NCBI RefSeq assembly: GCF_002198715.1
Contig: NZ_MWLK01000032.1
Location: 62,001 to 126,000, forward strand
Direction of reading: 5' to 3'
Length of the DNA stretch: 64,000 nucleotides
From: Rhodomicrobium sp. R_RK_3
Lineage (GTDB): Bacteria > Pseudomonadota > Alphaproteobacteria > Rhizobiales > Rhodomicrobiaceae
Part shown: positions 1 through 64,000 of the stretch, piece after piece
Layout of the letters: every line of letters starts with the position of its first letter
Position numbering within the stretch: position 1 is the stretch's first letter
Position numbers and translations under genes: made by a program
The notes under the pieces: generated by a model
Seen by the model: only the letters and a program-made list of their open reading frames with translations
Told to the model about the DNA's origin: nothing
The model's database searches: none

Positions 1-648
1 TGGAACTATGCCCATCCCTCGCAGATCATGGACGAGATCGCCGCCACGACGCCGAGCTTTGCCGGGGTGAACTACCGGATGCTCGACCAGGGAGGCTCCG
101 TGCAATGGCCGTGCAACGAGAAGGCGCCGAGCGGCACGCCGATCATGCATATTGGCGGCTTCTCGCGCGGCAAGGGCAAGTTCATCGTCACCGAATATGT
201 GCCGACCGACGAGAAGACCGGACCGCGCTTCCCGCTATTGCTGACCACAGGTCGAATCCTTGCCCATTACAATGTCGGCGCGCAGACCCGGCGCACGGCG
301 AACACCGCCTGGCATCCGGAGGATATGCTGGAAATCCATCCGCATGACGCCGAGGAGCGCGGCGTGCGCGACGGCGACTGGGTGCGCCTGACCAGCCGCG
401 CGGGCGAAACGGCGCTCCGCGCCAAGATCACCGACCGCGTGGCGCCGGGCGTCATCTACACGACCTTCCACCACGCCGAGACCCAGGCCAATGTCGTGAC
501 CACCGATTATTCCGACTGGGCGACCAACTGCCCGGAATACAAGGTCACGGCGGCGCAGGTCTCGCCGTCCAACGGTCCGGCGGATTGGCAGCGCGATTAC
601 AACGATCAGGCGCGCCGGTCGCGCCGCATCCTGAACGCGGCGGAGTGA
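1..648 (+). CDS. fdsA: NAD-dependent formate dehydrogenase alpha subunit, C-terminal part
   Basis: This is the C-terminal 215 residues of a molybdenum formate dehydrogenase catalytic subunit; the reading frame is open from base 1, so the start lies outside the window. The enzyme oxidises formate to CO2 and passes electrons to NAD+ through a cytoplasmic FdsABG complex. The visible part is the molybdopterin-dinucleotide binding domain: it contains LLLTTGRILAHYNVGAQTRR, the usual 'TGR..xH' entry of this domain, and later TDYSDWATNCPEYKV, characteristic of FdsA-type enzymes. A gene for the FdsD chaperone-like subunit follows after 7 bases, which supports an fds operon (normally fdsGBACD). It could be another member of the same family, but the FdsD neighbour makes FdsA the best call. 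Confidence 0.93.
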   Translation, partial: WNYAHPSQIMDEIAATTPSFAGVNYRMLDQGGSVQWPCNEKAPSGTPIMHIGGFSRGKGKFIVTEYVPTDEKTGPRFPLLLTTGRILAHYNVGAQTRRTANTAWHPEDMLEIHPHDAEERGVRDGDWVRLTSRAGETALRAKITDRVAPGVIYTTFHHAETQANVVTTDYSDWATNCPEYKVTAAQVSPSNGPADWQRDYNDQARRSRRILNAAE

Positions 649-655
649 GGACCCG

Positions 656-907
656 ATGTCGTCGTCGACCGCTGACAGGCTCGTCTACATGGCCAACCAG
701 ATCGCGACCTTCTTCGCATCGCAGCCGCAAGAGGAAGCGGTGCAGGGCGTGGTCGAGCATATCAACAGTTTCTGGGACCCGCGCATGCGGGAACAGCTCT
801 TCGCGATTGCGGAGAAGGGCGGCTCCGGCCTCAGCCCGCTGGTTCTCGAAGCGATGCCCCAGATCCGCAAGGTCCGGCCGAACCTCACCGTGCCGGGCCA
901 CGCCTGA
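656..907 (+). CDS. fdsD: Formate dehydrogenase delta subunit
   Basis: A small 83-residue protein, the length expected for FdsD, which accompanies NAD-dependent molybdenum formate dehydrogenases and is needed for cofactor insertion or assembly. It contains the family-typical stretch RLVYMANQIATFF near the N-terminus and HINSFWDPRMREQL in the middle. It starts 7 bases after the fdsA stop and is therefore almost certainly cotranscribed with it as the last gene of the operon. A GC-rich hairpin follows directly (911-931). Function is assigned from family and context; no catalytic residues are expected. Confidence 0.92.
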   Translation: MSSSTADRLVYMANQIATFFASQPQEEAVQGVVEHINSFWDPRMREQLFAIAEKGGSGLSPLVLEAMPQIRKVRPNLTVPGHA

Positions 908-910
908 TAA

Positions 911-936
911 GGCGGGCCGCGTTGGCCCGCCGATTT
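911..936 (+). terminator. Hairpin terminator of the fds operon
   Basis: GGCGGGCC (911-918) pairs perfectly with GGCCCGCC (924-931) around a 5-base loop and is followed by a short T-rich stretch. It lies 4 bases after the fdsD stop, between fdsD and the convergent response regulator gene, as expected for an intrinsic terminator. The T-tract is short, so termination efficiency is uncertain. Confidence 0.7.
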
Positions 937-977
937 TCTACCCGTACGCCTCTCCCTCCCCCCCTTGGCTGCCCCGT

Positions 978-1433
978 TCAAAATTCCTGCGAATGGGGCA
1001 GCTTGGCTTGGGTCAGCCAGAATTCGTTGACGTTTCTGATAAGGCTTTCGAACTCGTCCAACTGGACCGGCTTGGTAAGGAAGCAATTCGCCTGAAGCTG
1101 ATAGCTTTTGACGATGTCGTCGTGCATGTCGGATGTCGTCAGGATGACCGTGGGAATGCTCCGGAGCGTCTGGTCTCGCTTGATCCGCGCCAGCACCTCG
1201 CGCCCATCCATCTTGGGCAGGTTCAGATCCAGCAGGATGAGGTCGGGGCGCGGAGCCTCGCTATGGGCATCCTGCCGCAGCAAATACGCCATCGCTTCCA
1301 CGCCATCCATGGCCACGTGAAGATTGATGCTCGGATTGGCACCCTTGAACGCTTCCAGCGTCAGCCGGATGTCTCCAAGACTATCCTCGACCAGCAGCAC
1401 TTCGATGGGGGGAGCGTCACCGAACATCGTCAT
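978..1433 (-). CDS. Stand-alone CheY-like response regulator (Rcp1 type)
   Basis: A 151-residue single receiver domain with no output domain. Visible receiver residues are the acidic pair in VEDS (residues 16-17), the phosphoacceptor Asp69 in LILLDLNLPK, the Thr in VILTTS (about 100) and Lys121 in TKPVQ. The extended loop and the C-terminal NEFW stretch resemble the Rcp1 family, which commonly partners phytochrome or PAS/GAF histidine kinases. No kinase gene is adjacent, so its partner is unknown. It is divergently oriented to a clearly paralogous regulator at 1829-2278. The start ATG at 1433 has AGGCGGAA just upstream; a second in-frame ATG at 1427 is possible. Confidence 0.88.
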   Translation of the reverse strand: MTMFGDAPPIEVLLVEDSLGDIRLTLEAFKGANPSINLHVAMDGVEAMAYLLRQDAHSEAPRPDLILLDLNLPKMDGREVLARIKRDQTLRSIPTVILTTSDMHDDIVKSYQLQANCFLTKPVQLDEFESLIRNVNEFWLTQAKLPHSQEF

Positions 1434-1828
1434 TTCCGCCTTTTCAAACTTACCGCCGCAGGCAAGGAGCAGGCGGCCTCATCCCGCTCGCATGGGCTCT
1501 TCGGTCAGTGGGTGGCGGGCCGTGTCCGTTGCGTCGCGTCGCTCTCCGCAAGAGGACGGCCAGCAACAGTTTTGACTCTGGCGGATGAATCAAACGGGCT
1601 CAAATCTACTAAAAGTCAATATAACGCGGATTGACCGGCAATCTCCGGCGATAATCACCAAACATAAGGCCGGTCAGGACTCTTCATCTTCCTCTAACCA
1701 GCAATGCGGAAATGCATGGTCTCCACATTGCGGGACAGCGGCAAGCGCTCGGATCTTAACCCGAACACGCAATCGTAGCGGCGACGCACCCATACCGGCC
1801 GCCGCAGCCCGCGCAACGGAGGAAGCTC
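1434..1828. other. Divergent intergenic region between two paralogous regulators
   Basis: About 395 bases separating two divergent response regulator genes. The stretch around 1580-1700 is noticeably richer in A+T than its surroundings and presumably carries both promoters, but I could not define convincing -35/-10 pairs. Short open frames here have no recognisable content and poor ribosome sites, and I do not call them genes. Confidence 0.5.
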
Positions 1829-2278
1829 ATGAGATCGTTTGAGGTAGGGCCCATCGAGGTTCTCCTGGTCGAAGACAGTCTCGGCGATGTCCGCCTGACG
1901 CGGCAGGCCTTCCGCGACGCCAATTGTGCGATCAACCTCAATGTGGCTTTCGACGGCGTGGAGGCGATGGAATTTCTGGCGCAAACGGGCGCCTACGACA
2001 AGGCGCCGCGCCCCGATCTCATTCTGCTGGACCTCAACCTGCCGAAAATCGATGGCCGCGAGATCCTCGCCCATATCAAGGAGCACGAGAACCTGAAGAT
2101 GATACCGACGGTCATCCTGACGACCTCGGAGGCGGACGCCGATATTTTGAAGAGCTACCAGCTCAACGCGAACTGCTATTTGAGCAAGCCGGTGCAGCTC
2201 GACGATTTCGAGGCTCTGGTGAACAGCATCAACGAATTCTGGCTGCTGAAGGTCAAGCTGCCGCCGCAGCGGATATAG
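1829..2278 (+). CDS. Stand-alone CheY-like response regulator, paralog of the one at 978-1433
   Basis: A 149-residue receiver domain. The acidic pair is Glu15/Asp16, the phosphoacceptor is Asp68 in LILLDLNLPK, the switch Thr is at 99 and the conserved Lys at 120. By eye it matches the divergent neighbour over nearly its whole length, including IEVLLVEDSLGD and the terminal NEFWL, so the two arose by duplication. GGAGGAAGCTC lies just before the ATG and supports the start. No histidine kinase or phytochrome gene is within reach; a heme oxygenase lies about 4 kb away, which is only suggestive. Its regulatory output is unknown; such proteins act by protein contact rather than DNA binding. Confidence 0.9.
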   Translation: MRSFEVGPIEVLLVEDSLGDVRLTRQAFRDANCAINLNVAFDGVEAMEFLAQTGAYDKAPRPDLILLDLNLPKIDGREILAHIKEHENLKMIPTVILTTSEADADILKSYQLNANCYLSKPVQLDDFEALVNSINEFWLLKVKLPPQRI

Positions 2279-2333
2279 CTGCGGCCCTGCCTTCTCCGCC
2301 TGGAGCGCTTGCCGAAACGCCGCTATCTCACTC

Positions 2334-2437
2334 CGTCGCCCCGGCCGTTAAAGCCGGGCCTGGGCGCCTCCCCGCGAGCACAGTGCCGGCGGCTCGGCCA
2401 ATGGGCCCGGGTCCGGCCTGACGCCCGCCCGGGACAG
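2334..2437. repeat. Intergenic palindromic repeat, family A copy 1
   Basis: A degenerate copy of a roughly 100-base element found five times in this window. It begins with CGTCGCCCCGGCCG and ends with a degenerate partner resembling GTCCGGCCTGACG...GGGAC. It sits between two convergent genes (the response regulator and the flavin monooxygenase). Other copies are at 6974-7070, 10799-10906, 39320-39411 and 55661-55769. Confidence 0.7.
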
Positions 2438-2447
2438 AGGCCGTTCC

Positions 2448-4250
2448 TCAGCTCGCGTGATGCACCTCCTGCAACCCGTGGACCGGCGTCGGAATGCCCT
2501 CCGCCCGCGCCTTCAGTTGCAGCGCCAGATAGAGCGAATAATGCCGCGACTGGTGCAGGTTGCCGCCGTGGAACCAGAGCGCTTCCTGCTGCGTCGGCTT
2601 CCACATATTGCGCTGCTCGCCCTCCCACGGCCCCGGGTCCTTCGGCGTGTCCGAACCGAGGCCCCAGCATTTGCCGACCTTGGCCGCCACCTCCGGCGAG
2701 ATCAGCTCCGCCGCCCAGCCGTTCATCGGCCCGTAGCCGGTGGCATAGACGATGAGATCCGCCTTCAGCTCGGTGCCGTCCTGCAGGATCACCGCATCCT
2801 CGGTGATCTCTCGCACATCCGAGCCGGCCTTCAGCTTGATCTTGCCGTCGATGACCAACTGGCTGGCACCGACATCGATATAATAGCCCGAGCCGCGCCG
2901 CAGATATTTCATGAACAGCCCGCTGCCGTCCGCCCCCCAATCCAGCATGAAGCCGGCCTTCTCCAGTCCCGCGTAGAATTCGGCGTCGAGCTCGCGCATC
3001 TGCTCGTAAAGCGGGATCTGGAACTCATGCATGATCTTGTAGGGGATGGAGGCGAAGATCATGTCGGCCTTTTGCGTCGTCACGCCATTCCTCACCGCCT
3101 TCTCCGAATAGAGTCCGCTGAGGCCGATATCCATCAGCGTGTCCGAGCGGACGATATGCGTCGTCGAGCGCTGCACCATGGTGACGTCGACATCGTTCTC
3201 CCAGAGGGCGGCGGCAATGTCGTGGGCGGAGTTGTTGGAGCCGATAACGACCGCCCGCTTGCCGCGCCAGGCGTCGGGGCCGGGGTGCTGCGAGGAATGG
3301 TGCTGATCGCCCTTGAAGCGCTCCATGCCCTCGAAATGCGGAATATTGGGCTTGCCCGACATGCCCGTCGCCAGCACGAGCTGTTTCGACCGCAGCACGA
3401 CCGTTTCGCCATCGCGCTCGACGACGACCGTCCATTCCTTCTTGGCCTCGTCCCAGCTCGCTTTCTTGCAGGTGGTGGAGGCCCAGTAATTCAGCTCCAT
3501 CACCCGCGTGTACATTTCCAGCCAGTCGCCGATCTTGTCCTTGGGCGAGAAGACCGGCCAGTTGGCCGGGAATGGCAGATAGGGCAGATGGTCGTACCAG
3601 ACCGGATCATGCAGGCAGAGCGACTTGTAGCGCTTGCGCCAGCTATCGCCGGGCCGGGCGTTCTTCTCAACGATGATGGTGGGAACGCCGAGCTGGCGCA
3701 GCCGCGCGCCGAGCGCGATGCCGCCCTGCCCTCCCCCGACGACCAGCACTTCGGGCTGCGTCTCATAGCCGAGCCTGCGCGCCTCGTCTTCGCGCTCTTC
3801 CTTCCAGCTCTTGCGGTATTTGTCCGCGCCGTGCTTGGCGCCGAGCGGGCGGTCGAAGCCGGAGGGCTCCTCATATCCCTTCAGCTCGGTCATCGAGGTC
3901 AGCAGCGTCCAGATCAGCCCGTCCTTCAGGCGGATATGGCCGTAGCCGCGCGCGACCCCGGTCTCGAAGGTCAGCCAGCCGGAGACGACGCCGTCATCCT
4001 CGACCGCATCCTCGCCTTCGGCCAGCGCCCAGTCCGACGGCTTAATGGCGGCGAGCTGGGCGCTAAGCATCGCGCGGATGGCGTCCTTGCCCTCCATCGT
4101 CCTGATGTTCCAGGTGAAGGAGATCAGGTCGCGCCAGTAGCAATCCTCCTGGAACAGAGCCAGCGCGGCCTCGATGTCGCCTTGGGTCAGCGCGTCGCCG
4201 AGCCGGGCGAGCACGCCGCTCACCAGGCTGTTGGGTGCTTTATCGAGCAT
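2448..4250 (-). CDS. Flavin-containing monooxygenase with an N-terminal NTF2/SnoaL-like domain
   Basis: A 600-residue two-domain protein. Residues 1 to about 130 resemble an NTF2/SnoaL-like alpha+beta fold. From about 167 onward it is a class B flavoprotein monooxygenase: VLVVGGGQGGIALG is the FAD Rossmann motif, PGDSWRKRYKSLCLHDP is typical of the FMO/YUCCA-like group, VVIGSNNSAHD near 336-346 is the NAD(P)H site, and LIVYATGYGPM is the family's ATGY motif. It probably oxygenates a small carbonyl, amine or sulfur compound using NADPH and O2; the substrate cannot be read. The start ATG is preceded by GGAGGAAACC. It stands alone, with repeats on both sides. The N-terminal fusion is known in related proteins but makes it longer than a plain FMO. 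Confidence 0.87.
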   Translation of the reverse strand: MLDKAPNSLVSGVLARLGDALTQGDIEAALALFQEDCYWRDLISFTWNIRTMEGKDAIRAMLSAQLAAIKPSDWALAEGEDAVEDDGVVSGWLTFETGVARGYGHIRLKDGLIWTLLTSMTELKGYEEPSGFDRPLGAKHGADKYRKSWKEEREDEARRLGYETQPEVLVVGGGQGGIALGARLRQLGVPTIIVEKNARPGDSWRKRYKSLCLHDPVWYDHLPYLPFPANWPVFSPKDKIGDWLEMYTRVMELNYWASTTCKKASWDEAKKEWTVVVERDGETVVLRSKQLVLATGMSGKPNIPHFEGMERFKGDQHHSSQHPGPDAWRGKRAVVIGSNNSAHDIAAALWENDVDVTMVQRSTTHIVRSDTLMDIGLSGLYSEKAVRNGVTTQKADMIFASIPYKIMHEFQIPLYEQMRELDAEFYAGLEKAGFMLDWGADGSGLFMKYLRRGSGYYIDVGASQLVIDGKIKLKAGSDVREITEDAVILQDGTELKADLIVYATGYGPMNGWAAELISPEVAAKVGKCWGLGSDTPKDPGPWEGEQRNMWKPTQQEALWFHGGNLHQSRHYSLYLALQLKARAEGIPTPVHGLQEVHHAS

Positions 4251-4750
4251 GGTTTCCTCCTGTTACGCTTGGTTGTTTGGCGCGTGTTTTCCCGCGTCCT
4301 TCATACGGAACCGTTTTCGTGCGGCGCACCGCCCGGGCCGTCACCCGCAGCTTGACTCCCTCTCCCATGGGCAAAGGGTTAGCGTGAGGGGGTAATGCTC
4401 ACCTATCGTTTGTAACCCCTCACCCGGCACGCTTTCAGCGCGCCACCCTCTGCCGCTGGGAGAGGGAAAGAGGCAGCCTTATGCTTCCTCCGAATGAGGC
4501 GATCCCGCTTCAGCCGCACGTCGCAGGCGCAGACCCATCTGCCGCGAGCACAGAGCATCGCGGGGATATTTTATCCGGTTTTGCTGGGCAATGTTCGAGG
4601 CCCAGGCGCTCTGTAAGTAGACCACAGGCGCAGGGGCAGGTCTATCTCCGCCTCAGGGAAGCGGCGATGACGCTGGGACTTATACGTTACTAAATATTGA
4701 TTGCCGAGCCCAATAAGCGGGCCCCGTTTCACCCGACGAGGTCTTCGGCC
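4251..4750. other. Intergenic region of 500 bases with repeat B
   Basis: This gap precedes the flavin monooxygenase and follows, in transcription order, the FAD monooxygenase downstream. It holds one copy of repeat family B (4358-4466). The rest (4470-4750) contains no open frame with recognisable content. The promoter for the 2448-4250 gene should lie in 4251-4350. Confidence 0.5.
4358..4466. repeat. Intergenic palindromic repeat, family B copy 1
   Basis: The outer arms CCCTCTCCCATGGG and CTGGGAGAGGG are inverted with respect to each other, with inner arms GTGAGGGGG and CCCCTCACCC. The same arm sequences recur at 52286-52386 and 56102-56234, defining a dispersed repeat family of about 100-130 bases. 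No coding potential. Confidence 0.72.
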
Positions 4751-5974
4751 TCAGGGGATGACGGCCTTGTCCACATGCTCGGGCAGGAAGCCGAGGCCGA
4801 CGATGCGCGCCGGGATGCGCGTCAGGTACGGCACCCAGCCGATGAGCCGCAACAGGAAAGGCGGCTTCACAGGCTGCCCGCGGCGGCCGAGCGCGGCCTT
4901 GATGACATTGTTCTGGATGGCGACTTGCAGCGACTGCGTGCGCCGCGTCGGCGATTCGCGGCGGTCCTCCAAGCGCTGCAGATCGGCGTCGGTCAGCGTG
5001 CCGTCGCGCAAGGGCCCGGCCAGCAGATTGGCCGTGGCGACCGCATCCTGGATGGCAAGGTTGATGCCGATGCCGCCGACCGGCGACATGGTGTGCGCGG
5101 CGTCGCCGATGCAGAGCACCCCCGGCCGGTGCCAGACCGTCAGCCGGTCGACGCCGACGCTGAGCAATTTCAGGTCGTCGAAGCTCGTCACTTCGGCCGA
5201 GCGGCCGTGCAGGAACGGCGCCAGAGCCTCGATGTCGTCGCGGAAGGCTTGCAGACCCCGGCGGCGCACGTCTTCAAGCCCGCCCTTGGCGATGACATAG
5301 CCGCATTGCCAATAATCGCCGCGATAGATCATGACGAAGATGCGCCCGGCGCCGAAATTGCCGACCGGGTCGATGGGATCGTCGGGGAGGCGCGTCAGGG
5401 CGAACCAGAGCACGTCCATCGGCGCGCCGATATCCTCGACCTTGAGCCCGGCCTTCTCGCGCACCGTCGAGCGGCGGCCGTCGCAGCCGAGCACCAGCGT
5501 CGAGGCGATGTTGAACTCGCCCTCCGGCCCCCGCGCGACGACGCCGACGACGCGCTCATCCTGCCAGCGCAGGTCGACGGCTTCGGTGTTCATCATCAGC
5601 TTGAATTTCGGATAGCGCCGCGCTTCGCCCGCCAGGAAATCGAGGAAATCCCATTGCGGCATCAGCGTCATGAATTTCGCCCGCGTCGGGAGATGGGAGA
5701 AATCGGCAAATACCGTCTCGTAGGTCCCGAAACGTCCCTTGAGCTGCGTCACCTGCTGGTGCGGGCGCTTCAGCAGCGCGTCATAGAGCCCGAGCTCGTT
5801 CATGACCTCCAGCGTCGAGGGATGGATGGTATCGCCGCGAAAATCGCGCAGGAAATCGGCGTGCTTCTCGAGGACGACGACATCGACCCCCGCGCGCGCC
5901 AGAAGATATCCCGCCATCATCCCCGCCGGGCCGCCTCCCGCAATGCAGCATTTCACGCTGAGATCATCCGCCAT
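4751..5974 (-). CDS. FAD-dependent monooxygenase (PHBH/UbiH-like aromatic hydroxylase family)
   Basis: A 407-residue class A flavoprotein monooxygenase. The N-terminus carries the FAD motif CCIAGGGPAGMMAGYLLARA, followed by the acidic end of strand 2 in VVVLEKH. DGRRSTVRE is the DG motif contacting both cofactors, and CIGDAAHTMSPVGGIGINLA is the GD motif of FAD ribityl binding. Members hydroxylate aromatic rings or other unsaturated compounds with NAD(P)H and O2; the substrate is not evident. Length fits the family. AGGAGG lies 9 bases before the ATG at 5974. It is transcribed away from the heme oxygenase, with a shared upstream region of about 145 bases. Confidence 0.87.
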   Translation of the reverse strand: MADDLSVKCCIAGGGPAGMMAGYLLARAGVDVVVLEKHADFLRDFRGDTIHPSTLEVMNELGLYDALLKRPHQQVTQLKGRFGTYETVFADFSHLPTRAKFMTLMPQWDFLDFLAGEARRYPKFKLMMNTEAVDLRWQDERVVGVVARGPEGEFNIASTLVLGCDGRRSTVREKAGLKVEDIGAPMDVLWFALTRLPDDPIDPVGNFGAGRIFVMIYRGDYWQCGYVIAKGGLEDVRRRGLQAFRDDIEALAPFLHGRSAEVTSFDDLKLLSVGVDRLTVWHRPGVLCIGDAAHTMSPVGGIGINLAIQDAVATANLLAGPLRDGTLTDADLQRLEDRRESPTRRTQSLQVAIQNNVIKAALGRRGQPVKPPFLLRLIGWVPYLTRIPARIVGLGFLPEHVDKAVIP

Positions 5975-6119
5975 AGCTGTCCCCTCCTGTTTCCCGCCGC
6001 GCCAATGCTATGGACTGATGAACAACTCTGTCGAAAAACCAGCACTGGCCCGATTCGTTCGAAAAGTTATATGCTTGGCAGGCGAATTTGTAGCGGGATG
6101 CTGCTTTGAGGGGACGGCA

Positions 6120-6794
6120 TTGCCGGATGGCATCGACACGGCGCGGCTAAGCGGCGAGGCGGACGGCCTGCTCGCGCGGATCCGCGCCCGGACGGACGCG
6201 CTGCATCGTGAGGCGGAGCGGACCGGCGTCATCGGCGAGATTTTGCGGGGCACGGCGAGTGTCGGTGCCTATGCGTTGCTGCTGCGGAATTTACTGCCGG
6301 TATACGAGGCGCTGGAGGCAGGGCTGGAGCGGTGGCGCGGCGGCCTGGGCCCGGGACGGATCGCGCTGCCCGCGCTGTACCGGTCGGCGGCGATTGGCTC
6401 GGACCTGATGCGCCTGCATGGCACGGGTTGGCGGGAGGCGCTGCCTGTATTGGCAGCGGCGGAGTGTTACGCTGCCCATGTTGGCACCGCCGCGACGGGC
6501 GACGGGGCCGCGCTGATCGCGCATGCCTATGTCCGCTCGATGGGCGACCTCAGCGGCGGCCAGATTTTGAAACGGCTCCTGTCGCGAACACTGCGCCTGC
6601 CGCCCGAGGCGCTGGCCTTCTACGATTTCCCTGCGATTGCGGATGTCCCCGGCTTCAAGGCCGATTACCGCGCAGCCTTGGAACGCGCCGCGTCGGAGAT
6701 CGCTGACCCTGGGCTGGCGGTGGACGCCGCCGCCGAGGCGTTCCGGCTCAACATCGCGCTGTCAAGGGCCGTTGCCGCAGCCGCGCGGGGGTAG
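6120..6794 (+). CDS. Biliverdin-producing heme oxygenase
   Basis: An all-helical heme oxygenase of about 224 residues that opens heme to biliverdin, CO and iron. The proximal ligand is His29 in DALHREAE; the distal-helix signature YVRSMGDLSGGQILKRLL lies at about 138-154 and includes the GDLSGG kink over the heme. I chose a TTG start at 6120 because GAGGGG precedes it by 6 bases; an in-frame ATG at 6018 would add 34 unremarkable residues. Bacterial versions act in iron release or supply biliverdin to bacteriophytochromes. No phytochrome gene is in the window, so its role here is open. Confidence 0.88.
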   Translation: MPDGIDTARLSGEADGLLARIRARTDALHREAERTGVIGEILRGTASVGAYALLLRNLLPVYEALEAGLERWRGGLGPGRIALPALYRSAAIGSDLMRLHGTGWREALPVLAAAECYAAHVGTAATGDGAALIAHAYVRSMGDLSGGQILKRLLSRTLRLPPEALAFYDFPAIADVPGFKADYRAALERAASEIADPGLAVDAAAEAFRLNIALSRAVAAAARG

Positions 6795-7097
6795 GTGAGG
6801 TGCCGTAGGAAAGACCCGACTCGCTCCGGGAGACCCCCGCAAACGCCCTGCTCGCGGCAAGAGTCTTAGCTGCATCGGCGCATCCGCGCCGATGTGTTTG
6901 CCCACTTGGCCGTGGGCCCCGGGGGGGCCGACACAAACGTCTTGCTCGCGGCCTCCACAACCCGAACACTGTTCGTCGCCCCGGCCGGAGAGCCGGGGCC
7001 TACTCGCATCTCCACTTGCCTCAGCGCTAGCGGATGTGGGATTGGCCCCGGCTCTCCGGCCGGGGCGACGACTAGGCGGGCGCCGAGAGTCCCCGCC
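6795..7097. other. Convergent intergenic region with repeat A
   Basis: About 300 bases between the convergent heme oxygenase and OmpA-family genes. It holds the most perfect copy of repeat A (6974-7070). The remainder contains GC-rich simple sequence such as CCCCGGGGGGGG (6918-6929) and no recognisable gene. Confidence 0.5.
6974..7070. repeat. Intergenic palindromic repeat, family A copy 2, perfect 27-base inverted repeat
   Basis: Bases 6974-7000 (starting CGTCGCCCCGGCCGGAGAGC) are the exact reverse complement of 7044-7070, separated by 43 bases. It lies between convergent genes. Unlike other copies of family A, both ends are of the same 'CGTCGCCCCGGCCG' type, giving complete symmetry. It could fold into a long stem and may act as a bidirectional terminator or mRNA 3' stabiliser. 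Confidence 0.85.
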
Positions 7098-9002
7098 CTA
7101 CTCTTCCTTCTGCGCCAGGAACGGCGTGATGCGCATGAACTCTACCCGGCGGTTGCGCACTTCAGGCGCTTGCGTCGGGACGTAGAGATCCTGCTCGCCA
7201 TAGCCTTGCGTGACCAGATTTTCCGGCGGCACGCCGAATTCGTCGGTCAGCACGCGGGCGACGGTCTCGGCGCGGCGGTCCGACAATGACAGATTGTCCT
7301 CGTCCGAACCGACGGCGTCGGTGTGGCCGGCGATCAGGAAGACCTCCTCCGGATTGCGATCGAGGATGCGCTTGATGACATCGGCGACCTCCTGCAGGCT
7401 GCCGACCTGATCCTCGCGCACCTCCCATGAACCGAACTCGAAATTGATGGTGTTCAAATTCACCCGGCGCAGGCGGCGGCGGAGATTGTCGCTATAGCGG
7501 ATCTCGTCGAGCGTGTAGTCGCCCTCGACATCGTCGATCGGATCGGCGCTCAAGGCTTCCTCCAGCGCGTCTTCTGAGGCGCCTTCGGCTTCGACGTAAT
7601 ATTCATTGCGCGGAATGCCGATCACCGGCTCCGGCAGCTCGACATAGAAGCCGAAGCCGCCGCGGCGGCGCCGGTCATCGTCCCAGTCGCGGAAATTGCG
7701 GCCGCCGCGCCGAAATTCATTGTTGATCAGCACGATGCGCCGCCCGTTCGGCAGCACCTTGATGCGGCGGACCAGATTGCCCTTGTCGTCCTGGATGCTG
7801 ATGATCTGCACGCCGTTCGGCCGCGTGACGATGGTGCGGTCGCGCCCGCCCTGTTCTCGCTCGACGCGATAATCGCGCGCGCCGCCACGAAAACGCTCAT
7901 TTTCGTCATGCCGGATGATGACCTTGCCTTGGTCGCGCTCGATGCGGCGCTTGCCCGGCTCCTCGATGACGATGCGGCCGCCTTCCTCGCGCCGCTCGCG
8001 GCGCTGGCCGGTGATGTCCTTCAGCCTTTCGCGGGAGAATTCCCGGCGGTCGCGGCGGCGCTCCTGCATCTGGTCATTGGTGAAGGTCCGGCGCGGATCG
8101 CCCTCGCTGCCGCCTTCGGCCTGACCCCGGCCCGGACCGCCATCGCGCCCGCCCGGCTTGAACCTGTCGCGCCGATCGCCCGGGCCGTCCTGGCCCTGGA
8201 GGGTGCGGCCTTCCGCGCCCGGGCCGCCCTCACGCTTGTCGCCGCCCTGACCCGGCTGGCCCTGCCCTTGCAGCGTCCGCCGCTCGGCACCTGGGCCGCC
8301 TTCGCGCTTGTCGCCGCCCTGACCGGGCTGGCCCTGCCCTTGCAGCGTCCGCCGCTCGGCACCCGGGCCGCCCTCGCGCTTGTCGCCGCGCTGGCCGTCA
8401 TCCTGCTTCTGGCCGGCGCGCTGGCGCCGCTCCTGCTCTTCCTTTTCGCGCTGGGCGCGCAAGGCCCGCTCGCGCTCATCCTGCTGGCGCTCGCGAAGCT
8501 GCTCGCCGCTCTGCTGCGGCGGCGTCTTGATCCGCCGGTCGGGACCGTCATCCTCGCGCCGGTCGCCGCCCTGGCCCTGCCGCGCGCCATTGCGCTGCTG
8601 CTCTTCGATCCTTTCGCGCAAGGCGCGGCCGCGATCTTCGCCCTGCTGCTGTTGCCGGTCGCCGCCGCCCTGCTCCGTCTGCTCGCGCCGGAACTGCTGC
8701 CGCTGATTATCGCCGCCGCCACCCTGGCCGCCTTGGCTTCGGTGCTGACGGTCATCGCCGCCGCGATGATCCTGCCCGCCGCCGCCACCGCCGCGCTGGT
8801 CCTGGCCGCCGCCGCCACGATGGTCCTGCTGGTCGCGGGCCCTCTCGCGGCGCCGCTTGTCATCGTCCTGATCGCCTTGCGCCTGCGCGAGCTGGAACTG
8901 CGTCGCTCCAAGGGCGCGCGGCTCCGCCCGCGCCGAACCGGCCACGGCAATCCCCATCGCCGTTCCGATCAGCAAAAACTCTCTTGTGCCTATCCGAAGC
9001 AT
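7098..9002 (-). CDS. OmpA-family outer membrane protein with a long low-complexity Q/R/G/D-rich region
   Basis: A 634-residue exported protein. A signal peptide (MLRIGTREFLLIGTAMGIAV, then AGSARA) is followed by roughly 300 residues made almost only of G, Q, R, D and E, including three copies of a 24-residue unit beginning GGDKREGGPGAERRT. A central region mentions PNGRRIVLINNEFRR, and the C-terminus (about 520-634) is an OmpA-like peptidoglycan-binding domain: FLIAGHTDAVGSDEDNLSLS and RAETVARVL with the usual Asp/Arg ligands to diaminopimelate. I moved the start to the ATG at 9002 because AGGGGCGAGGAA lies directly before it and the signal peptide begins there. It probably links the outer membrane or periplasm to peptidoglycan; the charged region may be a disordered spacer. 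Confidence 0.87.
   Translation of the reverse strand: MLRIGTREFLLIGTAMGIAVAGSARAEPRALGATQFQLAQAQGDQDDDKRRRERARDQQDHRGGGGQDQRGGGGGGQDHRGGDDRQHRSQGGQGGGGDNQRQQFRREQTEQGGGDRQQQQGEDRGRALRERIEEQQRNGARQGQGGDRREDDGPDRRIKTPPQQSGEQLRERQQDERERALRAQREKEEQERRQRAGQKQDDGQRGDKREGGPGAERRTLQGQGQPGQGGDKREGGPGAERRTLQGQGQPGQGGDKREGGPGAEGRTLQGQDGPGDRRDRFKPGGRDGGPGRGQAEGGSEGDPRRTFTNDQMQERRRDRREFSRERLKDITGQRRERREEGGRIVIEEPGKRRIERDQGKVIIRHDENERFRGGARDYRVEREQGGRDRTIVTRPNGVQIISIQDDKGNLVRRIKVLPNGRRIVLINNEFRRGGRNFRDWDDDRRRRGGFGFYVELPEPVIGIPRNEYYVEAEGASEDALEEALSADPIDDVEGDYTLDEIRYSDNLRRRLRRVNLNTINFEFGSWEVREDQVGSLQEVADVIKRILDRNPEEVFLIAGHTDAVGSDEDNLSLSDRRAETVARVLTDEFGVPPENLVTQGYGEQDLYVPTQAPEVRNRRVEFMRITPFLAQKEE
8190..8396 (-). 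repeat. 72-base tandem repeat inside the OmpA-family gene
   Basis: CTTGTCGCCG recurs at 8235, 8307 and 8379, exactly 72 bases apart, and the intervening sequence is nearly identical. It encodes about three copies of a 24-residue unit. In-frame period and high identity suggest recent slippage or recombination, so copy number could vary between strains. Confidence 0.88.
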
Positions 9003-9172
9003 TTCCTCGCCCCTTTTTGGAAATTTCAAGCCGCGCGGCCTCATCGTGGAAGATCACGCCGCGTCATTCATGCCGACCATCGCGCGTTTTTTGTGACTGT
9101 GCGCTGAACGACTGTCCCATAACGAAGCAATCAAGCGGCGACAGAGTTCCCAAGGGGCAGAAAAGCGGCCGG
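9003..9172. promoter_or_regulatory. Upstream region of the OmpA-family gene
   Basis: 170 bases between two minus-strand genes. It must hold the promoter of the OmpA-family gene and the 3' end of the SDR transcript's upstream neighbour. I see A-rich patches near 9085-9130 but no element I can define with confidence. Confidence 0.3.
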
Positions 9173-9913
9173 TCAGGTCTCGAAACCGCCATCGACATTG
9201 AAAGTCGCGCCGGTGATATAGGTGCCGGCCTCGCTCGCCAGGAACACCGCCGTATGCGCGGTTTCCTCCGGCGTACCATAGCGGCCGAGCGCGGTCATCA
9301 TGGTCATCAGCCGGGCGTGGCGGCTCTCTTCCAGGTTCATTTCGGTGGCGATGGGGCCGGGCTGAATGGCGTTGACGGTGATGCCCAGCGAACCGAGGTC
9401 GCGGGCGAAGGCGCGGGTCATGCCGGCGACCGCGAATTTGCTGATCGCATAGAGCCCGACGCCGGGCGCCGGAACGCGCGCGCCAAAGGTGCTCGAGACG
9501 TTGATGATGCGGCCGCCGCGCGGCAGAAGCGGCACCGCCGCCTTGATGGCGATATAGGCGCCGCGCATGTTGACCGCCATGACGCGGTCGAATTCCTCGT
9601 CGCTGGTGCTCTGCAGCAGGCAGCGCCTGAACATGCCGGCATTGTTGACGAGGATATCCAGCCCGCCGAGCCGTTCATGCGCCAGCGCCACCGATGCGCG
9701 CACCGCTTCGGCGTCGCCCGCGTCCGCGCGGATAGCCTCGCCGGTGACGCCATGCGCGCGGATCGCGGCGGCCGTCGCCTCCGCCTGCGCGGGCGAGCTG
9801 AAATAGGTCAGCGCGACATCGGCGCCCGCCGCGCCGAGCGCCCGCGCGATCGCCGCCCCGATGCCACGGCTCGCGCCGGTGACCAGCGCCTTCTTGCCCG
9901 ACAGCACGCCCAT
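9173..9913 (-). CDS. SDR family NAD(P)-dependent oxidoreductase
   Basis: A 246-residue classical short-chain dehydrogenase/reductase. It shows the cofactor motif TGASRGIGAAIARAL near the N-terminus, NNAG after strand 4, the catalytic Ser in NVSSTFG, YAISK (the YxxxK pair) and the terminal NVDGGFET typical of FabG-like members. The substrate is unknown. I placed the start at the ATG at 9913 (MGVLSGKKALVTGAS), preceded by GGGGGGAACTGGGC, because longer frames run into the upstream gene. It follows the DUF1330 gene after 26 bases on the same strand, so the two are probably cotranscribed. Confidence 0.88.
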   Translation of the reverse strand: MGVLSGKKALVTGASRGIGAAIARALGAAGADVALTYFSSPAQAEATAAAIRAHGVTGEAIRADAGDAEAVRASVALAHERLGGLDILVNNAGMFRRCLLQSTSDEEFDRVMAVNMRGAYIAIKAAVPLLPRGGRIINVSSTFGARVPAPGVGLYAISKFAVAGMTRAFARDLGSLGITVNAIQPGPIATEMNLEESRHARLMTMMTALGRYGTPEETAHTAVFLASEAGTYITGATFNVDGGFET

Positions 9914-9939
9914 GCCCAGTTCCCCCCGGATCGAAAACC

Positions 9940-10230
9940 TCAGCTCGCGCCTTCCACGATGACGATCTCGCCATCGGCGCAGGTCTGCCGGATGGCGGCG
10001 GCGATCTGATATTCCGGCGAGTGGTAGCACGCCAGCGCCTGTTCGAAGCTGTCGAATTCAATAATCACATTGCGCGGGCGCCCTTCGCCCTCGACAGCTT
10101 CCGAGCGGCCGCCCCGCGCAAGGAAGCGCGCGCCATATTTCTGGAATGGAGCCTTGGTCGCCTCCACATATTGCGGATAGATGTCGGCATTGTTGACGGT
10201 GACGCGGGCAACCCAATAAGCCTTGGCCAT
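9940..10230 (-). CDS. DUF1330 domain-containing protein
   Basis: A 96-residue protein matching the DUF1330 family, a ferredoxin-like dimeric alpha/beta barrel fold. Family features visible are KAYWVARVTV at the start, PRNVIIEFDSFEQALACYHS in the middle and the repeated hydrophobic strand EIVIVEGAS at the end. No biochemical function is established for the family. GGGAGTGAATC precedes the ATG. It is the first gene of a likely two-gene unit with the SDR at 9173-9913; it is divergent from moaE. Confidence 0.88.
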   Translation of the reverse strand: MAKAYWVARVTVNNADIYPQYVEATKAPFQKYGARFLARGGRSEAVEGEGRPRNVIIEFDSFEQALACYHSPEYQIAAAIRQTCADGEIVIVEGAS

Positions 10231-10329
10231 GATTCACTCCCAGCATTTGCGAGCGCCAGCATAGTCCGGCGCGGCGGCTTTGTGGAGGGAGAGGCGGAGG
10301 CCGCAAGGACTTTCGACAGGAGACAGGCC

Positions 10330-10782
10330 GTGATCCGGGTTCAAGGGGACGATTTCGATGTCGGCGCGGAGATCGCCGGGCTGACCGCCGGGCGCGAGGA
10401 TATCGGCGCGGTGGTGAGCTTTACCGGCATCGTGCGCGGGGGCAGCGGCGAGCGCGCCATCCGCGCCATGACGCTGGAGCATTATCCCGGCATGACCGAG
10501 CGCGAGCTCGAACGCATCGAAGCCGAAGCCCGCGACCGCTGGCCGCTGAGCGCGAGTCTGGTGGTGCATCGCCATGGCCGGCTGATGCCCGGCGAGAATA
10601 TCGTGCTGGTGGTGACGGCCTCCGCGCACCGGCAAGCCGCATTCGAGGCGGCCTCGTTCCTGATGGATTACCTGAAAACCAGCGCCCCGTTCTGGAAAAA
10701 GGAAGAGCGCCTCGCCGGAGGTGATGGCTGGGTCGAGGCCAAGGCGGATGATGACGCGGCGGCTGGGCGGTGGGGGAAATAG
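10330..10782 (+). CDS. moaE: Molybdopterin synthase catalytic subunit MoaE
   Basis: A 150-residue protein. MoaE inserts the dithiolene sulfurs into precursor Z (cPMP) to make molybdopterin, using the thiocarboxylated C-terminus of MoaD. The family signatures are VVSFTGIVRG near residue 35, the conserved LEHYPGMTE, VVHRHGRL and the catalytic-lysine region LKTSAPFWKKEE. I chose the GTG at 10330, with AGGAGACAGG just before it. Usually moaD is directly upstream; here no moaD is present, so the small subunit must be elsewhere. The neighbour moaB is convergent across repeat A. Molybdenum cofactor is needed for the formate dehydrogenase and the iorAB-like enzyme in this window. Confidence 0.93.
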   Translation: MIRVQGDDFDVGAEIAGLTAGREDIGAVVSFTGIVRGGSGERAIRAMTLEHYPGMTERELERIEAEARDRWPLSASLVVHRHGRLMPGENIVLVVTASAHRQAAFEAASFLMDYLKTSAPFWKKEERLAGGDGWVEAKADDDAAAGRWGK

Positions 10783-10798
10783 GCGGCCAACCCTCATC

Positions 10799-10906
10799 CG
10801 TCGCCCCGGCCGTAAGAGCCGGGGCCCACTCGCCTCTCCCTTACCCTCAGTGCTTGCGGATCTGCCATTGGGTCCCGGCTCGGCCTGACGGCCGTCCGGG
10901 ACGACG
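10799..10906. repeat. Intergenic palindromic repeat, family A copy 3
   Basis: Starts with CGTCGCCCCGGCCGTAAGAG and ends with GCCGTCCGGGACGACG. It lies between the convergent genes moaE and moaB. Same ends as copies 4 and 5 but in the opposite orientation. Confidence 0.82.
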
Positions 10907-10914
10907 AAGTTCGC

Positions 10915-11451
10915 CTACTTCCGGTGCTCTTCCAGCCTCGGCATGATCTCGACGAAATTGCAGGGCCGGTGGCGGAAGTCGAGCTGCGACTTCAAAATGC
11001 CGTCCCAGGCGTCGCGGCAGGCGCCAGGCGAGCCGGGCAGGCAGAAAACATAGGTGCCGCCGATCACGCCCGCCAAGGAGCGCGACTGCACGGTCGAGGT
11101 GCCGATCTTCTGGAAGCTGATCAGGTGCATGACGACGGAAAAGCCGTCGATCTCTTTCTCGAAAAGCGGGCGCAGAGCCTCCGGCGTCACGTCGCGGCCG
11201 GTAAGGCCGGTGCCGCCGGTCGTGATGATGGCGTCGATCTCCCTATCCGCCGACCAGCGCTTGACCAGCGCCTGAATCTCGGTCGTCTCGTCGCGGCAGA
11301 TGGCGCGGTCGGCGAGCTGATGGCCCGCCTCGGTCAACAGCGAGGCGAGCAGCGCGCCGGATTTGTCGTCCTCCAGCTTGCGCGTGTCCGACACCGTCAG
11401 CACGGCGATGCGCACGGGCTTGAATGGGCGGGATTCGTCGATGCCTGGCAT
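10915..11451 (-). CDS. moaB: Molybdenum cofactor biosynthesis protein MoaB
   Basis: A 178-residue MoaB/MogA-fold protein, which adenylylates molybdopterin before molybdate insertion. Visible features are IAVLTVSDTR near the start, IDAIITTGGTGLTGRDVTPE (the conserved TTGGTG and D of the pterin site), and LPGSPGA towards the end. Length fits MoaB. It is preceded by GAGG and an ATG at 11451. It is alone on its strand here, upstream of which lies the secreted protein at 11515-12033 (63 bases). The MogA paralog is an alternative name for the same function. Confidence 0.93.
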   Translation of the reverse strand: MPGIDESRPFKPVRIAVLTVSDTRKLEDDKSGALLASLLTEAGHQLADRAICRDETTEIQALVKRWSADREIDAIITTGGTGLTGRDVTPEALRPLFEKEIDGFSVVMHLISFQKIGTSTVQSRSLAGVIGGTYVFCLPGSPGACRDAWDGILKSQLDFRHRPCNFVEIMPRLEEHRK

Positions 11452-11514
11452 ATAACCTCGGCTGGTCGCGATCCCGGCGGGCGCTTTCTCGCCTCCCGCC
11501 GGGGTCGGACAATG

Positions 11515-12033
11515 CTATTTCGACAGCGAGACGGTTGCCACCGGAACGTGGCGGCCGGCGCCGGGATCGAACTGGGTGATGGTTAGCGACTGCTTGCCGC
11601 CGGTGACGCGGACGGCAAACCGGCCCTTAAAATTGGGTCCGTCGACTTCGATATTCATGCGGTCGCCGCCGATCTTGCCGGCCACGCTGCCGGTATTGTT
11701 GGCAACCTTTTCTTCCCAGCGGCCCGACACGCTGTCGCCTTCGCAGGAGACGTTGGCGGTCGCCTCGAACTTATAATCGGTGCCGGCGCAGGAAATCTTC
11801 TGCGCGACCTTGCCGCCTGAATTGTTGTAATTGACGCGGCAGGAAATCCGCTCCTCGGCGCCGCCGATGGGCTTCACCGTGCCCGAGCCGCGCCAGGCGC
11901 CGTTGAGATTCTTGATCAGTTCCGTGCCCGAGGCGCCGCAAGCGGCGAAAGCGGGGCTGGCGAACGCGCCTCCGGCGACGGCCGCGAGGACCAGTCCGGC
12001 GCAAATGGGTCGTGCGATTTTTGCAAATGTCAT
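11515..12033 (-). CDS. Small secreted protein of unknown function
   Basis: A 172-residue protein with a clear Sec signal peptide: MTFAKIARPICAGLVLAAVA followed by a small-residue region ending FASPAFA, with cleavage predicted before ACGASG. The mature part is rich in short beta-strand-like stretches and has four Cys (ACGAS, ISCRV, ISCAG, VSCEG), suggesting two disulfides and a lipocalin-like or beta-sandwich fold; that fold is a guess. The ATG at 12033 is preceded by AGGGAAG. I do not recognise the family. It is likely periplasmic. Confidence 0.75.
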   Translation of the reverse strand: MTFAKIARPICAGLVLAAVAGGAFASPAFAACGASGTELIKNLNGAWRGSGTVKPIGGAEERISCRVNYNNSGGKVAQKISCAGTDYKFEATANVSCEGDSVSGRWEEKVANNTGSVAGKIGGDRMNIEVDGPNFKGRFAVRVTGGKQSLTITQFDPGAGRHVPVATVSLSK

Positions 12034-12225
12034 GAAGCTTCCCTGCCTAAAGTTTGGGCGCACCGTCGCCGCGTTCGTTTGAACCAATTCTTCCGGAATC
12101 AAAAGCCGGCGGGGGGAGTTTGCGCGATGGGGTCCAAACGATTGATGAATGCCTCACGATGAAATAGGTTGCCAATCGCCTGCGGAAAATAGCCAAATGC
12201 CGCGCGTTCGCGCATTTTCCCGGAT

Positions 12226-13038
12226 TCAGGCGATTTTCGGCCACAGCGCGTAGAAGTGGTGGACCGGCCCGCTGCCATGTCCGATGGCCAGATCATCCGC
12301 CTTTATCAATGCATTGGTGAGGTAGACCTTGGCCTCGCGCACGGCGTCCAGCATGGTCATGCCCTTGGCGAGCGAGGCCGTTATGGCCGAGGCAAGCGTA
12401 CAGCCGGTGCCATGGGTATGCTTGGTGCGGATGCGGTCGGCGGCGAGGCGGACGATGTTGCTGCCGTCGAGAAAAATATCGACCGCCTCAGGGCCGCTGC
12501 CGTGGCCGCCCTTCATCAGCACGGCTTTCGCGCCGAGCGAGAGCAGCAGCTCGCCCTGGCTGACCATCATCTTTTCGTCGACCGCCTCCGCCGCCCCGAG
12601 CAGCCGCGCCGCTTCGGGAATGTTCGGCGTGACGATATCGGCGAGCGGCAGCAGATGGGCGCGCAGGGCAAATTCCGCGCCGCCATCGAGCAGCGGATCG
12701 CCGCTTCCCGCCACCATGACGGGATCGAGCACGATCTGCGGCCCGGCCCAGGCGGTCAGTTTCTCCGCGACGGAGATGATCGCCGCCTCGGTGCCGAGCA
12801 TGCCGATCTTCACCGCCCGCACATCGAGATCGGAGAAGACGGCGTCCATCTGGGCGCGAATGAAATCCGGCGGCACCATATGGATGGCGCTGACACCCTT
12901 GGTGTTTTGCGCGGTCAGCGCCGCGATGACCGAAGCGCCATAGACGCCGAGCGCCGAAAACGTCTTCAGATCCGCTTGAATGCCGGCGCCTCCCGAGGAA
13001 TCGGAGCCGGCGATGGTGAGGGCGATCGGCGATATCAT
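12226..13038 (-). CDS. thiD: Hydroxymethylpyrimidine/phosphomethylpyrimidine kinase
   Basis: A 270-residue ribokinase-fold kinase that phosphorylates HMP and HMP-P for thiamine synthesis. It has TIAGSDSSGGAGIQADLKT at the N-terminus, the ALTAQNT motif, VKIGMLG, LDPVMVA, and the anion-hole/catalytic-base motif HTHGTGCTLASAI (GTGC with Asp replaced by Cys, as usual in ThiD). Length is standard. No other thiamine genes are nearby, so it appears to be a stand-alone locus. Gap to the next gene upstream is 104 bases. Confidence 0.95.
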   Translation of the reverse strand: MISPIALTIAGSDSSGGAGIQADLKTFSALGVYGASVIAALTAQNTKGVSAIHMVPPDFIRAQMDAVFSDLDVRAVKIGMLGTEAAIISVAEKLTAWAGPQIVLDPVMVAGSGDPLLDGGAEFALRAHLLPLADIVTPNIPEAARLLGAAEAVDEKMMVSQGELLLSLGAKAVLMKGGHGSGPEAVDIFLDGSNIVRLAADRIRTKHTHGTGCTLASAITASLAKGMTMLDAVREAKVYLTNALIKADDLAIGHGSGPVHHFYALWPKIA

Positions 13039-13142
13039 AGTGAATTAAATAAGCGTTGGGGGACCGGCTTGCGAGCCTTGGCGCGCGAATGCGCACAGCT
13101 TGTGGCCAGCGGGCCGCTGAGGCCGCCTTTTCTTTGGCGCCG

Positions 13143-13757
13143 CTACACCGTCTCCAGCCAGTTCCGGGTCAGATCGACGTCGCCTTGGGTGAGGCCGTGC
13201 GAGGCGGGGAGCACATGCCGCTCCACCTTCGCGCCGCGCTCGGTGAAAAGCGCCTCGAGGCGGGCGGATTGGCCCGGCGGCATCAGCGGGTCGAGCCTGC
13301 CGAAGAGCAGCAGCACGGGTTTCCCGGAGAGGTTGACCGGCGCGTCCGGTTCGAACGGCACCATCGGCCGCAAGAGGGCCGCGCCGGCGATGGCGTCGGG
13401 CCGGAGCAGCATCATGCCCGCCGCGATATTGGCGCCGTTGGAATAGCCGAGCGCGAACAGCCGCGTCCGGTCGATGCGGTAATGCTCGATGGCGGCTTCG
13501 ATGAACTGGGCCAGCTCCTCGGCGCGCGCCTTCAGGTCGGCGACGTCGAACACGCCTTCTGCGAGCCGCCTGAAGAAGCGCGGCATGCCGTTTTCCAGCA
13601 CCTTGCCGCGCGGCGACAGCAGCGCCCAGCCCGGCGCCAGCTCCTGGGCGAGGCCGATCAGGTCGCGCTCGTCCCCGCCCGTGCCGTGCAGCAGGAGCAG
13701 CGTGTTGCCGGTATCGCCCGGCTCGAACCGGTGGATGAAGCCCAGATCGCCGCTCAT
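13143..13757 (-). CDS. Alpha/beta hydrolase, phospholipase/carboxylesterase type
   Basis: A 204-residue serine hydrolase of the small carboxylesterase group (YpfH/MhqD-like). It has LLLLHGTGGDERD (oxyanion region), the nucleophile elbow GYSNGANIA, PVLLLFGRLDPLMPP carrying the catalytic Asp, and LPASHGLT with the catalytic His. The likely substrate is a short-chain ester, but this cannot be read. The ATG at 13757 is preceded by GAGGAGAGCGGA, which decides the start over an upstream in-frame ATG. It begins 10 bases after the upstream membrane protein gene, so the pair is cotranscribed. Confidence 0.88.
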   Translation of the reverse strand: MSGDLGFIHRFEPGDTGNTLLLLHGTGGDERDLIGLAQELAPGWALLSPRGKVLENGMPRFFRRLAEGVFDVADLKARAEELAQFIEAAIEHYRIDRTRLFALGYSNGANIAAGMMLLRPDAIAGAALLRPMVPFEPDAPVNLSGKPVLLLFGRLDPLMPPGQSARLEALFTERGAKVERHVLPASHGLTQGDVDLTRNWLETV

Positions 13758-13767
13758 TCCGCTCTCC

Positions 13768-14424
13768 TCAAGGTTTGGGCCGGGTCGCAAGAACCAGATA
13801 GACAAGCACGATGACAGGCACCGCCAAGCTTAGATAGGACACCACACTATAGCCTATCGCGCCGAGCAGCGCGCCCACCGCGAAACCGACGACGGCGGCC
13901 GCAAGGTTCCGCGTCCGCGCGGCGTTGGCTTTCGGCCCGGCGCGCAAGAGATCGACACTGTCTATCACGGCTTGCGTCACATTGCCCGTCATCACGGTGG
14001 TCGGCGTGCCGGGATGGGTCAGGCGGCCGCCGGCATTCTGCACCGCCATGGCGGCGACACCGGCGAGGCCCGTCAGCACGGCGGGCAGCGTGTCGGCATT
14101 GCCGAACGGCTCGCCAAAGAGCCCGGCCAGCATGAAGGCGACCAGCAGCACGATCTCGATGATGAGCACCGGCCGCGCCAGATCGCGCCCGGCGCTTTCG
14201 GCCCGGCGCACCGCGACGGCGACCGCCGCGACGACGGCGATGAACACCGGCAGGGCCAGCAGCTTGGCGATCAGCCCGGTCGGGCTCCCCGCGATGCCGG
14301 AACCGATCAGCACGAAATTGCCGGTGACATGGGCGGTGAACAGGCCGAACAGCGCGATGAAGCCGACCGTATCGACGAAGCCCGCCACGAAGCTCAAGGC
14401 GATGACGGGGATGAGGGCGGGCAT
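13768..14424 (-). CDS. YoaK-family (DUF1275) membrane protein
   Basis: A 218-residue integral membrane protein with about six hydrophobic segments. The family-defining N-terminal sequence is seen as FVAGFVDTVGFIALFGLFTA followed by HVTGN, and a second half motif as PTTVMTGNVTQ. DUF1275 proteins are of unknown function; a transport role is often proposed. It lies immediately upstream of the hydrolase at 13143-13757 with a 10-base gap. A tiny Cys-containing open frame ends one base before its ATG (see 14426-14560). Confidence 0.9.
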   Translation of the reverse strand: MPALIPVIALSFVAGFVDTVGFIALFGLFTAHVTGNFVLIGSGIAGSPTGLIAKLLALPVFIAVVAAVAVAVRRAESAGRDLARPVLIIEIVLLVAFMLAGLFGEPFGNADTLPAVLTGLAGVAAMAVQNAGGRLTHPGTPTTVMTGNVTQAVIDSVDLLRAGPKANAARTRNLAAAVVGFAVGALLGAIGYSVVSYLSLAVPVIVLVYLVLATRPKP

Positions 14425-14425
14425 G

Positions 14426-14560
14426 TCAGGCCGAATCCTTGCAGCAGGCGCCTGTGCAGTGTGAACCGCGCGGATGGCGCGGGGCTTGGACGGCCCTGCA
14501 CACGCAAGAGCCGGTCCGCCTTGCCGCAGCGAAAATGAGCCGCTTCATGAGCTTCGGCAT
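14426..14560 (-). CDS. Possible 44-residue Cys-rich leader ORF upstream of the YoaK-like gene
   Basis: An open frame starting MPKLMKRLIFAAARR and ending CTGACCKDSA, with five Cys. Its TGA is separated from the DUF1275 ATG by a single base (TGACATG), an arrangement that allows translational coupling. Its ribosome-binding site is weak (CGGGACCA). I do not recognise the sequence. It may be a leader peptide or simply chance; the surrounding 312-base gap (14425-14736) otherwise holds no clear gene. Confidence 0.2.
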   Translation of the reverse strand: MPKLMKRLIFAAARRTGSCVCRAVQAPRHPRGSHCTGACCKDSA

Positions 14561-14736
14561 TGGTCCCGGCTCGAGATTGCGATTAGACTGTCTTGGCGAG
14601 AGGTCCGCGGGCGCCTCATCGCCGCGTGTGGCGACCCGCAAAATACCACCAGTCCATCGAAACCGCGTGCGGGCGTTCGTCGCGTCGGAAGGCATTGGTG
14701 ATGCTGAGGGCCCCCTCACCGGATGGGGCAAGGCTG

Positions 14737-15213
14737 ATGACGGCGGCAAGCGCAGGCATTCTGATGTATCGGCGGCAGGGCGGCGCGCTCGAAGTGCTGC
14801 TCGTGCATCCCGGCGGCCCATTCTGGCGGCACAAGGATTTCGGCGCCTGGTCGATTCCCAAGGGCGGCTTCGGCGAGGGCGAGGACGCCGAGTCGGCGGC
14901 GCGGCGGGAATTTGCCGAAGAGCTCGGCGGGGCGGCCATCGGCCCGCTCGAGGCGCTGGGCGAGGTGCGCCAGCGCGGCGGTAAGCGCGTCACCGCCTTC
15001 GCGCTCGAAGGCGATCTCGACGTCGCCGCCATCCGCAGCAATGCCTTCGAGCTGGAATGGCCGCCGCGCAGCGGCCGTATCCAAACCTATCCGGAGGTCG
15101 ACCGTGCCGGCTGGTTCGGCCTCGCGGAAGCGCATGACAAGATCCTGGCCAGCCAGCGCCCGTTCCTCGACCGGCTCGTCGCCTCCCTCGGCGGGGGTGA
15201 CGGCAAGCCTTAG
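14737..15213 (+). CDS. NUDIX hydrolase
   Basis: A 158-residue single-domain NUDIX protein. The box fits the consensus exactly: GGFGEGEDAESAARREFAEE followed by LGG, i.e. GX5EX7REUXEEXGU, giving Mg-dependent hydrolysis of a nucleoside diphosphate linked to another group. It also has WSIPKGGFG, as in diadenosine polyphosphate hydrolase-like members. The substrate is not determinable. I favour the ATG at 14737 (MTAASAGILMYRR); an in-frame ATG at 14701 with GGAAGG upstream is an alternative that would add 12 residues. Confidence 0.9.
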   Translation: MTAASAGILMYRRQGGALEVLLVHPGGPFWRHKDFGAWSIPKGGFGEGEDAESAARREFAEELGGAAIGPLEALGEVRQRGGKRVTAFALEGDLDVAAIRSNAFELEWPPRSGRIQTYPEVDRAGWFGLAEAHDKILASQRPFLDRLVASLGGGDGKP

Positions 15214-15237
15214 CCCGCCGGTCCCCACGCGGGGGAA

Positions 15238-16671
15238 TCAATCCAGCTTGAAGGTCAAGCCGACCTGGGCGGCGATGGCCCGGAAATCCTCGCTGGCATC
15301 GCCCCGCACGGCCAGATAGGCCTGGGTCGAGCTGCCGATGTCGAAATCGATGCCCGCGCGGGCGAAGATCGATGTGTCGGCATCGTCGAAGGAGAAGTCC
15401 TCGCCGTCGACGGTCAGCTCGTTTTCATAATGAAAGCGGTGATTGAGGCCGCCTTGCACGAAGGGCCGCAGCACCGCGTCTTCCAGTTGCACGGTTTGGA
15501 ACAGCCGCGCCGAGATGCTGCCGGAAAACTCCTCCATGCGGCCGTCGGTGAATCGGGAGCCGCCGGAATCGACATAGTCATCGCTGGTGGCATGGATGTA
15601 ATTCACCCCGCCGCGCAGATCGAGCTTGCTGTCGCCCAGCGGCACGATGATGCCGGCGACCGCCGAAGTGGCGAGCGCGAAATTGTTGAACTCGGCGCTG
15701 AGGGGCAAGACCTTGCCGCTGGTCTCGGGCGCACCGAAAGTGCCGGTCACGGTCAGTAGTCCGTAGCGCGTGCCGTCCGTCACCAGGCCGAAGCCGCCGG
15801 CGGTCCAGCTTTCCACCGTCGCCTCGCCGCTCTCGGACGGTCCCGGCACCCCGGCGACGCGGCCGACATCGATCTCGGTATGGGTGTAATTGCCGATGAC
15901 GCCGAAGGTGACGCTGCGCGGGGACGCGTCGAACAGCGCCGAGCCGTCGAAGCGCAGGCCGACCGTCAGGCCGTAATTCTGCTCGTCGAATTCCGGGTTC
16001 TTGAAGGACGACTGTCCGGACGACGTCGAGGAGAAGCCGTCATGGGAGAGGAACTTATAGCCCGATACCATGAAGCTCGACGAGGTCTGGCCGGGGCTGC
16101 CAGAGCCGATGGGCCCAAAGGCCGTCACTTCGGGCTGGAGGTCGCCGTCGAGCGCGGCGGCGATGATGTCCTGGGTGACGCCCGCCGCCACGAGCGCGGA
16201 ATTGCTCGCCGCCCCGCCGAGCGCGGCGCGCGCCTGCTGGCGGGCGGAGCAATCGAGGGTGGGCTGCTCCTGCCGCGGCGGCGTTTCCGGCATTTTGAGG
16301 CCCGATGATCGCGACGGGTTGGCTTGGGCCGGCAAAAGTCTGCAACCGACCTCTATCGGATCCTCGCCCTTTCCACCTCCCTCTCCGCCAGTGGATCCGC
16401 CATTATTGCCACCATTAGTACCCCCGGTGCCCTCGCCGCCTTCGGTATTGCCATTGTTGTCGTGGCGATGATGACGGTGATGCCAGTGACGATGGCCGCG
16501 CCGCTCTCTGACCGATTCCTGTCGTTGATTATTGCTAAGCCCGGACTGTGCCGCGCTGCTTGCGTCATCCGCGGCTAAGGCCGCGCCACCCGTCCCAATG
16601 GCAATAAGCGCACTGAAAACGAAAGCGCCGACCGACCCGCTTCCCCCCAAGGAAGAGCGTCCCTCGCGCAT
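15238..16671 (-). CDS. Outer membrane beta-barrel (autotransporter-like) protein with His- and Gly-rich segments
   Basis: A 477-residue exported protein. After a signal peptide ending in GGAALA it has a histidine-rich run (RGHRHWHHRHHRHDNNG, about 58-75), then a Gly/Asn/Glu low-complexity stretch, and from about 190 to the end alternating strands that look like an autotransporter-type beta-barrel, ending GLTFKLD with the aromatic/hydrophobic C-terminus of outer-membrane proteins. No passenger domain is recognisable. The His-rich part could bind metal. GAGGGGCCA precedes the ATG at 16671. It is divergent from the TonB-family gene across 336 bases. Confidence 0.78.
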   Translation of the reverse strand: MREGRSSLGGSGSVGAFVFSALIAIGTGGAALAADDASSAAQSGLSNNQRQESVRERRGHRHWHHRHHRHDNNGNTEGGEGTGGTNGGNNGGSTGGEGGGKGEDPIEVGCRLLPAQANPSRSSGLKMPETPPRQEQPTLDCSARQQARAALGGAASNSALVAAGVTQDIIAAALDGDLQPEVTAFGPIGSGSPGQTSSSFMVSGYKFLSHDGFSSTSSGQSSFKNPEFDEQNYGLTVGLRFDGSALFDASPRSVTFGVIGNYTHTEIDVGRVAGVPGPSESGEATVESWTAGGFGLVTDGTRYGLLTVTGTFGAPETSGKVLPLSAEFNNFALATSAVAGIIVPLGDSKLDLRGGVNYIHATSDDYVDSGGSRFTDGRMEEFSGSISARLFQTVQLEDAVLRPFVQGGLNHRFHYENELTVDGEDFSFDDADTSIFARAGIDFDIGSSTQAYLAVRGDASEDFRAIAAQVGLTFKLD

Positions 16672-17007
16672 TGGCCCCTCTTAATTCCCCAAAAATACCC
16701 AAAACGAATGCATTCATGTTGGCAAATGGGTGGCGCCTGTCCACACACCCACGGTTGCAGCCCTGGCGCGAATCGGCCGGTTTTGTGCGTCTGAGCACAA
16801 TCGGGTCCAAATAACCGCCCAATTTCGTCCCGGGGGCGCCGCAAACCTGCATTTTTCCGTTGAAAATGCTCGTCCAAGCGGCGACGCATCTGGTTTTTCC
16901 CGTATAGGTTGTATATAAATCTTCATGCATCCTTAAGCTGCTAACCGGCCTAGCGCATGTCCGACCGACGAAACGCGAAATGGCTCCCGGCTTTCAGGGA
17001 GGTGAGC
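16672..17007. promoter_or_regulatory. Divergent upstream region between the barrel protein and TonB-family genes
   Basis: 336 bases that should contain promoters in both directions. The segment 16890-16960 is A+T-rich (for example TTGTATATAAATCTTCATGC) and may contain the promoter for the plus-strand gene. No recognisable small gene. Confidence 0.4.
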
Positions 17008-18123
17008 ATGATCCACCTGCCAAACTGGCGCTCCGTCTTATTCTGGAGGGCGCCCGCTAAGAATTTCAACCTGATCGATTTCGGCCCCCCGCCCCGCGTC
17101 AAGCGGCGGACGGCCTATTGGATGAGCATGTCATTTTCGATCCTGGCGCATGGCGCCTTTCTCGCCTATGTGCTCGGCTTCGGCCGGGTGCCGGACCGGG
17201 CCGAGGCCACGGAAGGCATGACCTTCATCGGCACGGCCGAGCGCGAAGCCCTGCCGCGCACCGACCGCGAAAGCCGCCATGCGGAAGCCGCCCCGGGCGA
17301 GGGCCTGGACGCTCCGTTCCCTTCCGCCGCCGAACACCGCCCGATCGCGGATCTGCCGGGCGAGCCGCCGCCTTTCAGACCCAGCGGGCCGCCGTCCCTC
17401 GCCGTGCTCAACCGGCCGGGCGACGCGCCGCAGCTTCCGCCCGCGCAAATCGAGGCAAGGCTCGACGATGCGCGCGCCGTCGAGGCTGCGCCGCACGAGA
17501 CCCGGCTCTCGTTCCACGGCGGCGGCAAGGACGTGCTGCTGCAGGATTCGCGCGGCGAAAAAGCCGATCTTGCCGAGCCGCCGATGCCGACCGCCGCGCA
17601 TGCCGTCCCGCCGCCGGAGCGCGCCGGCGCCGTCTGGCTCGCCCCGACGCTGCCCGAAGATGGCGGCGCGGCGCGGGCCGTGCTGCCGGGCCAACCAGCC
17701 CCCGCCGGCTCCGCGACGCCGCCGCGCCTTGCTCTGATGCTGACGCCGCCGGCGCGGGAGACCATCGCTCCGCCGCTGAGCGTCCCCCTGCCGGTCCGGC
17801 GCACCGCGCTGTCCTCCGTCGCCAGCCTGGGGCCGCAGGCCGAAATCAAGGCCGATCCCATCGACAGCTACCGCGCCAATGTCCGCGCCCATCTCGCCGA
17901 GCACCGGCCGAACGGCGGACCGGGCTCCGGCAATGTCGTGGTCGGCTTCACCCTGTCGCGCACCGGCAAGCTGGTTTCGGCCCGCATCCTGGAATCCAGC
18001 GGGCGCACCCAGCTCGACGAGAGCGTGCTCGATGCGGTCCGCCGCTCCGCGCCGTTTCCCAAGGCTCCGGAGGCCGCCAAGACCGCCCACCTGCAATTCG
18101 CCATCCCGTTCCGCTTCCGCTAG
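17008..18123 (+). CDS. TonB family protein
   Basis: A 371-residue envelope protein. One N-terminal transmembrane helix (SMSFSILAHGAFLAYVLGFG, about 40-60) anchors it in the inner membrane; a long Pro/Ala-rich linker spans the periplasm; and the C-terminal domain (about 285-371) has the TonB fold signature VVGFTLSRTGKLVSARILES followed by LDESVLDAVRRSAPFPKAP. TonB transmits proton-motive energy from ExbB/ExbD to outer membrane receptors. No exbB, exbD or receptor gene is adjacent. The start at 17008 is chosen for the strong GGGAGGTGAGC; a longer frame begins at 16957. Confidence 0.87.
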   Translation: MIHLPNWRSVLFWRAPAKNFNLIDFGPPPRVKRRTAYWMSMSFSILAHGAFLAYVLGFGRVPDRAEATEGMTFIGTAEREALPRTDRESRHAEAAPGEGLDAPFPSAAEHRPIADLPGEPPPFRPSGPPSLAVLNRPGDAPQLPPAQIEARLDDARAVEAAPHETRLSFHGGGKDVLLQDSRGEKADLAEPPMPTAAHAVPPPERAGAVWLAPTLPEDGGAARAVLPGQPAPAGSATPPRLALMLTPPARETIAPPLSVPLPVRRTALSSVASLGPQAEIKADPIDSYRANVRAHLAEHRPNGGPGSGNVVVGFTLSRTGKLVSARILESSGRTQLDESVLDAVRRSAPFPKAPEAAKTAHLQFAIPFRFR

Positions 18124-18255
18124 CCGGACCGCCGGCGCCGCGCGAAAAAGATCACACAGAACGGTTTTCGGTCTCAGCGCCGAAACCGCCGGATGCCCGC
18201 CCCCGATGCCTAAGATATAACCCTCAGGGGAATCTTAGGGGCGGGGGCCGGTGTC

Positions 18256-18648
18256 ATGCGTGTGTTTGCGTTGCTGATGGGTGTATTATGCGTGGCGGCC
18301 TGTTCGACGATCACGCGCGGGACCACCCAGGCCGTCGCTATCAACACGCCCGGCGTCGAGAAGGCCGAATGCGAACTCCGCTCGGAGGGCATCGGCACCC
18401 TCACCATCGTGACGCCCGCCAGCGTCGTGCTCGAAAAGAGCATGCATAGCGTTCAGGTTTCCTGCCGCAAGAAATGCTTCACCAATGGCGAAGGCGTCAT
18501 CGCCAGCTCCACCGAGGAAATGACCGCCGGGAATATCCTGGTCGGCGGCGTCGTCGGATTGGCCGTCGATGCCTCGAGCGGCGCGATGAACAAATACGAG
18601 CCGCAAATTGCAATCGCGATGAACCCGATCAAAGGCTGCCGGGCCTGA
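18256..18648 (+). CDS. Small lipoprotein of unknown function
   Basis: A 130-residue protein with a type II signal peptide: MRVFALLMGVLCVAAC places the lipobox Cys at 16, followed by STITRGTTQ. The mature part includes two hydrophobic patches (GNILVGGVVGLAVDASSGAM) and a final Cys-containing tail. Similar 'CSTITRGTTQ' lipoproteins are common in proteobacteria and of unknown role. The ATG at 18256 follows a G-rich stretch. It is flanked by TonB-family and LprI-like envelope genes on the same strand, but the gaps (132 and 148 bases) allow separate promoters. Confidence 0.8.
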   Translation: MRVFALLMGVLCVAACSTITRGTTQAVAINTPGVEKAECELRSEGIGTLTIVTPASVVLEKSMHSVQVSCRKKCFTNGEGVIASSTEEMTAGNILVGGVVGLAVDASSGAMNKYEPQIAIAMNPIKGCRA

Positions 18649-18796
18649 GCAACCGACCAGGGCGGGCCGAACGATCGTTGCCCGTTACCAAGCATTTCAC
18701 GCGTAGCCAGACGGCGTGCTGTCTGAAATCCGCCGGGCCTGGCTCTCTGTTATTTGCATAAAATGGTCAGTTCTAGATCGGCGCCGGGAGAGATCA

Positions 18797-19210
18797 ATGC
18801 GGAGACAGATGCTTGCAGCCCTCATTTTCATGCTGTCATGCGCGGTTTCATGCGCCGCCGCCTGGGCGCAGGATTGTGGCAGCGCTCCGACGCAAGCAGC
18901 CATGAACCGCTGTTTCGCCAGCGCCTACAAGAAGAACGACGCCCGGCTGAACGCGCTCTACAATGAAATCAAGGGGAGGCTAAAAAACAAAGCGGACAGC
19001 GGTCCGCTGGTTGCATCGCAACGGGCCTGGCTGGCCTTCCGGGACGCGGAATGCCGCTTCTCGGCGTCGGCCACGGCGGGCGGCTCTGTCCAGCCTGCCA
19101 TCCTCGCGAGCTGCCTGGACGGCATGACGCGGGACCGGATCAAGACGTTCGAGGCTTATCTGCGGTGCGAGGAAGGCGATCTATCCTGCCCGGTTCCTCG
19201 TGCTCCCTGA
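18797..19210 (+). CDS. LprI-like (DUF1311) secreted protein
   Basis: A 137-residue exported protein with signal peptide MRRQMLAALIFMLSCAVSCA, cleaved near AWAQD. The mature region carries the DUF1311/LprI pattern: CGSAPTQAAMNRCFASAYKK, LNALYNEIKG and SQRAWLAFRDAEC, with Cys residues spaced for disulfides. LprI of mycobacteria inhibits lysozyme; other members are uncharacterised, so a periplasmic or surface defensive role is only inferred. GGGAGA precedes the ATG at 18797. Confidence 0.87.
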   Translation: MRRQMLAALIFMLSCAVSCAAAWAQDCGSAPTQAAMNRCFASAYKKNDARLNALYNEIKGRLKNKADSGPLVASQRAWLAFRDAECRFSASATAGGSVQPAILASCLDGMTRDRIKTFEAYLRCEEGDLSCPVPRAP

Positions 19211-19237
19211 CCGGCCAATGCAGGCACCGGCGCGGCC

Positions 19238-20206
19238 TCAAGCGGCCTGAAACTGCGACCCGTCCGCGCCGTTGCCGGGCGAGCCGGGGGTCGGCCGGAC
19301 TTTGAACTTCTTCACCCGCCGGCGGTCGGCGTCCAGAACCTCGAATTCGAGGCCGGAGGGGTGCTGTACGACCTCGCCGCGCACGGGCACGCGCCCCAGC
19401 ATGGTGAAGATCAGCCCACCCAGCGTGTCGACCTCGTCGTCATTCTCCGACGTCAGCAGCACGCCCATCTTCTGCTCGACCTCCTCGATCTCGGCGCGGG
19501 CATCGGCGATCAGCTCGCCGCCTTCCTGGGCGATCAGCGGCACATGGTCCGCGTCATGCTCGTCCTCGATATTGCCGACGACCTCTTCCAGCAGATCCTC
19601 GATCGAGACGAGGCCGTCCGTGCCGCCGTGCTCGTCGATGATGAGCGCCAGATGCACATGCTTGGCCTGCATCCGCACCAGCAGGTCAAGCGCGGACATC
19701 GAGGGCGGCGCGAAGATCAGGTCGCGCTTGATGTCGGCCTCGGCAATGGTCTTGGAGAGGTCGGCGGCGCCCAGGTCGAAATTATTGCCCGGCGCGGCGG
19801 CGCTCGCCTGGGCGATGATCCAGTTCATCAGATCCTTGACGTGGACCATGCCGAGCGGCTCATCCAGCGTATCGCGATAGACCGGCACCCGCGAATGGCC
19901 GCCATCGGCGAACACGGCGAGCAGCTCGGACAGCGGGGCATCGGCGTCGACGGCGACGATCTCGGCGCGCGGCACCATCACGTCCTCGACCCGCAACTCC
20001 CGGAAGCGCAGGGTTTTTTGCAGCATGGCGCGCTCGGCGGCGGTGAAGCTGGCGCCGTCATCATCCGCCAGCGCCTCCTCGATCACGGTGCGCGTATCGA
20101 CATTGTTGGAGAAACCGAGATTGGCCGCCAGGCGATCGAACCAGCTCAAACCATTGTCCTGGCGTTCGCCATTATTGGGGTTACCGTAGGAGTTGCTCAT
20201 AGCCAT
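19238..20206 (-). CDS. CorC/HlyC-family protein with CBS pair
   Basis: About 322 residues. VEDVMVPRAEIVAVD begins the first CBS domain, with GHSRVPVYRDTLDEPLGMVH continuing it; LALIIDEHGGTDGLVSIEDL is the second; the C-terminal third is a CorC/HlyC transporter-associated domain ending in a low-complexity tail. These cytoplasmic proteins are linked to Mg2+/Co2+ efflux. It is the last gene seen of the acyltransferase-miaB-phoH-ybeY-corC series; lnt, which often follows in this group, is absent. No start has a good ribosome site: the ATG at 20206 lies 8 bases after ybeY, while one at 20242 would overlap ybeY. Confidence 0.9.
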   Translation of the reverse strand: MAMSNSYGNPNNGERQDNGLSWFDRLAANLGFSNNVDTRTVIEEALADDDGASFTAAERAMLQKTLRFRELRVEDVMVPRAEIVAVDADAPLSELLAVFADGGHSRVPVYRDTLDEPLGMVHVKDLMNWIIAQASAAAPGNNFDLGAADLSKTIAEADIKRDLIFAPPSMSALDLLVRMQAKHVHLALIIDEHGGTDGLVSIEDLLEEVVGNIEDEHDADHVPLIAQEGGELIADARAEIEEVEQKMGVLLTSENDDEVDTLGGLIFTMLGRVPVRGEVVQHPSGLEFEVLDADRRRVKKFKVRPTPGSPGNGADGSQFQAA

Positions 20207-20213
20207 GTGAATG

Positions 20214-20804
20214 TCATATGCCGGCCGCGGACGGCAGTTCATCGGAAGGTGTGAAATAGGGATCGGGCACGCCCAAGTCGGCCAGGATTTCGCGCTCGAG
20301 CGCTTCCATCTCTTCGGCCTCGTCGTCGGTCTCGTGGTCGAAACCGGCCAGATGCAGCAGGCCGTGCACGCTCAGATGCGCCAGATGGTCGAGCGGCGGC
20401 TTGGCCTCTTCGGCGGCCTCGCGCAACACCGTCTCATAGGCGATGACGATATCGCCGAGCGGCGGGGCCTCGCCTTCGGGCATGATCGCGCCCTCGGGCA
20501 GATCGCCCGCCGGGAATGACAGCACATTGGTGGGTTTGTCGAGGCCGCGATATTGCGCGTTGAGCGCCGCGATGGCCTCGTCGGAATCCAGCAGAAACGA
20601 CACGTCGCGCCCCACGACCGACGGCGCCTTGAGGGCGGTCGCGTCATAGGCGCGGCGAATCACGGTCTCGACATCGCCAAGCTCGCGCCAGGAATCATGC
20701 GCGATGAGCAAGGCGATGGGACTGGGTCCAGGATCGTCGTCGGCCGCGCCGTCCAGATCGTCGGCGGCCATGATGAAGCTGGGCGTTGGCATTGTCATAA
20801 TCAT
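20214..20804 (-). CDS. ybeY: Endoribonuclease YbeY (rRNA maturation)
   Basis: A 196-residue zinc-dependent endoribonuclease involved in 16S rRNA 3' maturation and ribosome quality control. The metal motif [12 protein letters not shown] (H-x3-H-x5-H) is intact, and TNVLSFP, also conserved, is present. The N-terminal 30 residues are variable. It starts 20 bases after phoH and lies within the conserved operon. Confidence 0.95.
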
Positions 20805-20824
20805 CGAGTTACTGCGATAAGCCC

Positions 20825-21850
20825 TTAGCGGGCCTTCTCATATGCCTCCACGATACGGGCGACGAGTTCATGCCGCACCACGTCAGCCGAAGTGAACGGA
20901 ATATGCGCGATACCCTTAACGTCTTTCAAAATCCCGATGGCTTCGCCGAGGCCGGAGGTCTGACCGGGCGGCAGATCGATCTGCGAGGGATCGCCTGTCA
21001 CCACCATCTTGCTCCCCTCGCCGAGGCGGGTCAAAAACATCTTCATCTGCATTGACGTGCAATTCTGCGCCTCGTCAAGGATGATTGTCGCATGGCTCAG
21101 CGTCCGCCCGCGCATAAAGGCGAGTGGCGCTATTTCGATAACACCGCTTTCGAGGTCCCGTTCCACTTTCTCGGCGGGTAACACATCGTAAAGAGCGTCA
21201 TAAAGTGGGCGCAAATACGGATCCACCTTTTCGCGCAAGTCGCCGGGCAGAAAGCCCAGCCGCTCGCCGGCCTCCACCGCCGGGCGCGACAGGATCAGCC
21301 GCTCGGTCTCGCCGCGCTCCAGCCGCCCCGCCGCATGGGCAACGGCCAGATAGGTCTTGCCGGTGCCGGCGGGGCCGGTCGCGAAGATGAGCTGTTCGGC
21401 CTGAAGCGCCTCGATATAGCGCGATTGCAGGGGCGTGCGCGCCGTCACCAGCTTCTTGCGGGTGCGGAGCTGGCCCGCGCCATCAGAGCCTTCGCCCTTC
21501 TTGCGGTCGTCGCGGGCGCCGGCATGGGCGTGGCGGATGGCGCCGTCAATGTCGCCGAGCACCACGGTGTGTCCGGCCTTCAGCCGCTCATAAAGATCCT
21601 GGAGCACGTCCTTGGCGAGGACGCAGCCCGTCTCGGTGCCCTTAACCACGATGACATTGCCATGCGCGACGGCCTCGACGCCGAGCTTATCCTCGAGCAT
21701 CGAAAGATGGGCGTCGAACTCGCCCAGTAAATCTGCAAGGAGACGGTTATTGTCGAAACGAATTTCGGTTCTGAAGGCGGGTTTGCCTTGCACTGGGGCT
21801 TTCGCTCCACTTTTGACGATCTGGGACGCGGATCCACGTGTTTGAGGCAA
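20825..21850 (-). CDS. PhoH family ATPase
   Basis: A 341-residue PhoH-like P-loop protein (YbeZ type). The Walker A motif is [18 protein letters not shown], Walker B is [10 protein letters not shown], and [13 protein letters not shown] is the conserved sensor region. PhoH/YbeZ works with YbeY in RNA metabolism, and the two genes are adjacent here. The start appears to be TTG at 21850, preceded by AGGAGAGG; no good ATG lies nearby. It begins 14 bases after miaB. Confidence 0.94.
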
Positions 21851-21864
21851 TAAACCTCTCCTGA

Positions 21865-23280
<1,416 letters not shown>

Positions 23281-23282
23281 AG

Positions 23283-24134
23283 CTAACCCGTCCGCCGGTC
23301 CGGCGCCGTTTCGGTGGTTTCGGCCGTTATACTGGCCGCACCATGATCCTGTCGGGTCCGCCCCGTCAAGAGTTGCGAGAAATCGAAGCGCACCTTCTCG
23401 AAGGCGTGCACCGCCAGCTTCTTGCGGTCGCCGACCGAGGCCAGCGCCACCGGCTCGCCGAGCCGGACATGCACGTCGAGCGGGCCGGCCTTCAGCACGC
23501 CCCAGGCATGGCTCGCCATGTCCATGTCGCCATACCACGCCACAGCCGGCCGCTGCTGCCGGTTCATCGGCAAGCCATGCACGCGCGTATAGACGATGGC
23601 GACCGTCTGCAGCGTATAGCCGCCGCCATTGGTTCCGTTCGGCTCGATGGCGGCGAAGAGCGAGCTCTTGAACGGCAGCACCTGATTGCCGTCGCTGCTG
23701 GTGCCTTCGGCGAACAGGATGATGCGCTCGCCCGCCACCAGCCGCGCAAGGATCTGGGCGCGGGTCTCAGCGACCGAGGAGCGGCGGTTGCGGTCGATGA
23801 AAAGCGTGCGCTGCATCTTGGAGAGCGTGCTGATCAGCGGCCAGGTCGAGACTTCGCGCTTGGCGACGAAGCTCAAGGGCGCGATGCCGCCGAGCACCGG
23901 GATGTCGAGCCAGGAAATATGATTGCCGACCAGCAGCGCCGGACCGGGCGCGATCGGCGCGCCGCTCAGATGCACGCGCACGCCCAGCAGCCCGCAGACC
24001 ATACGGTGATACCAGCAAGGCAGATAGCGCGAGAGCGGCAGGCGCAGCGCGAGCAGCACCGCCTGGATCGGCAGCAGGACAAATGTCAGCAGCATGAACA
24101 GAGCGAGAATGATGCTCGCGCGCAGAACGCCCAT
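23283..24134 (-). CDS. 1-acyl-sn-glycerol-3-phosphate acyltransferase (PlsC family)
   Basis: A 283-residue membrane-associated acyltransferase. An N-terminal hydrophobic segment ([18 protein letters not shown]) is followed by the HX4D catalytic motif NHISWLD, the [10 protein letters not shown] block and [14 protein letters not shown], all features of the PlsC/LPLAT family that makes phosphatidic acid or ornithine lipid. AAGGACCCGCA precedes the ATG at 24134. It heads the operon with miaB, phoH, ybeY and corC, the usual order in Hyphomicrobiales. Confidence 0.92.
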
Positions 24135-24609
24135 TGCGGGTCCTTATGGGTATGGCGATGTCGATGATTCGGCGCCGCAACATAGCCTTTCGGATCGAAC
24201 GCGCCAATTGCTCTGTGCAACTGATGCGCGTTGCGCGCGCCTTGCGGCTTCCCGGTCATCGGCAAGCGCCGGAGCTTGTGGCTGCCGCGCCACAATCGGA
24301 AGCAAATTTCTCACGCCGTCTCCGTGGCTTAAGGCCGGCCGGTGCATTTTGAATGCGAAAGACGGCTGCACAAAATCCGCCCTTCCCGACCAATCCTGCA
24401 ACGATCTTAAGCAGTTAGAGCCGGGCGGCGCCGCCGGAGCGCGGGCTTTTCCCACATCCGCGAAAGACATTGATAATGCCATAGGTTGTAGTTGTGGTTA
24501 TTGCAGCTACAGCTTGCAAGAATCTGAGCGCTGCGCGATGAGTGGAGCGGGATTGAAGGAACCGCCGCGTTCGAGCCCGGGGGCGAGCGCGGCACACGGG
24601 GGAATGAAA
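24135..24609. other. Divergent intergenic region upstream of the first FadL-like gene
   Basis: 475 bases between the acyltransferase (minus) and the first FadL-like gene (plus). It should contain promoters for both. The last 90 bases resemble the region before the second FadL-like gene (shared GCGCTGCGC, ATGA and GGGGGAAT), so the duplication included the leader. No gene recognised. Confidence 0.5.
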
Positions 24610-25914
24610 ATGCGTATCCTTTCGAGGAACGAAAGCCGATTTTGCGCCGCGACCGCCACGCTGCTCGGCGCCAGCGTCGCCGCGATGACCGCGGCCCATG
24701 CCGGCGCCTTCGCGGTGCGCGAGCAGTCCGCCTATTACCAGGGCATGTCCTTTGCCGGCTCGGGCACGGGCGACACGCTCAGTTCGATGTATTGGAATTC
24801 CGCCGCGGCCGCCTCGGTCGACGGGTTCAATTCGGAATCGGACGTCGCCGTGGTGATCCCGGATTCGGAAATCACCGCCAATGGCGGCGCCTTCCGCTTC
24901 CTCGGCCGGGATTCGGACCAGATCTCCGATGTGACGGTGATCCCCACCAGCTATTACAATTACCAGCTCGACGACCGCTGGTATCTCGGCCTCGCCATGA
25001 ACTCGTCTTTCGGCTTCAAGACCAAGCCGGACAATGTGCCATGGGCCGGCACGCCGCTCGCCCTGACCTCGGACCTGTTCTCCGTCAACGTCAACCCGAC
25101 CATCGCCTATAAGCTCCGGCCGGACCTGACCGTCGGCGTCGGCGTGCAGGTCGAATATCTCGATGTCAGGCTGACGCGTCTGCCCGCGCCGGTTCCAGGC
25201 GATATCGGCCGCAGGGCCGAGCTGAATGATGTCGGCGTCGGCGGCACGGCGGGCCTGAACTGGACTCCGCTTCCGGGCACCAGCTTCGGCGTCGGCTACC
25301 GCTCGCAGGTCGATTTCGAACTGGACGGCTTCCTGCACAATGCCTTCAACAACGGCATCGACAACCATGCCCGGGCCGATCTCACCCTGCCCGACATGGT
25401 CACGGTCGGCTTCCGGCAGGCGCTCAGCCCGCGCCTCGATCTGCTGCTCGGATATGAATGGACCAATTGGAGCATGCTCGACACCATTCCGGTGCGGGCG
25501 CAGAACTCGCCGACCGAATTCCTGCGGCTCGAATATGATGACGGGCAATTCGTCTCGGGCGGCCTCGAATATGATTACACGCCCGCGACCACCCTGCGCA
25601 TCGGCCTCGCCTGGGAGAAATCGCCGATCTCGGACCACGAGCGCAATGTGCTGCTTCCCGACGCCGATCGCATCTGGCTGAGCGTCGGCGGCAGCTACCG
25701 CTATAGCGAGAAGGTCAGCTTCGATATCGGCTACAGCCATATTTTCGTCGACGATGCGCCGATCTGCCGGGAAGCCCCGGTCGGCGGTCCTTGCAACACG
25801 GCCACACGGCTGGACGATCTGATCCGCGCCGATGCCGACACGTCCATCGACATCGTCTCCGCCAGCTACACCTATCGCTGGGGCGTCAAGCAAGTGCTCG
25901 AGCCGATGAAATAA
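24610..25914 (+). CDS. FadL/OmpP1/TodX-type outer membrane transporter, copy 1
   Basis: About 434 residues. A signal peptide (MRILSRNESRF...AMTAAHA) precedes GAFAVREQSAYYQGMSFAGS, the FadL-family N-terminal 'hatch' signature. The rest is a beta-barrel, ending SASYTYRWGVKQVLEPMK. FadL-type proteins let hydrophobic compounds (fatty acids, aromatics) cross the outer membrane by lateral diffusion. I favour the ATG at 24610 over 24604 because the paralog at 26300 starts at the equivalent codon with the same GGGGGAAT-AAA leader. It is followed by a strong hairpin terminator and then a paralog, so each has its own transcript. Confidence 0.9.
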   Translation: MRILSRNESRFCAATATLLGASVAAMTAAHAGAFAVREQSAYYQGMSFAGSGTGDTLSSMYWNSAAAASVDGFNSESDVAVVIPDSEITANGGAFRFLGRDSDQISDVTVIPTSYYNYQLDDRWYLGLAMNSSFGFKTKPDNVPWAGTPLALTSDLFSVNVNPTIAYKLRPDLTVGVGVQVEYLDVRLTRLPAPVPGDIGRRAELNDVGVGGTAGLNWTPLPGTSFGVGYRSQVDFELDGFLHNAFNNGIDNHARADLTLPDMVTVGFRQALSPRLDLLLGYEWTNWSMLDTIPVRAQNSPTEFLRLEYDDGQFVSGGLEYDYTPATTLRIGLAWEKSPISDHERNVLLPDADRIWLSVGGSYRYSEKVSFDIGYSHIFVDDAPICREAPVGGPCNTATRLDDLIRADADTSIDIVSASYTYRWGVKQVLEPMK

Positions 25915-25940
25915 CGGCGCGAGCGCATTCGCGGGGAAAG

Positions 25941-25964
25941 GCCGGCGGAGACGCCGGCTTTTTT
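25941..25964 (+). terminator. Intrinsic terminator after FadL copy 1
   Basis: GCCGGCG (25941-25947), loop GAGA, CGCCGGC (25952-25958), then six T (25959-25964). A textbook rho-independent terminator 26 bases after the stop codon. Confidence 0.93.
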
Positions 25965-26299
25965 GCGGCCGGCGGCGAAAGATTGCGGCACGCGGGCCAC
26001 AATCGGCCGAAAAAATGAGCGCCGCATCTCGGCCGAGCCTGTGCTATTCCAGTCGCATCGTGAAGGCCGTCAGCGCTGACGACTTTGTCATTGATGCAAT
26101 GATTTTAAGAGCTTAGCGGGCGGCAGGCCATTGCAAGGCAACGGGAATTCGCGGCGCGGACAAGGCGTGACGGATTTGTCGATTGTTACAGGCATTGTTA
26201 CGACGGTAGCTTGCGGAAACCAAAGCGCTGCGCAATGACTAGAGGGGCATGAATTTACGGTCGCGTTGTGAGAGGCGCGGCCTGATGGGGGGAATAAAA
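25965..26299. promoter_or_regulatory. Upstream region of the second FadL-like gene
   Basis: About 335 bases with an A+T-rich patch at 26080-26115. The promoter for FadL copy 2 is expected here; I could not define it. The final 90 bases parallel the leader of copy 1. No gene recognised. Confidence 0.4.
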
Positions 26300-27643
26300 A
26301 TGCATATCCTTTCGAGGAAGGGACTGAGGTTTGGCGTCGGCGCCGCCACGCTGTTCGGGGCGAGCCTTGCCGCCATCACCGCCGCCCAGGCCGGCGCCTT
26401 CGCGGTTCGCGAGCAGTCCGCCTATTTCCAAGGCATGGCCTTTGCCGGCGCCGCTGCGGGCGATGCGTTGAGCTCGATGTTCTGGAACTCCGCCGCCGCT
26501 GCGGCCGCGCCGGGCATCAACAGCGAAACGCATATATCGCTGGTGGTCCCGCAGTCGAACATCGAGGCGACCGGCGGTGCCCTGGTCAGTCTCGGCTTCG
26601 GACGGGACAGCGGCGATATCGGCGACCCGACCGCCGTCCCGGCGAGCTATGTCAACTATCAGCTCAGCGACCGCCTGTATTTCGGCCTCGCGACCAACAG
26701 CCAGTTCGGCTTCACCACCAAGCCGGACAATCTGAATTTCGCGGGCACGCCGATCGCCACGACCTCGGAAATCTTCTCGATCAATTTCAATCCGAACCTG
26801 GCCTATAAGCTGACCCCGGAACTGACGGTCGGCGTCGGCGCGCAGATCATGTATGCCAGCGTCCGGCTGCGCAGCAGCGCCGTCGATCTCAACGGCCCTG
26901 CCGCAGGTGGCGCATTCCCCGGCCGTACCGATGACGTTGACGACTGGGCGTTCGGTGCCACCGCCGGTGTGATCTGGCAGCCCGCGCCCGGCACGAGCAT
27001 CGGCGTCGGCTATCGCTCCGCCATCGAAGTCACCGGCGAAGGCACCTGCACGGGCGCTGGACTCTCCAATCTCGCGGCTGGGGCGCCGGGTGGATGCGCA
27101 GTGCCCGGCGGCGTGAATGTATCATCTGAACTGACCCTTCCCGACATGGTGACGGGCAGTATCCGCCAGCGCTTGGACGATCGCTTCACATTGCTCGGCA
27201 CCGTGGAATGGACCAACTGGAGCCGCGTCGGAGAAAAGGCGGAGTTCAAGAACGACGCCGGACAGGTGGTGGACGTTTTCCCGCTTGGATATGACGACGG
27301 GTGGTTCTTCTCCGCCGGCCTCGAATATGCCTGGACGCCGGACACCACCCTGCGCATGGGCCTTGGCTACGAGCTGTCGCCCATTTCCGACGATATCCGC
27401 AACGTCTCGCTGCCCGACAACGACCGCGTCTGGCTGAGCTTCGGCGCAAGCACGAAGCTCACCGACAACGCCTCGATCGACCTCGCCTACACGCATCTCT
27501 TCGTCAAGGATGCGCCGATCGAGACGGTGTCCTCGGGCACGACGCTTCTTGTCGCGGAATCCAGCGGCGACATCGACATCATCTCGGCCAGCTTCAAATA
27601 TCATTGGGGCGGCGCCGAGCCGGAACTCGAGCCGCTGAAATAG
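26300..27643 (+). CDS. FadL/OmpP1/TodX-type outer membrane transporter, copy 2
   Basis: A 447-residue paralog of the preceding protein. Signal peptide MHILSRKGLRFGVGAATLFG, ending AITAAQA, then GAFAVREQSAYFQGMAFAGA. Barrel strands such as LPDMVTGSIRQRL and VEWTNWSRVG match LPDMVTVGFRQAL and YEWTNWSMLD of copy 1. An additional loop with two Cys (GEGTCTGAGLSN and GGCAVPGG) is absent from copy 1, so the extracellular region differs. The start has GGGGGGAAT upstream. The presumed function is uptake of hydrophobic substrates; which one is unknown. Confidence 0.9.
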   Translation: MHILSRKGLRFGVGAATLFGASLAAITAAQAGAFAVREQSAYFQGMAFAGAAAGDALSSMFWNSAAAAAAPGINSETHISLVVPQSNIEATGGALVSLGFGRDSGDIGDPTAVPASYVNYQLSDRLYFGLATNSQFGFTTKPDNLNFAGTPIATTSEIFSINFNPNLAYKLTPELTVGVGAQIMYASVRLRSSAVDLNGPAAGGAFPGRTDDVDDWAFGATAGVIWQPAPGTSIGVGYRSAIEVTGEGTCTGAGLSNLAAGAPGGCAVPGGVNVSSELTLPDMVTGSIRQRLDDRFTLLGTVEWTNWSRVGEKAEFKNDAGQVVDVFPLGYDDGWFFSAGLEYAWTPDTTLRMGLGYELSPISDDIRNVSLPDNDRVWLSFGASTKLTDNASIDLAYTHLFVKDAPIETVSSGTTLLVAESSGDIDIISASFKYHWGGAEPELEPLK

Positions 27644-27660
27644 GCTCGGCCCAGACCGAC

Positions 27661-27687
27661 AAAAAGCCGGCGAGAGCCGGCTTTTTT
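27661..27687. terminator. Intrinsic terminator after FadL copy 2, A- and T-flanked
   Basis: AAAAAGCCGGC (27661-27671), loop GAGA, GCCGGCTTTTTT (27676-27687). The A-tract on one side and T-tract on the other could let it stop transcription from both directions; the next gene (kdpE) is convergent. The GCCGGC-GAGA-GCCGGC core is the same as in the terminator of copy 1. Confidence 0.93.
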
Positions 27688-27772
27688 ATTAGATCGCCGT
27701 CCGGTTTACGTTTCATCCCCGGGAGAACGGCGTTCCAGTAAAAGGCAAGACTCCGCCTTCTACGCGACCGTT

Positions 27773-27807
27773 GCGGCGTATTGGATCCCCGCTTTCGCGG
27801 GAATGAC
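27773..27807. repeat. Short dispersed palindrome, family C copy 1
   Basis: GCGGCGTATTGGATCCCCGC followed by TTTCGCGGGAATGAC: the CCCCGC/GCGGG arms pair around TTTC. The same sequence, with small differences, recurs at 48496-48532 and 56358-56395. It lies between the convergent FadL copy 2 and kdpE genes. Confidence 0.75.
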
Positions 27808-27919
27808 AACCGGGGGTGTAGCGGATCGCCTCGATTGATGGATACGGATTTCGGCGCGGCCTGCGACCATCCGGTCTCTCGCTGCTGGACCAGCTTATGC
27901 AAACCGCCTCAGGCCGCGC

Positions 27920-28609
27920 CTAAGCCGCATCCAGAATCAGCCGGTAGCCGACGCCAGGCTCGCTCTCGATATATTTGGGGTTGGCCGGATCGTCGCCGAG
28001 CTTCTGGCGGAGATGGCCGATATAGATGCGCAGATAATGCACATCGTCCTCATGCGCCGGGCCCCAGACCTCACGCAAAATCTGCCGGTGCGTCACGATC
28101 CGACCGGCATTCTGGGCCAGCATCCGGAGCAGATCGAACTCCTTGCGGGTCAGCTTCACCTCTTCGCCGGCGACCGCCACCTTATGGCGAGGCACATCCA
28201 CCACCAGCTCGCCGACCACGAATTCCGATGACGCCGCCACCCCTTGCAGCTTAGCCCGCAAAGCGGCGCGGATGCGGGCCAGCAATTCCTCGATGCTGAA
28301 GGGCTTTGTCACATAGTCATTGGCCCCGCTGTCGAGCGCGCTGACCTTCTCCTGGTCCTTGGTGCGCACCGACAAGACGATGATCGGCACGTCGGACCAT
28401 TCGCGGATGCGGCCGATCACCTGCTGCCCGTCGAGATCGGGCAATCCGAGATCGAGGATGACGAGGTTGGGCTGCGAGGTCGCGCATTTGGCGACGCCAT
28501 CCTCGCCGCGCGGCGCCTCGACCACCTCATAGCCTTCAGCGCTCAGGCTGATGCGCAGGAATTTGCGGATCTGCGGCTCGTCATCGACGACCAGGATGCG
28601 TTTTCCCAT
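27920..28609 (-). CDS. kdpE: KdpE-like response regulator
   Basis: A 229-residue OmpR/PhoB-type regulator. The receiver domain carries the acidic pair in LVVDDEP (Asp9/Asp10), the phosphoacceptor Asp53 in LVILDLGLPDLDG, and Lys in YVTKPFS. The C-terminal winged helix has LTRKEFDLLRMLAQNAGR and ends with the family's SEPGVGYRL. KdpE activates the kdpFABC K+ pump genes. It overlaps kdpD by one base (TGATG), so the pair is translationally coupled. No kdpFABC genes are in the window, so the pump must be elsewhere or the regulon has changed. Confidence 0.93.
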   Translation of the reverse strand: MGKRILVVDDEPQIRKFLRISLSAEGYEVVEAPRGEDGVAKCATSQPNLVILDLGLPDLDGQQVIGRIREWSDVPIIVLSVRTKDQEKVSALDSGANDYVTKPFSIEELLARIRAALRAKLQGVAASSEFVVGELVVDVPRHKVAVAGEEVKLTRKEFDLLRMLAQNAGRIVTHRQILREVWGPAHEDDVHYLRIYIGHLRQKLGDDPANPKYIESEPGVGYRLILDAA

Positions 28610-31335
28610 CAGGTGACGCCCACTTCCTCGCTGAGCTGCTCTTCACTCTCGCCAAGCGACACCAGCGGTGCGTCGGTGAGCGGCAGCGTGATTTCGATCG
28701 TCGTGCCTTTGTTCTTCGGCCCGTCCTTGGCGACGATGCGGCCGCCATGCGCCTCGACGATGCCACGGCAGATGGAAAGGCCGAGCCCCGTGCCGGCGAT
28801 CTGCGAATCCTTGGCGCGGACGCGGTAGAAAATGTCGAAGACGGCGTTGCGCGCCTCGGGCGGGATGCCGAGGCCGTTATCGCTGATCCGCACGACCAGA
28901 TCGCTGTCCTTCTTGAGCGCCTGCACCGCGACGCGGCCGCCCTCGCCGGTATATTTTAGCGCATTGTCGATGACATTGGCCAGAACCTGCTCCATCAGCA
29001 CCGGGTCGATATGGACGAGCGGCAGCGTAGGCGGGATGTCGAAAATGACCTCGCGCTTTTCAAGCTGCTTGGCGAATTGCTTCAAGGCGCGGCCCGCGAT
29101 CTCGCGCATGTCGCACCATTCGCGCTTGGGCTGAAGCGCGCCATAGCCGAGCCGCGTCATGTCGAGCAGGTTCTGCACGAAGCGGTTCAGCCGCTCGCTT
29201 TCGTCCAGAATGGTCTGGGCGAGTTCCCGGCGGCCGGCTTCGGTGAGGTTTTCGACGGTGGTCAGCGTCGTCGCCGAGCCGAGGATGGAGACCAGCGGCG
29301 TGCGCAGGTCATGCGAGACCGAGGAGAGGAGGGCCGAACGCAATTGCTCGGTTTCGGTGAGCAGCCGCGCCTCCTCGATGTCGGAGGCGAGGTTGGTGCG
29401 CTCGACGGCGACGGCGACCTGATCGACCAGCGCTTCCAACAGCCGCCATTGATCCGGCGCGAGCGGCCGCTGGCGGTCCTTGAAGGAGACGCCGAGCAGG
29501 CCGACCATGCCGCGCCGCGTCCGCATCGGCAGGAACAGCCAGTCGGCGGCGGGGAGCGTTTCGGATTTCCACCCCGCGGGGCTCGCATGTTCCCAGGCCC
29601 ATTCCGCCGCGCCCCAATCTTTCAGCGCCAATTGATCCTCAGGCGGATAACCCGCCGCGATCTGCAAGCGCCCGTCCTTTTGCGGCAGGAGCACCAGCGA
29701 ACTCGACTGCAAGGTCGAGGCGACATGATGCACCGCCGCCCACAGCACGTCCTCCAGCGCGGCGGCGGCGGCGATCTTGCGGCTGAACTCGTAAAGGTTC
29801 GCCGTGCGCTGGGCCGAGACCCGCATCGCCTGGATTTGGAATTTCAGCCGCGCCGCCAGATTGCCGACGACGACCGATACCAGCAGGAAGAAGACGATGG
29901 TCAGGAGGTCGTCGCGGCGGAAGCCGGAGAAATTGTAGTATGGCTTCGAAAAGAAGATGTTGTAGGCGAAAAAACTCAGAATGCTTGCGAAGATCGAGGG
30001 TCCGCGCCCGAAATAGATGGCGATGAAGATCACCGCGGTCATGAAGATCAGCGAGACATTCGGCAGCGGCAGCACGAAGGAGACGCCGTAAGCGAGCGTC
30101 GCCGCCATCGCCACCACGGCGGTCGCCAGCGCATAGCCGTTCCATTCCCCGAGCGCCACCATGAAGCCGCCGCTGATGACGTCGCGGCGCGTTTTGTCCT
30201 CTTCGGGCGAGACGATGGTCAACTCGAACTGCGTCGCCTTGCGCAACAGCTCCTGGGCGACGGTCTCGCGCAGCCAGCCCGTCCAGCGGCGCGGCCTCGG
30301 GCGTCCGACCAGCAGCCGCGTGACGTTCCGCTTCAGCGCATAGGCGATGATCTCGCCGGCGATGCGCGACTCGGCATGGATGGTGACGACCTCACCTTCC
30401 AGCCTTTCGGCGAGGCGCATGGTGTCGGCGATGCGGTCCTTGGCGGCCTCGGACAGGCTTTCATATTGCGGGGTGCGCACGTAGAGCGCGATCCAGGGGA
30501 TGCGCTGGCGCTCGGCCATGCGCCGCGCGGTGCGCACCAGCCGCTTGGCGACCGGCGATTCATTCAGGCAGACCAGCAAGCGGTCCTGCGCCGGCCACGG
30601 ACCCGGAATGGCATGGGCGCGCATATAGTTGACCATCTGCGCGTCGACCCGCTCGGCGGCGATGCGCATGGCCAGTTCGCGCAGGGCGGTGAGGTTGCCC
30701 TTGCTGAAGAAATGGGTGATCGCCCGGCCCGCCTGCTCGGGCATGTAGACCTTGCCCTGGCGCAGGCGCTGGATGAGGTCGTCGGGCGGCAGGTCGATCA
30801 GCTCGATTTCGCTGGCCAGTTCCAGCACCTTGTCCGGCAGCGTCTCGCGCACCTGGATGCGGGAGATGCGCGCCACGACATCGTTCAGGCTCTCGATATG
30901 CTGGATATTGAGCGTCGTATAGACGTCGATGCCGGCGGCGAGAAGGTCCTCGACATCCTGGTAGCGCTTCTCGTGCCGGCTGCCGGGAATGTTGGTGTGG
31001 GCAAGCTCGTCGACCAGGGCGATGCGCGGCTTGCGCTTGATGACGGCCTCGACATCCATCTCGCCGAAATAACGGGTGCGGTAATGAATCTGCTGTCGCG
31101 GCACGATCTCCAGGCCCCGCAGCAGCGCCTCGGTCTCGACGCGGCCATGCGTTTCCACCACGCCGACGACGACGTCGAGCCCGTCGGTCAGATGGACCTG
31201 GGCGGCCTGAAGCATGGCGTAGGTCTTGCCGACGCCCGGAAAGGCCCCGAGAAAGATCTTCAGTTTTCCCCGCCGCTCCCGGTTGACCTCTTCGAGCAGG
31301 GCCTCGGGGGTCGGGCGGTCGTCAGATTCGGTCAT
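28609..31335 (-). CDS. kdpD: KdpD sensor histidine kinase
   Basis: About 908 residues. The N-terminal KdpD domain has a Walker A motif FLGAFPGVGKTYAMLQAA and continues with VDELAHTNIPGSRHEKRYQD; a universal-stress-like domain follows (about 250-370); then four membrane helices of the DUF4118 region (about 395-500), a GAF domain, the phosphoacceptor box SVSHDLRTPLVSILGS and HATPase motifs NVIDNALKYT, DNGLGIP and GTGLGLSICRGI. It senses K+ limitation or turgor and phosphorylates KdpE. I use the ATG at 31335; a TTG five codons upstream is possible and neither has a clear ribosome site. It lacks adjacent kdpFABC. Confidence 0.93.
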   Translation of the reverse strand: MTESDDRPTPEALLEEVNRERRGKLKIFLGAFPGVGKTYAMLQAAQVHLTDGLDVVVGVVETHGRVETEALLRGLEIVPRQQIHYRTRYFGEMDVEAVIKRKPRIALVDELAHTNIPGSRHEKRYQDVEDLLAAGIDVYTTLNIQHIESLNDVVARISRIQVRETLPDKVLELASEIELIDLPPDDLIQRLRQGKVYMPEQAGRAITHFFSKGNLTALRELAMRIAAERVDAQMVNYMRAHAIPGPWPAQDRLLVCLNESPVAKRLVRTARRMAERQRIPWIALYVRTPQYESLSEAAKDRIADTMRLAERLEGEVVTIHAESRIAGEIIAYALKRNVTRLLVGRPRPRRWTGWLRETVAQELLRKATQFELTIVSPEEDKTRRDVISGGFMVALGEWNGYALATAVVAMAATLAYGVSFVLPLPNVSLIFMTAVIFIAIYFGRGPSIFASILSFFAYNIFFSKPYYNFSGFRRDDLLTIVFFLLVSVVVGNLAARLKFQIQAMRVSAQRTANLYEFSRKIAAAAALEDVLWAAVHHVASTLQSSSLVLLPQKDGRLQIAAGYPPEDQLALKDWGAAEWAWEHASPAGWKSETLPAADWLFLPMRTRRGMVGLLGVSFKDRQRPLAPDQWRLLEALVDQVAVAVERTNLASDIEEARLLTETEQLRSALLSSVSHDLRTPLVSILGSATTLTTVENLTEAGRRELAQTILDESERLNRFVQNLLDMTRLGYGALQPKREWCDMREIAGRALKQFAKQLEKREVIFDIPPTLPLVHIDPVLMEQVLANVIDNALKYTGEGGRVAVQALKKDSDLVVRISDNGLGIPPEARNAVFDIFYRVRAKDSQIAGTGLGLSICRGIVEAHGGRIVAKDGPKNKGTTIEITLPLTDAPLVSLGESEEQLSEEVGVT

Positions 31336-31350
31336 GGCTGCGATCGGCAA

Positions 31351-31595
31351 GGCTGTTCGGCATCGCCCGTTTTATACCGGCTTTGCACAGCTTTGTCCTA
31401 GATTCGTTCTACCGGGCGTTGAGCGGCCCCCGCCCCTGCCGCGCCGCCTTGAAATAAACACGCATGCGGTTAATATCTTCACCCCTCGTTCATGACGCCG
31501 GCGACTATTTGTGTAAGATTACTAATCTGGCATCTCACAAACATGCCACGCTTTGCTTCACAGATCGATTTAAACCAAAACATACCGAGGCTAAA
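31351..31595. promoter_or_regulatory. Divergent promoter region between kdpD and the GntR regulator
   Basis: 245 bases, distinctly A+T-rich between 31500 and 31595 compared with its surroundings. It should carry promoters for both genes and possibly the operator of the GntR protein. No palindrome stood out clearly enough to call an operator. Confidence 0.4.
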
Positions 31596-32273
31596 TTGAA
31601 CGCCCTGGGACCCATCAAACGTTACAAGACTTTGACCGAACAAGCGGCGGATGCCATCCGTTCCCGCATTATCAGCGGGCAATTTCATTTCGGCGAAGCC
31701 TTGTCCGAAATCGCGCTGGCGACCGAATTGGGGGTAAGCAAGACCCCCGTCCGCGAGGCCTTCCTTCAGCTCAAGAACGAGGGCTTGGTGGAAATTCTGC
31801 CCCAGCGCGGCACCTTCGTCTTCCAGATGACCGGCCCGCAATTGCGCCAGTTGACGGAAATGCGGGAGCTCCTGGAGGTGAACGCCCTGCGCTTCGCCGT
31901 CCGCCGCGGCGGCGAGGCCTTTGCGCGGACCCTGGACCGCATCATCGACGCCATGGCGCGCGCGACGGAAGTGAAGGACCCGGTCGCCTACCGGGTCTGC
32001 GACGCCGAATTCCATCAGGCGATCATCGACGGCTGCGGCAATCCGTTCATCGGCTCGGCCTACAACATCATCGCCTTGCGGGTGCAGGCCTTCCGCAACC
32101 GCCTCTCGCTCGAGGCGCAGAACTGGCGCTCGCTCGACGAGCACCGGCAGGTCGCCCGCCTCGCCCAGGCCCGCGACGCCGATGCCGCCGCCGAATGCCT
32201 GCTCGCGCATATCAGAGGCGCGATCAACGACTATTTCGCGCGGACGGAAAAGGAATTTTCGCGCGCGGGCTAG
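31596..32273 (+). CDS. GntR family transcriptional regulator (FCD/FadR subgroup)
   Basis: A 225-residue regulator. The N-terminal winged helix (LTEQAADAIRSRIISGQF and TELGVSKTPVREAFLQLKNE) is the GntR DNA-binding domain; the all-helical C-terminal FCD domain has the metal/ligand positions in YRVCDAEFHQAIIDGCGN and the H in DEHRQVARL. The effector is probably an organic acid or similar metabolite. I chose the TTG at 31596, since GAGG lies 5 bases before it and the family's length fits; the frame extends upstream but through A+T-rich non-coding-like sequence. The next gene starts 450 bases on. Confidence 0.88.
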   Translation: MNALGPIKRYKTLTEQAADAIRSRIISGQFHFGEALSEIALATELGVSKTPVREAFLQLKNEGLVEILPQRGTFVFQMTGPQLRQLTEMRELLEVNALRFAVRRGGEAFARTLDRIIDAMARATEVKDPVAYRVCDAEFHQAIIDGCGNPFIGSAYNIIALRVQAFRNRLSLEAQNWRSLDEHRQVARLAQARDADAAAECLLAHIRGAINDYFARTEKEFSRAG

Positions 32274-32722
32274 GCGTTTGAGGCCGCAGATGCTCGTAGT
32301 TTACCCTTTCCTTGGCGCGGGCAGCCGCGCGGAGCGATGGGTCATGCCGGCAAAGGCGCTCCATTGAGCGGCTCCTGCGTGCGGAGAATGTCGTCGCGGG
32401 CGGCGTCGAACGGATGAAGCTTTGCGAGCGGACAATTCAATATTGATCCACGTTAGATTGCCCACAGCAGTCCGATCATTGCCTGCGCCATCCAGACACG
32501 TGCAATTTGGAAGCCATTCATCACGAATAAACTTTCCAAGTGCAAACCGGATTTCTTAAAAATATTCAGCCGCCATAGGCTGATTTGTAAATCTGTTGGG
32601 ACGCAGATTTGGCCCTGGACGCCTGTGCTCTTCGACGAGCCGAAGACCCGCGCCTCTCGTCCAGGGCGCGGCAGAGCGCTGCCGCAGCCACTCGCCTGAA
32701 AAGGCCGGTTCAAGGACACATT
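32274..32722. other. Intergenic region upstream of the type I secretion operon
   Basis: About 450 bases. The stretch 32430-32600 is A+T-rich (for example AATATTGATCC and TTTCTTAAAAATATTCAGCC) and probably includes the promoter of the prtD-prtE-protease operon. No gene recognised, and no repeat of families A-C. Confidence 0.5.
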
Positions 32723-34465
32723 ATGCATAGGGACGACAGCATCCGCTCTGGCCTCTTGGCGTGCCGGCGCGGGCTGCTGATCGCCTTTGGCTTTTCGCTC
32801 GCGCTCAATCTCTTGATGCTGACCGTGCCGCTCTACATGATCTCGGTCTACGACCGGGTGCTGTCGAGCCGCAGCGAGGAGACGCTGCTGATGCTGACCA
32901 TCGTCGCCGTCGGCGCCATCGCGGCGGCGGCGCTCCTCGACGGCGTTCGCCAGATGATCCTCAACCGCACCGGCGCCCGGCTGGAGACCGCGCTCGGCGG
33001 ACGGGTCCTCACAGCGTCGCTGCACGCCCCCCATGCGGGCGCCGCCGACATGCAGGGCTTGCGCGACCTCGCCCAGGTCCGGCAATTCATCACCTCACCT
33101 CTCGCGGCGGGCATGTTCGACGCGCCGATGGCGCCGCTGTTCCTCATCGTCGTCTTCCTGGTGCATCCGCATCTGGGCTGGCTGGCGCTTGGCGCGGCCT
33201 GCCTCATCGTGCTGATCGCGCTGCTCAACCAGCACCTCACCCGCGCGCCCCTTTCCGACGCTTCGCGCCACGCGGCCTCGGCGCTCGGCAAGGCCAACGC
33301 GCATTTGCGCAATGCCGAAGCCATCCGCTCGATGGGCATGCTCGGCCATTGCACGGAGTCCTGGGGCGCCGACAACACCCGCGCCCTGATCGCCTCGGAC
33401 GCGGCCGGGCGGCACAATGCCATCCTCAACGGTTTCAGCCAGTTCCTGCGCCTGCTGCTGCAGATCGGCATGCTCGGCTATGGCGCCTATCTGGTGCTGA
33501 ACGACCATGCCCTCAGCGCCGGCATCATCTTCGCCGCCTCGCTGATCTCCGGCCGGGCGCTGGCGCCGCTCAACCAGGCGGTCAGCGGCTGGCGCAGCAT
33601 CGTCTCCGCCCGCCAGGCCTGGCGGCGGCTGAAGGCGCAGCTCGCGCGCGCCAAGGAAGACGACGGGCCGATGGCGCTGCCCGCCCCGCAGGCCACGCTC
33701 TCCGCCGACAGGCTGGTCTACCGGCCATCGCCCGGCGCCGAGCCGATCCTGAAAACCCTCACCTTCGCCATCGAGCCGGGCGACATGCTCGGCATCATCG
33801 GCCATAGCGGCGCGGGCAAATCGACCCTGGCCCGGCTGCTGGTCGGCGCGCTCGCGCCGAATTCGGGCATCGTCCGCATTGGCGGCGACGACATCGCCAA
33901 CTGGCCGGCCGAAGCCCTCGGCCCTTTCATTGGCTATGTGCCGCAGGATGTCGAGATGCTGCCCGCGACCGTCGCCCAGAACATCGCGCGGATGCACGGC
34001 GCGCCAGACCCGGAGGCCGTGGTGGCGGCGGCGAAGCTCGCCAATTGCCACGAGTTGATCCAGCGCCTGCCGCAAGGCTACGACACGCCGCTCGGGGCAC
34101 AAGGGCACATGCTGTCGGGCGGCCAGCGCCAGCGCATCGCGCTCGCCCGCGCCTTCTACGGCCATCCGCGCATCGTCGTGCTCGACGAGCCGAACGCCTC
34201 GCTCGACAGCGAGGGCGAACAGGCCTTGATCGCCGCGCTGCGCCAAGCCCATGCCGCCGGCATCACCTGCGTCGTCATCACCCAGCGCGCCAGCGTCGTC
34301 TCGGCGCTGACCAAGATGATGGTGCTGCGCGAGGGCCGCATCGAAGCCTTCGGGCCGAAAGAGGAGGTTCTGCAAAGCCAGATCCGCCCGGCAGGGGCGG
34401 TGCTACCCGTTCCGCCGGTGCCCGCACCGATGACCGCGAGGGTGAAAAGCCATGGCATGGCATGA
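32723..34465 (+). CDS. Type I secretion system permease/ATPase (PrtD-like)
   Basis: A 580-residue ABC exporter half-molecule: membrane helices in the first 300 residues (GLLIAFGFSLALNLLMLTVP is the first), then an ATPase with Walker A IGHSGAGKSTLARLL, Q-loop YVPQDVEMLP, signature LSGGQRQRIALARAF and Walker B IVVLDEPNASLD. PrtD-type ATPases move RTX proteins from cytoplasm to outside with an HlyD-type adaptor and TolC. Start ATG at 32723, with AAGGA upstream. It overlaps the adaptor gene by 14 bases. The metalloprotease gene that follows is the obvious substrate. TolC is not in the window. Confidence 0.93.
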   Translation: MHRDDSIRSGLLACRRGLLIAFGFSLALNLLMLTVPLYMISVYDRVLSSRSEETLLMLTIVAVGAIAAAALLDGVRQMILNRTGARLETALGGRVLTASLHAPHAGAADMQGLRDLAQVRQFITSPLAAGMFDAPMAPLFLIVVFLVHPHLGWLALGAACLIVLIALLNQHLTRAPLSDASRHAASALGKANAHLRNAEAIRSMGMLGHCTESWGADNTRALIASDAAGRHNAILNGFSQFLRLLLQIGMLGYGAYLVLNDHALSAGIIFAASLISGRALAPLNQAVSGWRSIVSARQAWRRLKAQLARAKEDDGPMALPAPQATLSADRLVYRPSPGAEPILKTLTFAIEPGDMLGIIGHSGAGKSTLARLLVGALAPNSGIVRIGGDDIANWPAEALGPFIGYVPQDVEMLPATVAQNIARMHGAPDPEAVVAAAKLANCHELIQRLPQGYDTPLGAQGHMLSGGQRQRIALARAFYGHPRIVVLDEPNASLDSEGEQALIAALRQAHAAGITCVVITQRASVVSALTKMMVLREGRIEAFGPKEEVLQSQIRPAGAVLPVPPVPAPMTARVKSHGMA

Positions 34466-35753
34466 CGGCGTCGAGACGGGCATCGCATGGCCGGTCGCCG
34501 CCGGGGCCTTCACCCTGGCGCTGATCTTCGGCGGCTTCGGCAGTTGGGCGGCCTTGGCGCCGCTGCAAGGCGCGGTCGTCGCCCCCGCAACGGTGATGAC
34601 CGATGGCCACAACAAGATCGTGCAGCATCTGGAGGGCGGCGTCGTACGGGAGATCCTGGTCACGGAGGGCCAGCGCGTGCGCGAGGGCGAGCCGCTGCTG
34701 GTGCTCGACGGCACCGCCTCGCGCTCGCAGGTGAGCCGCATCAAACTCCAGCTCGCTGCGCTGCAGGCGCTCGAAGCCCGCGCCCTCGCCGAGCGCGACG
34801 GCGCCAAGACCATCGCCTTCCCCGCCGCCTTGACCGCCGAGCGCGCGCCGGAAATCGTCTCGCTGATCGGCGACCAGAGCGCCGAATTCGCAACCCGCCT
34901 GCAAAAGCATCAGATCGAGCTCGCCGTGCTCGAACGCCAGATCGGGGCGCTCGACGCCGCGCGCGCCGGCCACGAAACGCAGAAGACCGAGACGCGCCAT
35001 CAGATCGAACTCGTCGTGGAAGAACGCCAATCCGCCGAGGGGCTGCTGCTGAAGGGGCTGACCCGGAAAAGCCAGGTGCTCGCCCTGAGGCGCGCCGAAG
35101 CGGAGCTCACTGGCAAAGAGGCGCAGCTTGCCGCCGCCATCGCGCAAGGCCGGCAATCGGTCGCCGAAATCCGGGAGCGCAGTTCGCAGCTCAAGACCGG
35201 CCGCGTCGAGGATGCCTCGGCCCGGCTGAGCGAGATCCGGCCCCGGCAGTCCGAGCTGATCGAACAGCTTCGCACCGCCGAGGACATTAGCGGCCGCGTC
35301 GTCGTGCGCGCGCCCGCCGCCGGCACGGTGATGACACTCAGCAAATACAATCCCGGCGCGGTGATCGCGCCCGGCCAGGAGCTCATGAAGATCGTCCCCG
35401 ATGGCACCGGCCTCATCGTCGAGGCCCGCATCCGGCCGCAGGACATCGCCGAGGTCAAGATCGGCCAGAAAGCCCGCCTGACCTTCCCCGCGCTCGATGC
35501 CCGCACGACGCCGCCCGTCCCCGCCGAGGTCGTCTATATTTCCGCCGACCGGCTGCAGGAGGAGCGCAGCGGCGAGGTCTATTACCTTGCCCGGCTGAAA
35601 GTTCTGCCCGATCCGATTGCCGGCTTCGATCCCGCCAGGGTCGGTCCGGGCCATGCCGCCGACGTCTTCATCACCACCGGCGAGCGCTCCTTCCTGGCCT
35701 ATGTCACGGCCCCGTTCATGAAATCCCTCAACCGGTCATTGCGCGAGAGCTGA
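34452..35753 (+). CDS. HlyD family type I secretion adaptor (PrtE-like)
   Basis: A 433-residue periplasmic adaptor. One N-terminal helix ([20 protein letters not shown]) anchors it in the inner membrane, a lipoyl half follows ([20 protein letters not shown]), then a long coiled-coil hairpin (about 95-270), the second lipoyl half ([16 protein letters not shown]) and the C-terminal barrel. It bridges the PrtD ATPase and outer-membrane TolC. Overlapping the upstream gene by 14 bases points to translational coupling. 56 bases separate it from the protease gene. Confidence 0.93.
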
Positions 35754-35809
35754 GCCGCCGGGCCTTCCCGCCGTCCCTCACCGCCCTCGCCAGAAAAAAG
35801 GAATTCGAC

Positions 35810-38338
35810 ATGCCCGCAATCAGCCGCTACGGCCCCACCGGCAACCCCTATATCGACGGCGTCATGTCCGGCGTGAAATGGGCGTCCACCGCGCTCACCT
35901 ATAGTTTCCCGGCCTCCGCCGGCGCCTATGGCGCCAATTATGGCGACGGCGAGCCGCAGGATGCCTTCGGCGTGTTGAACACCGCGCAGAAGACGGCGAC
36001 GCGGGACGTGCTCGCGAACATCGCCTCGAGCGTCAATCTCACCTTCACCGAACTGACCGGATCCGCCGCGCCGGGCGCGACCTTGCGCTACGCCAGTTCC
36101 GATGCGCCCGGCACCGCCTGGGGCTATTACCCCGACACCGACGCCGAGGCGGGAGACTCCTGGTACAACAATTCCTCCGGCCAATATGACAGCCCGGTCA
36201 AGGGCGATTACGCCTACATGACCTTCCTGCACGAAACCGGCCATACGCTCGGCCTCGACCACGCCCATTCCGGCTACGCCGTTCCGGTCGGACGCGACTC
36301 CATGGAATACACGGTCATGAGCTACCGGTCCTTCGCCGGCGCGTCGGTCAATATGGGCTATACCAACGAGAATTTCGGCTTCGCGCAGTCGCTGATGATG
36401 TACGACATCGCCGCGCTGCAATATCTCTACGGCGCGAACTACGCCACCAATGCGGGCGACAGCGTCTATAGCTGGAGCCCGACCACCGGCCAGATGTCGA
36501 TCAACGGCGCCGCGCAGAGCGATGCCGGCGGCAATAAGATCTTCATGACCCTCTGGGACGGCGGCGGGATCGACAGCTACGACCTGTCCAATTACAGCAC
36601 CAACCTGCGGATCGATCTGCGGCCCGGCGAATGGACCACGACCTCGGCGGCGCAATTGGCGAGCCTTTTTTATGACGGCTCGCGGGTCGCGGTGGGCAAC
36701 ATCGCCAATGCCCTGCTTTACACCGGGAGCTGGATGTCGCTCATCGAAAATGCCGAAGGCGGCTCCGGCAACGACGCCATCTTGGGCAATCAGACCGCGA
36801 ACACGCTCTGGGGCAATGGCGGCAATGACGCGCTGGCCGGCGGCGACGGTCACGATACGCTCATCGGCGGCCCCGGCGGCGATATGCTGACCGGCGGCGC
36901 CGGCTTCGACATCGCATCCTACGCCGGCGCGGCGACGGGCGTGCTCGCCGAGCTGCTGCTCCCCGCCTACAACACCGGCGAGGCGGCCGGCGACCGCTAC
37001 GCCACCATCGAGGGCATCGTCGGCACCAGCTTTGCCGACACGCTGCGCGGCAATGAGATGCCCAACACCCTCATCGGCGGCGATGGCGACGACGTGCTTT
37101 ACGGCCGGGGCGGCAATGATGCGCTGTTCGGCGGCAACGACAATGACGCGCTGATCGGCATGCTGGGCATGGATCTGCTCGATGGCGGCGCCGGCGTGGA
37201 TATTGCCAGTTACGGCATCGCGGCGAGCTATGTGATCGCCGATCTGCTCAACCCCATGGTCAATGCGGGAGAGGCGCGGGGCGATGGCTATGTTTCGATC
37301 GAGAATTTATTCGGATCGGCCTTTGCCGACGGCCTGTGGGGCACCGACGCGGCCAATGTGATCTTCGGCGCGGGCGGCAATGACGCCCTGTTCGGCCGGG
37401 GCGGCAACGACACGCTGCTGGGCGGCGAGGGCAACGACACGCTGCTGGGGCTGGCGGGCGCCGATCATCTCGATGGCGGCAACGGCATGGACCTGGCCAG
37501 CTACGCCTATGCGCCGACCGGCCTGATGGCCGATCTGCTGACGCCGGGCATCAATACCGGCGAGGCGGCGGGAGACAGCTACCTTTCCATCGAGAACGTC
37601 ATGGGCTCGGCCTTCGGCGACGACCTGCGCGGCGATGCGATGGCGAATATCCTCTATGGCGGCGGCGGCGACGACATGCTGAGCGGCCGTGCCGGCAATG
37701 ACATCCTCGCCGGCGGCGAGGGGCACGACACGCTGATGGGCGGCGAAGGCGCCGACATGCTCCAGGGCGGCAACGGCATCGACATGGCGAGCTACGTCAA
37801 TGCCGCCGGCGCCGTGCTGGTCGACATGCAGTTCGCAAGCCTGAACACGGGCGAAGCCGCCGGCGACCGCTTCAGCGCGATCGAGCGCCTTTACGGGTCC
37901 GGTTTCGACGACAGTTTGCGCGGCGACGATTACGCCAACGTGCTCTATGGCGCCGGCGGCACCGACATTCTGTATGCCCGCGGCGGCAACGACTTTCTCA
38001 TCGGCGGCGAGGGCGCCGACGCGCTTTTCGGCAATGCCGGGGCGGATGTGTTCCTCTATATCGCGGCGGGCGATTCCCAGGCCGGTGCGGCGGATACGAT
38101 CTGGGACTTTGCCCAGGGCGCCGACAAGATCGATCTGCGCCTCATCGACGCCGATGCCAATGCGGGCAGCGATCAGGCTTTCAGCTTCATCAGCGGGGCG
38201 GCGTTTTCCGGCACGGCGGGCGAGCTGCATTTCGCCGGCGGCGTCCTCGCGGGCGACATTGACGGCGACAGCGCCGCCGATTTCCAGATCAACATCCTCA
38301 ACATCGCCATGCTGCATGCGAGCGACATCCTTCTGTAA
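35810..38338 (+). CDS. Serralysin-like RTX metalloprotease with four 97-residue modules
   Basis: An 842-residue secreted protease. There is no N-terminal signal peptide, as expected for type I export. The catalytic domain has the zinc motif [11 protein letters not shown] (141-151) and Met-turn YTVMSY (168-172). From about 330 onward come Ca2+-binding RTX nonapeptides (GGxGxDxLx), embedded in four consecutive modules of exactly 97 residues (365-461, 462-558, 559-655, 656-752), each starting G-x-D-(I/L/M)-A-S-Y. The last part is the M10 C-terminal domain with the secretion signal at the end (HASDILL). Serralysins are usually near 480 residues, so the module expansion nearly doubles the length. 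AAGGAATTCGAC precedes the ATG. No protease inhibitor gene is adjacent. Confidence 0.93.
36902..38065 (+). repeat. Four in-frame 291-base modules within the metalloprotease gene
   Basis: Module starts at 36902, 37193, 37484 and 37775 are spaced exactly 291 bases apart. Each encodes 97 residues with conserved landmarks: DxASY at position 3, N-(T/A)-GEA near 24, (S/T)-(A/S/G)-F-x-D near 42-46, an L-x-G-x turn, and three to four RTX nonapeptides. DNA identity is moderate, so the duplications are not recent. Confidence 0.9.
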
Positions 38339-38427
38339 GCGGTCCGCTCTCGATAAGTTGAACGCCCTGGCCGAGATTTGAACTGTTCCAAAATCGGCGC
38401 CGTCGTAGCCTGCCGGGACTGAGGTGC

Positions 38428-39309
38428 ATGACCCCATTCCCCGAGCCAAGGCGGAACGAGGCGCGGATGACGCATTATTACCGGTTGCGGAACAGCAGAG
38501 GCGGCGCCCACCTCTTCAATTTCGCCATGCCGGGTTTCGAGGCGTCCATCGTCGCCTCCCGCTATGACGGCGAAATCCTCTTCGAACATTGCGAGCCGCA
38601 CCACCGCATCCTCATCACCCTCAGCGGCGGCACCGCGATGACCTATGCGGAGGCCGACGGAGCCGCACCCGTCGATCGCCCGGACCGCGCCGGAAGCATC
38701 ACCATCGTCCCCGCCGGGACGCGGCGCAGCGTTCGCCTGCGCGACGGCGCCATGACCCTGCTCAGCATCGCGCTCGGCCCCGATTTTGCCGCCGATGACG
38801 GCGCCGGGGCTGAGATCCGGCTGGCGCAGAATGAGCGCGACGACTGGCTCTGGCGGGCGGGCGGCGCCTTCGAGGCCGCGGCGGCGCGAGGCGGCGAGGC
38901 GCTGGAATGCGAAGGGCTGGCGCTGGCGCTCGCGCGCCATCTACGGCGCTCGTCCGGCACGCCGGGGCGCGTCGCGACCGGCCTTGCCCCGGCGGCGCTC
39001 GGGCGCATCTTCGCGCTGATGCGGGCGCGGCTGGCGGAGAATATCGGCCTCTCCGAGCTGGCCGATGAATGCGGCCTGAGCATCAGCGCCTTCGGCCGCG
39101 CCTTCCGGCAATCGACCGGCGTGACCCCGCACCGCTATTTCACCGCCATGCGCGTCGAGCAGGCCAAAACCCTGCTGCGCCGGCGCGATCTGCCGCTGGC
39201 CGCCGTGGCGAGCGCGGTCGGCTATTCCGACCAGGCCCATTTCACCACCGCCTTCGCCCGTCATACCGGTTCGCCTCCCGCGCGCTGGCGGCAGATCCGC
39301 TTGGGCTAA
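38428..39309 (+). CDS. AraC family transcriptional regulator
   Basis: A 293-residue regulator with a cupin-like N-terminal half (ASIVASRYDGEILFEHCEPH) and a C-terminal double HTH: GLSELADECGLSISAFGRAF and LPLAAVASAVGYSDQAHFTT followed by AFARHTG, the AraC signature. The ligand is unknown. Two in-frame ATGs at 38428 and 38467 each have GAGG upstream, so the start is not fixed. It lies 89 bases after the protease gene on the same strand and 332 bases before the iorAB-sox operon, so it might regulate either or neither. Confidence 0.88.
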   Translation: MTPFPEPRRNEARMTHYYRLRNSRGGAHLFNFAMPGFEASIVASRYDGEILFEHCEPHHRILITLSGGTAMTYAEADGAAPVDRPDRAGSITIVPAGTRRSVRLRDGAMTLLSIALGPDFAADDGAGAEIRLAQNERDDWLWRAGGAFEAAAARGGEALECEGLALALARHLRRSSGTPGRVATGLAPAALGRIFALMRARLAENIGLSELADECGLSISAFGRAFRQSTGVTPHRYFTAMRVEQAKTLLRRRDLPLAAVASAVGYSDQAHFTTAFARHTGSPPARWRQIRLG

Positions 39310-39641
39310 GCCGACCGGCCGTCGTCCCGGACGGCCGAAGGCCGAGCCGGGATCCAATGGCCCGTCCGGGAACGCTGCGGCAAGCGGTAAGGCTCTTACG
39401 GCCGGGGCGACAGAAATGGGAGCTGAAAACGCCGCATAGATCGACGCGTGGCGAGAGGCGGCACACACCTGTCCGGGCGCAATCCACGACTTCAATACGA
39501 GCTGCTCCCGGCCCCAATTCCGCGTAAGCTGCGGGGGCATCTGCCGATCCGCCGATTTCGCGCAAGACGCAGGCGGCGGCCATCCCCATTTTCAAACGCG
39601 CGGAAAACGCGTGGCTCGCACAAGGAGGAGGTGCCGGTTCC
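39310..39641. promoter_or_regulatory. Region upstream of the iorAB-sox operon, containing repeat A
   Basis: 332 bases. 39320-39411 is repeat A copy 4. The remaining 230 bases should contain the promoter of the iorAB-soxXYZA-fccB operon; I found no definable -35/-10 or operator. AAGGAGGAGG at 39622-39631 serves as the ribosome site of iorA. No gene recognised. Confidence 0.5.
39320..39411. repeat. Intergenic palindromic repeat, family A copy 4
   Basis: Starts CGTCGTCCCGGACGGCCGAA and ends TTACGGCCGGGGCGAC. This is the only family A copy located between genes in the same direction (after the AraC gene and before iorA). If these repeats terminate transcription, it would isolate the iorAB-sox operon from the upstream genes. 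Confidence 0.82.
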
Positions 39642-40097
39642 ATGGCGCAGATCAACGTGAACGGACAAACGCTGACGGTCGAGGCGGATGAAGCGACACC
39701 GCTTCTCTGGGTGCTGCGCGAACAGCTTGGCCTCACCGGCACGAAATATGGCTGCGGCATCGCCGCCTGCGGCGCCTGTACGGTGCATGTCAACGGCGAG
39801 GCGCAGCGCTCCTGCGTGCTGCCGCTTGGCTCGGTCCAGGCGAGCGACAAGATCACCACCATCGAAGGGCTGTCGGCGGACGGATCGCATCCGGTGCAGA
39901 AGGCCTGGGCGGAGCTGGACGTGCCGCAATGCGGCTATTGCCAGGCCGGCATGATCATGGCGAGCGCCGCGCTGCTGGCGAAAAACCCGAAGCCGACCGA
40001 CGCCGACATCAATGCCGAGATCACCAATATCTGCCGCTGCGGCACCTATAACCGCGTGCGCCGGGGCATCCACCTCGCGGCCGGCAACAAGGCATAG
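39642..40097 (+). CDS. iorA: [2Fe-2S] subunit of a xanthine-oxidase-family dehydrogenase (isoquinoline 1-oxidoreductase alpha-like)
   Basis: A 151-residue protein with two [2Fe-2S] clusters. The plant-ferredoxin-type cluster uses Cys38, Cys43, Cys46 and Cys58 ([14 protein letters not shown] and QRSCVLP); the second uses Cys97, Cys100, Cys131 and Cys133 (CGYCQAGM and [13 protein letters not shown]). It passes electrons from the molybdenum subunit encoded next. It has no signal of its own and is presumably exported together with its Tat-signal-bearing partner. iorB follows after 12 bases. The name follows the isoquinoline enzyme; the real substrate is probably something else. Confidence 0.88.
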
Positions 40098-40109
40098 GGA
40101 GCGCGCATC

Positions 40110-42284
40110 ATGACACAGAGTTTGAATCTCTCCCGCCGTGGCTTCGTGATCGGCGCGGCCTCCGCCGCTGCCGGGTTGACGCTCGGTATGCGCCTGCCGG
40201 TCGCCACCGCCGCCATGGCCGATGCCGCGCAGCCCGATGAAGTCAACGCCTGGGTGGTGGTGAAGCCGGACGACACCATCGTGGTGCGCGTCGCCCGCTC
40301 GGAAATGGGCCAGGGCACGCTGACCGGCCTCGCCCAGCTCGTCGCCGAGGAGCTGGAATGCGACTGGTCGAAGGTGACGACCGAATATCCGACCCCCGGC
40401 ACCAACCTGAAGCGCAACCGCATCTGGCAGAGCTATTCGACCGGCGGCAGCCGGGGCATCCGCGAAAGCCATGAATATGTCCGCATGGGCGGCGCGACGG
40501 CGCGCGAAATGCTGATCCAGGCTGCCGCGCAGGAATGGGGCGTCAAGCCCGCCGAATGCCGGGCGGAGAACAGCATCATCACCCACACGGCTTCGGGCAA
40601 AAAAGTCAGCTTCGGCAAGGTCGCGGCGGCGGCGGGTAAGCTGCCGGTGCCGGAAGGCGTCAAGCTGAAGGACCCCAAGGACTGGAAGATCGCCGGCAAA
40701 CCGCTTAAGCGCCTGGACACCGCCGACAAGCTGACCGGCAAGCAGGTCTACGGCATCGACCTGAAGCTGCCGGGCATGCTCAATGCGGCGATCAAGGATT
40801 GCCCGGTCTTCGGCGGCAAGCTCGCCAGCTTCGACGACAGCACGGTGAAGACCATGCCGGGCGTCAAGGCGGTGGTGCGCGTCGGCGACAGCGCCGTCGC
40901 GGTCGTCGCGCAGACCTGGTGGCAGGCCAAGACCGCGCTCGATGCGCTGCCGATCGTCTGGGACAACGGGCCGAACGAGAAAGTCTCCAGCGCGTCGATC
41001 GGCGAATTCCTCAAGGAAGGGCTGACGGCGGAGAAGGCGGCAGTCGGCAACCAGAACGGCGATGCGCTGGGCGCGATCGCTAAGGCGACGAAGAAATATG
41101 AGGCGGTCTACGGCTATCCCTATCAGAACCACGCTACCATGGAGCCGATGAACGCCACGGCGCTGTGGACGCAGGACCGCTGCGACGTCTGGTGCCCGAC
41201 GCAGAATGGCGAGGCGGCTCTGGCCGCGTGCAGCGAGGCGGCCGACCTGCCGCAGGCGCAATGCGACGTCACCAAGATCCATCTCGGCGGCGGTTTCGGC
41301 CGGCGCGGCGCGTTCCATGATTATGTCCGCCAGGCGGTGCTGATCGCCAAGCAAATGCCCGGCACGCCGGTCAAGCTGATCTGGTCGCGCGAGGAGGACA
41401 TGCTGCACGGCGCCTACCACCCGATCACGCAGTGTAAGCTGTCGGCGGGCCTGGACGAGAAGGGCGATATCGTCGGCCTGCATATCCGCCTGTCCGGCCA
41501 GTCGATCCTGGCCTCGGTCGCGCCGGAGCGGATGGCCAACGGCGTCGATCCGGTCGCCTTCCAGACCTTCCAGCCCAAGGGCGAGCACGCCATCAGCTAC
41601 AGCTTCCCCAACCTGCTGATCGAGCACGCCATGCGCAATCCGCACGTCCCGCCGGGCTTCTGGCGCGGCGTGAACGCCAACCACAATGCCATCTACACGG
41701 AATGCTTCATCGACGAGCTGGCCTACGAAGCAAAGCAGGACCCGCTCGAATTCCGCCGCAAGCTGCTGAAGAACCACCCGAAAAACCTCGCGGTGCTGAA
41801 CGCGGTGGCCGAGCGCGCCGGCTGGGGCAAGCCTGCCGCGCCGGGCGTCTATCGCGGCCTCGCCCATTGCACGGCCTTCGGCAGCCATATCGCCGGATGC
41901 GCGGAAGTCTCCGTTACGGACGGCAAGCTGAAGGTCCACCGCATCGTCGCCGCGACGGATTGCGGCTATGCCGTCAACCCGCAGCAGATCGAGGCGCAGG
42001 TGGAAGGCTCCTTCGTCTACGGCCTGTCGGCGGCGCTCTATGGCGAGATCACCATCAAGGATGGCCGGGTCGAGCAGGAGAATTTCGACACCTATCAGGT
42101 CATGCGCATCGACGAAATGCCTGAGGTCGAGACCATCGTCATGCCCTCGGGCGGCTTCTGGGGCGGCGTCGGCGAGCCGACGATTGCCGTTGCCGCGCCC
42201 GCCGTGCTGAACGCCATCTTCGCCGCGACCGGCAAGCGCATCCGCACCTTGCCGCTGCGGCATCACGACCTGAAAACGGCTTGA
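40110..42284 (+). CDS. iorB: Molybdopterin-binding subunit of a Tat-exported xanthine-oxidase-family enzyme (isoquinoline 1-oxidoreductase beta-like)
   Basis: A 724-residue catalytic subunit. The N-terminus has a twin-arginine signal (LSRRGFVIGAASAAAGLTLG), so the enzyme works in the periplasm. Molybdopterin-domain features are MGQGTLTGLAQLVAEELE, IHLGGGFGRRGAFHDY, PPGFWRGVNANHNA and, near the C-terminus, GGFWGGVGEPTIAVAAPAV with the catalytic Glu of the GVGEP motif intact. It hydroxylates or oxidises a heterocycle or aldehyde with water as oxygen donor. Its TGA overlaps the soxX ATG (TGATG), which ties it to the sox genes and suggests SoxXA or another cytochrome c as electron acceptor; that is inference. 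Confidence 0.88.
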   Translation: MTQSLNLSRRGFVIGAASAAAGLTLGMRLPVATAAMADAAQPDEVNAWVVVKPDDTIVVRVARSEMGQGTLTGLAQLVAEELECDWSKVTTEYPTPGTNLKRNRIWQSYSTGGSRGIRESHEYVRMGGATAREMLIQAAAQEWGVKPAECRAENSIITHTASGKKVSFGKVAAAAGKLPVPEGVKLKDPKDWKIAGKPLKRLDTADKLTGKQVYGIDLKLPGMLNAAIKDCPVFGGKLASFDDSTVKTMPGVKAVVRVGDSAVAVVAQTWWQAKTALDALPIVWDNGPNEKVSSASIGEFLKEGLTAEKAAVGNQNGDALGAIAKATKKYEAVYGYPYQNHATMEPMNATALWTQDRCDVWCPTQNGEAALAACSEAADLPQAQCDVTKIHLGGGFGRRGAFHDYVRQAVLIAKQMPGTPVKLIWSREEDMLHGAYHPITQCKLSAGLDEKGDIVGLHIRLSGQSILASVAPERMANGVDPVAFQTFQPKGEHAISYSFPNLLIEHAMRNPHVPPGFWRGVNANHNAIYTECFIDELAYEAKQDPLEFRRKLLKNHPKNLAVLNAVAERAGWGKPAAPGVYRGLAHCTAFGSHIAGCAEVSVTDGKLKVHRIVAATDCGYAVNPQQIEAQVEGSFVYGLSAALYGEITIKDGRVEQENFDTYQVMRIDEMPEVETIVMPSGGFWGGVGEPTIAVAAPAVLNAIFAATGKRIRTLPLRHHDLKTA

Positions 42285-42751
42285 TGCGCACGAAGAAACC
42301 GGCGATGGCGGCGGCAATGCTCGCGGCCGCCATCGCCAGCCTTTCCGCCCATGAGTCTCGCGCTGGCGGCGCGCTGGCCGATTTCCAAATCGCCGGCGAC
42401 GCCATCCCCGCGCCGCTGGCCGGCCTGACCGGAGACGCGGCGCGGGGCCTTACCATCATCCGCGACCGCGCCGTTGGCAATTGCCTGATCTGCCACGCCC
42501 TGCCCTTGCCCGACGAGCTGTTTCAGGGTGAAATCGGACCCTCGCTCGGCGGCGTCGGCAACCGGCTGACGGCAGGCCAGATCCGGCTCCGGCTGGTCGA
42601 TCAGTCGCGCATCAATGCGGAGACGGTGATGCCGCCCTACTATCGAGTGGGTGGCCTCACCAATGTCGCCGCCGACTATCGCGGGCGTCCGGCGCTCGAC
42701 GCGCAGCAGATCGAGGACGTTGTCGCCTATCTGGCCGGGCTGAAGGAGTGA
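42284..42751 (+). CDS. soxX: Sulfur oxidation cytochrome SoxX
   Basis: A 155-residue periplasmic monoheme cytochrome c with a signal peptide (MRTKKPAMAAAMLAAAIASL, cleaved near SAHESRAGG). The heme site is CLICH (67-71) and the axial Met is Met116 in VMPPYYR, both as in SoxX. SoxX and SoxA form the SoxXA complex, which joins thiosulfate to the SoxY cysteine. The ATG at 42284 shares its A with the iorB stop codon. Confidence 0.93.
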   Translation: MRTKKPAMAAAMLAAAIASLSAHESRAGGALADFQIAGDAIPAPLAGLTGDAARGLTIIRDRAVGNCLICHALPLPDELFQGEIGPSLGGVGNRLTAGQIRLRLVDQSRINAETVMPPYYRVGGLTNVAADYRGRPALDAQQIEDVVAYLAGLKE

Positions 42752-42753
42752 CC

Positions 42754-43203
42754 ATGCCGACGCGCAGGCAGATCATGCAAGCCGCCGCCGCTCTCGCGGG
42801 CGCTGCCCTCGTGCGCGCGCCGGAGGCCCGTGCCGCGACCCAGCTCGAGGACGCCATCGCCGAGAAGACGCGCGGCGCGGCCGTCGAGCGCGGGCGGGTC
42901 ACGCTCGGCATTCCCCAGATCGCGGAGAACGGGCTTTCGGTCTTCACCACCGTCAGCGTCGAGAGCCCGATGACGGCGCAGGACCACGTCAAGGCGATCC
43001 ACATTTTTTCGGAAAAGAACCCCATCGCCCACATTGCCAGCTTCCGGCTGGGCGCGCGGGCGGGGCGCGCAAAAGTCTCCACCAACATCCGGCTGGCCGC
43101 TTCGCAGCGCGTCACCGCCATCGCGGAAATGAGCGACGGGCGCTTCTATTCCGACGAGCGCAATGTCGTCGTCACCATCGCCGCCTGCATCGACGGAGGT
43201 TAG
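42754..43203 (+). CDS. soxY: Thiosulfate oxidation carrier protein SoxY, unusual C-terminus
   Basis: A 149-residue carrier with a Tat-like signal (PTRRQIMQAAAALAGAALV). SoxYZ holds sulfur intermediates on the Cys of a flexible C-terminal arm, normally ending GGCGG. Here the end reads VVVTIAACIDGG: the Cys (145) is kept, but the flanking Gly-Gly is Ala-Ala and Ile-Asp is inserted before the final Gly-Gly. The remainder (LGIPQIAENG, VSVESPMTAQDHVKAIHI) is typical. I use the ATG at 42754, with AAGGAG 5 bases upstream, rather than the GTG at 42748. It follows soxX by 2 bases. Confidence 0.92.
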   Translation: MPTRRQIMQAAAALAGAALVRAPEARAATQLEDAIAEKTRGAAVERGRVTLGIPQIAENGLSVFTTVSVESPMTAQDHVKAIHIFSEKNPIAHIASFRLGARAGRAKVSTNIRLAASQRVTAIAEMSDGRFYSDERNVVVTIAACIDGG

Positions 43204-43205
43204 AC

Positions 43206-43535
43206 ATGGCGCTCGCACCCGCCCGCATATCGATGCCCGCCGAAGCCAAAAAGGGCGAGATCGTCGAGATCAAGGCGCTCGTCCGCCACGTCATGGAGAC
43301 CGGCTACCGCACCGACAATCGCGGCCAGCCGATCCCGCGCGACATCATCAAGAGCTTCACCGTCACCTATGCGGGCGAGGAGGTCTTTGGCATGGAGCTG
43401 AACCCGGGCGTCTCCGCCAACCCCTATGTGATCTTCACGACCGTCGCGACCGAAACCGGCGAACTCGTCTTCACCTGGACCGACCAGAAGGGCGCGGCGA
43501 CGGTCGAGCGCAAGCTGCTGGCGGTCGTGGGATGA
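43206..43535 (+). CDS. soxZ: Thiosulfate oxidation carrier complex protein SoxZ
   Basis: A 109-residue beta-sandwich protein that pairs with SoxY. Family features are KKGEIVEIKALVRHVMETGY and IPRDIIKSFTVTYAGEEVF, and NPYVIFTTVATETGELVFTW near the end. No signal peptide: it is exported with SoxY. It starts 2 bases after soxY and its stop overlaps the soxA start (ATGA). Confidence 0.95.
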   Translation: MALAPARISMPAEAKKGEIVEIKALVRHVMETGYRTDNRGQPIPRDIIKSFTVTYAGEEVFGMELNPGVSANPYVIFTTVATETGELVFTWTDQKGAATVERKLLAVVG

Positions 43536-44323
43536 ACGCATTCCGGGCGGCCATCGGCGCTGGGTGGCTCGCGGCGCTGACGGCGCTGTCCGTGGTCCCC
43601 GCGGGGGCGCAGGAGGTGCCGCGCGCGCCGGTCTCGGGCTCGGCCTTCCTGTCGCAGGAGCTGAAGGCCATGCAGGCGGACGCGTTCGCCAATCCCGGCG
43701 TGCTCTGGCTGGAGGAAGGCGAGCGGCTTTGGAGCGCGGTGGATGGTAAGGCGGGCAAATCCTGCCAGAGCTGCCATGGCGATGCAAAGCAAAGCATGAA
43801 GGGCGTCGCCGCGCGCTATCCCGCGTTCGATGCAGCTTCCGGCAAATTGCTCAACCTGGAGCTGCGGATCAATGATTGCCGGTCGCGCCGCATGGTCGCC
43901 GAGCCCTACCGCTACGAAACCAACGAGCTGCTGTCGCTGACCGCCTATATCGCGGCCCAATCGCGCGGGCGGCCCATGGCGGTCGACGTCACCGGTCCCG
44001 CCGCGCCCTATTTCGAGCGCGGCAAGGCGCTGTTCAGCCAGCGCCAGGGCCAGTTGAACCTGTCCTGCGCGCAGTGCCATGTCGACCGGGCCGGACAGCG
44101 ATTGCGCGGCGATACGATCAGCCATGGCGTCGGCGTCGGCTATCCGGTCTACCGCATCGAGTGGCAAAGCGCCGGGTCGCTGCACCGGCGGCTGCGCGCC
44201 TGCGCCTTCGGCGTGCGCGCCGAGCAGGCCGATTCCGGCTCGCCCGATTATCTGAGCCTTGAACTTTATCTCGCCAAACGCGCGGAGGGCCTCGCCATCG
44301 ACGCCCCCGCGATCCGGAAATAA
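43532..44323 (+). CDS. soxA: Diheme cytochrome SoxA (L-cysteine S-thiosulfotransferase catalytic subunit)
   Basis: A 263-residue periplasmic cytochrome with signal peptide (AGWLAALTALSVVPAGAQ, taking only the hydrophobic part). Two heme motifs are present, CQSCH (78-82) and CAQCH (179-183), making it the diheme type. Cys224 in RLRACAFGVRAEQ is the active-site heme ligand that forms a persulfide. With SoxX it couples thiosulfate to SoxY. It overlaps soxZ by 4 bases. soxB, needed to hydrolyse the resulting S-sulfonate, is not nearby. Confidence 0.94.
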   Translation: MNAFRAAIGAGWLAALTALSVVPAGAQEVPRAPVSGSAFLSQELKAMQADAFANPGVLWLEEGERLWSAVDGKAGKSCQSCHGDAKQSMKGVAARYPAFDAASGKLLNLELRINDCRSRRMVAEPYRYETNELLSLTAYIAAQSRGRPMAVDVTGPAAPYFERGKALFSQRQGQLNLSCAQCHVDRAGQRLRGDTISHGVGVGYPVYRIEWQSAGSLHRRLRACAFGVRAEQADSGSPDYLSLELYLAKRAEGLAIDAPAIRK

Positions 44324-44354
44324 ACGCTGAACCGCAGAGGGCTGGAGGACGGCG

Positions 44355-45638
44355 ATGAGCGCGACAAGACGGGACTTTCTCAAAGGCACGGCAATGCTCG
44401 GCGCGGGGCTGGCGACGGCCCGTCTGGCGACACCTGCCCTGGCGCAGGCCAAGCCGAAGGTCGTCATCATCGGCGGCGGCCCCGGCGGGCTGATCGTCCT
44501 GCGCGAGCTGGTCAATGCGGGCGCCAACGCCTTCGACATCACGCTGGTCGAGGCGCAGCGGCAATACACCACCTGCTTCTACTCCAACCTCTATCTCGGC
44601 GGATTCCAGCGCATCGAGACGCTGACCTTCGATTACGGAATCGTCGCCAAGCTGCCGGGCGTGACCGTCGCACACGACCTCGCCGCCACCGTCGACCGCC
44701 AGCGCCGCGAAGTCGTGCTGCAAGGCGGCGCGCGGCTGCCCTATGACCGGCTGGTCATGGCCCCCGGCATCGACCTCGATTACGGCTCGGTGCCCGGCTG
44801 GTCCGCCGCCGCCGAGGAGCGGATGCCGCACGCCTGGAAGGGCGGCGCGCAGACGCGGCTGCTGAAAAGCCAGATCGAGGCGGTGCCGGACGGCGGGTTG
44901 ATCGTGATGATCGCGCCGCCCGCGCCTTATCGCTGCCCGCCCGGCCCCTATGAGCGCGCCTCGATGATGGCCTGGGCGCTGAAGACCGCCGGCAAGAGCA
45001 AGGCGCGCATCGTCATCCTCGACCCGAAGGAGCGGTTCTCCAAGCAGGGGCTGTTCCAGGCCGGCTGGGAGAAATACTATCCCGGCGTCATCGAGTGGCT
45101 GCCGCAATCGATCCATGGCGGCGTGCAGTCGGTCGATCCGGCGACGATGACCGTCGTCACCGGCTTCGAGACCTATGCGGGCGCGGCGCTCGTCAACGTC
45201 ATCCCGCGCCAGACGGCGGGACGCATCGCCCGCGAGGCGGGTCTGACCAATGGCGACAATTATTGCCCGATCGACGCCTTCACCATGGCCTCGCGCATGG
45301 ACCCGGCGGTCTTCGTCGTGGGCGATGCCTGCATCCCCGGCGACATGCCGAAATCCGCCTTCTCCGCCGCCAGCCAGGCGCGCGCCGCCGCCAGCGTCAT
45401 CCGCGCCGAACTCACCGGCGGCGCCAAGCCCGCGCTGGAATTCGCCAATACCTGCTGGAGCCTGATCGCCGCCGATGACAGCGTGAAGATCGGCGGCGCC
45501 TACGCTCCGTCCGAGGCGAAGATCACCGAGCGCAGCGCCTTCCTGTCGAAGCCGGACGAAAGCGCGGAGGTCCGCCGCGACACCTACGCTGAGTCCGCCG
45601 CCTGGTATGGCGAGCTGACGGCCGCGATGTTCTTGTGA
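44355..45638 (+). CDS. soxF: Flavocytochrome c sulfide dehydrogenase, flavoprotein subunit (SoxF/FccB)
   Basis: A 427-residue Tat-exported flavoprotein (signal TRRDFLKGTAMLGAGLA). FAD binding is shown by KPKVVIIGGGPGGLIVLREL, and the C-terminus is an FCSD-type flavin-binding domain. The three functional cysteines are in place: Cys74 (YTTCFYSN, covalent FAD attachment) and the redox pair Cys194 (YRCPPGP) and Cys367 (NTCWSL). It oxidises sulfide to sulfur with a cytochrome c partner (FccA/SoxE), which is not encoded next to it; SoxXA or another cytochrome may serve. It follows soxA by 31 bases. Confidence 0.93.
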   Translation: MSATRRDFLKGTAMLGAGLATARLATPALAQAKPKVVIIGGGPGGLIVLRELVNAGANAFDITLVEAQRQYTTCFYSNLYLGGFQRIETLTFDYGIVAKLPGVTVAHDLAATVDRQRREVVLQGGARLPYDRLVMAPGIDLDYGSVPGWSAAAEERMPHAWKGGAQTRLLKSQIEAVPDGGLIVMIAPPAPYRCPPGPYERASMMAWALKTAGKSKARIVILDPKERFSKQGLFQAGWEKYYPGVIEWLPQSIHGGVQSVDPATMTVVTGFETYAGAALVNVIPRQTAGRIAREAGLTNGDNYCPIDAFTMASRMDPAVFVVGDACIPGDMPKSAFSAASQARAAASVIRAELTGGAKPALEFANTCWSLIAADDSVKIGGAYAPSEAKITERSAFLSKPDESAEVRRDTYAESAAWYGELTAAMFL

Positions 45639-45938
45639 GCCCGCCCGGGTCGCGGCGGGACCGGCTAGAGAGGGGCAAACCCGTTAACTATAAATGAAAG
45701 CGCGGCAACGCTTGTTGCGGAGATGTTCTCCCTCATTTGCCCCGATCCTAATAAATGTTCTAACAATGTTGCGAGCATTTGCCGTTTCAACACATGATAT
45801 TCGAAGGTATTCCGGCTCTATTTCCGGCACGGGTTGAATAATTGGAACATTCTTTCTGGACTTGATGTTTCCGTGGCAGCCGTGCGCGGCAATCGTCCCG
45901 CGAGCTGTCAAGCAATCCGCCCCAGGAGGAGCCACACC
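45639..45938. promoter_or_regulatory. Intergenic region after the sox operon
   Basis: 300 bases, clearly more A+T-rich than its surroundings between 45680 and 45860. It probably contains the promoter of the membrane protein gene at 45939. A GC-rich inverted repeat (CCCGCCCGGGTCGCGGCGGG) just after the fccB stop has no T-tract. No gene recognised. Confidence 0.45.
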
Positions 45939-46898
45939 ATGGTTGACGTTCACCCCGACACGCTGCGCGACCGCGGCGATCCCGACGCCGCGCGTTTCAC
46001 GACCACAACCGCGGCCGACGATGCGCGCACGATGCTGCTCAACCGCCTCTCCTGGAGCGCGGTGCTGGGCGGCGTGGTGGTCGCGCTCGTGACCCAGCTC
46101 ATTCTCAACATGTTCGGCATCGGCATCGGCGCGGCGACGCTCGATCCCTCGGGCGGCGCCGTCAACAATCCGTCCGTGACAAGCTTCTCGGTCGGAGCCG
46201 GGATCTGGTGGGCGCTGTCCGGCATCCTGGCGGCCCTTGCCGGCGGCTATACCGCGGGGCGCCTCGCCGGCCGGCCGCAAGAAGCCATTGCGGGCTGGCA
46301 TGGCCTGACCGCCTGGGCCCTCACCACGCTGGTGATCTTCTACCTGCTCACCTCGAGCATCGGCGGCATCATCGGCGGCGCGTACAACACTCTTTCGAAC
46401 GCCGTCGGCACAGCCGCCTCCACCGCCGGCGGCGCGGTTCAGAGCGCCGTTGCCGACGGAACCGATCCGTTCGCATCGATCGAGCGGACGGTCCGAGGCA
46501 CGTCCGGCGGCGACGATCCGGGTGCGCTCCGCGACAACGCGATTGCAGCGATGCGGGCCGTCATAAGCGGCGACCCCGCCCAAGCGGGCGAAGCCCGCGA
46601 GCGCGCAACCCAGGCGCTCGCCCGCGCGCAGAACATCTCGGTCGAGCAGGCCCGCACGCAGGTCGCCCAATATGAGCAGCAATACAGGCAAGCGGTGGAA
46701 ACCGCCAAGGCCAGGGCTGCCGAAGCCGCCGACGTAGCCGCTCATGCCGTGTCACGAGGCGCCCTGTTCGCGGCGATCTCCTTGGTTCTCGGCGCGATCG
46801 CGGCCTGGCTCGGCGGCCGGATGGGCGCGGTGGAATCGACCATCAGCCATCCGTTCGGCGCCCACAGGCAAGCCACCATTCCGGCGGATCGCAAGTAG
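45939..46898 (+). CDS. Conserved four-helix membrane protein of unknown function
   Basis: A 319-residue protein with four predicted membrane segments: LSWSAVLGGVVVALVTQLIL (about 36-60), GIWWALSGILAALAGGYTAG, LTAWALTTLVIFYLLTSSIG and, near the C-terminus, ALFAAISLVLGAIAAWLGG. Between helices 3 and 4 lies a charged stretch of about 110 residues rich in Ala, Arg and Glu that may form a coiled coil. Relatives in rhizobia are sometimes labelled 'PhnA-like', which says little about function. CAGGAGGAGCC precedes the ATG. It is separated from the sox operon and likely transcribed on its own. Confidence 0.8.
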   Translation: MVDVHPDTLRDRGDPDAARFTTTTAADDARTMLLNRLSWSAVLGGVVVALVTQLILNMFGIGIGAATLDPSGGAVNNPSVTSFSVGAGIWWALSGILAALAGGYTAGRLAGRPQEAIAGWHGLTAWALTTLVIFYLLTSSIGGIIGGAYNTLSNAVGTAASTAGGAVQSAVADGTDPFASIERTVRGTSGGDDPGALRDNAIAAMRAVISGDPAQAGEARERATQALARAQNISVEQARTQVAQYEQQYRQAVETAKARAAEAADVAAHAVSRGALFAAISLVLGAIAAWLGGRMGAVESTISHPFGAHRQATIPADRK

Positions 46899-46957
46899 CG
46901 GCTCAGGAAGCGGCGCGGCGGCAAGGCCACACGGCCCGACCGCCGCGCCACCGAGCC

Positions 46958-47572
46958 CTAGCCCCCCTGGCGCGCCAGGATCAGCTCCTCGACATCCCGC
47001 AGCCGGTCCTTGCCGAAGAAGATCTCATCATCCACGAAGACGGTCGGAATGCCGAAAGCGCCCCGCGCGACGGCGTTGTCGGTATTTTCGCGCAGCCGCG
47101 TCTTGACCTCGTCCTCGACGGCGCGGGCGAGCATCAGGTCCGCGTCGAAGCCGCTTTCCACGAGCGCTGCGCGGACGATCTCGGGATCGTCCATCTTCCT
47201 CTCGTCCTCCCACATGAAATGGAAACCGGCCTCAACATAGGCGGCCAGATTGCCGTCCATCTCGGCGGCGGTGGCAAGCCGCATCATCAGCACCGAATTG
47301 ACCGGGAAATGCGGGTTGTGCTTGTAGGCGGCAAGCCCATGGCGCGCGATGAAGCGGCGCGTTTCGAGTTCCTCATAGGCGAGCTTGTTGCGGATGCCGG
47401 CGAACTGATACATCGGCGCCTTGTTGCCGGTCGACTTGAAGATGCCGCCGAGCAGCACCGGCCTGTAGGCGAATGTCTCGCCGGTCCGCGCCTCGATTTC
47501 GGGGATCACCTTATGGGCGAAATAGGCGTTCGGGCTGGCGAAATCGAAGAGGAAATCAACCTGCATCACCAT
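46958..47572 (-). CDS. 2-hydroxychromene-2-carboxylate isomerase-like protein (DsbA/GST-kappa fold)
   Basis: A protein of about 204 residues with a thioredoxin-like fold. VDFLFDFASPNAYFAHKVIP, with Ser in place of the thioredoxin Cys, and YRPVLLGGIFKSTGNKAP are family signatures; FGIPTVFVDDEIFFGKDRL is the C-terminal cis-Pro and GxDR region. In naphthalene degradation NahD isomerises 2-hydroxychromene-2-carboxylate with glutathione, but most homologs act on unknown substrates. Its start (47572 or 47566) overlaps the stop of the SDR gene, so the two are translationally coupled. Confidence 0.87.
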   Translation of the reverse strand: MVMQVDFLFDFASPNAYFAHKVIPEIEARTGETFAYRPVLLGGIFKSTGNKAPMYQFAGIRNKLAYEELETRRFIARHGLAAYKHNPHFPVNSVLMMRLATAAEMDGNLAAYVEAGFHFMWEDERKMDDPEIVRAALVESGFDADLMLARAVEDEVKTRLRENTDNAVARGAFGIPTVFVDDEIFFGKDRLRDVEELILARQGG

Positions 47573-48321
47573 GTCTCCGCAAAGGGCCTGAGATCGAGCT
47601 CGAAGGTCCAGGCGTCCCGCGCCTGATTGTGCATGTACCAATAGGCCTCGGCCACGGAGGCGGGGTCCATCAGCGCATCGGACGGCAGGGCGTCGACCGC
47701 CGCGTCGCCGCCGCGCGCCCGGATCCGCTCGCGCACGAAGGCGGTATCGACGCCCGCATCGATGACGAGATGGGCGACGTGGATGCCTTTGGGGCCGAGT
47801 TCGCGCGCCATGCTCTGCGCGGCCATCCTGAGCCCGGCCTTGGCGCTGGCGAAGGCCGCATAGCCCGAACCGCCGCGCAGGCTGGCCGTCGCGCCGGTGA
47901 AGAAGATCGAGCCTTTTCCGCGCGGCAGCATCAGCCGGGCGGCCTCGCGTCCGGTGAGGAAGCCGCTGTAACATGCCATTTCCCAGACCTTGCGGAAGAC
48001 GCGCTCGGTGGTCTCCAGCAGCGGGAAATTAACGTTGCCGCCGATGTTGAAGATGACCGCTTCGAGCGGCGCGTGGGCCTCGGCTGCGGCGAGGAAGGCG
48101 GCGACATCCTCCTCCTTGCGCGCATCCATCCCGCGCGCGACGCAGACGCCGCCATGCGCTTCGATGGCCTGCTGCAAGGGCACCAGCTTGTCCGCCGTGC
48201 GGCGTCCGGCGAAGATCGCATAGCCTTCGATGGCGAACCGTTTGGCGATGGCCGCGCCGATGTAATCGCCCGCTCCGACTACGGCCACCGTCGCATTGCG
48301 CGCCTGTTTCTGGTCCGTCAT
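47566..48321 (-). CDS. SDR family protein lacking the usual catalytic tyrosine
   Basis: A 251-residue short-chain dehydrogenase-like protein. The N-terminal motif reads VVGAGDYIGAAIAKRF (a variant of TGxxxGIG) and NIGG replaces NNAG. In the active-site region SGYAAFASAKAGLR, the position four before the Lys is Phe, not Tyr; a Tyr sits three residues earlier. This matches a subset of SDR proteins of unknown activity. It lies directly upstream of and overlaps the isomerase gene, so both may act on one substrate. It may or may not be a functional oxidoreductase. Confidence 0.85.
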   Translation of the reverse strand: MTDQKQARNATVAVVGAGDYIGAAIAKRFAIEGYAIFAGRRTADKLVPLQQAIEAHGGVCVARGMDARKEEDVAAFLAAAEAHAPLEAVIFNIGGNVNFPLLETTERVFRKVWEMACYSGFLTGREAARLMLPRGKGSIFFTGATASLRGGSGYAAFASAKAGLRMAAQSMARELGPKGIHVAHLVIDAGVDTAFVRERIRARGGDAAVDALPSDALMDPASVAEAYWYMHNQARDAWTFELDLRPFAETW

Positions 48322-48425
48322 GGCTGCGCTCCTTGAGTCCTCAGCCTACTGAAATGGCAGCGTTCGCCCGGATTGGAAAGAGCTGGGGCGGGATTGGATT
48401 GAATGGACCAATACAATGCTCTGAC

Positions 48426-48532
48426 GAAATCCCCGCGAAGGCGGGGATCCAGTAATCCCGGAACCAGCCGTCGCGCTCTGCTCAACCTCAAATGCTGCGG
48501 CGTACTGGATCCCCGCCTTCGCTGGGATTGCG
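48426..48532. repeat. Dispersed palindrome, family C copy 2 (inverted pair)
   Basis: Left unit GAAATCCCCGCGAAGGCGGG (from about 48426) and right unit GCGGCGTACTGGATCCCCGC continuing CTTCGCTGGGATTGCG (about 48496-48532) are two inverted copies of the family C palindrome about 40 bases apart. They lie between livF and the SDR gene. Confidence 0.75.
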
Positions 48533-48554
48533 AAAAAACAACCCATTCATGCCC

Positions 48555-49256
48555 TCAAATCTCCAGCCACTCGCTGCGGATCTGGCGGTTGGCATCCAGC
48601 GCGGCGGGCGTGCCTTCAAACACCACCCGGCCATGGCCCATCACATAGACGCGGGCCGAGACCTTCATGGCAATGGTCAGCTTCTGCTCGACCAGCAGGA
48701 TCGACACGCCCCGCCGCACGATCTCGTGCAGGAGATCGGCGACGCGCTGAGTCATCTGCGGCGACAATCCCTCGGTCGGCTCGTCGATCATGATGAAATC
48801 GGGGTCGCCCATGAGGGTCCGGCACATGGTCAGCATCTGCTGCTCGCCGCCGGACAAGACCGTCGCATCGACATCGGCACGGGCGCGCAGATTGGGGAAG
48901 AGCGCGAACATGTCCTCCATCGACCAGCGGCTGGCGGCAATGTCCTGCCCCGGCTTGATGCCGAGGATGAGGTTCTGCCGCGTCGTCAGCCCGGCGAAGA
49001 TGTTGCGGTTCTCCGGCACGTAGCCGATGCCGAGCCGGGCGATGTCGTAGGATTTGCGCCCCGCGATCTCGGCGCCCTTGAACAGGATCGACCCCAGCGG
49101 CGGCACTTCGCCGATGATCGCCTTGCAGGTCGTCGAGCGCCCGACGCCGTTGCGGCCGAGCAGCGCGACGATCTCGCCCGCCCCGATGCGCATATCGACG
49201 CCGCGCAGGATGTGGCTCTTGCCGTAGTAAGCGTGCATGTCGTGGATTTCGAGCAT
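48555..49256 (-). CDS. livF: Branched-chain amino acid-type ABC transporter ATP-binding protein LivF
   Basis: About 233 residues. Signature ILSGGEQQML-like sequence appears as VLSGGEQQMLTMCRTL and Walker B as FIMIDEPTEGLSPQ. The Walker A motif reads LLGRNGVGRSTTCKAI, with Arg where Lys is expected. The variant is recurrent in LivF-like proteins as I recall, but I cannot check. With LivG it powers uptake by the LivHM permease. The ATG at 49256 shares a base with the livG stop (TGATG). Confidence 0.93.
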   Translation of the reverse strand: MLEIHDMHAYYGKSHILRGVDMRIGAGEIVALLGRNGVGRSTTCKAIIGEVPPLGSILFKGAEIAGRKSYDIARLGIGYVPENRNIFAGLTTRQNLILGIKPGQDIAASRWSMEDMFALFPNLRARADVDATVLSGGEQQMLTMCRTLMGDPDFIMIDEPTEGLSPQMTQRVADLLHEIVRRGVSILLVEQKLTIAMKVSARVYVMGHGRVVFEGTPAALDANRQIRSEWLEI

Positions 49257-50017
49257 CACTCCGCCGCCTCCAGCGCCGCGCCGAGATAGGCTTCCTGCAC
49301 CTTCGCGTTGGCGCGCACCGCTTCCGGCGTGTCGCTGGCGACGATCTGGCCATAGACCAGCACGGAGATGCGGTCGGCGAGGTTGAAGACGACGCCCATA
49401 TCGTGCTCAACCATGATGAGGGTCTTGCCCTCCGTCACCTGCCGGATCAGGGCGACGATGGCGTCGGTCTCGGAATGGCTCATGCCGGCGGTCGGCTCGT
49501 CGAGCATGATGACCTCGGCGCCGCCGGCGATGGTGATGCCGATTTCCAGCGCCCGCTGCTCGGCATAGGCGAGCAGGCCCGCCGGGACGTTGCGGCGCCC
49601 GGCGAGGTTGATGCGCTCGAGAATGTCGTCGGCGCGGGCGTTCAGCTCGGACTGGCCGGAGACGAGGTGCCAGAAGGAATAGCGGAGGCCCATCGGCCAG
49701 AGCAGCGCGCAGCGGACGTTTTCGAAGACGCTGAGCTGCGGGAAGATGTTGGTGATCTGAAAGGAGCGGCTGAGACCGCGCCGGTTGATCTCATAGGGCG
49801 GGCGCCCCTGGATCTCCTCGCCATGCAGGCGGATAGTGCCCTGCGTCGGGGCGAAGCGGCCGGTGATGAGGTTGAACAGGGTGGATTTGCCCGCGCCGTT
49901 CGGACCGATGATGGCATGGCGCTCGCCCGGCGCGACGCTGAGATCGACGCCGCAAATGATCTTCGCCTTGCCGAAGCTTTTGTGCACGCCGGTAAGTTCG
50001 ACCGCCGGGATACTCAT
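49256..50017 (-). CDS. livG: Branched-chain amino acid-type ABC transporter ATP-binding protein LivG
   Basis: A 253-residue ATPase. Walker A is IIGPNGAGKSTLFNLITGRF, the signature is reduced to AYAEQRALEIGI, as common in LivG-type proteins, and Walker B is VIMLDEPTAGMSHSET. It forms the heterodimer with LivF. It overlaps livM by 4 bases (ATGA). The substrate of the whole transporter could be branched-chain amino acids, amides, urea or aromatic acids. Confidence 0.93.
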   Translation of the reverse strand: MSIPAVELTGVHKSFGKAKIICGVDLSVAPGERHAIIGPNGAGKSTLFNLITGRFAPTQGTIRLHGEEIQGRPPYEINRRGLSRSFQITNIFPQLSVFENVRCALLWPMGLRYSFWHLVSGQSELNARADDILERINLAGRRNVPAGLLAYAEQRALEIGITIAGGAEVIMLDEPTAGMSHSETDAIVALIRQVTEGKTLIMVEHDMGVVFNLADRISVLVYGQIVASDTPEAVRANAKVQEAYLGAALEAAE

Positions 50018-51300
50018 CGCCGCGCGCTCCCTTTTGCAGGCAGGTTCGCCGCATCCCAGGCGGCTTTCACGTCAGGTGCGAGCCGGTTGGCGAGGGCAAG
50101 GCAGATCAGCGCGACGCCGCCGGTCGCGAGCCAGGGCCAGACCGCATGGGTGTCGATGGTCAGCTTGAACAGGCGCATCGTGTTCTCGCCGACCGAGGCA
50201 TGGCGGACATGAAACAGGATTTCGAGGAAACAGGCCGCCGCCAGGATCCCCGTCACGACGACGGCGGTCAGCTTCAGATAGGGCACGGTCAGCAGGCCGA
50301 GCTTGCCGTGCCGCCAGGCTGGGCCATGCATGGCCAGCACGCCGGTCAGGCCGCCGGGGAAGAACATCACCGCCAGCAGAAACAGGAGGCCGACATAGAG
50401 TTGCCAGAGGTCGGTTTGCAGGCTGAGCACCGATTGCAGCAGGGTGAACGCCACCGCACCGACGATCGGGCCGATGAAGAAGCCGACACCGCCGAGGAAG
50501 GTCACCAGCAGGATGACGCCGGAGGAGGTGAGGTTGAGGTTTTCCTCGGTCAGGATCTCGAAATTGATGGCGATGAGGGCGCCGGCGATCCCGGCGAAGA
50601 ATCCCGCAGCGCAGAAGGACATGAAGCGGACGGTGCGCTGCGAATAGCCAAGGAATTCAGCGCGTTCCTCATTGTCGCGGACGGCGTTGGCCATGCGGCC
50701 GGCGGGCGTGCGGGTGAACAGATACATGGCAAGGGCCGAGAGGAACATCCAAGCGGCGATCAGGTAATAGACCTGCGTCTGCGACGCGAAATTGATGCCG
50801 AGGAAGGCGGGCGCTTCGGTGCGGTCGCCCTTGACCCCGGCCTCGCCGCCGAAGAATGAGACGATGATGATCGAGGAGGCCGCGACCAGTTCGCCGACGC
50901 CGAGCGAGATCATGGCGAAGACGGTGCCCGCGCGCCGCGTCGAGAAGGCGCCGACGATGATGGCGAAGATCAGCCCGAACAGCCCGCCGAACAGCGGCAG
51001 CAGCGGCAGGGGCACCAGCAGCGTGTTCATCACATGCACGGCGAAGAAGCCGCCGAGGCCCATATAGACGGCGTGGCCGAAGGACAGCATCCCGCCCTGG
51101 CCCAGCAGCATGTTGTAGCTCAGCGCGAAGATCACCGTGATCGCCATCTGGTTCATGACCGTGATGGCCGAACTGGAGCGGAAGACGAAGGGCAAGGCGA
51201 GCAAGAGCGCGAAGGCGATCAGCCAGGGCAGCGCCGCCCGCCATTGGCTTCCCGTCAGGGTGTCTTGCGGCTGGCGATCCGAGGTGGGGGCGATGGTCAT
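50014..51300 (-). CDS. livM: Branched-chain amino acid-type ABC transporter permease LivM
   Basis: A 428-residue inner-membrane permease, with the family landmarks SYNMLLGQGGMLSFGHAVYM near the start and TSSGVILLVTFLGGVGFFIG further on. It is longer than a typical LivM (about 330) because of a C-terminal extension of about 90 residues containing two more hydrophobic segments (LTAVVVTGILAAACFLEILF and WPWLATGGVALICLALA). It overlaps livH by 4 bases (ATGA); I therefore place the start at 51300, not further upstream. Confidence 0.93.
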   Translation of the reverse strand: MTIAPTSDRQPQDTLTGSQWRAALPWLIAFALLLALPFVFRSSSAITVMNQMAITVIFALSYNMLLGQGGMLSFGHAVYMGLGGFFAVHVMNTLLVPLPLLPLFGGLFGLIFAIIVGAFSTRRAGTVFAMISLGVGELVAASSIIIVSFFGGEAGVKGDRTEAPAFLGINFASQTQVYYLIAAWMFLSALAMYLFTRTPAGRMANAVRDNEERAEFLGYSQRTVRFMSFCAAGFFAGIAGALIAINFEILTEENLNLTSSGVILLVTFLGGVGFFIGPIVGAVAFTLLQSVLSLQTDLWQLYVGLLFLLAVMFFPGGLTGVLAMHGPAWRHGKLGLLTVPYLKLTAVVVTGILAAACFLEILFHVRHASVGENTMRLFKLTIDTHAVWPWLATGGVALICLALANRLAPDVKAAWDAANLPAKGSARR

Positions 51301-52253
51301 AGCTCGCGCTTCCCGAACAGGCCCTGCGGGCGGATGGCGAGGACGAGCACCATGACGAAGTAAGGCAGGATCGGCCCGATCTGCGGCAAGGTCAGCGTCC
51401 ACAGATCGCGGAAGACGCTGTCGGCGATGCGCAGCGGGCGGGTGAAGCCGAGCGCGGTCAGGATGTCGGCGAAGCGCAGATTGTAGGAGGCGGCAAAGGT
51501 TTGCAGCCAGCCGATCAGCAGCGAGGCGATCAGCGCCCCCCAGAGCGAGCCGAGCCCGCCGACCACGATAGTGACGAAGACGATCGAGCCGAGCAGGAAG
51601 GCCATGCCGGGGAAGGTGCCGAGCGCCGGTCCGGCAATGACGCCCGCCAGCCCCGCCAGCGCCGTGCCGACGCCGAACACGCCCATGAAGACCAGCGGCA
51701 CATTATGGCCGAGATTCTGCACGGTTTCGGGATGGCTGAGCGCGGCCTGGATGACGAGGCCGATGCGCGTGCGGGTCAGGATGGTGAGCAGCACAAGGAA
51801 GATGCCGACCGCCACGAAGATCATGAACACCTTATAGGCGGGGAAGGCGTAGCCATGCAGATGGAACAGCGCGAAATGCAGCGAGTCCGGCTCCTGGAAC
51901 GGTTTTTGGTCGCGTCCCCAGACGAAATTGACGAATTCCTCGATGACCAGCGCGAGGCCGAAAGTGAAGATCAGCTCGGGCACGTGGCCATATTTGTGGA
52001 CGCGGCGCAGACCGTAGCGCTCGACCAGCGCGCCCGCTATGCCGACGATGATCGGGGCGATGACGAGGGCCGGCCAGAAGCCGATCGACTGGCTGATCTG
52101 GAAGCCGAAATAGGCGCCGAGCATGTAGAAGCTGGCATGGGCGAAATTCAAAACCCCCATCATCGAGAAGATGAGGGTCAGCCCGCTCGACAGCATGAAC
52201 AGCAACAGCCCCATGACCAGGCCGTCGAACAGGGTGATGGCGATCAGTTCCAT
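51297..52253 (-). CDS. livH: Branched-chain amino acid-type ABC transporter permease LivH
   Basis: A 318-residue inner-membrane permease. GLTLIFSMMGVLNFAHASFY is the LivH signature near the N-terminus, and GSIVFVTIVVGGLGSLWGAL the conserved EAA-like loop region. It pairs with LivM. The ATG at 52253 is chosen because AAGG precedes it and the frame upstream (to 52298) lacks family sequence. 153 bases with a repeat B separate it from the binding protein gene livK. Confidence 0.93.
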   Translation of the reverse strand: MELIAITLFDGLVMGLLLFMLSSGLTLIFSMMGVLNFAHASFYMLGAYFGFQISQSIGFWPALVIAPIIVGIAGALVERYGLRRVHKYGHVPELIFTFGLALVIEEFVNFVWGRDQKPFQEPDSLHFALFHLHGYAFPAYKVFMIFVAVGIFLVLLTILTRTRIGLVIQAALSHPETVQNLGHNVPLVFMGVFGVGTALAGLAGVIAGPALGTFPGMAFLLGSIVFVTIVVGGLGSLWGALIASLLIGWLQTFAASYNLRFADILTALGFTRPLRIADSVFRDLWTLTLPQIGPILPYFVMVLVLAIRPQGLFGKREL

Positions 52254-52285
52254 GGGTGCCTTGGCCGATGGTTTCGCTGAGAAAG

Positions 52286-52386
52286 CCCCCTCACCCACCC
52301 GCTTATCGGCGAAGAACGGGGCTTTTTGTTTTAGCCCTCTCCCCTTGAGGGAGAGGGCGGGGGCGTCAGCGACCGGGTGAGGGGGG
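52286..52386. repeat. Intergenic palindromic repeat, family B copy 2
   Basis: Outer arms CCCCCTCACCCACCCGC and CGACCGGGTGAGGGGGG are inverted, with a strong inner hairpin CCCTCTCCCCTTGAGGGAGAGGG. It lies between livK and livH in the transporter operon, where it could attenuate or stabilise, giving more binding protein than permease. Confidence 0.8.
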
Positions 52387-52406
52387 CCGCTGGCACGGCG
52401 CCGCGA

Positions 52407-53663
52407 TCAGTTCGCAGGCCGCTCCATCTTGCAGGTCGTCAGCGAATCCGCGCCCGCATTCGTCACCGTGTTCTCGACCAGCAGCCCATAGGCCGAATTG
52501 TCGAGCGGGAAGGTGATGCCCTCATCCGTGTGCACCTGGATGTGGATGTCCTGGATGGCCTGATGGTCGTCGGCGCGCATCTTGACCTTGCCTCCGAGCA
52601 CGCCGTCGATCTCCAGCCCCTCCATCGCCTTGGCGACCGCGACGGCCTCCGTCGTACCGGCCTTCTCGATCGCCGATTTCAGCAACTGGATGGTGTTGGC
52701 GACGCGCGGCTGGACGACGTCATTATTGGGGTTCTTGGCCTTGAACGCCGTGATGTATTCGGCGCCGGATTTCGACGGCGGCGGATTGCCCTGCCCTTCG
52801 CTGACCACCCGGATGACGTTCTTGCCGTCCGCCCCGAACGTCTTGGTGATGCCGTTCGAGGCGGCGTAATAGGTGTAGATCGGCCCCTTATAGCCGGCGT
52901 CGATAATCGCCTTGCCGAGGCCGACCATGTCCGAGCCCCAATTGCCGGTGATGACCGCATTGGCGCCCGAGGCGATGATCTTGCGCGCATAGGGCGTAAA
53001 ATCCTTCACCTTGCCGATCGGGTGCAGCTCATTGCCGACGATCTCGATTTCGGGCCGCTTCTTGGCAAGGTCGCGAACCGCGCCGTCCGCCACCGCCTTG
53101 CCGAAGGAATAATCCTGGCCGACGATATAGACCTTGGTGATGGCCTTGTTCTTCGCCATCACATCGGTCAGCGCGTCCATCTTGATGTCGGCATTGGCGT
53201 CGAGCCGGAAATGCCAGAAATTGCAGTTCTCGTTGGTCAGCGCCGGATCGACCGCCGAATAGTTGAGATAGATCACGCGCTTGTCGGGATTGCGCTCATT
53301 GTGCTTCTTGACCGCGTCCGTCAGCGCGTTGGCGACGCCCGAGCTGTTGCCCTGCACCACGAAGCGCACGCCCTCGTCGATGGCGGCCTGCAGCTTGATC
53401 AGCGTCTCTTTCGGGCTGACCTGATTGTCGAAGGGCACGATCTCGAAATTGCGCCCGCCGAGCACCCCGCCCTTCTCGTTGACCAGCCGCTCCGCCGCGA
53501 ATTTGAACTCGGCGAGGCCGTTCTCGCCGGTCGTCGCGAAGGGGCCGGAGAGAGGATCGATGAAGCCGATTTTGATCGGGTCGGCGGCATGGGCGGAGGC
53601 GGCAAGTAACGGCAGGCAAAACACTCCCGCCGCCAGACTCCGCAGAGCAAGGCGCTGTTTCAT
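52407..53663 (-). CDS. livK: ABC transporter substrate-binding protein (LivK-like)
   Basis: A 418-residue periplasmic protein with signal peptide (RSLAAGVFCLPLLAASAHA). The mature start DPIKIGFIDPLSGPFATTGE and the following VNEKGGVLGGRNFEIVPFDN are typical of the Leu/Ile/Val-binding protein family. This subgroup is longer than E. coli LivJ and often binds amides or aromatic acids; the ligand is not determinable. GAGAGAGACA precedes the ATG at 53663. It is the first gene of livKHMGF. Confidence 0.92.
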   Translation of the reverse strand: MKQRLALRSLAAGVFCLPLLAASAHAADPIKIGFIDPLSGPFATTGENGLAEFKFAAERLVNEKGGVLGGRNFEIVPFDNQVSPKETLIKLQAAIDEGVRFVVQGNSSGVANALTDAVKKHNERNPDKRVIYLNYSAVDPALTNENCNFWHFRLDANADIKMDALTDVMAKNKAITKVYIVGQDYSFGKAVADGAVRDLAKKRPEIEIVGNELHPIGKVKDFTPYARKIIASGANAVITGNWGSDMVGLGKAIIDAGYKGPIYTYYAASNGITKTFGADGKNVIRVVSEGQGNPPPSKSGAEYITAFKAKNPNNDVVQPRVANTIQLLKSAIEKAGTTEAVAVAKAMEGLEIDGVLGGKVKMRADDHQAIQDIHIQVHTDEGITFPLDNSAYGLLVENTVTNAGADSLTTCKMERPAN

Positions 53664-53850
53664 TGTCTCTCTCCCTGGCGCCGGCTGTTGCCCCGGCTAA
53701 ATTATTACCAATTTAGTTGACCCAAGGTCCTGGCGAAAATCAAGCCTTACCTTCGGGGAGGAGGGACAGTATTGCGGAGATATCAGTTTTGCTGAGCCGC
53801 TCCGTGATCGCCCGAATAGATGATTTGACAAACTACGGGTAGACCGTAGG

Positions 53851-54078
53851 ATGATGATCCAAGCCCAATTCGAATGGGACGCCACCAAGACCGCCGAAAA
53901 GCTCGCCAAGCACGGCATCGGGTTTGAGACGGCCAGCGTGATTGTCCGTGACCCGTTCGCAGTCGAGTTCTGCGATGATCGGCCTGATTACGGCGAAGAC
54001 CGCTATGTTATCAGCGGCCTGGTCGAACAGCGCTGCCTGTGCGTCGCCTATGCGCTTCGCGGTGAAGCGATCCGCTAG
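53851..54078 (+). CDS. BrnT-like toxin, probably truncated by a frameshift
   Basis: A 75-residue protein with BrnT features: FEWDATKTAEKLAKHGIGFE at the start, DPFAVEFCDDRPDYGEDRYV in the middle and VAYALRGEAIR at the end. BrnT is a RelE-like ribonuclease toxin of about 90-95 residues whose usual C-terminus is IRIISARxAxxxERRxYEE. Here the first frame stops right after GEAIR, but the +1 frame continues SARGAEPREQRRYDEENR to the stop at 54125-54127. A small deletion at about 54070 therefore seems to have split the gene. The toxin is probably inactive. The start is ATG at 53851 or 53854. The HTH partner gene starts inside the lost C-terminus. Confidence 0.8.
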   Translation: MMIQAQFEWDATKTAEKLAKHGIGFETASVIVRDPFAVEFCDDRPDYGEDRYVISGLVEQRCLCVAYALRGEAIR

Positions 54079-54092
54079 GGGAGCCGAACCTC

Positions 54093-54455
54093 GTGAGCAA
54101 CGGCGATATGATGAAGAAAACCGCTGAGCGCGCGCGCGCATCCAAAGCCGATTGGGAGCGCTTCGACGCCATGACGGATGCCGAGCGGCGGATTGCGGCC
54201 GAGAGCGATCCCGATGCCCAGCCCCTCACGGATGCCGATTTCGCGCGGCTGAAGCGGACGCCGCCGGCGCGGATCATCCGGCGCGCTCTCGGGCTGAGCC
54301 AGGAGGAATTTGCCGCCAGATTTCATATTCCGATCGGCACCTTACGCGATTGGGAGCAAGGCCGCTCGGAGCCGGATCAGGCGGCCCGCGCCTATCTGAC
54401 CGTCATTGCGCGCGCGCCGGACGCGGTCAGCAAGGCTCTGAAGCCGCTTGCGTGA
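54093..54455 (+). CDS. HTH antitoxin-like protein partnered with the BrnT-like gene
   Basis: About 120 residues. The C-terminal half is an Xre/YiaG-type helix-turn-helix: RRALGLSQEEFAARFHIPIG followed by TLRDWEQGRSEPD. The N-terminal half (DAMTDAERRIAAESDPDAQP) is acidic and would contact the toxin. Such proteins neutralise and autoregulate BrnT-family toxins. The start is GTG at 54093 with GGGGAG upstream, or ATG at 54108/54111. The open frame is intact, unlike that of the toxin. Confidence 0.85.
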   Translation: MSNGDMMKKTAERARASKADWERFDAMTDAERRIAAESDPDAQPLTDADFARLKRTPPARIIRRALGLSQEEFAARFHIPIGTLRDWEQGRSEPDQAARAYLTVIARAPDAVSKALKPLA

Positions 54456-54501
54456 CGATCGAACATTCGCCTCAACCGCAGCCACAGGAGACCCCTCCCA
54501 T

Positions 54502-55635
54502 ATGGATGTAACGCAACTGGCCTTCAACACCGAAACCATGCTGGCAGGTCTGAGGCGTTGGGTTGAGAGCGAGAGCCCGACTTACGACGCGGCGGCCGTC
54601 AGCCGGATGGTCGGGGTGGCCGCCGCCGACCTGTGGGACATGGGCGCGCTGGTCGAGCCGCTGCCTGCCCCGCCCGGTCTCGGAGCCTGCGCGCGGGCGG
54701 CCTTTCCGCATCCGCGCGCCGGTGAGCCGGGCATCCTCATCATGGCGCATCTCGATACGGTGCACCCTATCGGCACGCTGGGCAGGCTGCCCTTCCGGCT
54801 GGATGGCGGGCGCTGCTACGGCCCTGGCATTCTCGATATGAAGGGCGGCGGCTTCATCGCGCTGCAGGCGGTGCACGCGCTCGCCAATGCGGGTGCCGCG
54901 ACGCCCTTGCCGGTGCATGTACTGCTCACCTGCGACGAGGAAATCGGCAGTCCAGGCACGCGCGAGCTGATCCTGGCCGAGGCCAGCCGCCACAAAAATG
55001 TGCTGGTGCCCGAGCCGGCGAGCCAGGGCCACGGCGTCACCACCGGGCGCTACGCCATCGCGCGGTTCAAGCTGACGGCGACAGGCCGCGCCAGCCATGC
55101 GGGCGCGAGGCTCAAGGACGGGCGCTCGGCGATCCGGGAAATGGCGAAGCAGATCCTCGCCATCGAGGCGATGACCGGCGAGGATTGCACCTTCAGCGTC
55201 GGCGTCGTGCATGGCGGGCAGTGGGTGAATTGCGTCGCCACGGAATGCCGCGCCGAGGTGCTGAGCATGGCCAAGCGCCAGTCCGATCTCGACGCCGGCA
55301 TCGAGCGGATGCTGGCGCTGAGCCATGGCGATGCGGACGGCGTCGGCTTTCAGGTCGAGCTGAGCGTGGTGCGCCCGGTCTGGGAGGCGGACGCGGCGAC
55401 CATGCGGCTCTACGAGACGGCGCGGACGGTCGCGGCCTCGCTGGGGCTGGACTTGCCGCATGGCAGCTCGGGCGGCGGCTCAGACGGGAACTTCACCGGC
55501 GCGGCGGGCATTCCGACGCTCGATGGCCTCGGCCTGCGCGGTTCGGGCTATCATACGCTGAATGAGCATATCGAGGTGGCGAGCCTCGCCGAGCGCGGGC
55601 GGCTGATGGCGGGGCTGTTGCTGGCGCTGGAGTAG
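54502..55635 (+). CDS. M20 family metallopeptidase (glutamate carboxypeptidase-like)
   Basis: A 377-residue di-zinc exopeptidase. Metal and catalytic residues are visible in IMAHLDTVHP (His and Asp), YGPGILDMKGG (bridging Asp), LLTCDEEIGS (general-base Glu and ligand Glu), LVPEP and the C-terminal GYHTLNEHI (His). ATGRASHAGARLKDGRSAI is the dimerisation-lid motif. It resembles CPG2-type carboxypeptidases that remove C-terminal glutamate from folates or peptides. The ATG at 54502 is preceded by CAGGAG; a longer frame starts at 54448 but overlaps non-family sequence. Confidence 0.9.
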   Translation: MDVTQLAFNTETMLAGLRRWVESESPTYDAAAVSRMVGVAAADLWDMGALVEPLPAPPGLGACARAAFPHPRAGEPGILIMAHLDTVHPIGTLGRLPFRLDGGRCYGPGILDMKGGGFIALQAVHALANAGAATPLPVHVLLTCDEEIGSPGTRELILAEASRHKNVLVPEPASQGHGVTTGRYAIARFKLTATGRASHAGARLKDGRSAIREMAKQILAIEAMTGEDCTFSVGVVHGGQWVNCVATECRAEVLSMAKRQSDLDAGIERMLALSHGDADGVGFQVELSVVRPVWEADAATMRLYETARTVAASLGLDLPHGSSGGGSDGNFTGAAGIPTLDGLGLRGSGYHTLNEHIEVASLAERGRLMAGLLLALE

Positions 55636-55660
55636 GCAGGGGGGGAATAATGCATTGCCT

Positions 55661-55769
55661 CGTCGTCCCGGACGCCGCGAAGCGGCGAGCCGGGACCCAA
55701 TGGCCGACCCGCGCTCACTGCGGCAAGAGGAGATGCGAGTAGGCCCCGGCTCTCCGGCCGGGGCGACGA
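55661..55769. repeat. Intergenic palindromic repeat, family A copy 5
   Basis: Begins CGTCGTCCCGGACGCCGCGA and ends CTCTCCGGCCGGGGCGACG. It lies between the convergent M20 peptidase and DUF1467 genes. Confidence 0.85.
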
Positions 55770-55782
55770 GTTTGGGGCGCCG

Positions 55783-56043
55783 CTAATAGAGCGAGGTGGG
55801 GATGCGCTCCCAGGGGATGAGGTGGTACGTGGCTATTGCGTAGACGGCGCCGAAGATGACGATGGAGAGCGCCGTCGCGCCGAGAGCTTTTCGCAGGATG
55901 TGATGCGTGACGGGGGCGCTGTCCGCCGTGCCGGGTTCGATGGCGCCGGCATCGGCCTGAGTGTGCACGCCGATGGGCAGCACGATGAAGAATGCCAGCC
56001 ACCAGCAGATGAAATAGATGCCGAGCGCGATGGGCAGGCTCAT
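55783..56043 (-). CDS. DUF1467 family membrane protein
   Basis: An 86-residue protein with two membrane segments (ALGIYFICWWLAFFIVLPIG near the start, ALGATALSIVIFGAVYAIAT near the end) and the family's central GVHTQADAGAIEPGTADSAP. Function unknown. Its place downstream of mce, rnj, birA and nuo is a conserved arrangement in this order of bacteria. A gap of 385 bases with repeats B and C lies between it and mce. Confidence 0.9.
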   Translation of the reverse strand: MSLPIALGIYFICWWLAFFIVLPIGVHTQADAGAIEPGTADSAPVTHHILRKALGATALSIVIFGAVYAIATYHLIPWERIPTSLY

Positions 56044-56101
56044 TTGGGTCTCCGGCCTGCCCGCGGCAGGGTGCTAGGTCTTGCGCGAGGTGAGAGGAAA
56101 G

Positions 56102-56234
56102 CCCCCCTCACCCACCCGCCTGCGGCGGGAGCCCTCTCCCCGCAAGGGGTGAGGGCGAAGAACGAGACGCCGCTTTCTTTTGCCCTCTCCCCTCGAGGGA
56201 GAGGGCGGGCGCGAAGCGACCGGGTGAGGGGGAG
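56102..56234. repeat. Intergenic palindromic repeat, family B copy 3
   Basis: Starts CCCCCCTCACCCACCCGCCT and ends GCGACCGGGTGAGGGGG, with inner hairpins CCCTCTCCCCGCAAGGGGTGAGGG-like (56132-56155) and CCCTCTCCCCTCGAGGGAGAG. It closely matches copy 2 at 52286-52386 in its ends. Confidence 0.82.
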
Positions 56235-56357
56235 ATGCCGGACACTGCGTGTCGATCATCCCGCAACTGCCGGTTCAGTTAGACGTGAACCTTTCCGCAA
56301 TTGGCGAAAGCGGGGAGCAAATCTTCAGAAATCGAACCTTGCTCCGGCCTCACCCCT

Positions 56358-56395
56358 CGCGGCGTACTGGATCCCCCGCTTTCGCGGGAACTGCG
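56358..56395. repeat. Short dispersed palindrome, family C copy 3
   Basis: CGCGGCGTACTGGATCCCCC followed by GCTTTCGCGGGAACTGCG. Same core as 27773-27807 and 48496-48532. A single unit rather than an inverted pair. Confidence 0.75.
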
Positions 56396-56428
56396 CTGAG
56401 AGAACCCGGGCGATCCGATCCTCTCCGT

Positions 56429-56833
56429 CTAAGCCTGCTCCAATTCCACCAGCGTGCCGCAGAAATCCTTCGGGTGCAGGAACAGCACCGGCTTGCCGTG
56501 CGCCCCGATCTTCGGAGTGCCGTCGCCGAGGATACGGGCGCCTTTCTCGACCAGCGAGCGCGCCGCCGCGCCTATGTCGTCCACCTCATAGCAGATATGG
56601 TGGATGCCGCCATTCGGATTGCGTTCCAGAAACTTCGCGATCGGCGACTCCGCGCCGAGCGGCTCCAGCAATTCGATCTTGGTATTCGGCAGCTCGATGA
56701 AAACCGTCGTTACGCCGTGATCCGGCTGCGGCACCGCATCGGACAGGACAGCGCCCAGCATGTCCCGGTAAGTCGCGCTGGCGGCGGTCAGGTCGGGCAC
56801 GGCGATGGCGACATGGTTCAAACGTCCGATCAT
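56429..56833 (-). CDS. mce: Methylmalonyl-CoA epimerase
   Basis: A 134-residue vicinal-oxygen-chelate protein that interconverts (2R)- and (2S)-methylmalonyl-CoA in propionate metabolism. The metal ligands appear in GRLNHVAIAV (His), IHHICYEV (His) and CGTLVELEQ (Glu), and PNTKIELLEPLG is the family motif. I use the ATG at 56833 with GGGAGG upstream; a GTG three codons earlier is possible. It is followed by 34 bases to rnj upstream on the same strand. Confidence 0.93.
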   Translation of the reverse strand: MIGRLNHVAIAVPDLTAASATYRDMLGAVLSDAVPQPDHGVTTVFIELPNTKIELLEPLGAESPIAKFLERNPNGGIHHICYEVDDIGAAARSLVEKGARILGDGTPKIGAHGKPVLFLHPKDFCGTLVELEQA

Positions 56834-56867
56834 GGCGGCCACCTCCCGGTCGTCAGTCTCTAGCCGA

Positions 56868-58547
56868 TTAAACTACAGAAACCATGACGCTGCATATCGG
56901 CTTCTTGCCCCAGGCATTGTTGATGGCGGCGCGCACCGACTTGCGCACGGCCTCGCCGACCAGCTCCGGGCTTTTCCGCCGCGCCCGCGGAATGCTCTGA
57001 ATGGCCCCGAAGGCGGCCTTGATGGCGATCTCCTCGAAACTATCGCCGCCGGAATCGAGCTTGGGCACGCCCGACATCGACACTTGCGGCTCCGCCGCCA
57101 TCTCGCCGGCCGCCGTCATCGTCACGGCGACCACGACGCTGCCGACAAAGCTCAGCTTGCGGCGCTGGCGGATGGAGTCCTCGTCGCCCGGAATGAGGAT
57201 GCCGCCGTCGCGATAGATGCGGCCGACCGGCGCGTCATCGACGATCTCGGGCTCGCCGGGCAGCAGGCGCAGCATATTGCCGTTGCGCATCTGGCTGACG
57301 GCGGCGATGCCGCGCTCGCGGGCGAAGGTCACATGCGCCTCGAGATGACGGGACTCGCCATGCACGGGGACGACGGCTTTCGGGCGCAGCCAGTCATAGA
57401 GCTGGCCGACCTCGCCCCGGCGCGGATGGCCTGAGGTGTGGATCGGGCCGCCGGCCCATTCCGTCATCACCTCGACGCCCATGTCGGCGAGCTTGTTCTG
57501 GATGCGGATGATGCCGCTTTCATTGCCGGGAATGGCCCTTGCGGAAAAGATCACCAGATCGCCGCGGCTCAGCGTTACCTGCGGATGCTGGTTCTCGGCG
57601 ACGCGGGCGAGCGCGGCGCGCGGCTCGCCCTGGCTGCCGGTCAAAAGGGCGACGACATTTTCCGGCGGCAGATGGCCGTAATCTTCCTCGTTCAGCGTCT
57701 TGACGCTCTCGGGCCACAGCCCGGTCTCGCGCGCCAGATCGACGATGCGGTGCATGGAGCGGCCGACCAGCACCAGATGGCGGTCGGCGGCTTCGGCGGC
57801 GTGGGCGATGTTCAAGAGCCGCGCGACGCTCGAGGCAAAGCTGGTGATCGCCACCCGGCCGCGCGCACGCTTGATGATCTGCGCCAGCGACAGCGCCACG
57901 TCCTTTTCGGACGCGGTGACGCCGTCGCTCAGAATGTTGGTGCTGTCGCTAACGACGACATCGACGCCCTCGTCGCCGAGCAGCCTCAGCTTCTTCTCGT
58001 CGGTCGGCGCGCCGAGGCCCGGATGGAGGTCGATCTTCCAATCGGCGGTGTGCAGCACGGTGCCGAGTTCGGTGCGGATGGCGACCGCGCTGGTCTCGGG
58101 GATGGAATGCGCCATGGTGACGAGATCGACGTCGAACGGGCCGATATTCAGCCGTCCGCCGAGCGGAATTTCATGCAGCGGCACGTCGTTGCGCCAGGGC
58201 GTCTCGTGCAGCTTCTCCTTCAGCATCGCCATGGTGAACTTGGTGCCGTAGACCGGCGCGCCGAGCCGCGGCCACATCTCGGCGACGGCGCCAAAATGGT
58301 CCTCATGGGCGTGGGTGATCAGGATGCCGACGAGATTGTTGCGCTCCTCCTCGATGAAACGCAGGTCGGGCAGCACGAGATCGACGCCCGGCTCGCGGTC
58401 GTCGGGGAAGGTGACGCCGAGATCGACCATCAGCCATTTGCGCCGCCGGGGCGTGCCGAGTCCGTAAAGATAGACGTTCATGCCGATCTCGCCCACCCCG
58501 CCAAGGGGGAGGAGGACCAGCTCGTTCTCATTGCCGCGCGCCGCCAT
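56868..58547 (-). CDS. rnj: Ribonuclease J
   Basis: A 559-residue metallo-beta-lactamase/beta-CASP RNase with 5'-exonuclease and endonuclease activity, important in mRNA decay and rRNA 5' maturation. The zinc motif is ITHAHEDHFGAV (HxHxDH), with LPLGGVGEIGMN at the start, SDSTN and SGHPRRGE in the beta-CASP region, and VPVHGESRHL near the end of the core. Its ATG follows the birA stop directly (TGAATG), indicating coupling. Confidence 0.95.
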   Translation of the reverse strand: MAARGNENELVLLPLGGVGEIGMNVYLYGLGTPRRRKWLMVDLGVTFPDDREPGVDLVLPDLRFIEEERNNLVGILITHAHEDHFGAVAEMWPRLGAPVYGTKFTMAMLKEKLHETPWRNDVPLHEIPLGGRLNIGPFDVDLVTMAHSIPETSAVAIRTELGTVLHTADWKIDLHPGLGAPTDEKKLRLLGDEGVDVVVSDSTNILSDGVTASEKDVALSLAQIIKRARGRVAITSFASSVARLLNIAHAAEAADRHLVLVGRSMHRIVDLARETGLWPESVKTLNEEDYGHLPPENVVALLTGSQGEPRAALARVAENQHPQVTLSRGDLVIFSARAIPGNESGIIRIQNKLADMGVEVMTEWAGGPIHTSGHPRRGEVGQLYDWLRPKAVVPVHGESRHLEAHVTFARERGIAAVSQMRNGNMLRLLPGEPEIVDDAPVGRIYRDGGILIPGDEDSIRQRRKLSFVGSVVVAVTMTAAGEMAAEPQVSMSGVPKLDSGGDSFEEIAIKAAFGAIQSIPRARRKSPELVGEAVRKSVRAAINNAWGKKPICSVMVSVV

Positions 58548-59324
58548 TCAAGCCTCGATTCCAATGGCGACATCGCCCGCCGTGATGCGTTTCTCCTCGC
58601 CGCTGGCCAGTGCCAGCCGCAGCGCGCCGGCTTCGTCGATGCCGAGAAAGCTGCCTGTCAGCCGCGTGCCGCCGAGATTGACCGAGATCGGTCCGCCGAG
58701 CGGCTTGGCGCGTTCGAGCCAGGCCTCGCGGATTTCGTGAAAATTCTGGCCGTCGCGCCAGCGGGCGATCCACTCCGCCGTGGTCCAGGCGAGCGCCGCG
58801 AAGGTCTGCGCCGGGGTGGCGTCGATGCCGGCCGCCGCCAGCGAGGCGACCGCGCGGCCGAGATTGCCGGGCGCCTCGGCCAGGTTCAGGCCGGTGCCGA
58901 TGACGATGGCCGCCGCGTCTGTCGCGGGGCTGGCGGCGCTCTCCAGCAGGATGCCGCCGAGCTTGCCGCCGTCCAAGAGGATGTCGTTCGGCCATTTCAG
59001 CCGCAGCGCGGGGCGCAGGCCGGAGCCCGCCGCGACCGCGCCGATAGCATCATAGGCGGCGACGCCCGCCAGCAGCGAAAGCTGCAAGGCGGTGACCAGC
59101 GGCACGCGCGGCCGGATCAGGAGGCTGGCGTAGAGATTGCCCTCGGGCGATGTCCAGCCCCGCCCGGAGCGCCCGCGCCCCGCGCCCTGCGCGCCGGCCC
59201 AGATCCAGACGCCGCCCGGATCGCCCTGCCCCGCCTGCCGCAGCGCTTCGGCATTGGTGCTATCGATCGTCTCATGGAAGACCAGCCTGTAGCCGGTCGG
59301 CAGATCGATGCCACCATGCGCCAT
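58548..59324 (-). CDS. birA: Biotin-[acetyl-CoA-carboxylase] ligase
   Basis: A 258-residue ligase that attaches biotin to carboxylases. The biotinyl-AMP loop reads GRGRSGRGWTSPEGNLYASL, LKWPNDILLDGGKLGGILLE is the catalytic Lys-containing motif, and IGTGLNLAEAP follows. It lacks an N-terminal HTH, so it is the non-regulatory type. Situated between nuoN (13 bases upstream) and rnj (adjacent) in the conserved operon. Confidence 0.94.
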   Translation of the reverse strand: MAHGGIDLPTGYRLVFHETIDSTNAEALRQAGQGDPGGVWIWAGAQGAGRGRSGRGWTSPEGNLYASLLIRPRVPLVTALQLSLLAGVAAYDAIGAVAAGSGLRPALRLKWPNDILLDGGKLGGILLESAASPATDAAAIVIGTGLNLAEAPGNLGRAVASLAAAGIDATPAQTFAALAWTTAEWIARWRDGQNFHEIREAWLERAKPLGGPISVNLGGTRLTGSFLGIDEAGALRLALASGEEKRITAGDVAIGIEA

Positions 59325-59336
59325 GGCCCTGGCGCC

Positions 59337-60773
59337 CTAGAACAGCGACCTGGCGGCTGCCTCGGCGGCGGTCACCAGGAGATTGATGGGGATGAACAGG
59401 AACAGCGTGATGACGCCGGTGACGGCGAGCACGAAGCGCAGCTTGCCCGGCATCGGCTCGAAATTGGCGGCCGGTTCCTGGAAGTACATCTTCGAGATGA
59501 TGGCGAGGTAATAGAAGGTGCTCACCACCGAAGTCAGCACGCCGAGCACGGCCAGCCAGAACAGCCCGGCCTGGATCGCGGCGGTGAAGACGAAATATTT
59601 GGCGAAGAAGCCGGCGAGCGGCGGAATGCCCGCCATCGAGAACAGCAGCATGGCCAGCATGAAGGCCAGCATCGGCTGGTGGCGCGACAGGCCGGACAGT
59701 TCTGCGATGTCCTCGACATGGCCGCCCTTGCGGCGCATGGCCAGGATGCAGGCGAAGGTGCCGAGCGTCATCACCACATAGATGGCGAGATAGATCATCA
59801 CGCCCTTGACGCCTTCGGGCGTGCCCGCCGCGATGCCGACCAGCGCGTAGCCGACATGGCCGATCGAGGAATAGGCCATTAGGCGCTTGATGTTGGTCTG
59901 GCCGATGGCGGCGAAGGCGCCGAGCAGCATCGAGCCGACCGAGACCGCGATGACGATCTGCTTCCAGTCGGTGGCGACCGCCGGGAAGGCGTCCTCGACC
60001 AGCCGGATCAGCATGGCGAAGGCGGCGACCTTCGGCGCGGCGGCGAGGAAGGCGGTGACCGGCGTCGGCGCGCCCTGATAGACGTCCGGCGTCCACATAT
60101 GGAAGGGCACGGCGGAGAGCTTGAAGGCGACGCCGCAGAGGATGAAGACGAGCCCGAAGACGAGGCCGATATTGCTGCCGGAGGTTTGCAGCACCGAGGC
60201 GATGCCGGCGAAGCTCATCGTGCCGGTGAAGCCGTAGACCAGCGAGCAGCCATAGAGCAGCAGCCCCGAGGACAGCGCGCCGAGCACGAAATATTTCAGC
60301 CCGGCTTCCGCCGAGAGCACGGAGTCGCGGCGGAAGGCGCAGAGGACATAGAGCGCGAGGCTTTGCAGCTCCAGCGCCATGTAGAGCGAGATCAGGTTGT
60401 TCGCCGAGGCCATCAGCATCATGCCGACGGTCGAGAGCAGCGCGATCACCGGGAATTCGAATTTCAGGATCTTGGCATCGCGCAGATAGTCGAAGGAGAG
60501 GATCAGCGCGAAGCCGGAGCCGCCGAGGATCAGGAGCTTCATGAAGCGGGCGAAATCATCGACGATGACGGCGCCGTCGAAAAGCTGCACCGCGCCGGGC
60601 GCCTGCATGAGCACCAGCGCGCCTGTGGCGGCGAGGATGAGGACGGCCAGCCAGCCGGGGACTTCGCTCTCCCGGTCGCCGCCGAAGACGCCGTACATGA
60701 GCAGCGCCATCGCGGCGAGGGCGAGGAAGATTTCCGGGAAGATCGGCGCGTAGATTGCGAGGGCCGGCGGCAT
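59337..60773 (-). CDS. nuoN: NADH-quinone oxidoreductase subunit N
   Basis: A 478-residue inner-membrane subunit of complex I, one of three antiporter-like proton-pumping subunits. About 14 helices; the conserved [20 protein letters not shown] on the discontinuous helix 7 region and [20 protein letters not shown] beyond it are recognisable. Its ATG overlaps the nuoM stop by one base (TAATG). Last nuo gene in the operon, followed by birA. Confidence 0.96.
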
Positions 60774-62293
60774 TATTTCTCCTCCGCGGCGGCGAGCTGG
60801 GGCGGCATCGCGGCCGCCAGATCCTGCTTATAGTCCGCGATCAGCTTGTCGACCGCAACGGCGGTCACGTCCATTACCGGCTTGGGATAGATGCCGAAAA
60901 GCAGCGTCAGCAACACGAGCGGCGCCAAGACGGCGATCTCGCGCGCATCGAGATCGAGGATGCCGGCAAGGCTCGGCTTGTCCAGCTTGCCGAAGATCAC
61001 CCGGCGATAAAGCCAGAGCGCATAGACTGCCGACAGGATCACGCCGCTGGTCGCGAACAGCGCCACCCAGGTGTTGATGCGGAACGCGCCCGTCAGCGAG
61101 AGGAACTCGCCGATGAAGCCGCTGGTGCCTGGCAGGCCGACATTGGCCATGGTGAACACCATGAAGCAGGCGGCATAGAGCGGCATCCGGTCGGCAAGGC
61201 CGCCATAGGCGGAAATCTCGCGCGTGTGCATGCGGTCGTAGATGACGCCGACGCAGAGGAACAGAGCCGCCGAGACGATGCCGTGGCTGAGCATCTGGAA
61301 GATGCCGCCCTGCACGCCCTGCGCCGTCAGCGTGAAGACGCCGAGCGTGACGAAGCCCATATGGGCGACGGAGGAATAGGCGATCAGCTTCTTGATGTCT
61401 TCCTGCGCGAAGGCGACCATCGACGTGTAGATGATGGCGACGACGCTCAGCACATAGACGAGCGGCGCGAGGTCCGCCGAGGCGAGCGGGAACATCGGGA
61501 TCGAGAAGCGCAGGAAGCCGTAGCCGCCCATTTTCAGCAGCACACCGGCCAGGATGACGGAGCCGGCGGTCGGGGCTTCAACATGGGCGTCCGGCAGCCA
61601 GGTGTGAACCGGCCACATCGGCATCTTCACCGCGAAGGAGGCAAAGAACGCGACCCACAGCCAGGTCTGCATCTTCGGCGGGAAGTCGAAGGCGAGCAGC
61701 GTCGGGATGTCGGTGGTGCCAGCCTGCCAGTACATCGCCATGATGGCGAGCAGCATCAAGACCGAGCCGAGCAGCGTGTAGAGGAAGAATTTAAACGAGG
61801 CGTAGACGCGCCGCTTGCCGCCCCAGACGCCGATGATCAGGAACATCGGGATCAGGCCGCCTTCGAAGAACAGGTAGAACACGATCAGGTCCAGCGCGCA
61901 GAAGACGCCAATCATCAGCGTCTCCAGCACCAGGAAGGCGATCATATATTCCTTCACCCGGCTCTCGACCGACTGCCAGCTCGCCAGGATGCAGAGCGGC
62001 ATCAGGAAGGTGGTCAGGATCACGAACAGCATCGAAATGCCGTCGACGCCGAGGTGGTAGGTGATGGTGCCGCCGATCCAGTCGCGCTTTTCGACGAACT
62101 GGAAGGCCGCCGTGGAGGCGTCGAAATCGCGCCAGATCAGCAGCGAAACGACGAAGGTGACGATGGTCGTCCACAGCGCGATATAGCGGGCGTTGCGGAT
62201 GGCGGCGCCGTCATCGCCGCGCAGCACGAGGATGAAGAACGCGCCCACCAGGGGCAGGAAAATGATGGTCGAAAGGATCGGCCAGCCGGTCAT
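60773..62293 (-). CDS. nuoM: NADH-quinone oxidoreductase subunit M
   Basis: A 506-residue inner-membrane antiporter-like subunit of complex [21 protein letters not shown] and the next residues [17 protein letters not shown] form the conserved proton-channel region with the key Lys, and helix 5 contains [20 protein letters not shown] with the conserved Glu. The ATG at 62293 is 4 bases after the nuoL stop; a longer frame exists but begins inside nuoL. Confidence 0.96.
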
Positions 62294-62297
62294 GGGA

Positions 62298-64000
62298 CTA
62301 ATAGCCTTTCCAGAACTGCGCCCAGTAGACATAGGCGAAATAGGACACGATCAGCGCGATCCCGATCAGCATCACGAAAGCGTAGTGATAGACGAAGCCG
62401 GTTTGCAGCCGCACGACGCGATTGGTCACATCGATGACGCGGGCGGAGATGCCGTCCGGGCCGAGCCCGTCGATGATGCGGCCATCGCCGATCTTCCAGA
62501 GCTGGCGGGAGAGCCAGATATAGGGGCGGACGAAGATCAGGTCGTAGAGCTCGTCGATATACCACTTATTATAGAGGAAGGCGTGGATCGGCTTGAACGT
62601 CTTGATCAGAACCGCCGGGGTTGAGGGCACCGCGATATAGGAGAACCAGGCAACGACGAAGCCGGCGACCATCATCACGGTCGGGCTCCACACCACCCAG
62701 GCCGGGCTGTGATGCGCGTGTTCCAGAATGTGGTTGTCGGGGCCGGTGAACAGCGCGCCGCGCCAGAAATGGGCATAATCCTCGCCGACGAAATAATCCT
62801 TGCCGAGATAGCCCGCGAACAGCGCGCCCGCCGCCAAGACGAACAGCGGCACCAGCATCACCCAGGGCGATTCATGCGGGTGGACATGGTGCTCGTCATA
62901 GCGGGGCTTGCCGAAGAAGGCCATGAAGATCAGCCGCCAGGAATAGGCGCTGGTCAGGAAGGCCGCCGCCAACAGCAGCCAGAACGCCCAATTGGCGACT
63001 TCGGTCTCCCGCGCATAGGCAACCTCGATGATGGTGTCCTTGGAGAAATAGCCCGCCGTGAACGGGAAGCCCGTCAGCGCCAGCGTGCCGATCACCATCA
63101 GCGCGAAGGTCAGCGGGATGCTTTTGCGAAGCCCGCCCATATTGCGCAAATCCTGCTCGTCATGCAGCGCGTGGATCACCGAGCCGGCGCCGAGGAACAG
63201 CAGCGCCTTGAAGAAGGCGTGGGTGAAGAGGTGGAACATGCCGGCCGAATAGGCGCCGACGCCCATGGCGACGAACATGTAGCCGAGCTGCGAGCAGGTC
63301 GAATAGGCGATGACGCGCTTGATGTCGTTCTGGGCGATGCCGACCGTTGCGGCAAAGATCGCGGTCAGCGCGCCGATGCCGGTGACGACTTGCAGCGCGA
63401 CCGGGGCGAGTTCGAACAGCGGCGACAGTCGCGCCACCATGAACACGCCCGCCGTCACCATGGTGGCGGCGTGGATCAGGGCGGAGACCGGGGTCGGGCC
63501 TTCCATGGCGTCGGGCAGCCAGGTGTGCAGCAGGAACTGCGCCGACTTGCCCATCGCGCCGACGAAAAGCAGCAGGCACAGCGTGGTCAGCGTGTCGAGC
63601 TGATAGCCGAGGAACTCCATGGTCTTGCCGACATGGTCGGGCGCGGAGGCAAAGATCGCATCGAACGAGATCGTGCCGAAGACCGTGAAGACGCCGAAAA
63701 TGCCGAGCGCAAAGCCGAAATCGCCGACGCGGTTGACCACGAAGGCCTTGATCGCCGCCGCGTTGGCGGAGGGCTTGTGATACCAGAAGCCGATCAGCAG
63801 GTATGAAGCGAGGCCCACGCCCTCCCAGCCCATGAAGAGCTGGAGGAGATTGTCGGCGGTCACCAGCATCAGCATAGCGAAGGTGAACAGCGACAAATAG
63901 GCGAAGAAGCGCGGCTGGCTGTCGTCATGCGACATGTAGCCGATGGAGTAGATGTGGACGAGCGCCGAGACGGTGTTCACGACGACCAGCATCACCGCGG
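62298..64000 (-). CDS. nuoL: NADH-quinone oxidoreductase subunit L, N-terminus cut by the window edge
   Basis: The last 567 residues of NuoL; the frame is open to base 64000, so the start (roughly the first 100 residues) lies outside. Visible landmarks are [20 protein letters not shown] (helix 5 Glu), [40 protein letters not shown] and the long C-terminal part containing the lateral helix. First of nuoL-M-N-birA-rnj-mce in this window; upstream should be nuoK. Confidence 0.96.

Follow-up and report, generated by a model that had tools for sequence, protein, structure and literature searches.

A SoxY protein with an AAC carrier arm is linked to iorAB instead of soxB and may serve a separate Sox module

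The window, a stretch of 64,000 nucleotides from Rhodomicrobium sp. R_RK_3 (contig NZ_MWLK01000032.1), harbours a soxY gene within a tight run of genes on one strand, iorA-iorB-soxX-soxY-soxZ-soxA, which is followed by a gene for a flavocytochrome-c-type flavoprotein (Table 1). Both SoxXA and SoxYZ are present in this cluster, with SoxX, SoxZ and SoxA scoring over their NCBIfam cut-offs and the SoxY domain over that of Pfam. The pair of a [2Fe-2S] and a molybdopterin subunit is here called IorAB, a name that we assume to be appropriate; no NCBIfam equivalog cut-off is passed by either subunit. With its Mo-cofactor domains, its [2Fe-2S] subunit and a putative catalytic Glu, IorAB belongs to the xanthine oxidase family, and it is like the known two-subunit molybdenum hydroxylases in these features as well as in a TAT-like start. 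No signal peptide was seen by eye in IorA. Twin-arginine-like starts are found in IorB (SRRGFV), SoxY and the flavoprotein, among which only that of the flavoprotein passes a TAT model; judged from these starts, the module is most likely located in the periplasm. The flavoprotein shares with SoxF and flavocytochrome c sulfide dehydrogenase the FCSD_central (151.6 bits) and FCSD-flav_bind (56.8 bits) domains, each over the Pfam cut-off, and its closest solved chain is 5n1t_A. A cytochrome subunit gene was not seen beside it in the window, where no small CxxCH frame is listed at that place, and SoxX/SoxA could serve as its cytochrome partner. In relatives, a small CxxCH frame lies just upstream of the flavoprotein gene in 18/54 loci found via SoxY and in 10/24 found via IorB.

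Table 1. Features of the iorAB-sox cluster, numbered from the first letter of the window
Feature	Position	Strand	Basis
iorA-like [2Fe-2S] subunit, 151 aa	39642..40097	+	Pfam Fer2_2 94.5 bits, Fer2 40.7 bits, both over cut-off
iorB-like molybdopterin subunit, 724 aa	40110..42284	+	Pfam MoCoBD_1 and MoCoBD_2 over cut-off
soxX, cytochrome c subunit	42281..42751	+	TIGR04485 73.2 bits, cut-off 61
soxY, variant carrier arm, TAT-like start	42754..43203	+	Pfam SoxY; TIGR04487 and TIGR04488 scores
C-terminal arm VVVTIAACIDGG and stop	43165..43203	+	sequence; signature A-C-x-[E/D] in 87/87 arms
soxZ, 109 aa	43206..43535	+	TIGR04490 92.8 bits, cut-off 76
soxA, dihaem cytochrome with Cys haem ligand, 263 aa	43532..44323	+	TIGR04484 229.3 bits, cut-off 110
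flavoprotein, flavocytochrome c sulfide dehydrogenase/SoxF type, 427 aa	44355..45638	+	Pfam domains

The soxY frame opens with an ATG at 42754 or, alternatively, with a GTG at 42748, and on the + strand it runs to ...NVVVTIAACIDGG-stop. The last 12 residues of the protein, VVVTIAACIDGG, are encoded by positions 43165-43200, with the codon of the carrier Cys at 43186-43188, and are followed by a TAG stop at 43201-43203. Compared to the canonical VTIGGCGG, Ala replaces the two Gly that precede the Cys and the tail has two extra residues, so that AACIDGG stands in place of the GGCGG arm. Re-reading of the + strand thus bears out the sequence-only reading, which had described a non-canonical arm with the Cys kept and both preceding Gly changed to Ala. 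The protein is a member of the SoxY superfamily, as it has one C-terminal carrier Cys and scores 108.8 bits against Pfam PF13501 (SoxY; cut-off 28.4). It stays under the cut-off of the canonical SoxY model TIGR04488 (114.3 bits, cut-off 125) and likewise under the curated cut-off of TIGR04487, the "SoxY-related AACIE arm protein" (164.2 bits, cut-off 172). TIGR04487 is nevertheless its best NCBIfam model and describes a like arm: AACID has the AAC and, two positions after the Cys, the acidic residue that the name of this family implies. The existence of TIGR04487 means that NCBI had already given the arm type a name, setting it apart from SoxY as an exception. Its cut-off is passed in just 2 of 61 matching genomes among the relatives (G041 and G071, 2 of 101 genomes), both of which have the gene cluster as in the window, and in four of 11 further genomes. 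Two public plasmid records bear the family name; in openly licensed PubMed Central papers we found no mention of TIGR04487 or of an "AACIE arm", and no function was obtained for the model. A search of the same papers for isoquinoline 1-oxidoreductase together with thiosulfate returned no Sox work by title.

An alignment of four such SoxY was used as query in a scan of 84,980 species, represented by one genome each, which employed two peptide patterns that exclude the arm and from which the best 80 of 472 confirmed loci were kept. Together with the window, relatives L033-L035 and plasmid loci L122-L124 these make up a set of 87 SoxY, in which we regarded the final Cys of every reading frame as the carrier. 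In this set, which consists of best-scoring loci (best 80 of 472) instead of a random draw and contains near-copies, many of them from Bradyrhizobium, that are not independent, the Cys, an Ala at position -1 and an acidic residue at position +2 (75 E, 12 D) are each found in 87/87 proteins, and position -2 is occupied by A (69), G (11), S (5), V (1) or P (1). As the signature A-C-x-[E/D] recurs throughout the related loci (87/87, counting the window), the sequencing error against which the sequence-only reading had advised a check can be excluded. Identity to the window SoxY drops to 47% in the named loci (best 80 of 472), and the record titles of the related loci point to Alpha- and Betaproteobacteria and one Gammaproteobacterium. 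When 41 SoxY found via IorB are added, a group that may have species in common with the first, Ala precedes the carrier Cys in 128/128 aligned proteins (the 87, including the best 80 of 472, and the 41) and E or D stands at +2 in 123/128 of them. The acidic residue is not universal, as I or V takes its place in 5 of the 41 arms found via IorB; arms of this kind read AACVIG, AACLIG and GACIVG (L192, L194, L213, L214, L216) and still have Ala before the Cys. For comparison we used 40 SoxY loci picked, not randomly, from the stronger non-variant rows among relatives; here, Gly precedes the Cys in 38/39 proteins, one of the 40 rows having been dropped by a length rule. An Ala before the carrier Cys offers a simple marker by which the two kinds of SoxY can be told apart.

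Among the 83 loci seeded by SoxY (best 80 of 472 and L033-L035), many of which lie on short contigs, soxZ is found in 83, soxA in 81, soxX in 79, iorB in 74, iorA in 68, the flavoprotein gene in 54 and soxB in none. If only those loci (from the best 80 of 472 and the three relatives) with at least 5.5 kb of upstream sequence are counted, iorB is present in 66/67; the sole exception, L060, has the arm, soxZ and soxA, and neither soxX nor iorB over threshold in the 10 kb present upstream. The 40 comparison loci hold soxB in 27 and a flavoprotein gene in 25 cases, iorA in 0 and iorB in 0/40, 38 of them having at least 5.5 kb upstream. SoxC, searched with the protein of one comparison locus (L127), lies beside SoxY in 20/40 comparison loci, beside 0/87 variant loci (window and best 80 of 472 included) and in 0/60 regions seeded by IorB. 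The latter regions stem from a search with the window IorB against 385 genomes of the class and 398 of the phylum (E ≤1e-180, at most 2 candidates scored per genome), from which 35 of 39 rows (class), 22 of 26 rows (phylum) and 3 weaker rows were taken; the window's own genome, G041, the partial hit G296, G394 and repeats were left out. SoxY is found in 41 of these 60 regions, in each case with Ala before the Cys (41/41) and without soxB (0), and 24 of the 41, short contigs included, have the flavoprotein gene. The 19 regions without SoxY comprise two contig breaks (L172, L173), the region of G216 (L186), seven close IorB paralogues of 914-1034 bits with no sox genes in the region (L185, L189, L191, L193, L208, L210, L218), two IorB of 760-800 bits (L197, L212) and seven distant IorB of at most 660 bits. 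Of the 385 genomes sampled from the window's class, at least 26 were verified to have the cluster together with its SoxY (24 regions, the window and G041). In G240, and likewise in the incomplete G276, the variant sox genes and a close iorAB lie on separate contigs, an arrangement compatible with a partnership of the two.

Arms of the form SGAC[IA]E occur beside other IorAB in a more distant group (L196, L198, L199, L253), and in a second such group a GACEG arm is found beside another IorAB (L247). Although few, these cases support a tie between arm and IorAB that reaches beyond close descent. In L247 (G240:C24:110500-129500, 6348-9729), this other iorAB (IorB 407 bits) is divergent from a distant SoxYZ with the arm IGACEGLG, and no SoxXA was seen in the region; it is perhaps a second IorAB-SoxYZ partnership. 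A further group of relative SoxY loci (L138, L148, L149, L151-L155, L159, L161-L164) shows incomplete Sox layouts with neither SoxB nor SoxXA over thresholds in 12-18 kb, and several of these adjoin a flavoprotein gene.

To place the variant at the level of the organism, we used 54 genomes, namely 50 from the 80 named loci, chosen for long contigs and variety, and four from the relatives and the window's own. SoxB is present in 34/54 (33 over the cut-off and one gene split across two contigs, G112), and canonical SoxY passes its cut-off in the identical 34 genomes; SoxB thus goes with GGCGG and not with AAC. The other 20, including that of the window, carry the variant and give no match over the cut-offs to SoxB or to canonical SoxY; some of these assemblies are drafts or MAGs, in which a SoxB may have been missed. 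SoxC exceeds its cut-off in 31/54 genomes, three of which belong to the 20 (G120, G145, G147). The sequence-only reading had suggested that the arm tracks with the presence of iorAB and the absence of soxB and soxCD. This stands at the locus (iorB in 66/67; soxB in 0/83 and 0/41) and fails for the genome, and the simple equation of the variant with a genome without SoxB is rejected with 34/54 genomes to the contrary. Instead, the variant marks a second module and not an organism lacking SoxB: SoxB accompanies GGCGG and the variant accompanies iorAB, and each is found without the other. Neither of the two outcomes that had been named as speaking against a pathway with different partners was encountered. 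The variant is not scattered among complete sox clusters, with 0/27 soxB-adjacent comparison loci having the variant arm, and no second canonical soxY does the job in the window genome (99.49% complete, 39 contigs), where a single further protein with a SoxY domain was detected, a SoxYZ fusion that belongs to the quinoprotein-associated type (TIGR04557, 275 bits). A search of this genome gave no match to SoxB and, for SoxC, a best match of 137 bits (cut-off 420). Similar to the window SoxY, the TIGR04557 carrier on contig C7 goes, by its family name, with a dehydrogenase and not with SoxB; it differs in that SoxY and SoxZ are fused and the arm is GGC. In the 19.9 kb around it (L036) there are no matches to the window's SoxX, SoxA, IorA or IorB. 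The fused gene (L001, G000:C7:319911-320321) adjoins one for a SoxH-like metallohydrolase (TIGR04559).

The sox-linked IorB forms a subfamily of its own, unlike the other IorB of the relatives. Among the matches listed for 101 genomes (own and relatives, E ≤1e-100), those of four genomes reach 1067.9-1664.2 bits with at least 66% identity, all within the cluster, and the other listed matches stay at or below 634.2 bits and 46% identity, none of them near a SoxY match when the coordinates are read by eye. In an IorB tree (quick method) several changes are required to account for the sox-linked rows; stand-alone close paralogues fall among them and the distant IorB fall outside. Several stand-alone paralogues (L208, L212, L218) have long branches, as if freed from constraint. 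By eye, the gene neighbours of the stand-alone IorB paralogues have nothing in common that would hint at a substrate. The closest solved chain to the window IorB is 8gy3_C, an aldehyde dehydrogenase large subunit (288 bits), and its solved relatives carry the names of aldehyde, xanthine, quinoline, nicotinate and CO enzymes and the like. Glu689 of IorB, which we take to be the catalytic Glu, is kept in 71/71 and 59/59 aligned relatives (SoxY- and IorB-seeded sets; here and in the following, short rows were excluded). In SoxX, the CxxCH motif and a Met, presumably the haem ligand, are conserved in 83/83 and 39/39 proteins. SoxA keeps both CxxCH motifs and Cys224 in 84/84 and 41/41 cases; in alignments of SoxXA with solved SoxXA, Cys224 matches the Cys of solved SoxA chains that we assume to be the active-site haem ligand. 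Given this conservation of putative catalytic residues in SoxA, SoxX and IorB, a loss of function of the module appears unlikely.

Compared to canonical SoxY of the Paracoccus-type Sox system, the window protein shares the SoxY domain, the single carrier Cys near the C-terminus, the SoxZ partner and the adjoining SoxXA, but differs in its arm and in a cluster that has iorAB instead of soxB and soxC. In the Sox pathway, as described in passages of PMC2864759 and, for the loading step, also of PMC5748708, SoxXA attaches thiosulfate to the cysteine of SoxY, after which the terminal sulfonate is hydrolysed by SoxB; sulfane-primed forms appear in a passage of PMC5336275. SoxY of symbiotic sulfur oxidisers have been sorted by arm changes in PMC11237559, where, according to its description of the data set, sequences without the GGC motif were deleted before tree-building, so that the AAC type falls outside that scheme. 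Thiosulfate oxidation by Bradyrhizobium diazoefficiens needs soxY1 only and not soxY2, as stated with reference to earlier work in a passage of PMC5748708. The Bradyrhizobium genomes among the 54 have one canonical and one variant SoxY beside a fused type, and by inference soxY2 is therefore probably of the AAC type.

With a probability of about 55%, we consider the AAC-arm SoxY to be the carrier half of a separate periplasmic iorAB-soxXA-soxYZ module, often with a flavoprotein and without SoxB/SoxCD, in which IorAB processes the carried group. This proposal is built on four observations, namely the arm signature, the gene linkage, the independence from SoxB and the conserved catalytic residues. 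SoxXA, with its Cys-ligated haem intact, would load a sulfur compound onto the SoxY cysteine, and IorAB, a molybdenum hydroxylase in the place of SoxB/SoxCD, would then oxidise the carried group. Where present, the flavoprotein would remove or oxidise leftover sulfane sulfur; as it is found in only 54/83 (best 80 of 472 and three relatives) and 24/41 loci, it is probably not essential. Electrons would exit via c-type cytochromes. The arm, with Ala before the Cys and a mostly acidic +2 residue, would be a docking form suited to IorAB and not to SoxB, and it is a reasonable inference that an arm of this kind needs to fit a different partner enzyme. That IorAB acts on the carrier itself, the order of the steps and the substrate are the proposed parts of this scheme. 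One genome points in another direction: G216, assembled in one contig, has iorA-iorB-soxX-soxA without soxYZ (L186, G216:C1:2347000-2366000, 7759-11916) and yields no TIGR04487 match. IorAB and SoxXA may thus work carrier-free, with IorAB handing its electrons straight to SoxXA, which weakens the role of the carrier.

Enzymes of the IorB family hydroxylate C-H bonds, and for this reason we favour a carbon-bearing thiol as the substrate, a guess with about one chance in four or five. In the corresponding route, which we put forward tentatively and which could easily prove wrong, SoxXA would join the thiol to SoxY as a mixed disulfide and IorAB would hydroxylate the carbon beside the sulfur; the carbon would leave as an aldehyde or acid and the flavoprotein would take over the sulfane sulfur. 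Active sites of the IorB family are not known to take a protein-bound substrate. The same genes might instead still oxidise thiosulfate, sulfide or polysulfide, with SoxXA binding sulfane sulfur to SoxYZ and IorAB acting only as a stand-in for SoxCD or as an electron route. SoxX, SoxA and SoxZ do pass curated cut-offs of true Sox families, and the flavoprotein belongs to the sulfide dehydrogenase type. We nevertheless regard this inorganic variant as unlikely, as SoxB is missing from all 83 (best 80 of 472 and three relatives) and all 41 loci and has no match in the window genome, and as the names of the solved IorB relatives belong to aldehyde, xanthine, quinoline, nicotinate, CO and like enzymes. 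If soxY2 of B. diazoefficiens is of the AAC type, its dispensability for thiosulfate oxidation, stated in the passage of PMC5748708, also speaks against it.

Taking the solved structure 8gy3 at its name, IorAB could also be an aldehyde oxidoreductase of the periplasm with SoxXA as its electron acceptor, whereby the SoxY thiol would trap the aldehyde, take up the product as a thioester or be a minor accessory. The retention of iorAB-soxXA without SoxYZ in G216 is in line with this, as is the metallohydrolase gene beside another SoxYZ family, the one named quinoprotein-dehydrogenase-associated, in the window genome. It appears rather improbable, however, with SoxYZ beside IorB in 41/60 regions seeded by IorB, SoxZ in 83/83 loci seeded by SoxY (best 80 of 472 and three relatives) and a flavoprotein that, where present, is of the sulfur type. 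The AAC arm might, furthermore, be a neutral change fixed in one branch of SoxY, with SoxB, where present, still being served in trans. In an arm-masked SoxY tree, built from few columns and with comparison rows from one order only, the variant rows need only 2 changes, and arm and descent are therefore confounded; the arm type may still have a single origin. Against such a mere lineage marker stand the coincidence of the SoxB set with the canonical SoxY set (34/54), the other 20 genomes, which keep the variant without either, and the Ala at -1, which is retained in 128/128 proteins (including the best 80 of 472) despite identities down to 47%; we therefore give this explanation little credit. 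That the arm belongs to a broken SoxY, through decay or sequencing error, is practically negligible in view of the signature in 87/87 related loci (including the best 80 of 472), the open frame and the intact neighbours.

SoxYZ is the textbook carrier known mainly from thiosulfate oxidation. In the module described here, SoxYZ and SoxXA are tied to a molybdenum hydroxylase and not to SoxB/SoxCD, in Alpha- and Betaproteobacteria that include Bradyrhizobium, Bosea, Mesorhizobium and Polaromonas. An arm family that had been named, and for which no description was found in openly licensed PubMed Central papers, is hereby placed in a defined SoxB-free module. In public records, genes of the module are named after thiosulfate or sulfur oxidation and may therefore distort tallies of organisms that oxidise thiosulfate. 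Organisms with only the iorAB-sox module allow the substrate to be tested directly. If the organosulfur route were true, an enzyme of the xanthine oxidase family would act on a substrate held by a protein arm, and surveys, because they look for soxB, would have missed a route of sulfur oxidation.

Beyond the genes listed in Table 1, no further conserved gene was found: the labelled frame clusters (≥100 aa) that occur in more than 33 loci are only the seven genes, and unlabelled clusters of that frequency, which coincide with these genes in place but use other frames or the opposite strand, are taken, by their position, as shadow frames. Branched-chain ABC transporter genes, seen by eye in 33 loci, lie on both strands and at scattered places and were rejected as part of the module; in the window, a gene pair at 48555-50017 was confirmed as ABC ATPases. 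Also in the window, at 32609-38338, genes for a type I secretion ATPase and an HlyD-type adaptor precede that for a serralysin-like protein of 842 aa that carries RTX repeats. Downstream of the cluster, at a distance of about 2.5-8 kb, nine Bradyrhizobium loci have a gene of the SBP56 family (L067, L076, L084, L089, L094, L101, L103, L104, L108; family confirmed on one, L101). Of 22 genomes that have the module or, in the case of G216, only iorAB-soxXA, just 3 contain the gene, so that its position is taken as synteny within one genus and SBP56 methanethiol oxidase was dismissed as a fixed partner. On a Methylobacterium plasmid (L123, 21383-22117), a gene annotated as mddA (methanethiol S-methyltransferase) lies about 8 kb from the variant cluster.
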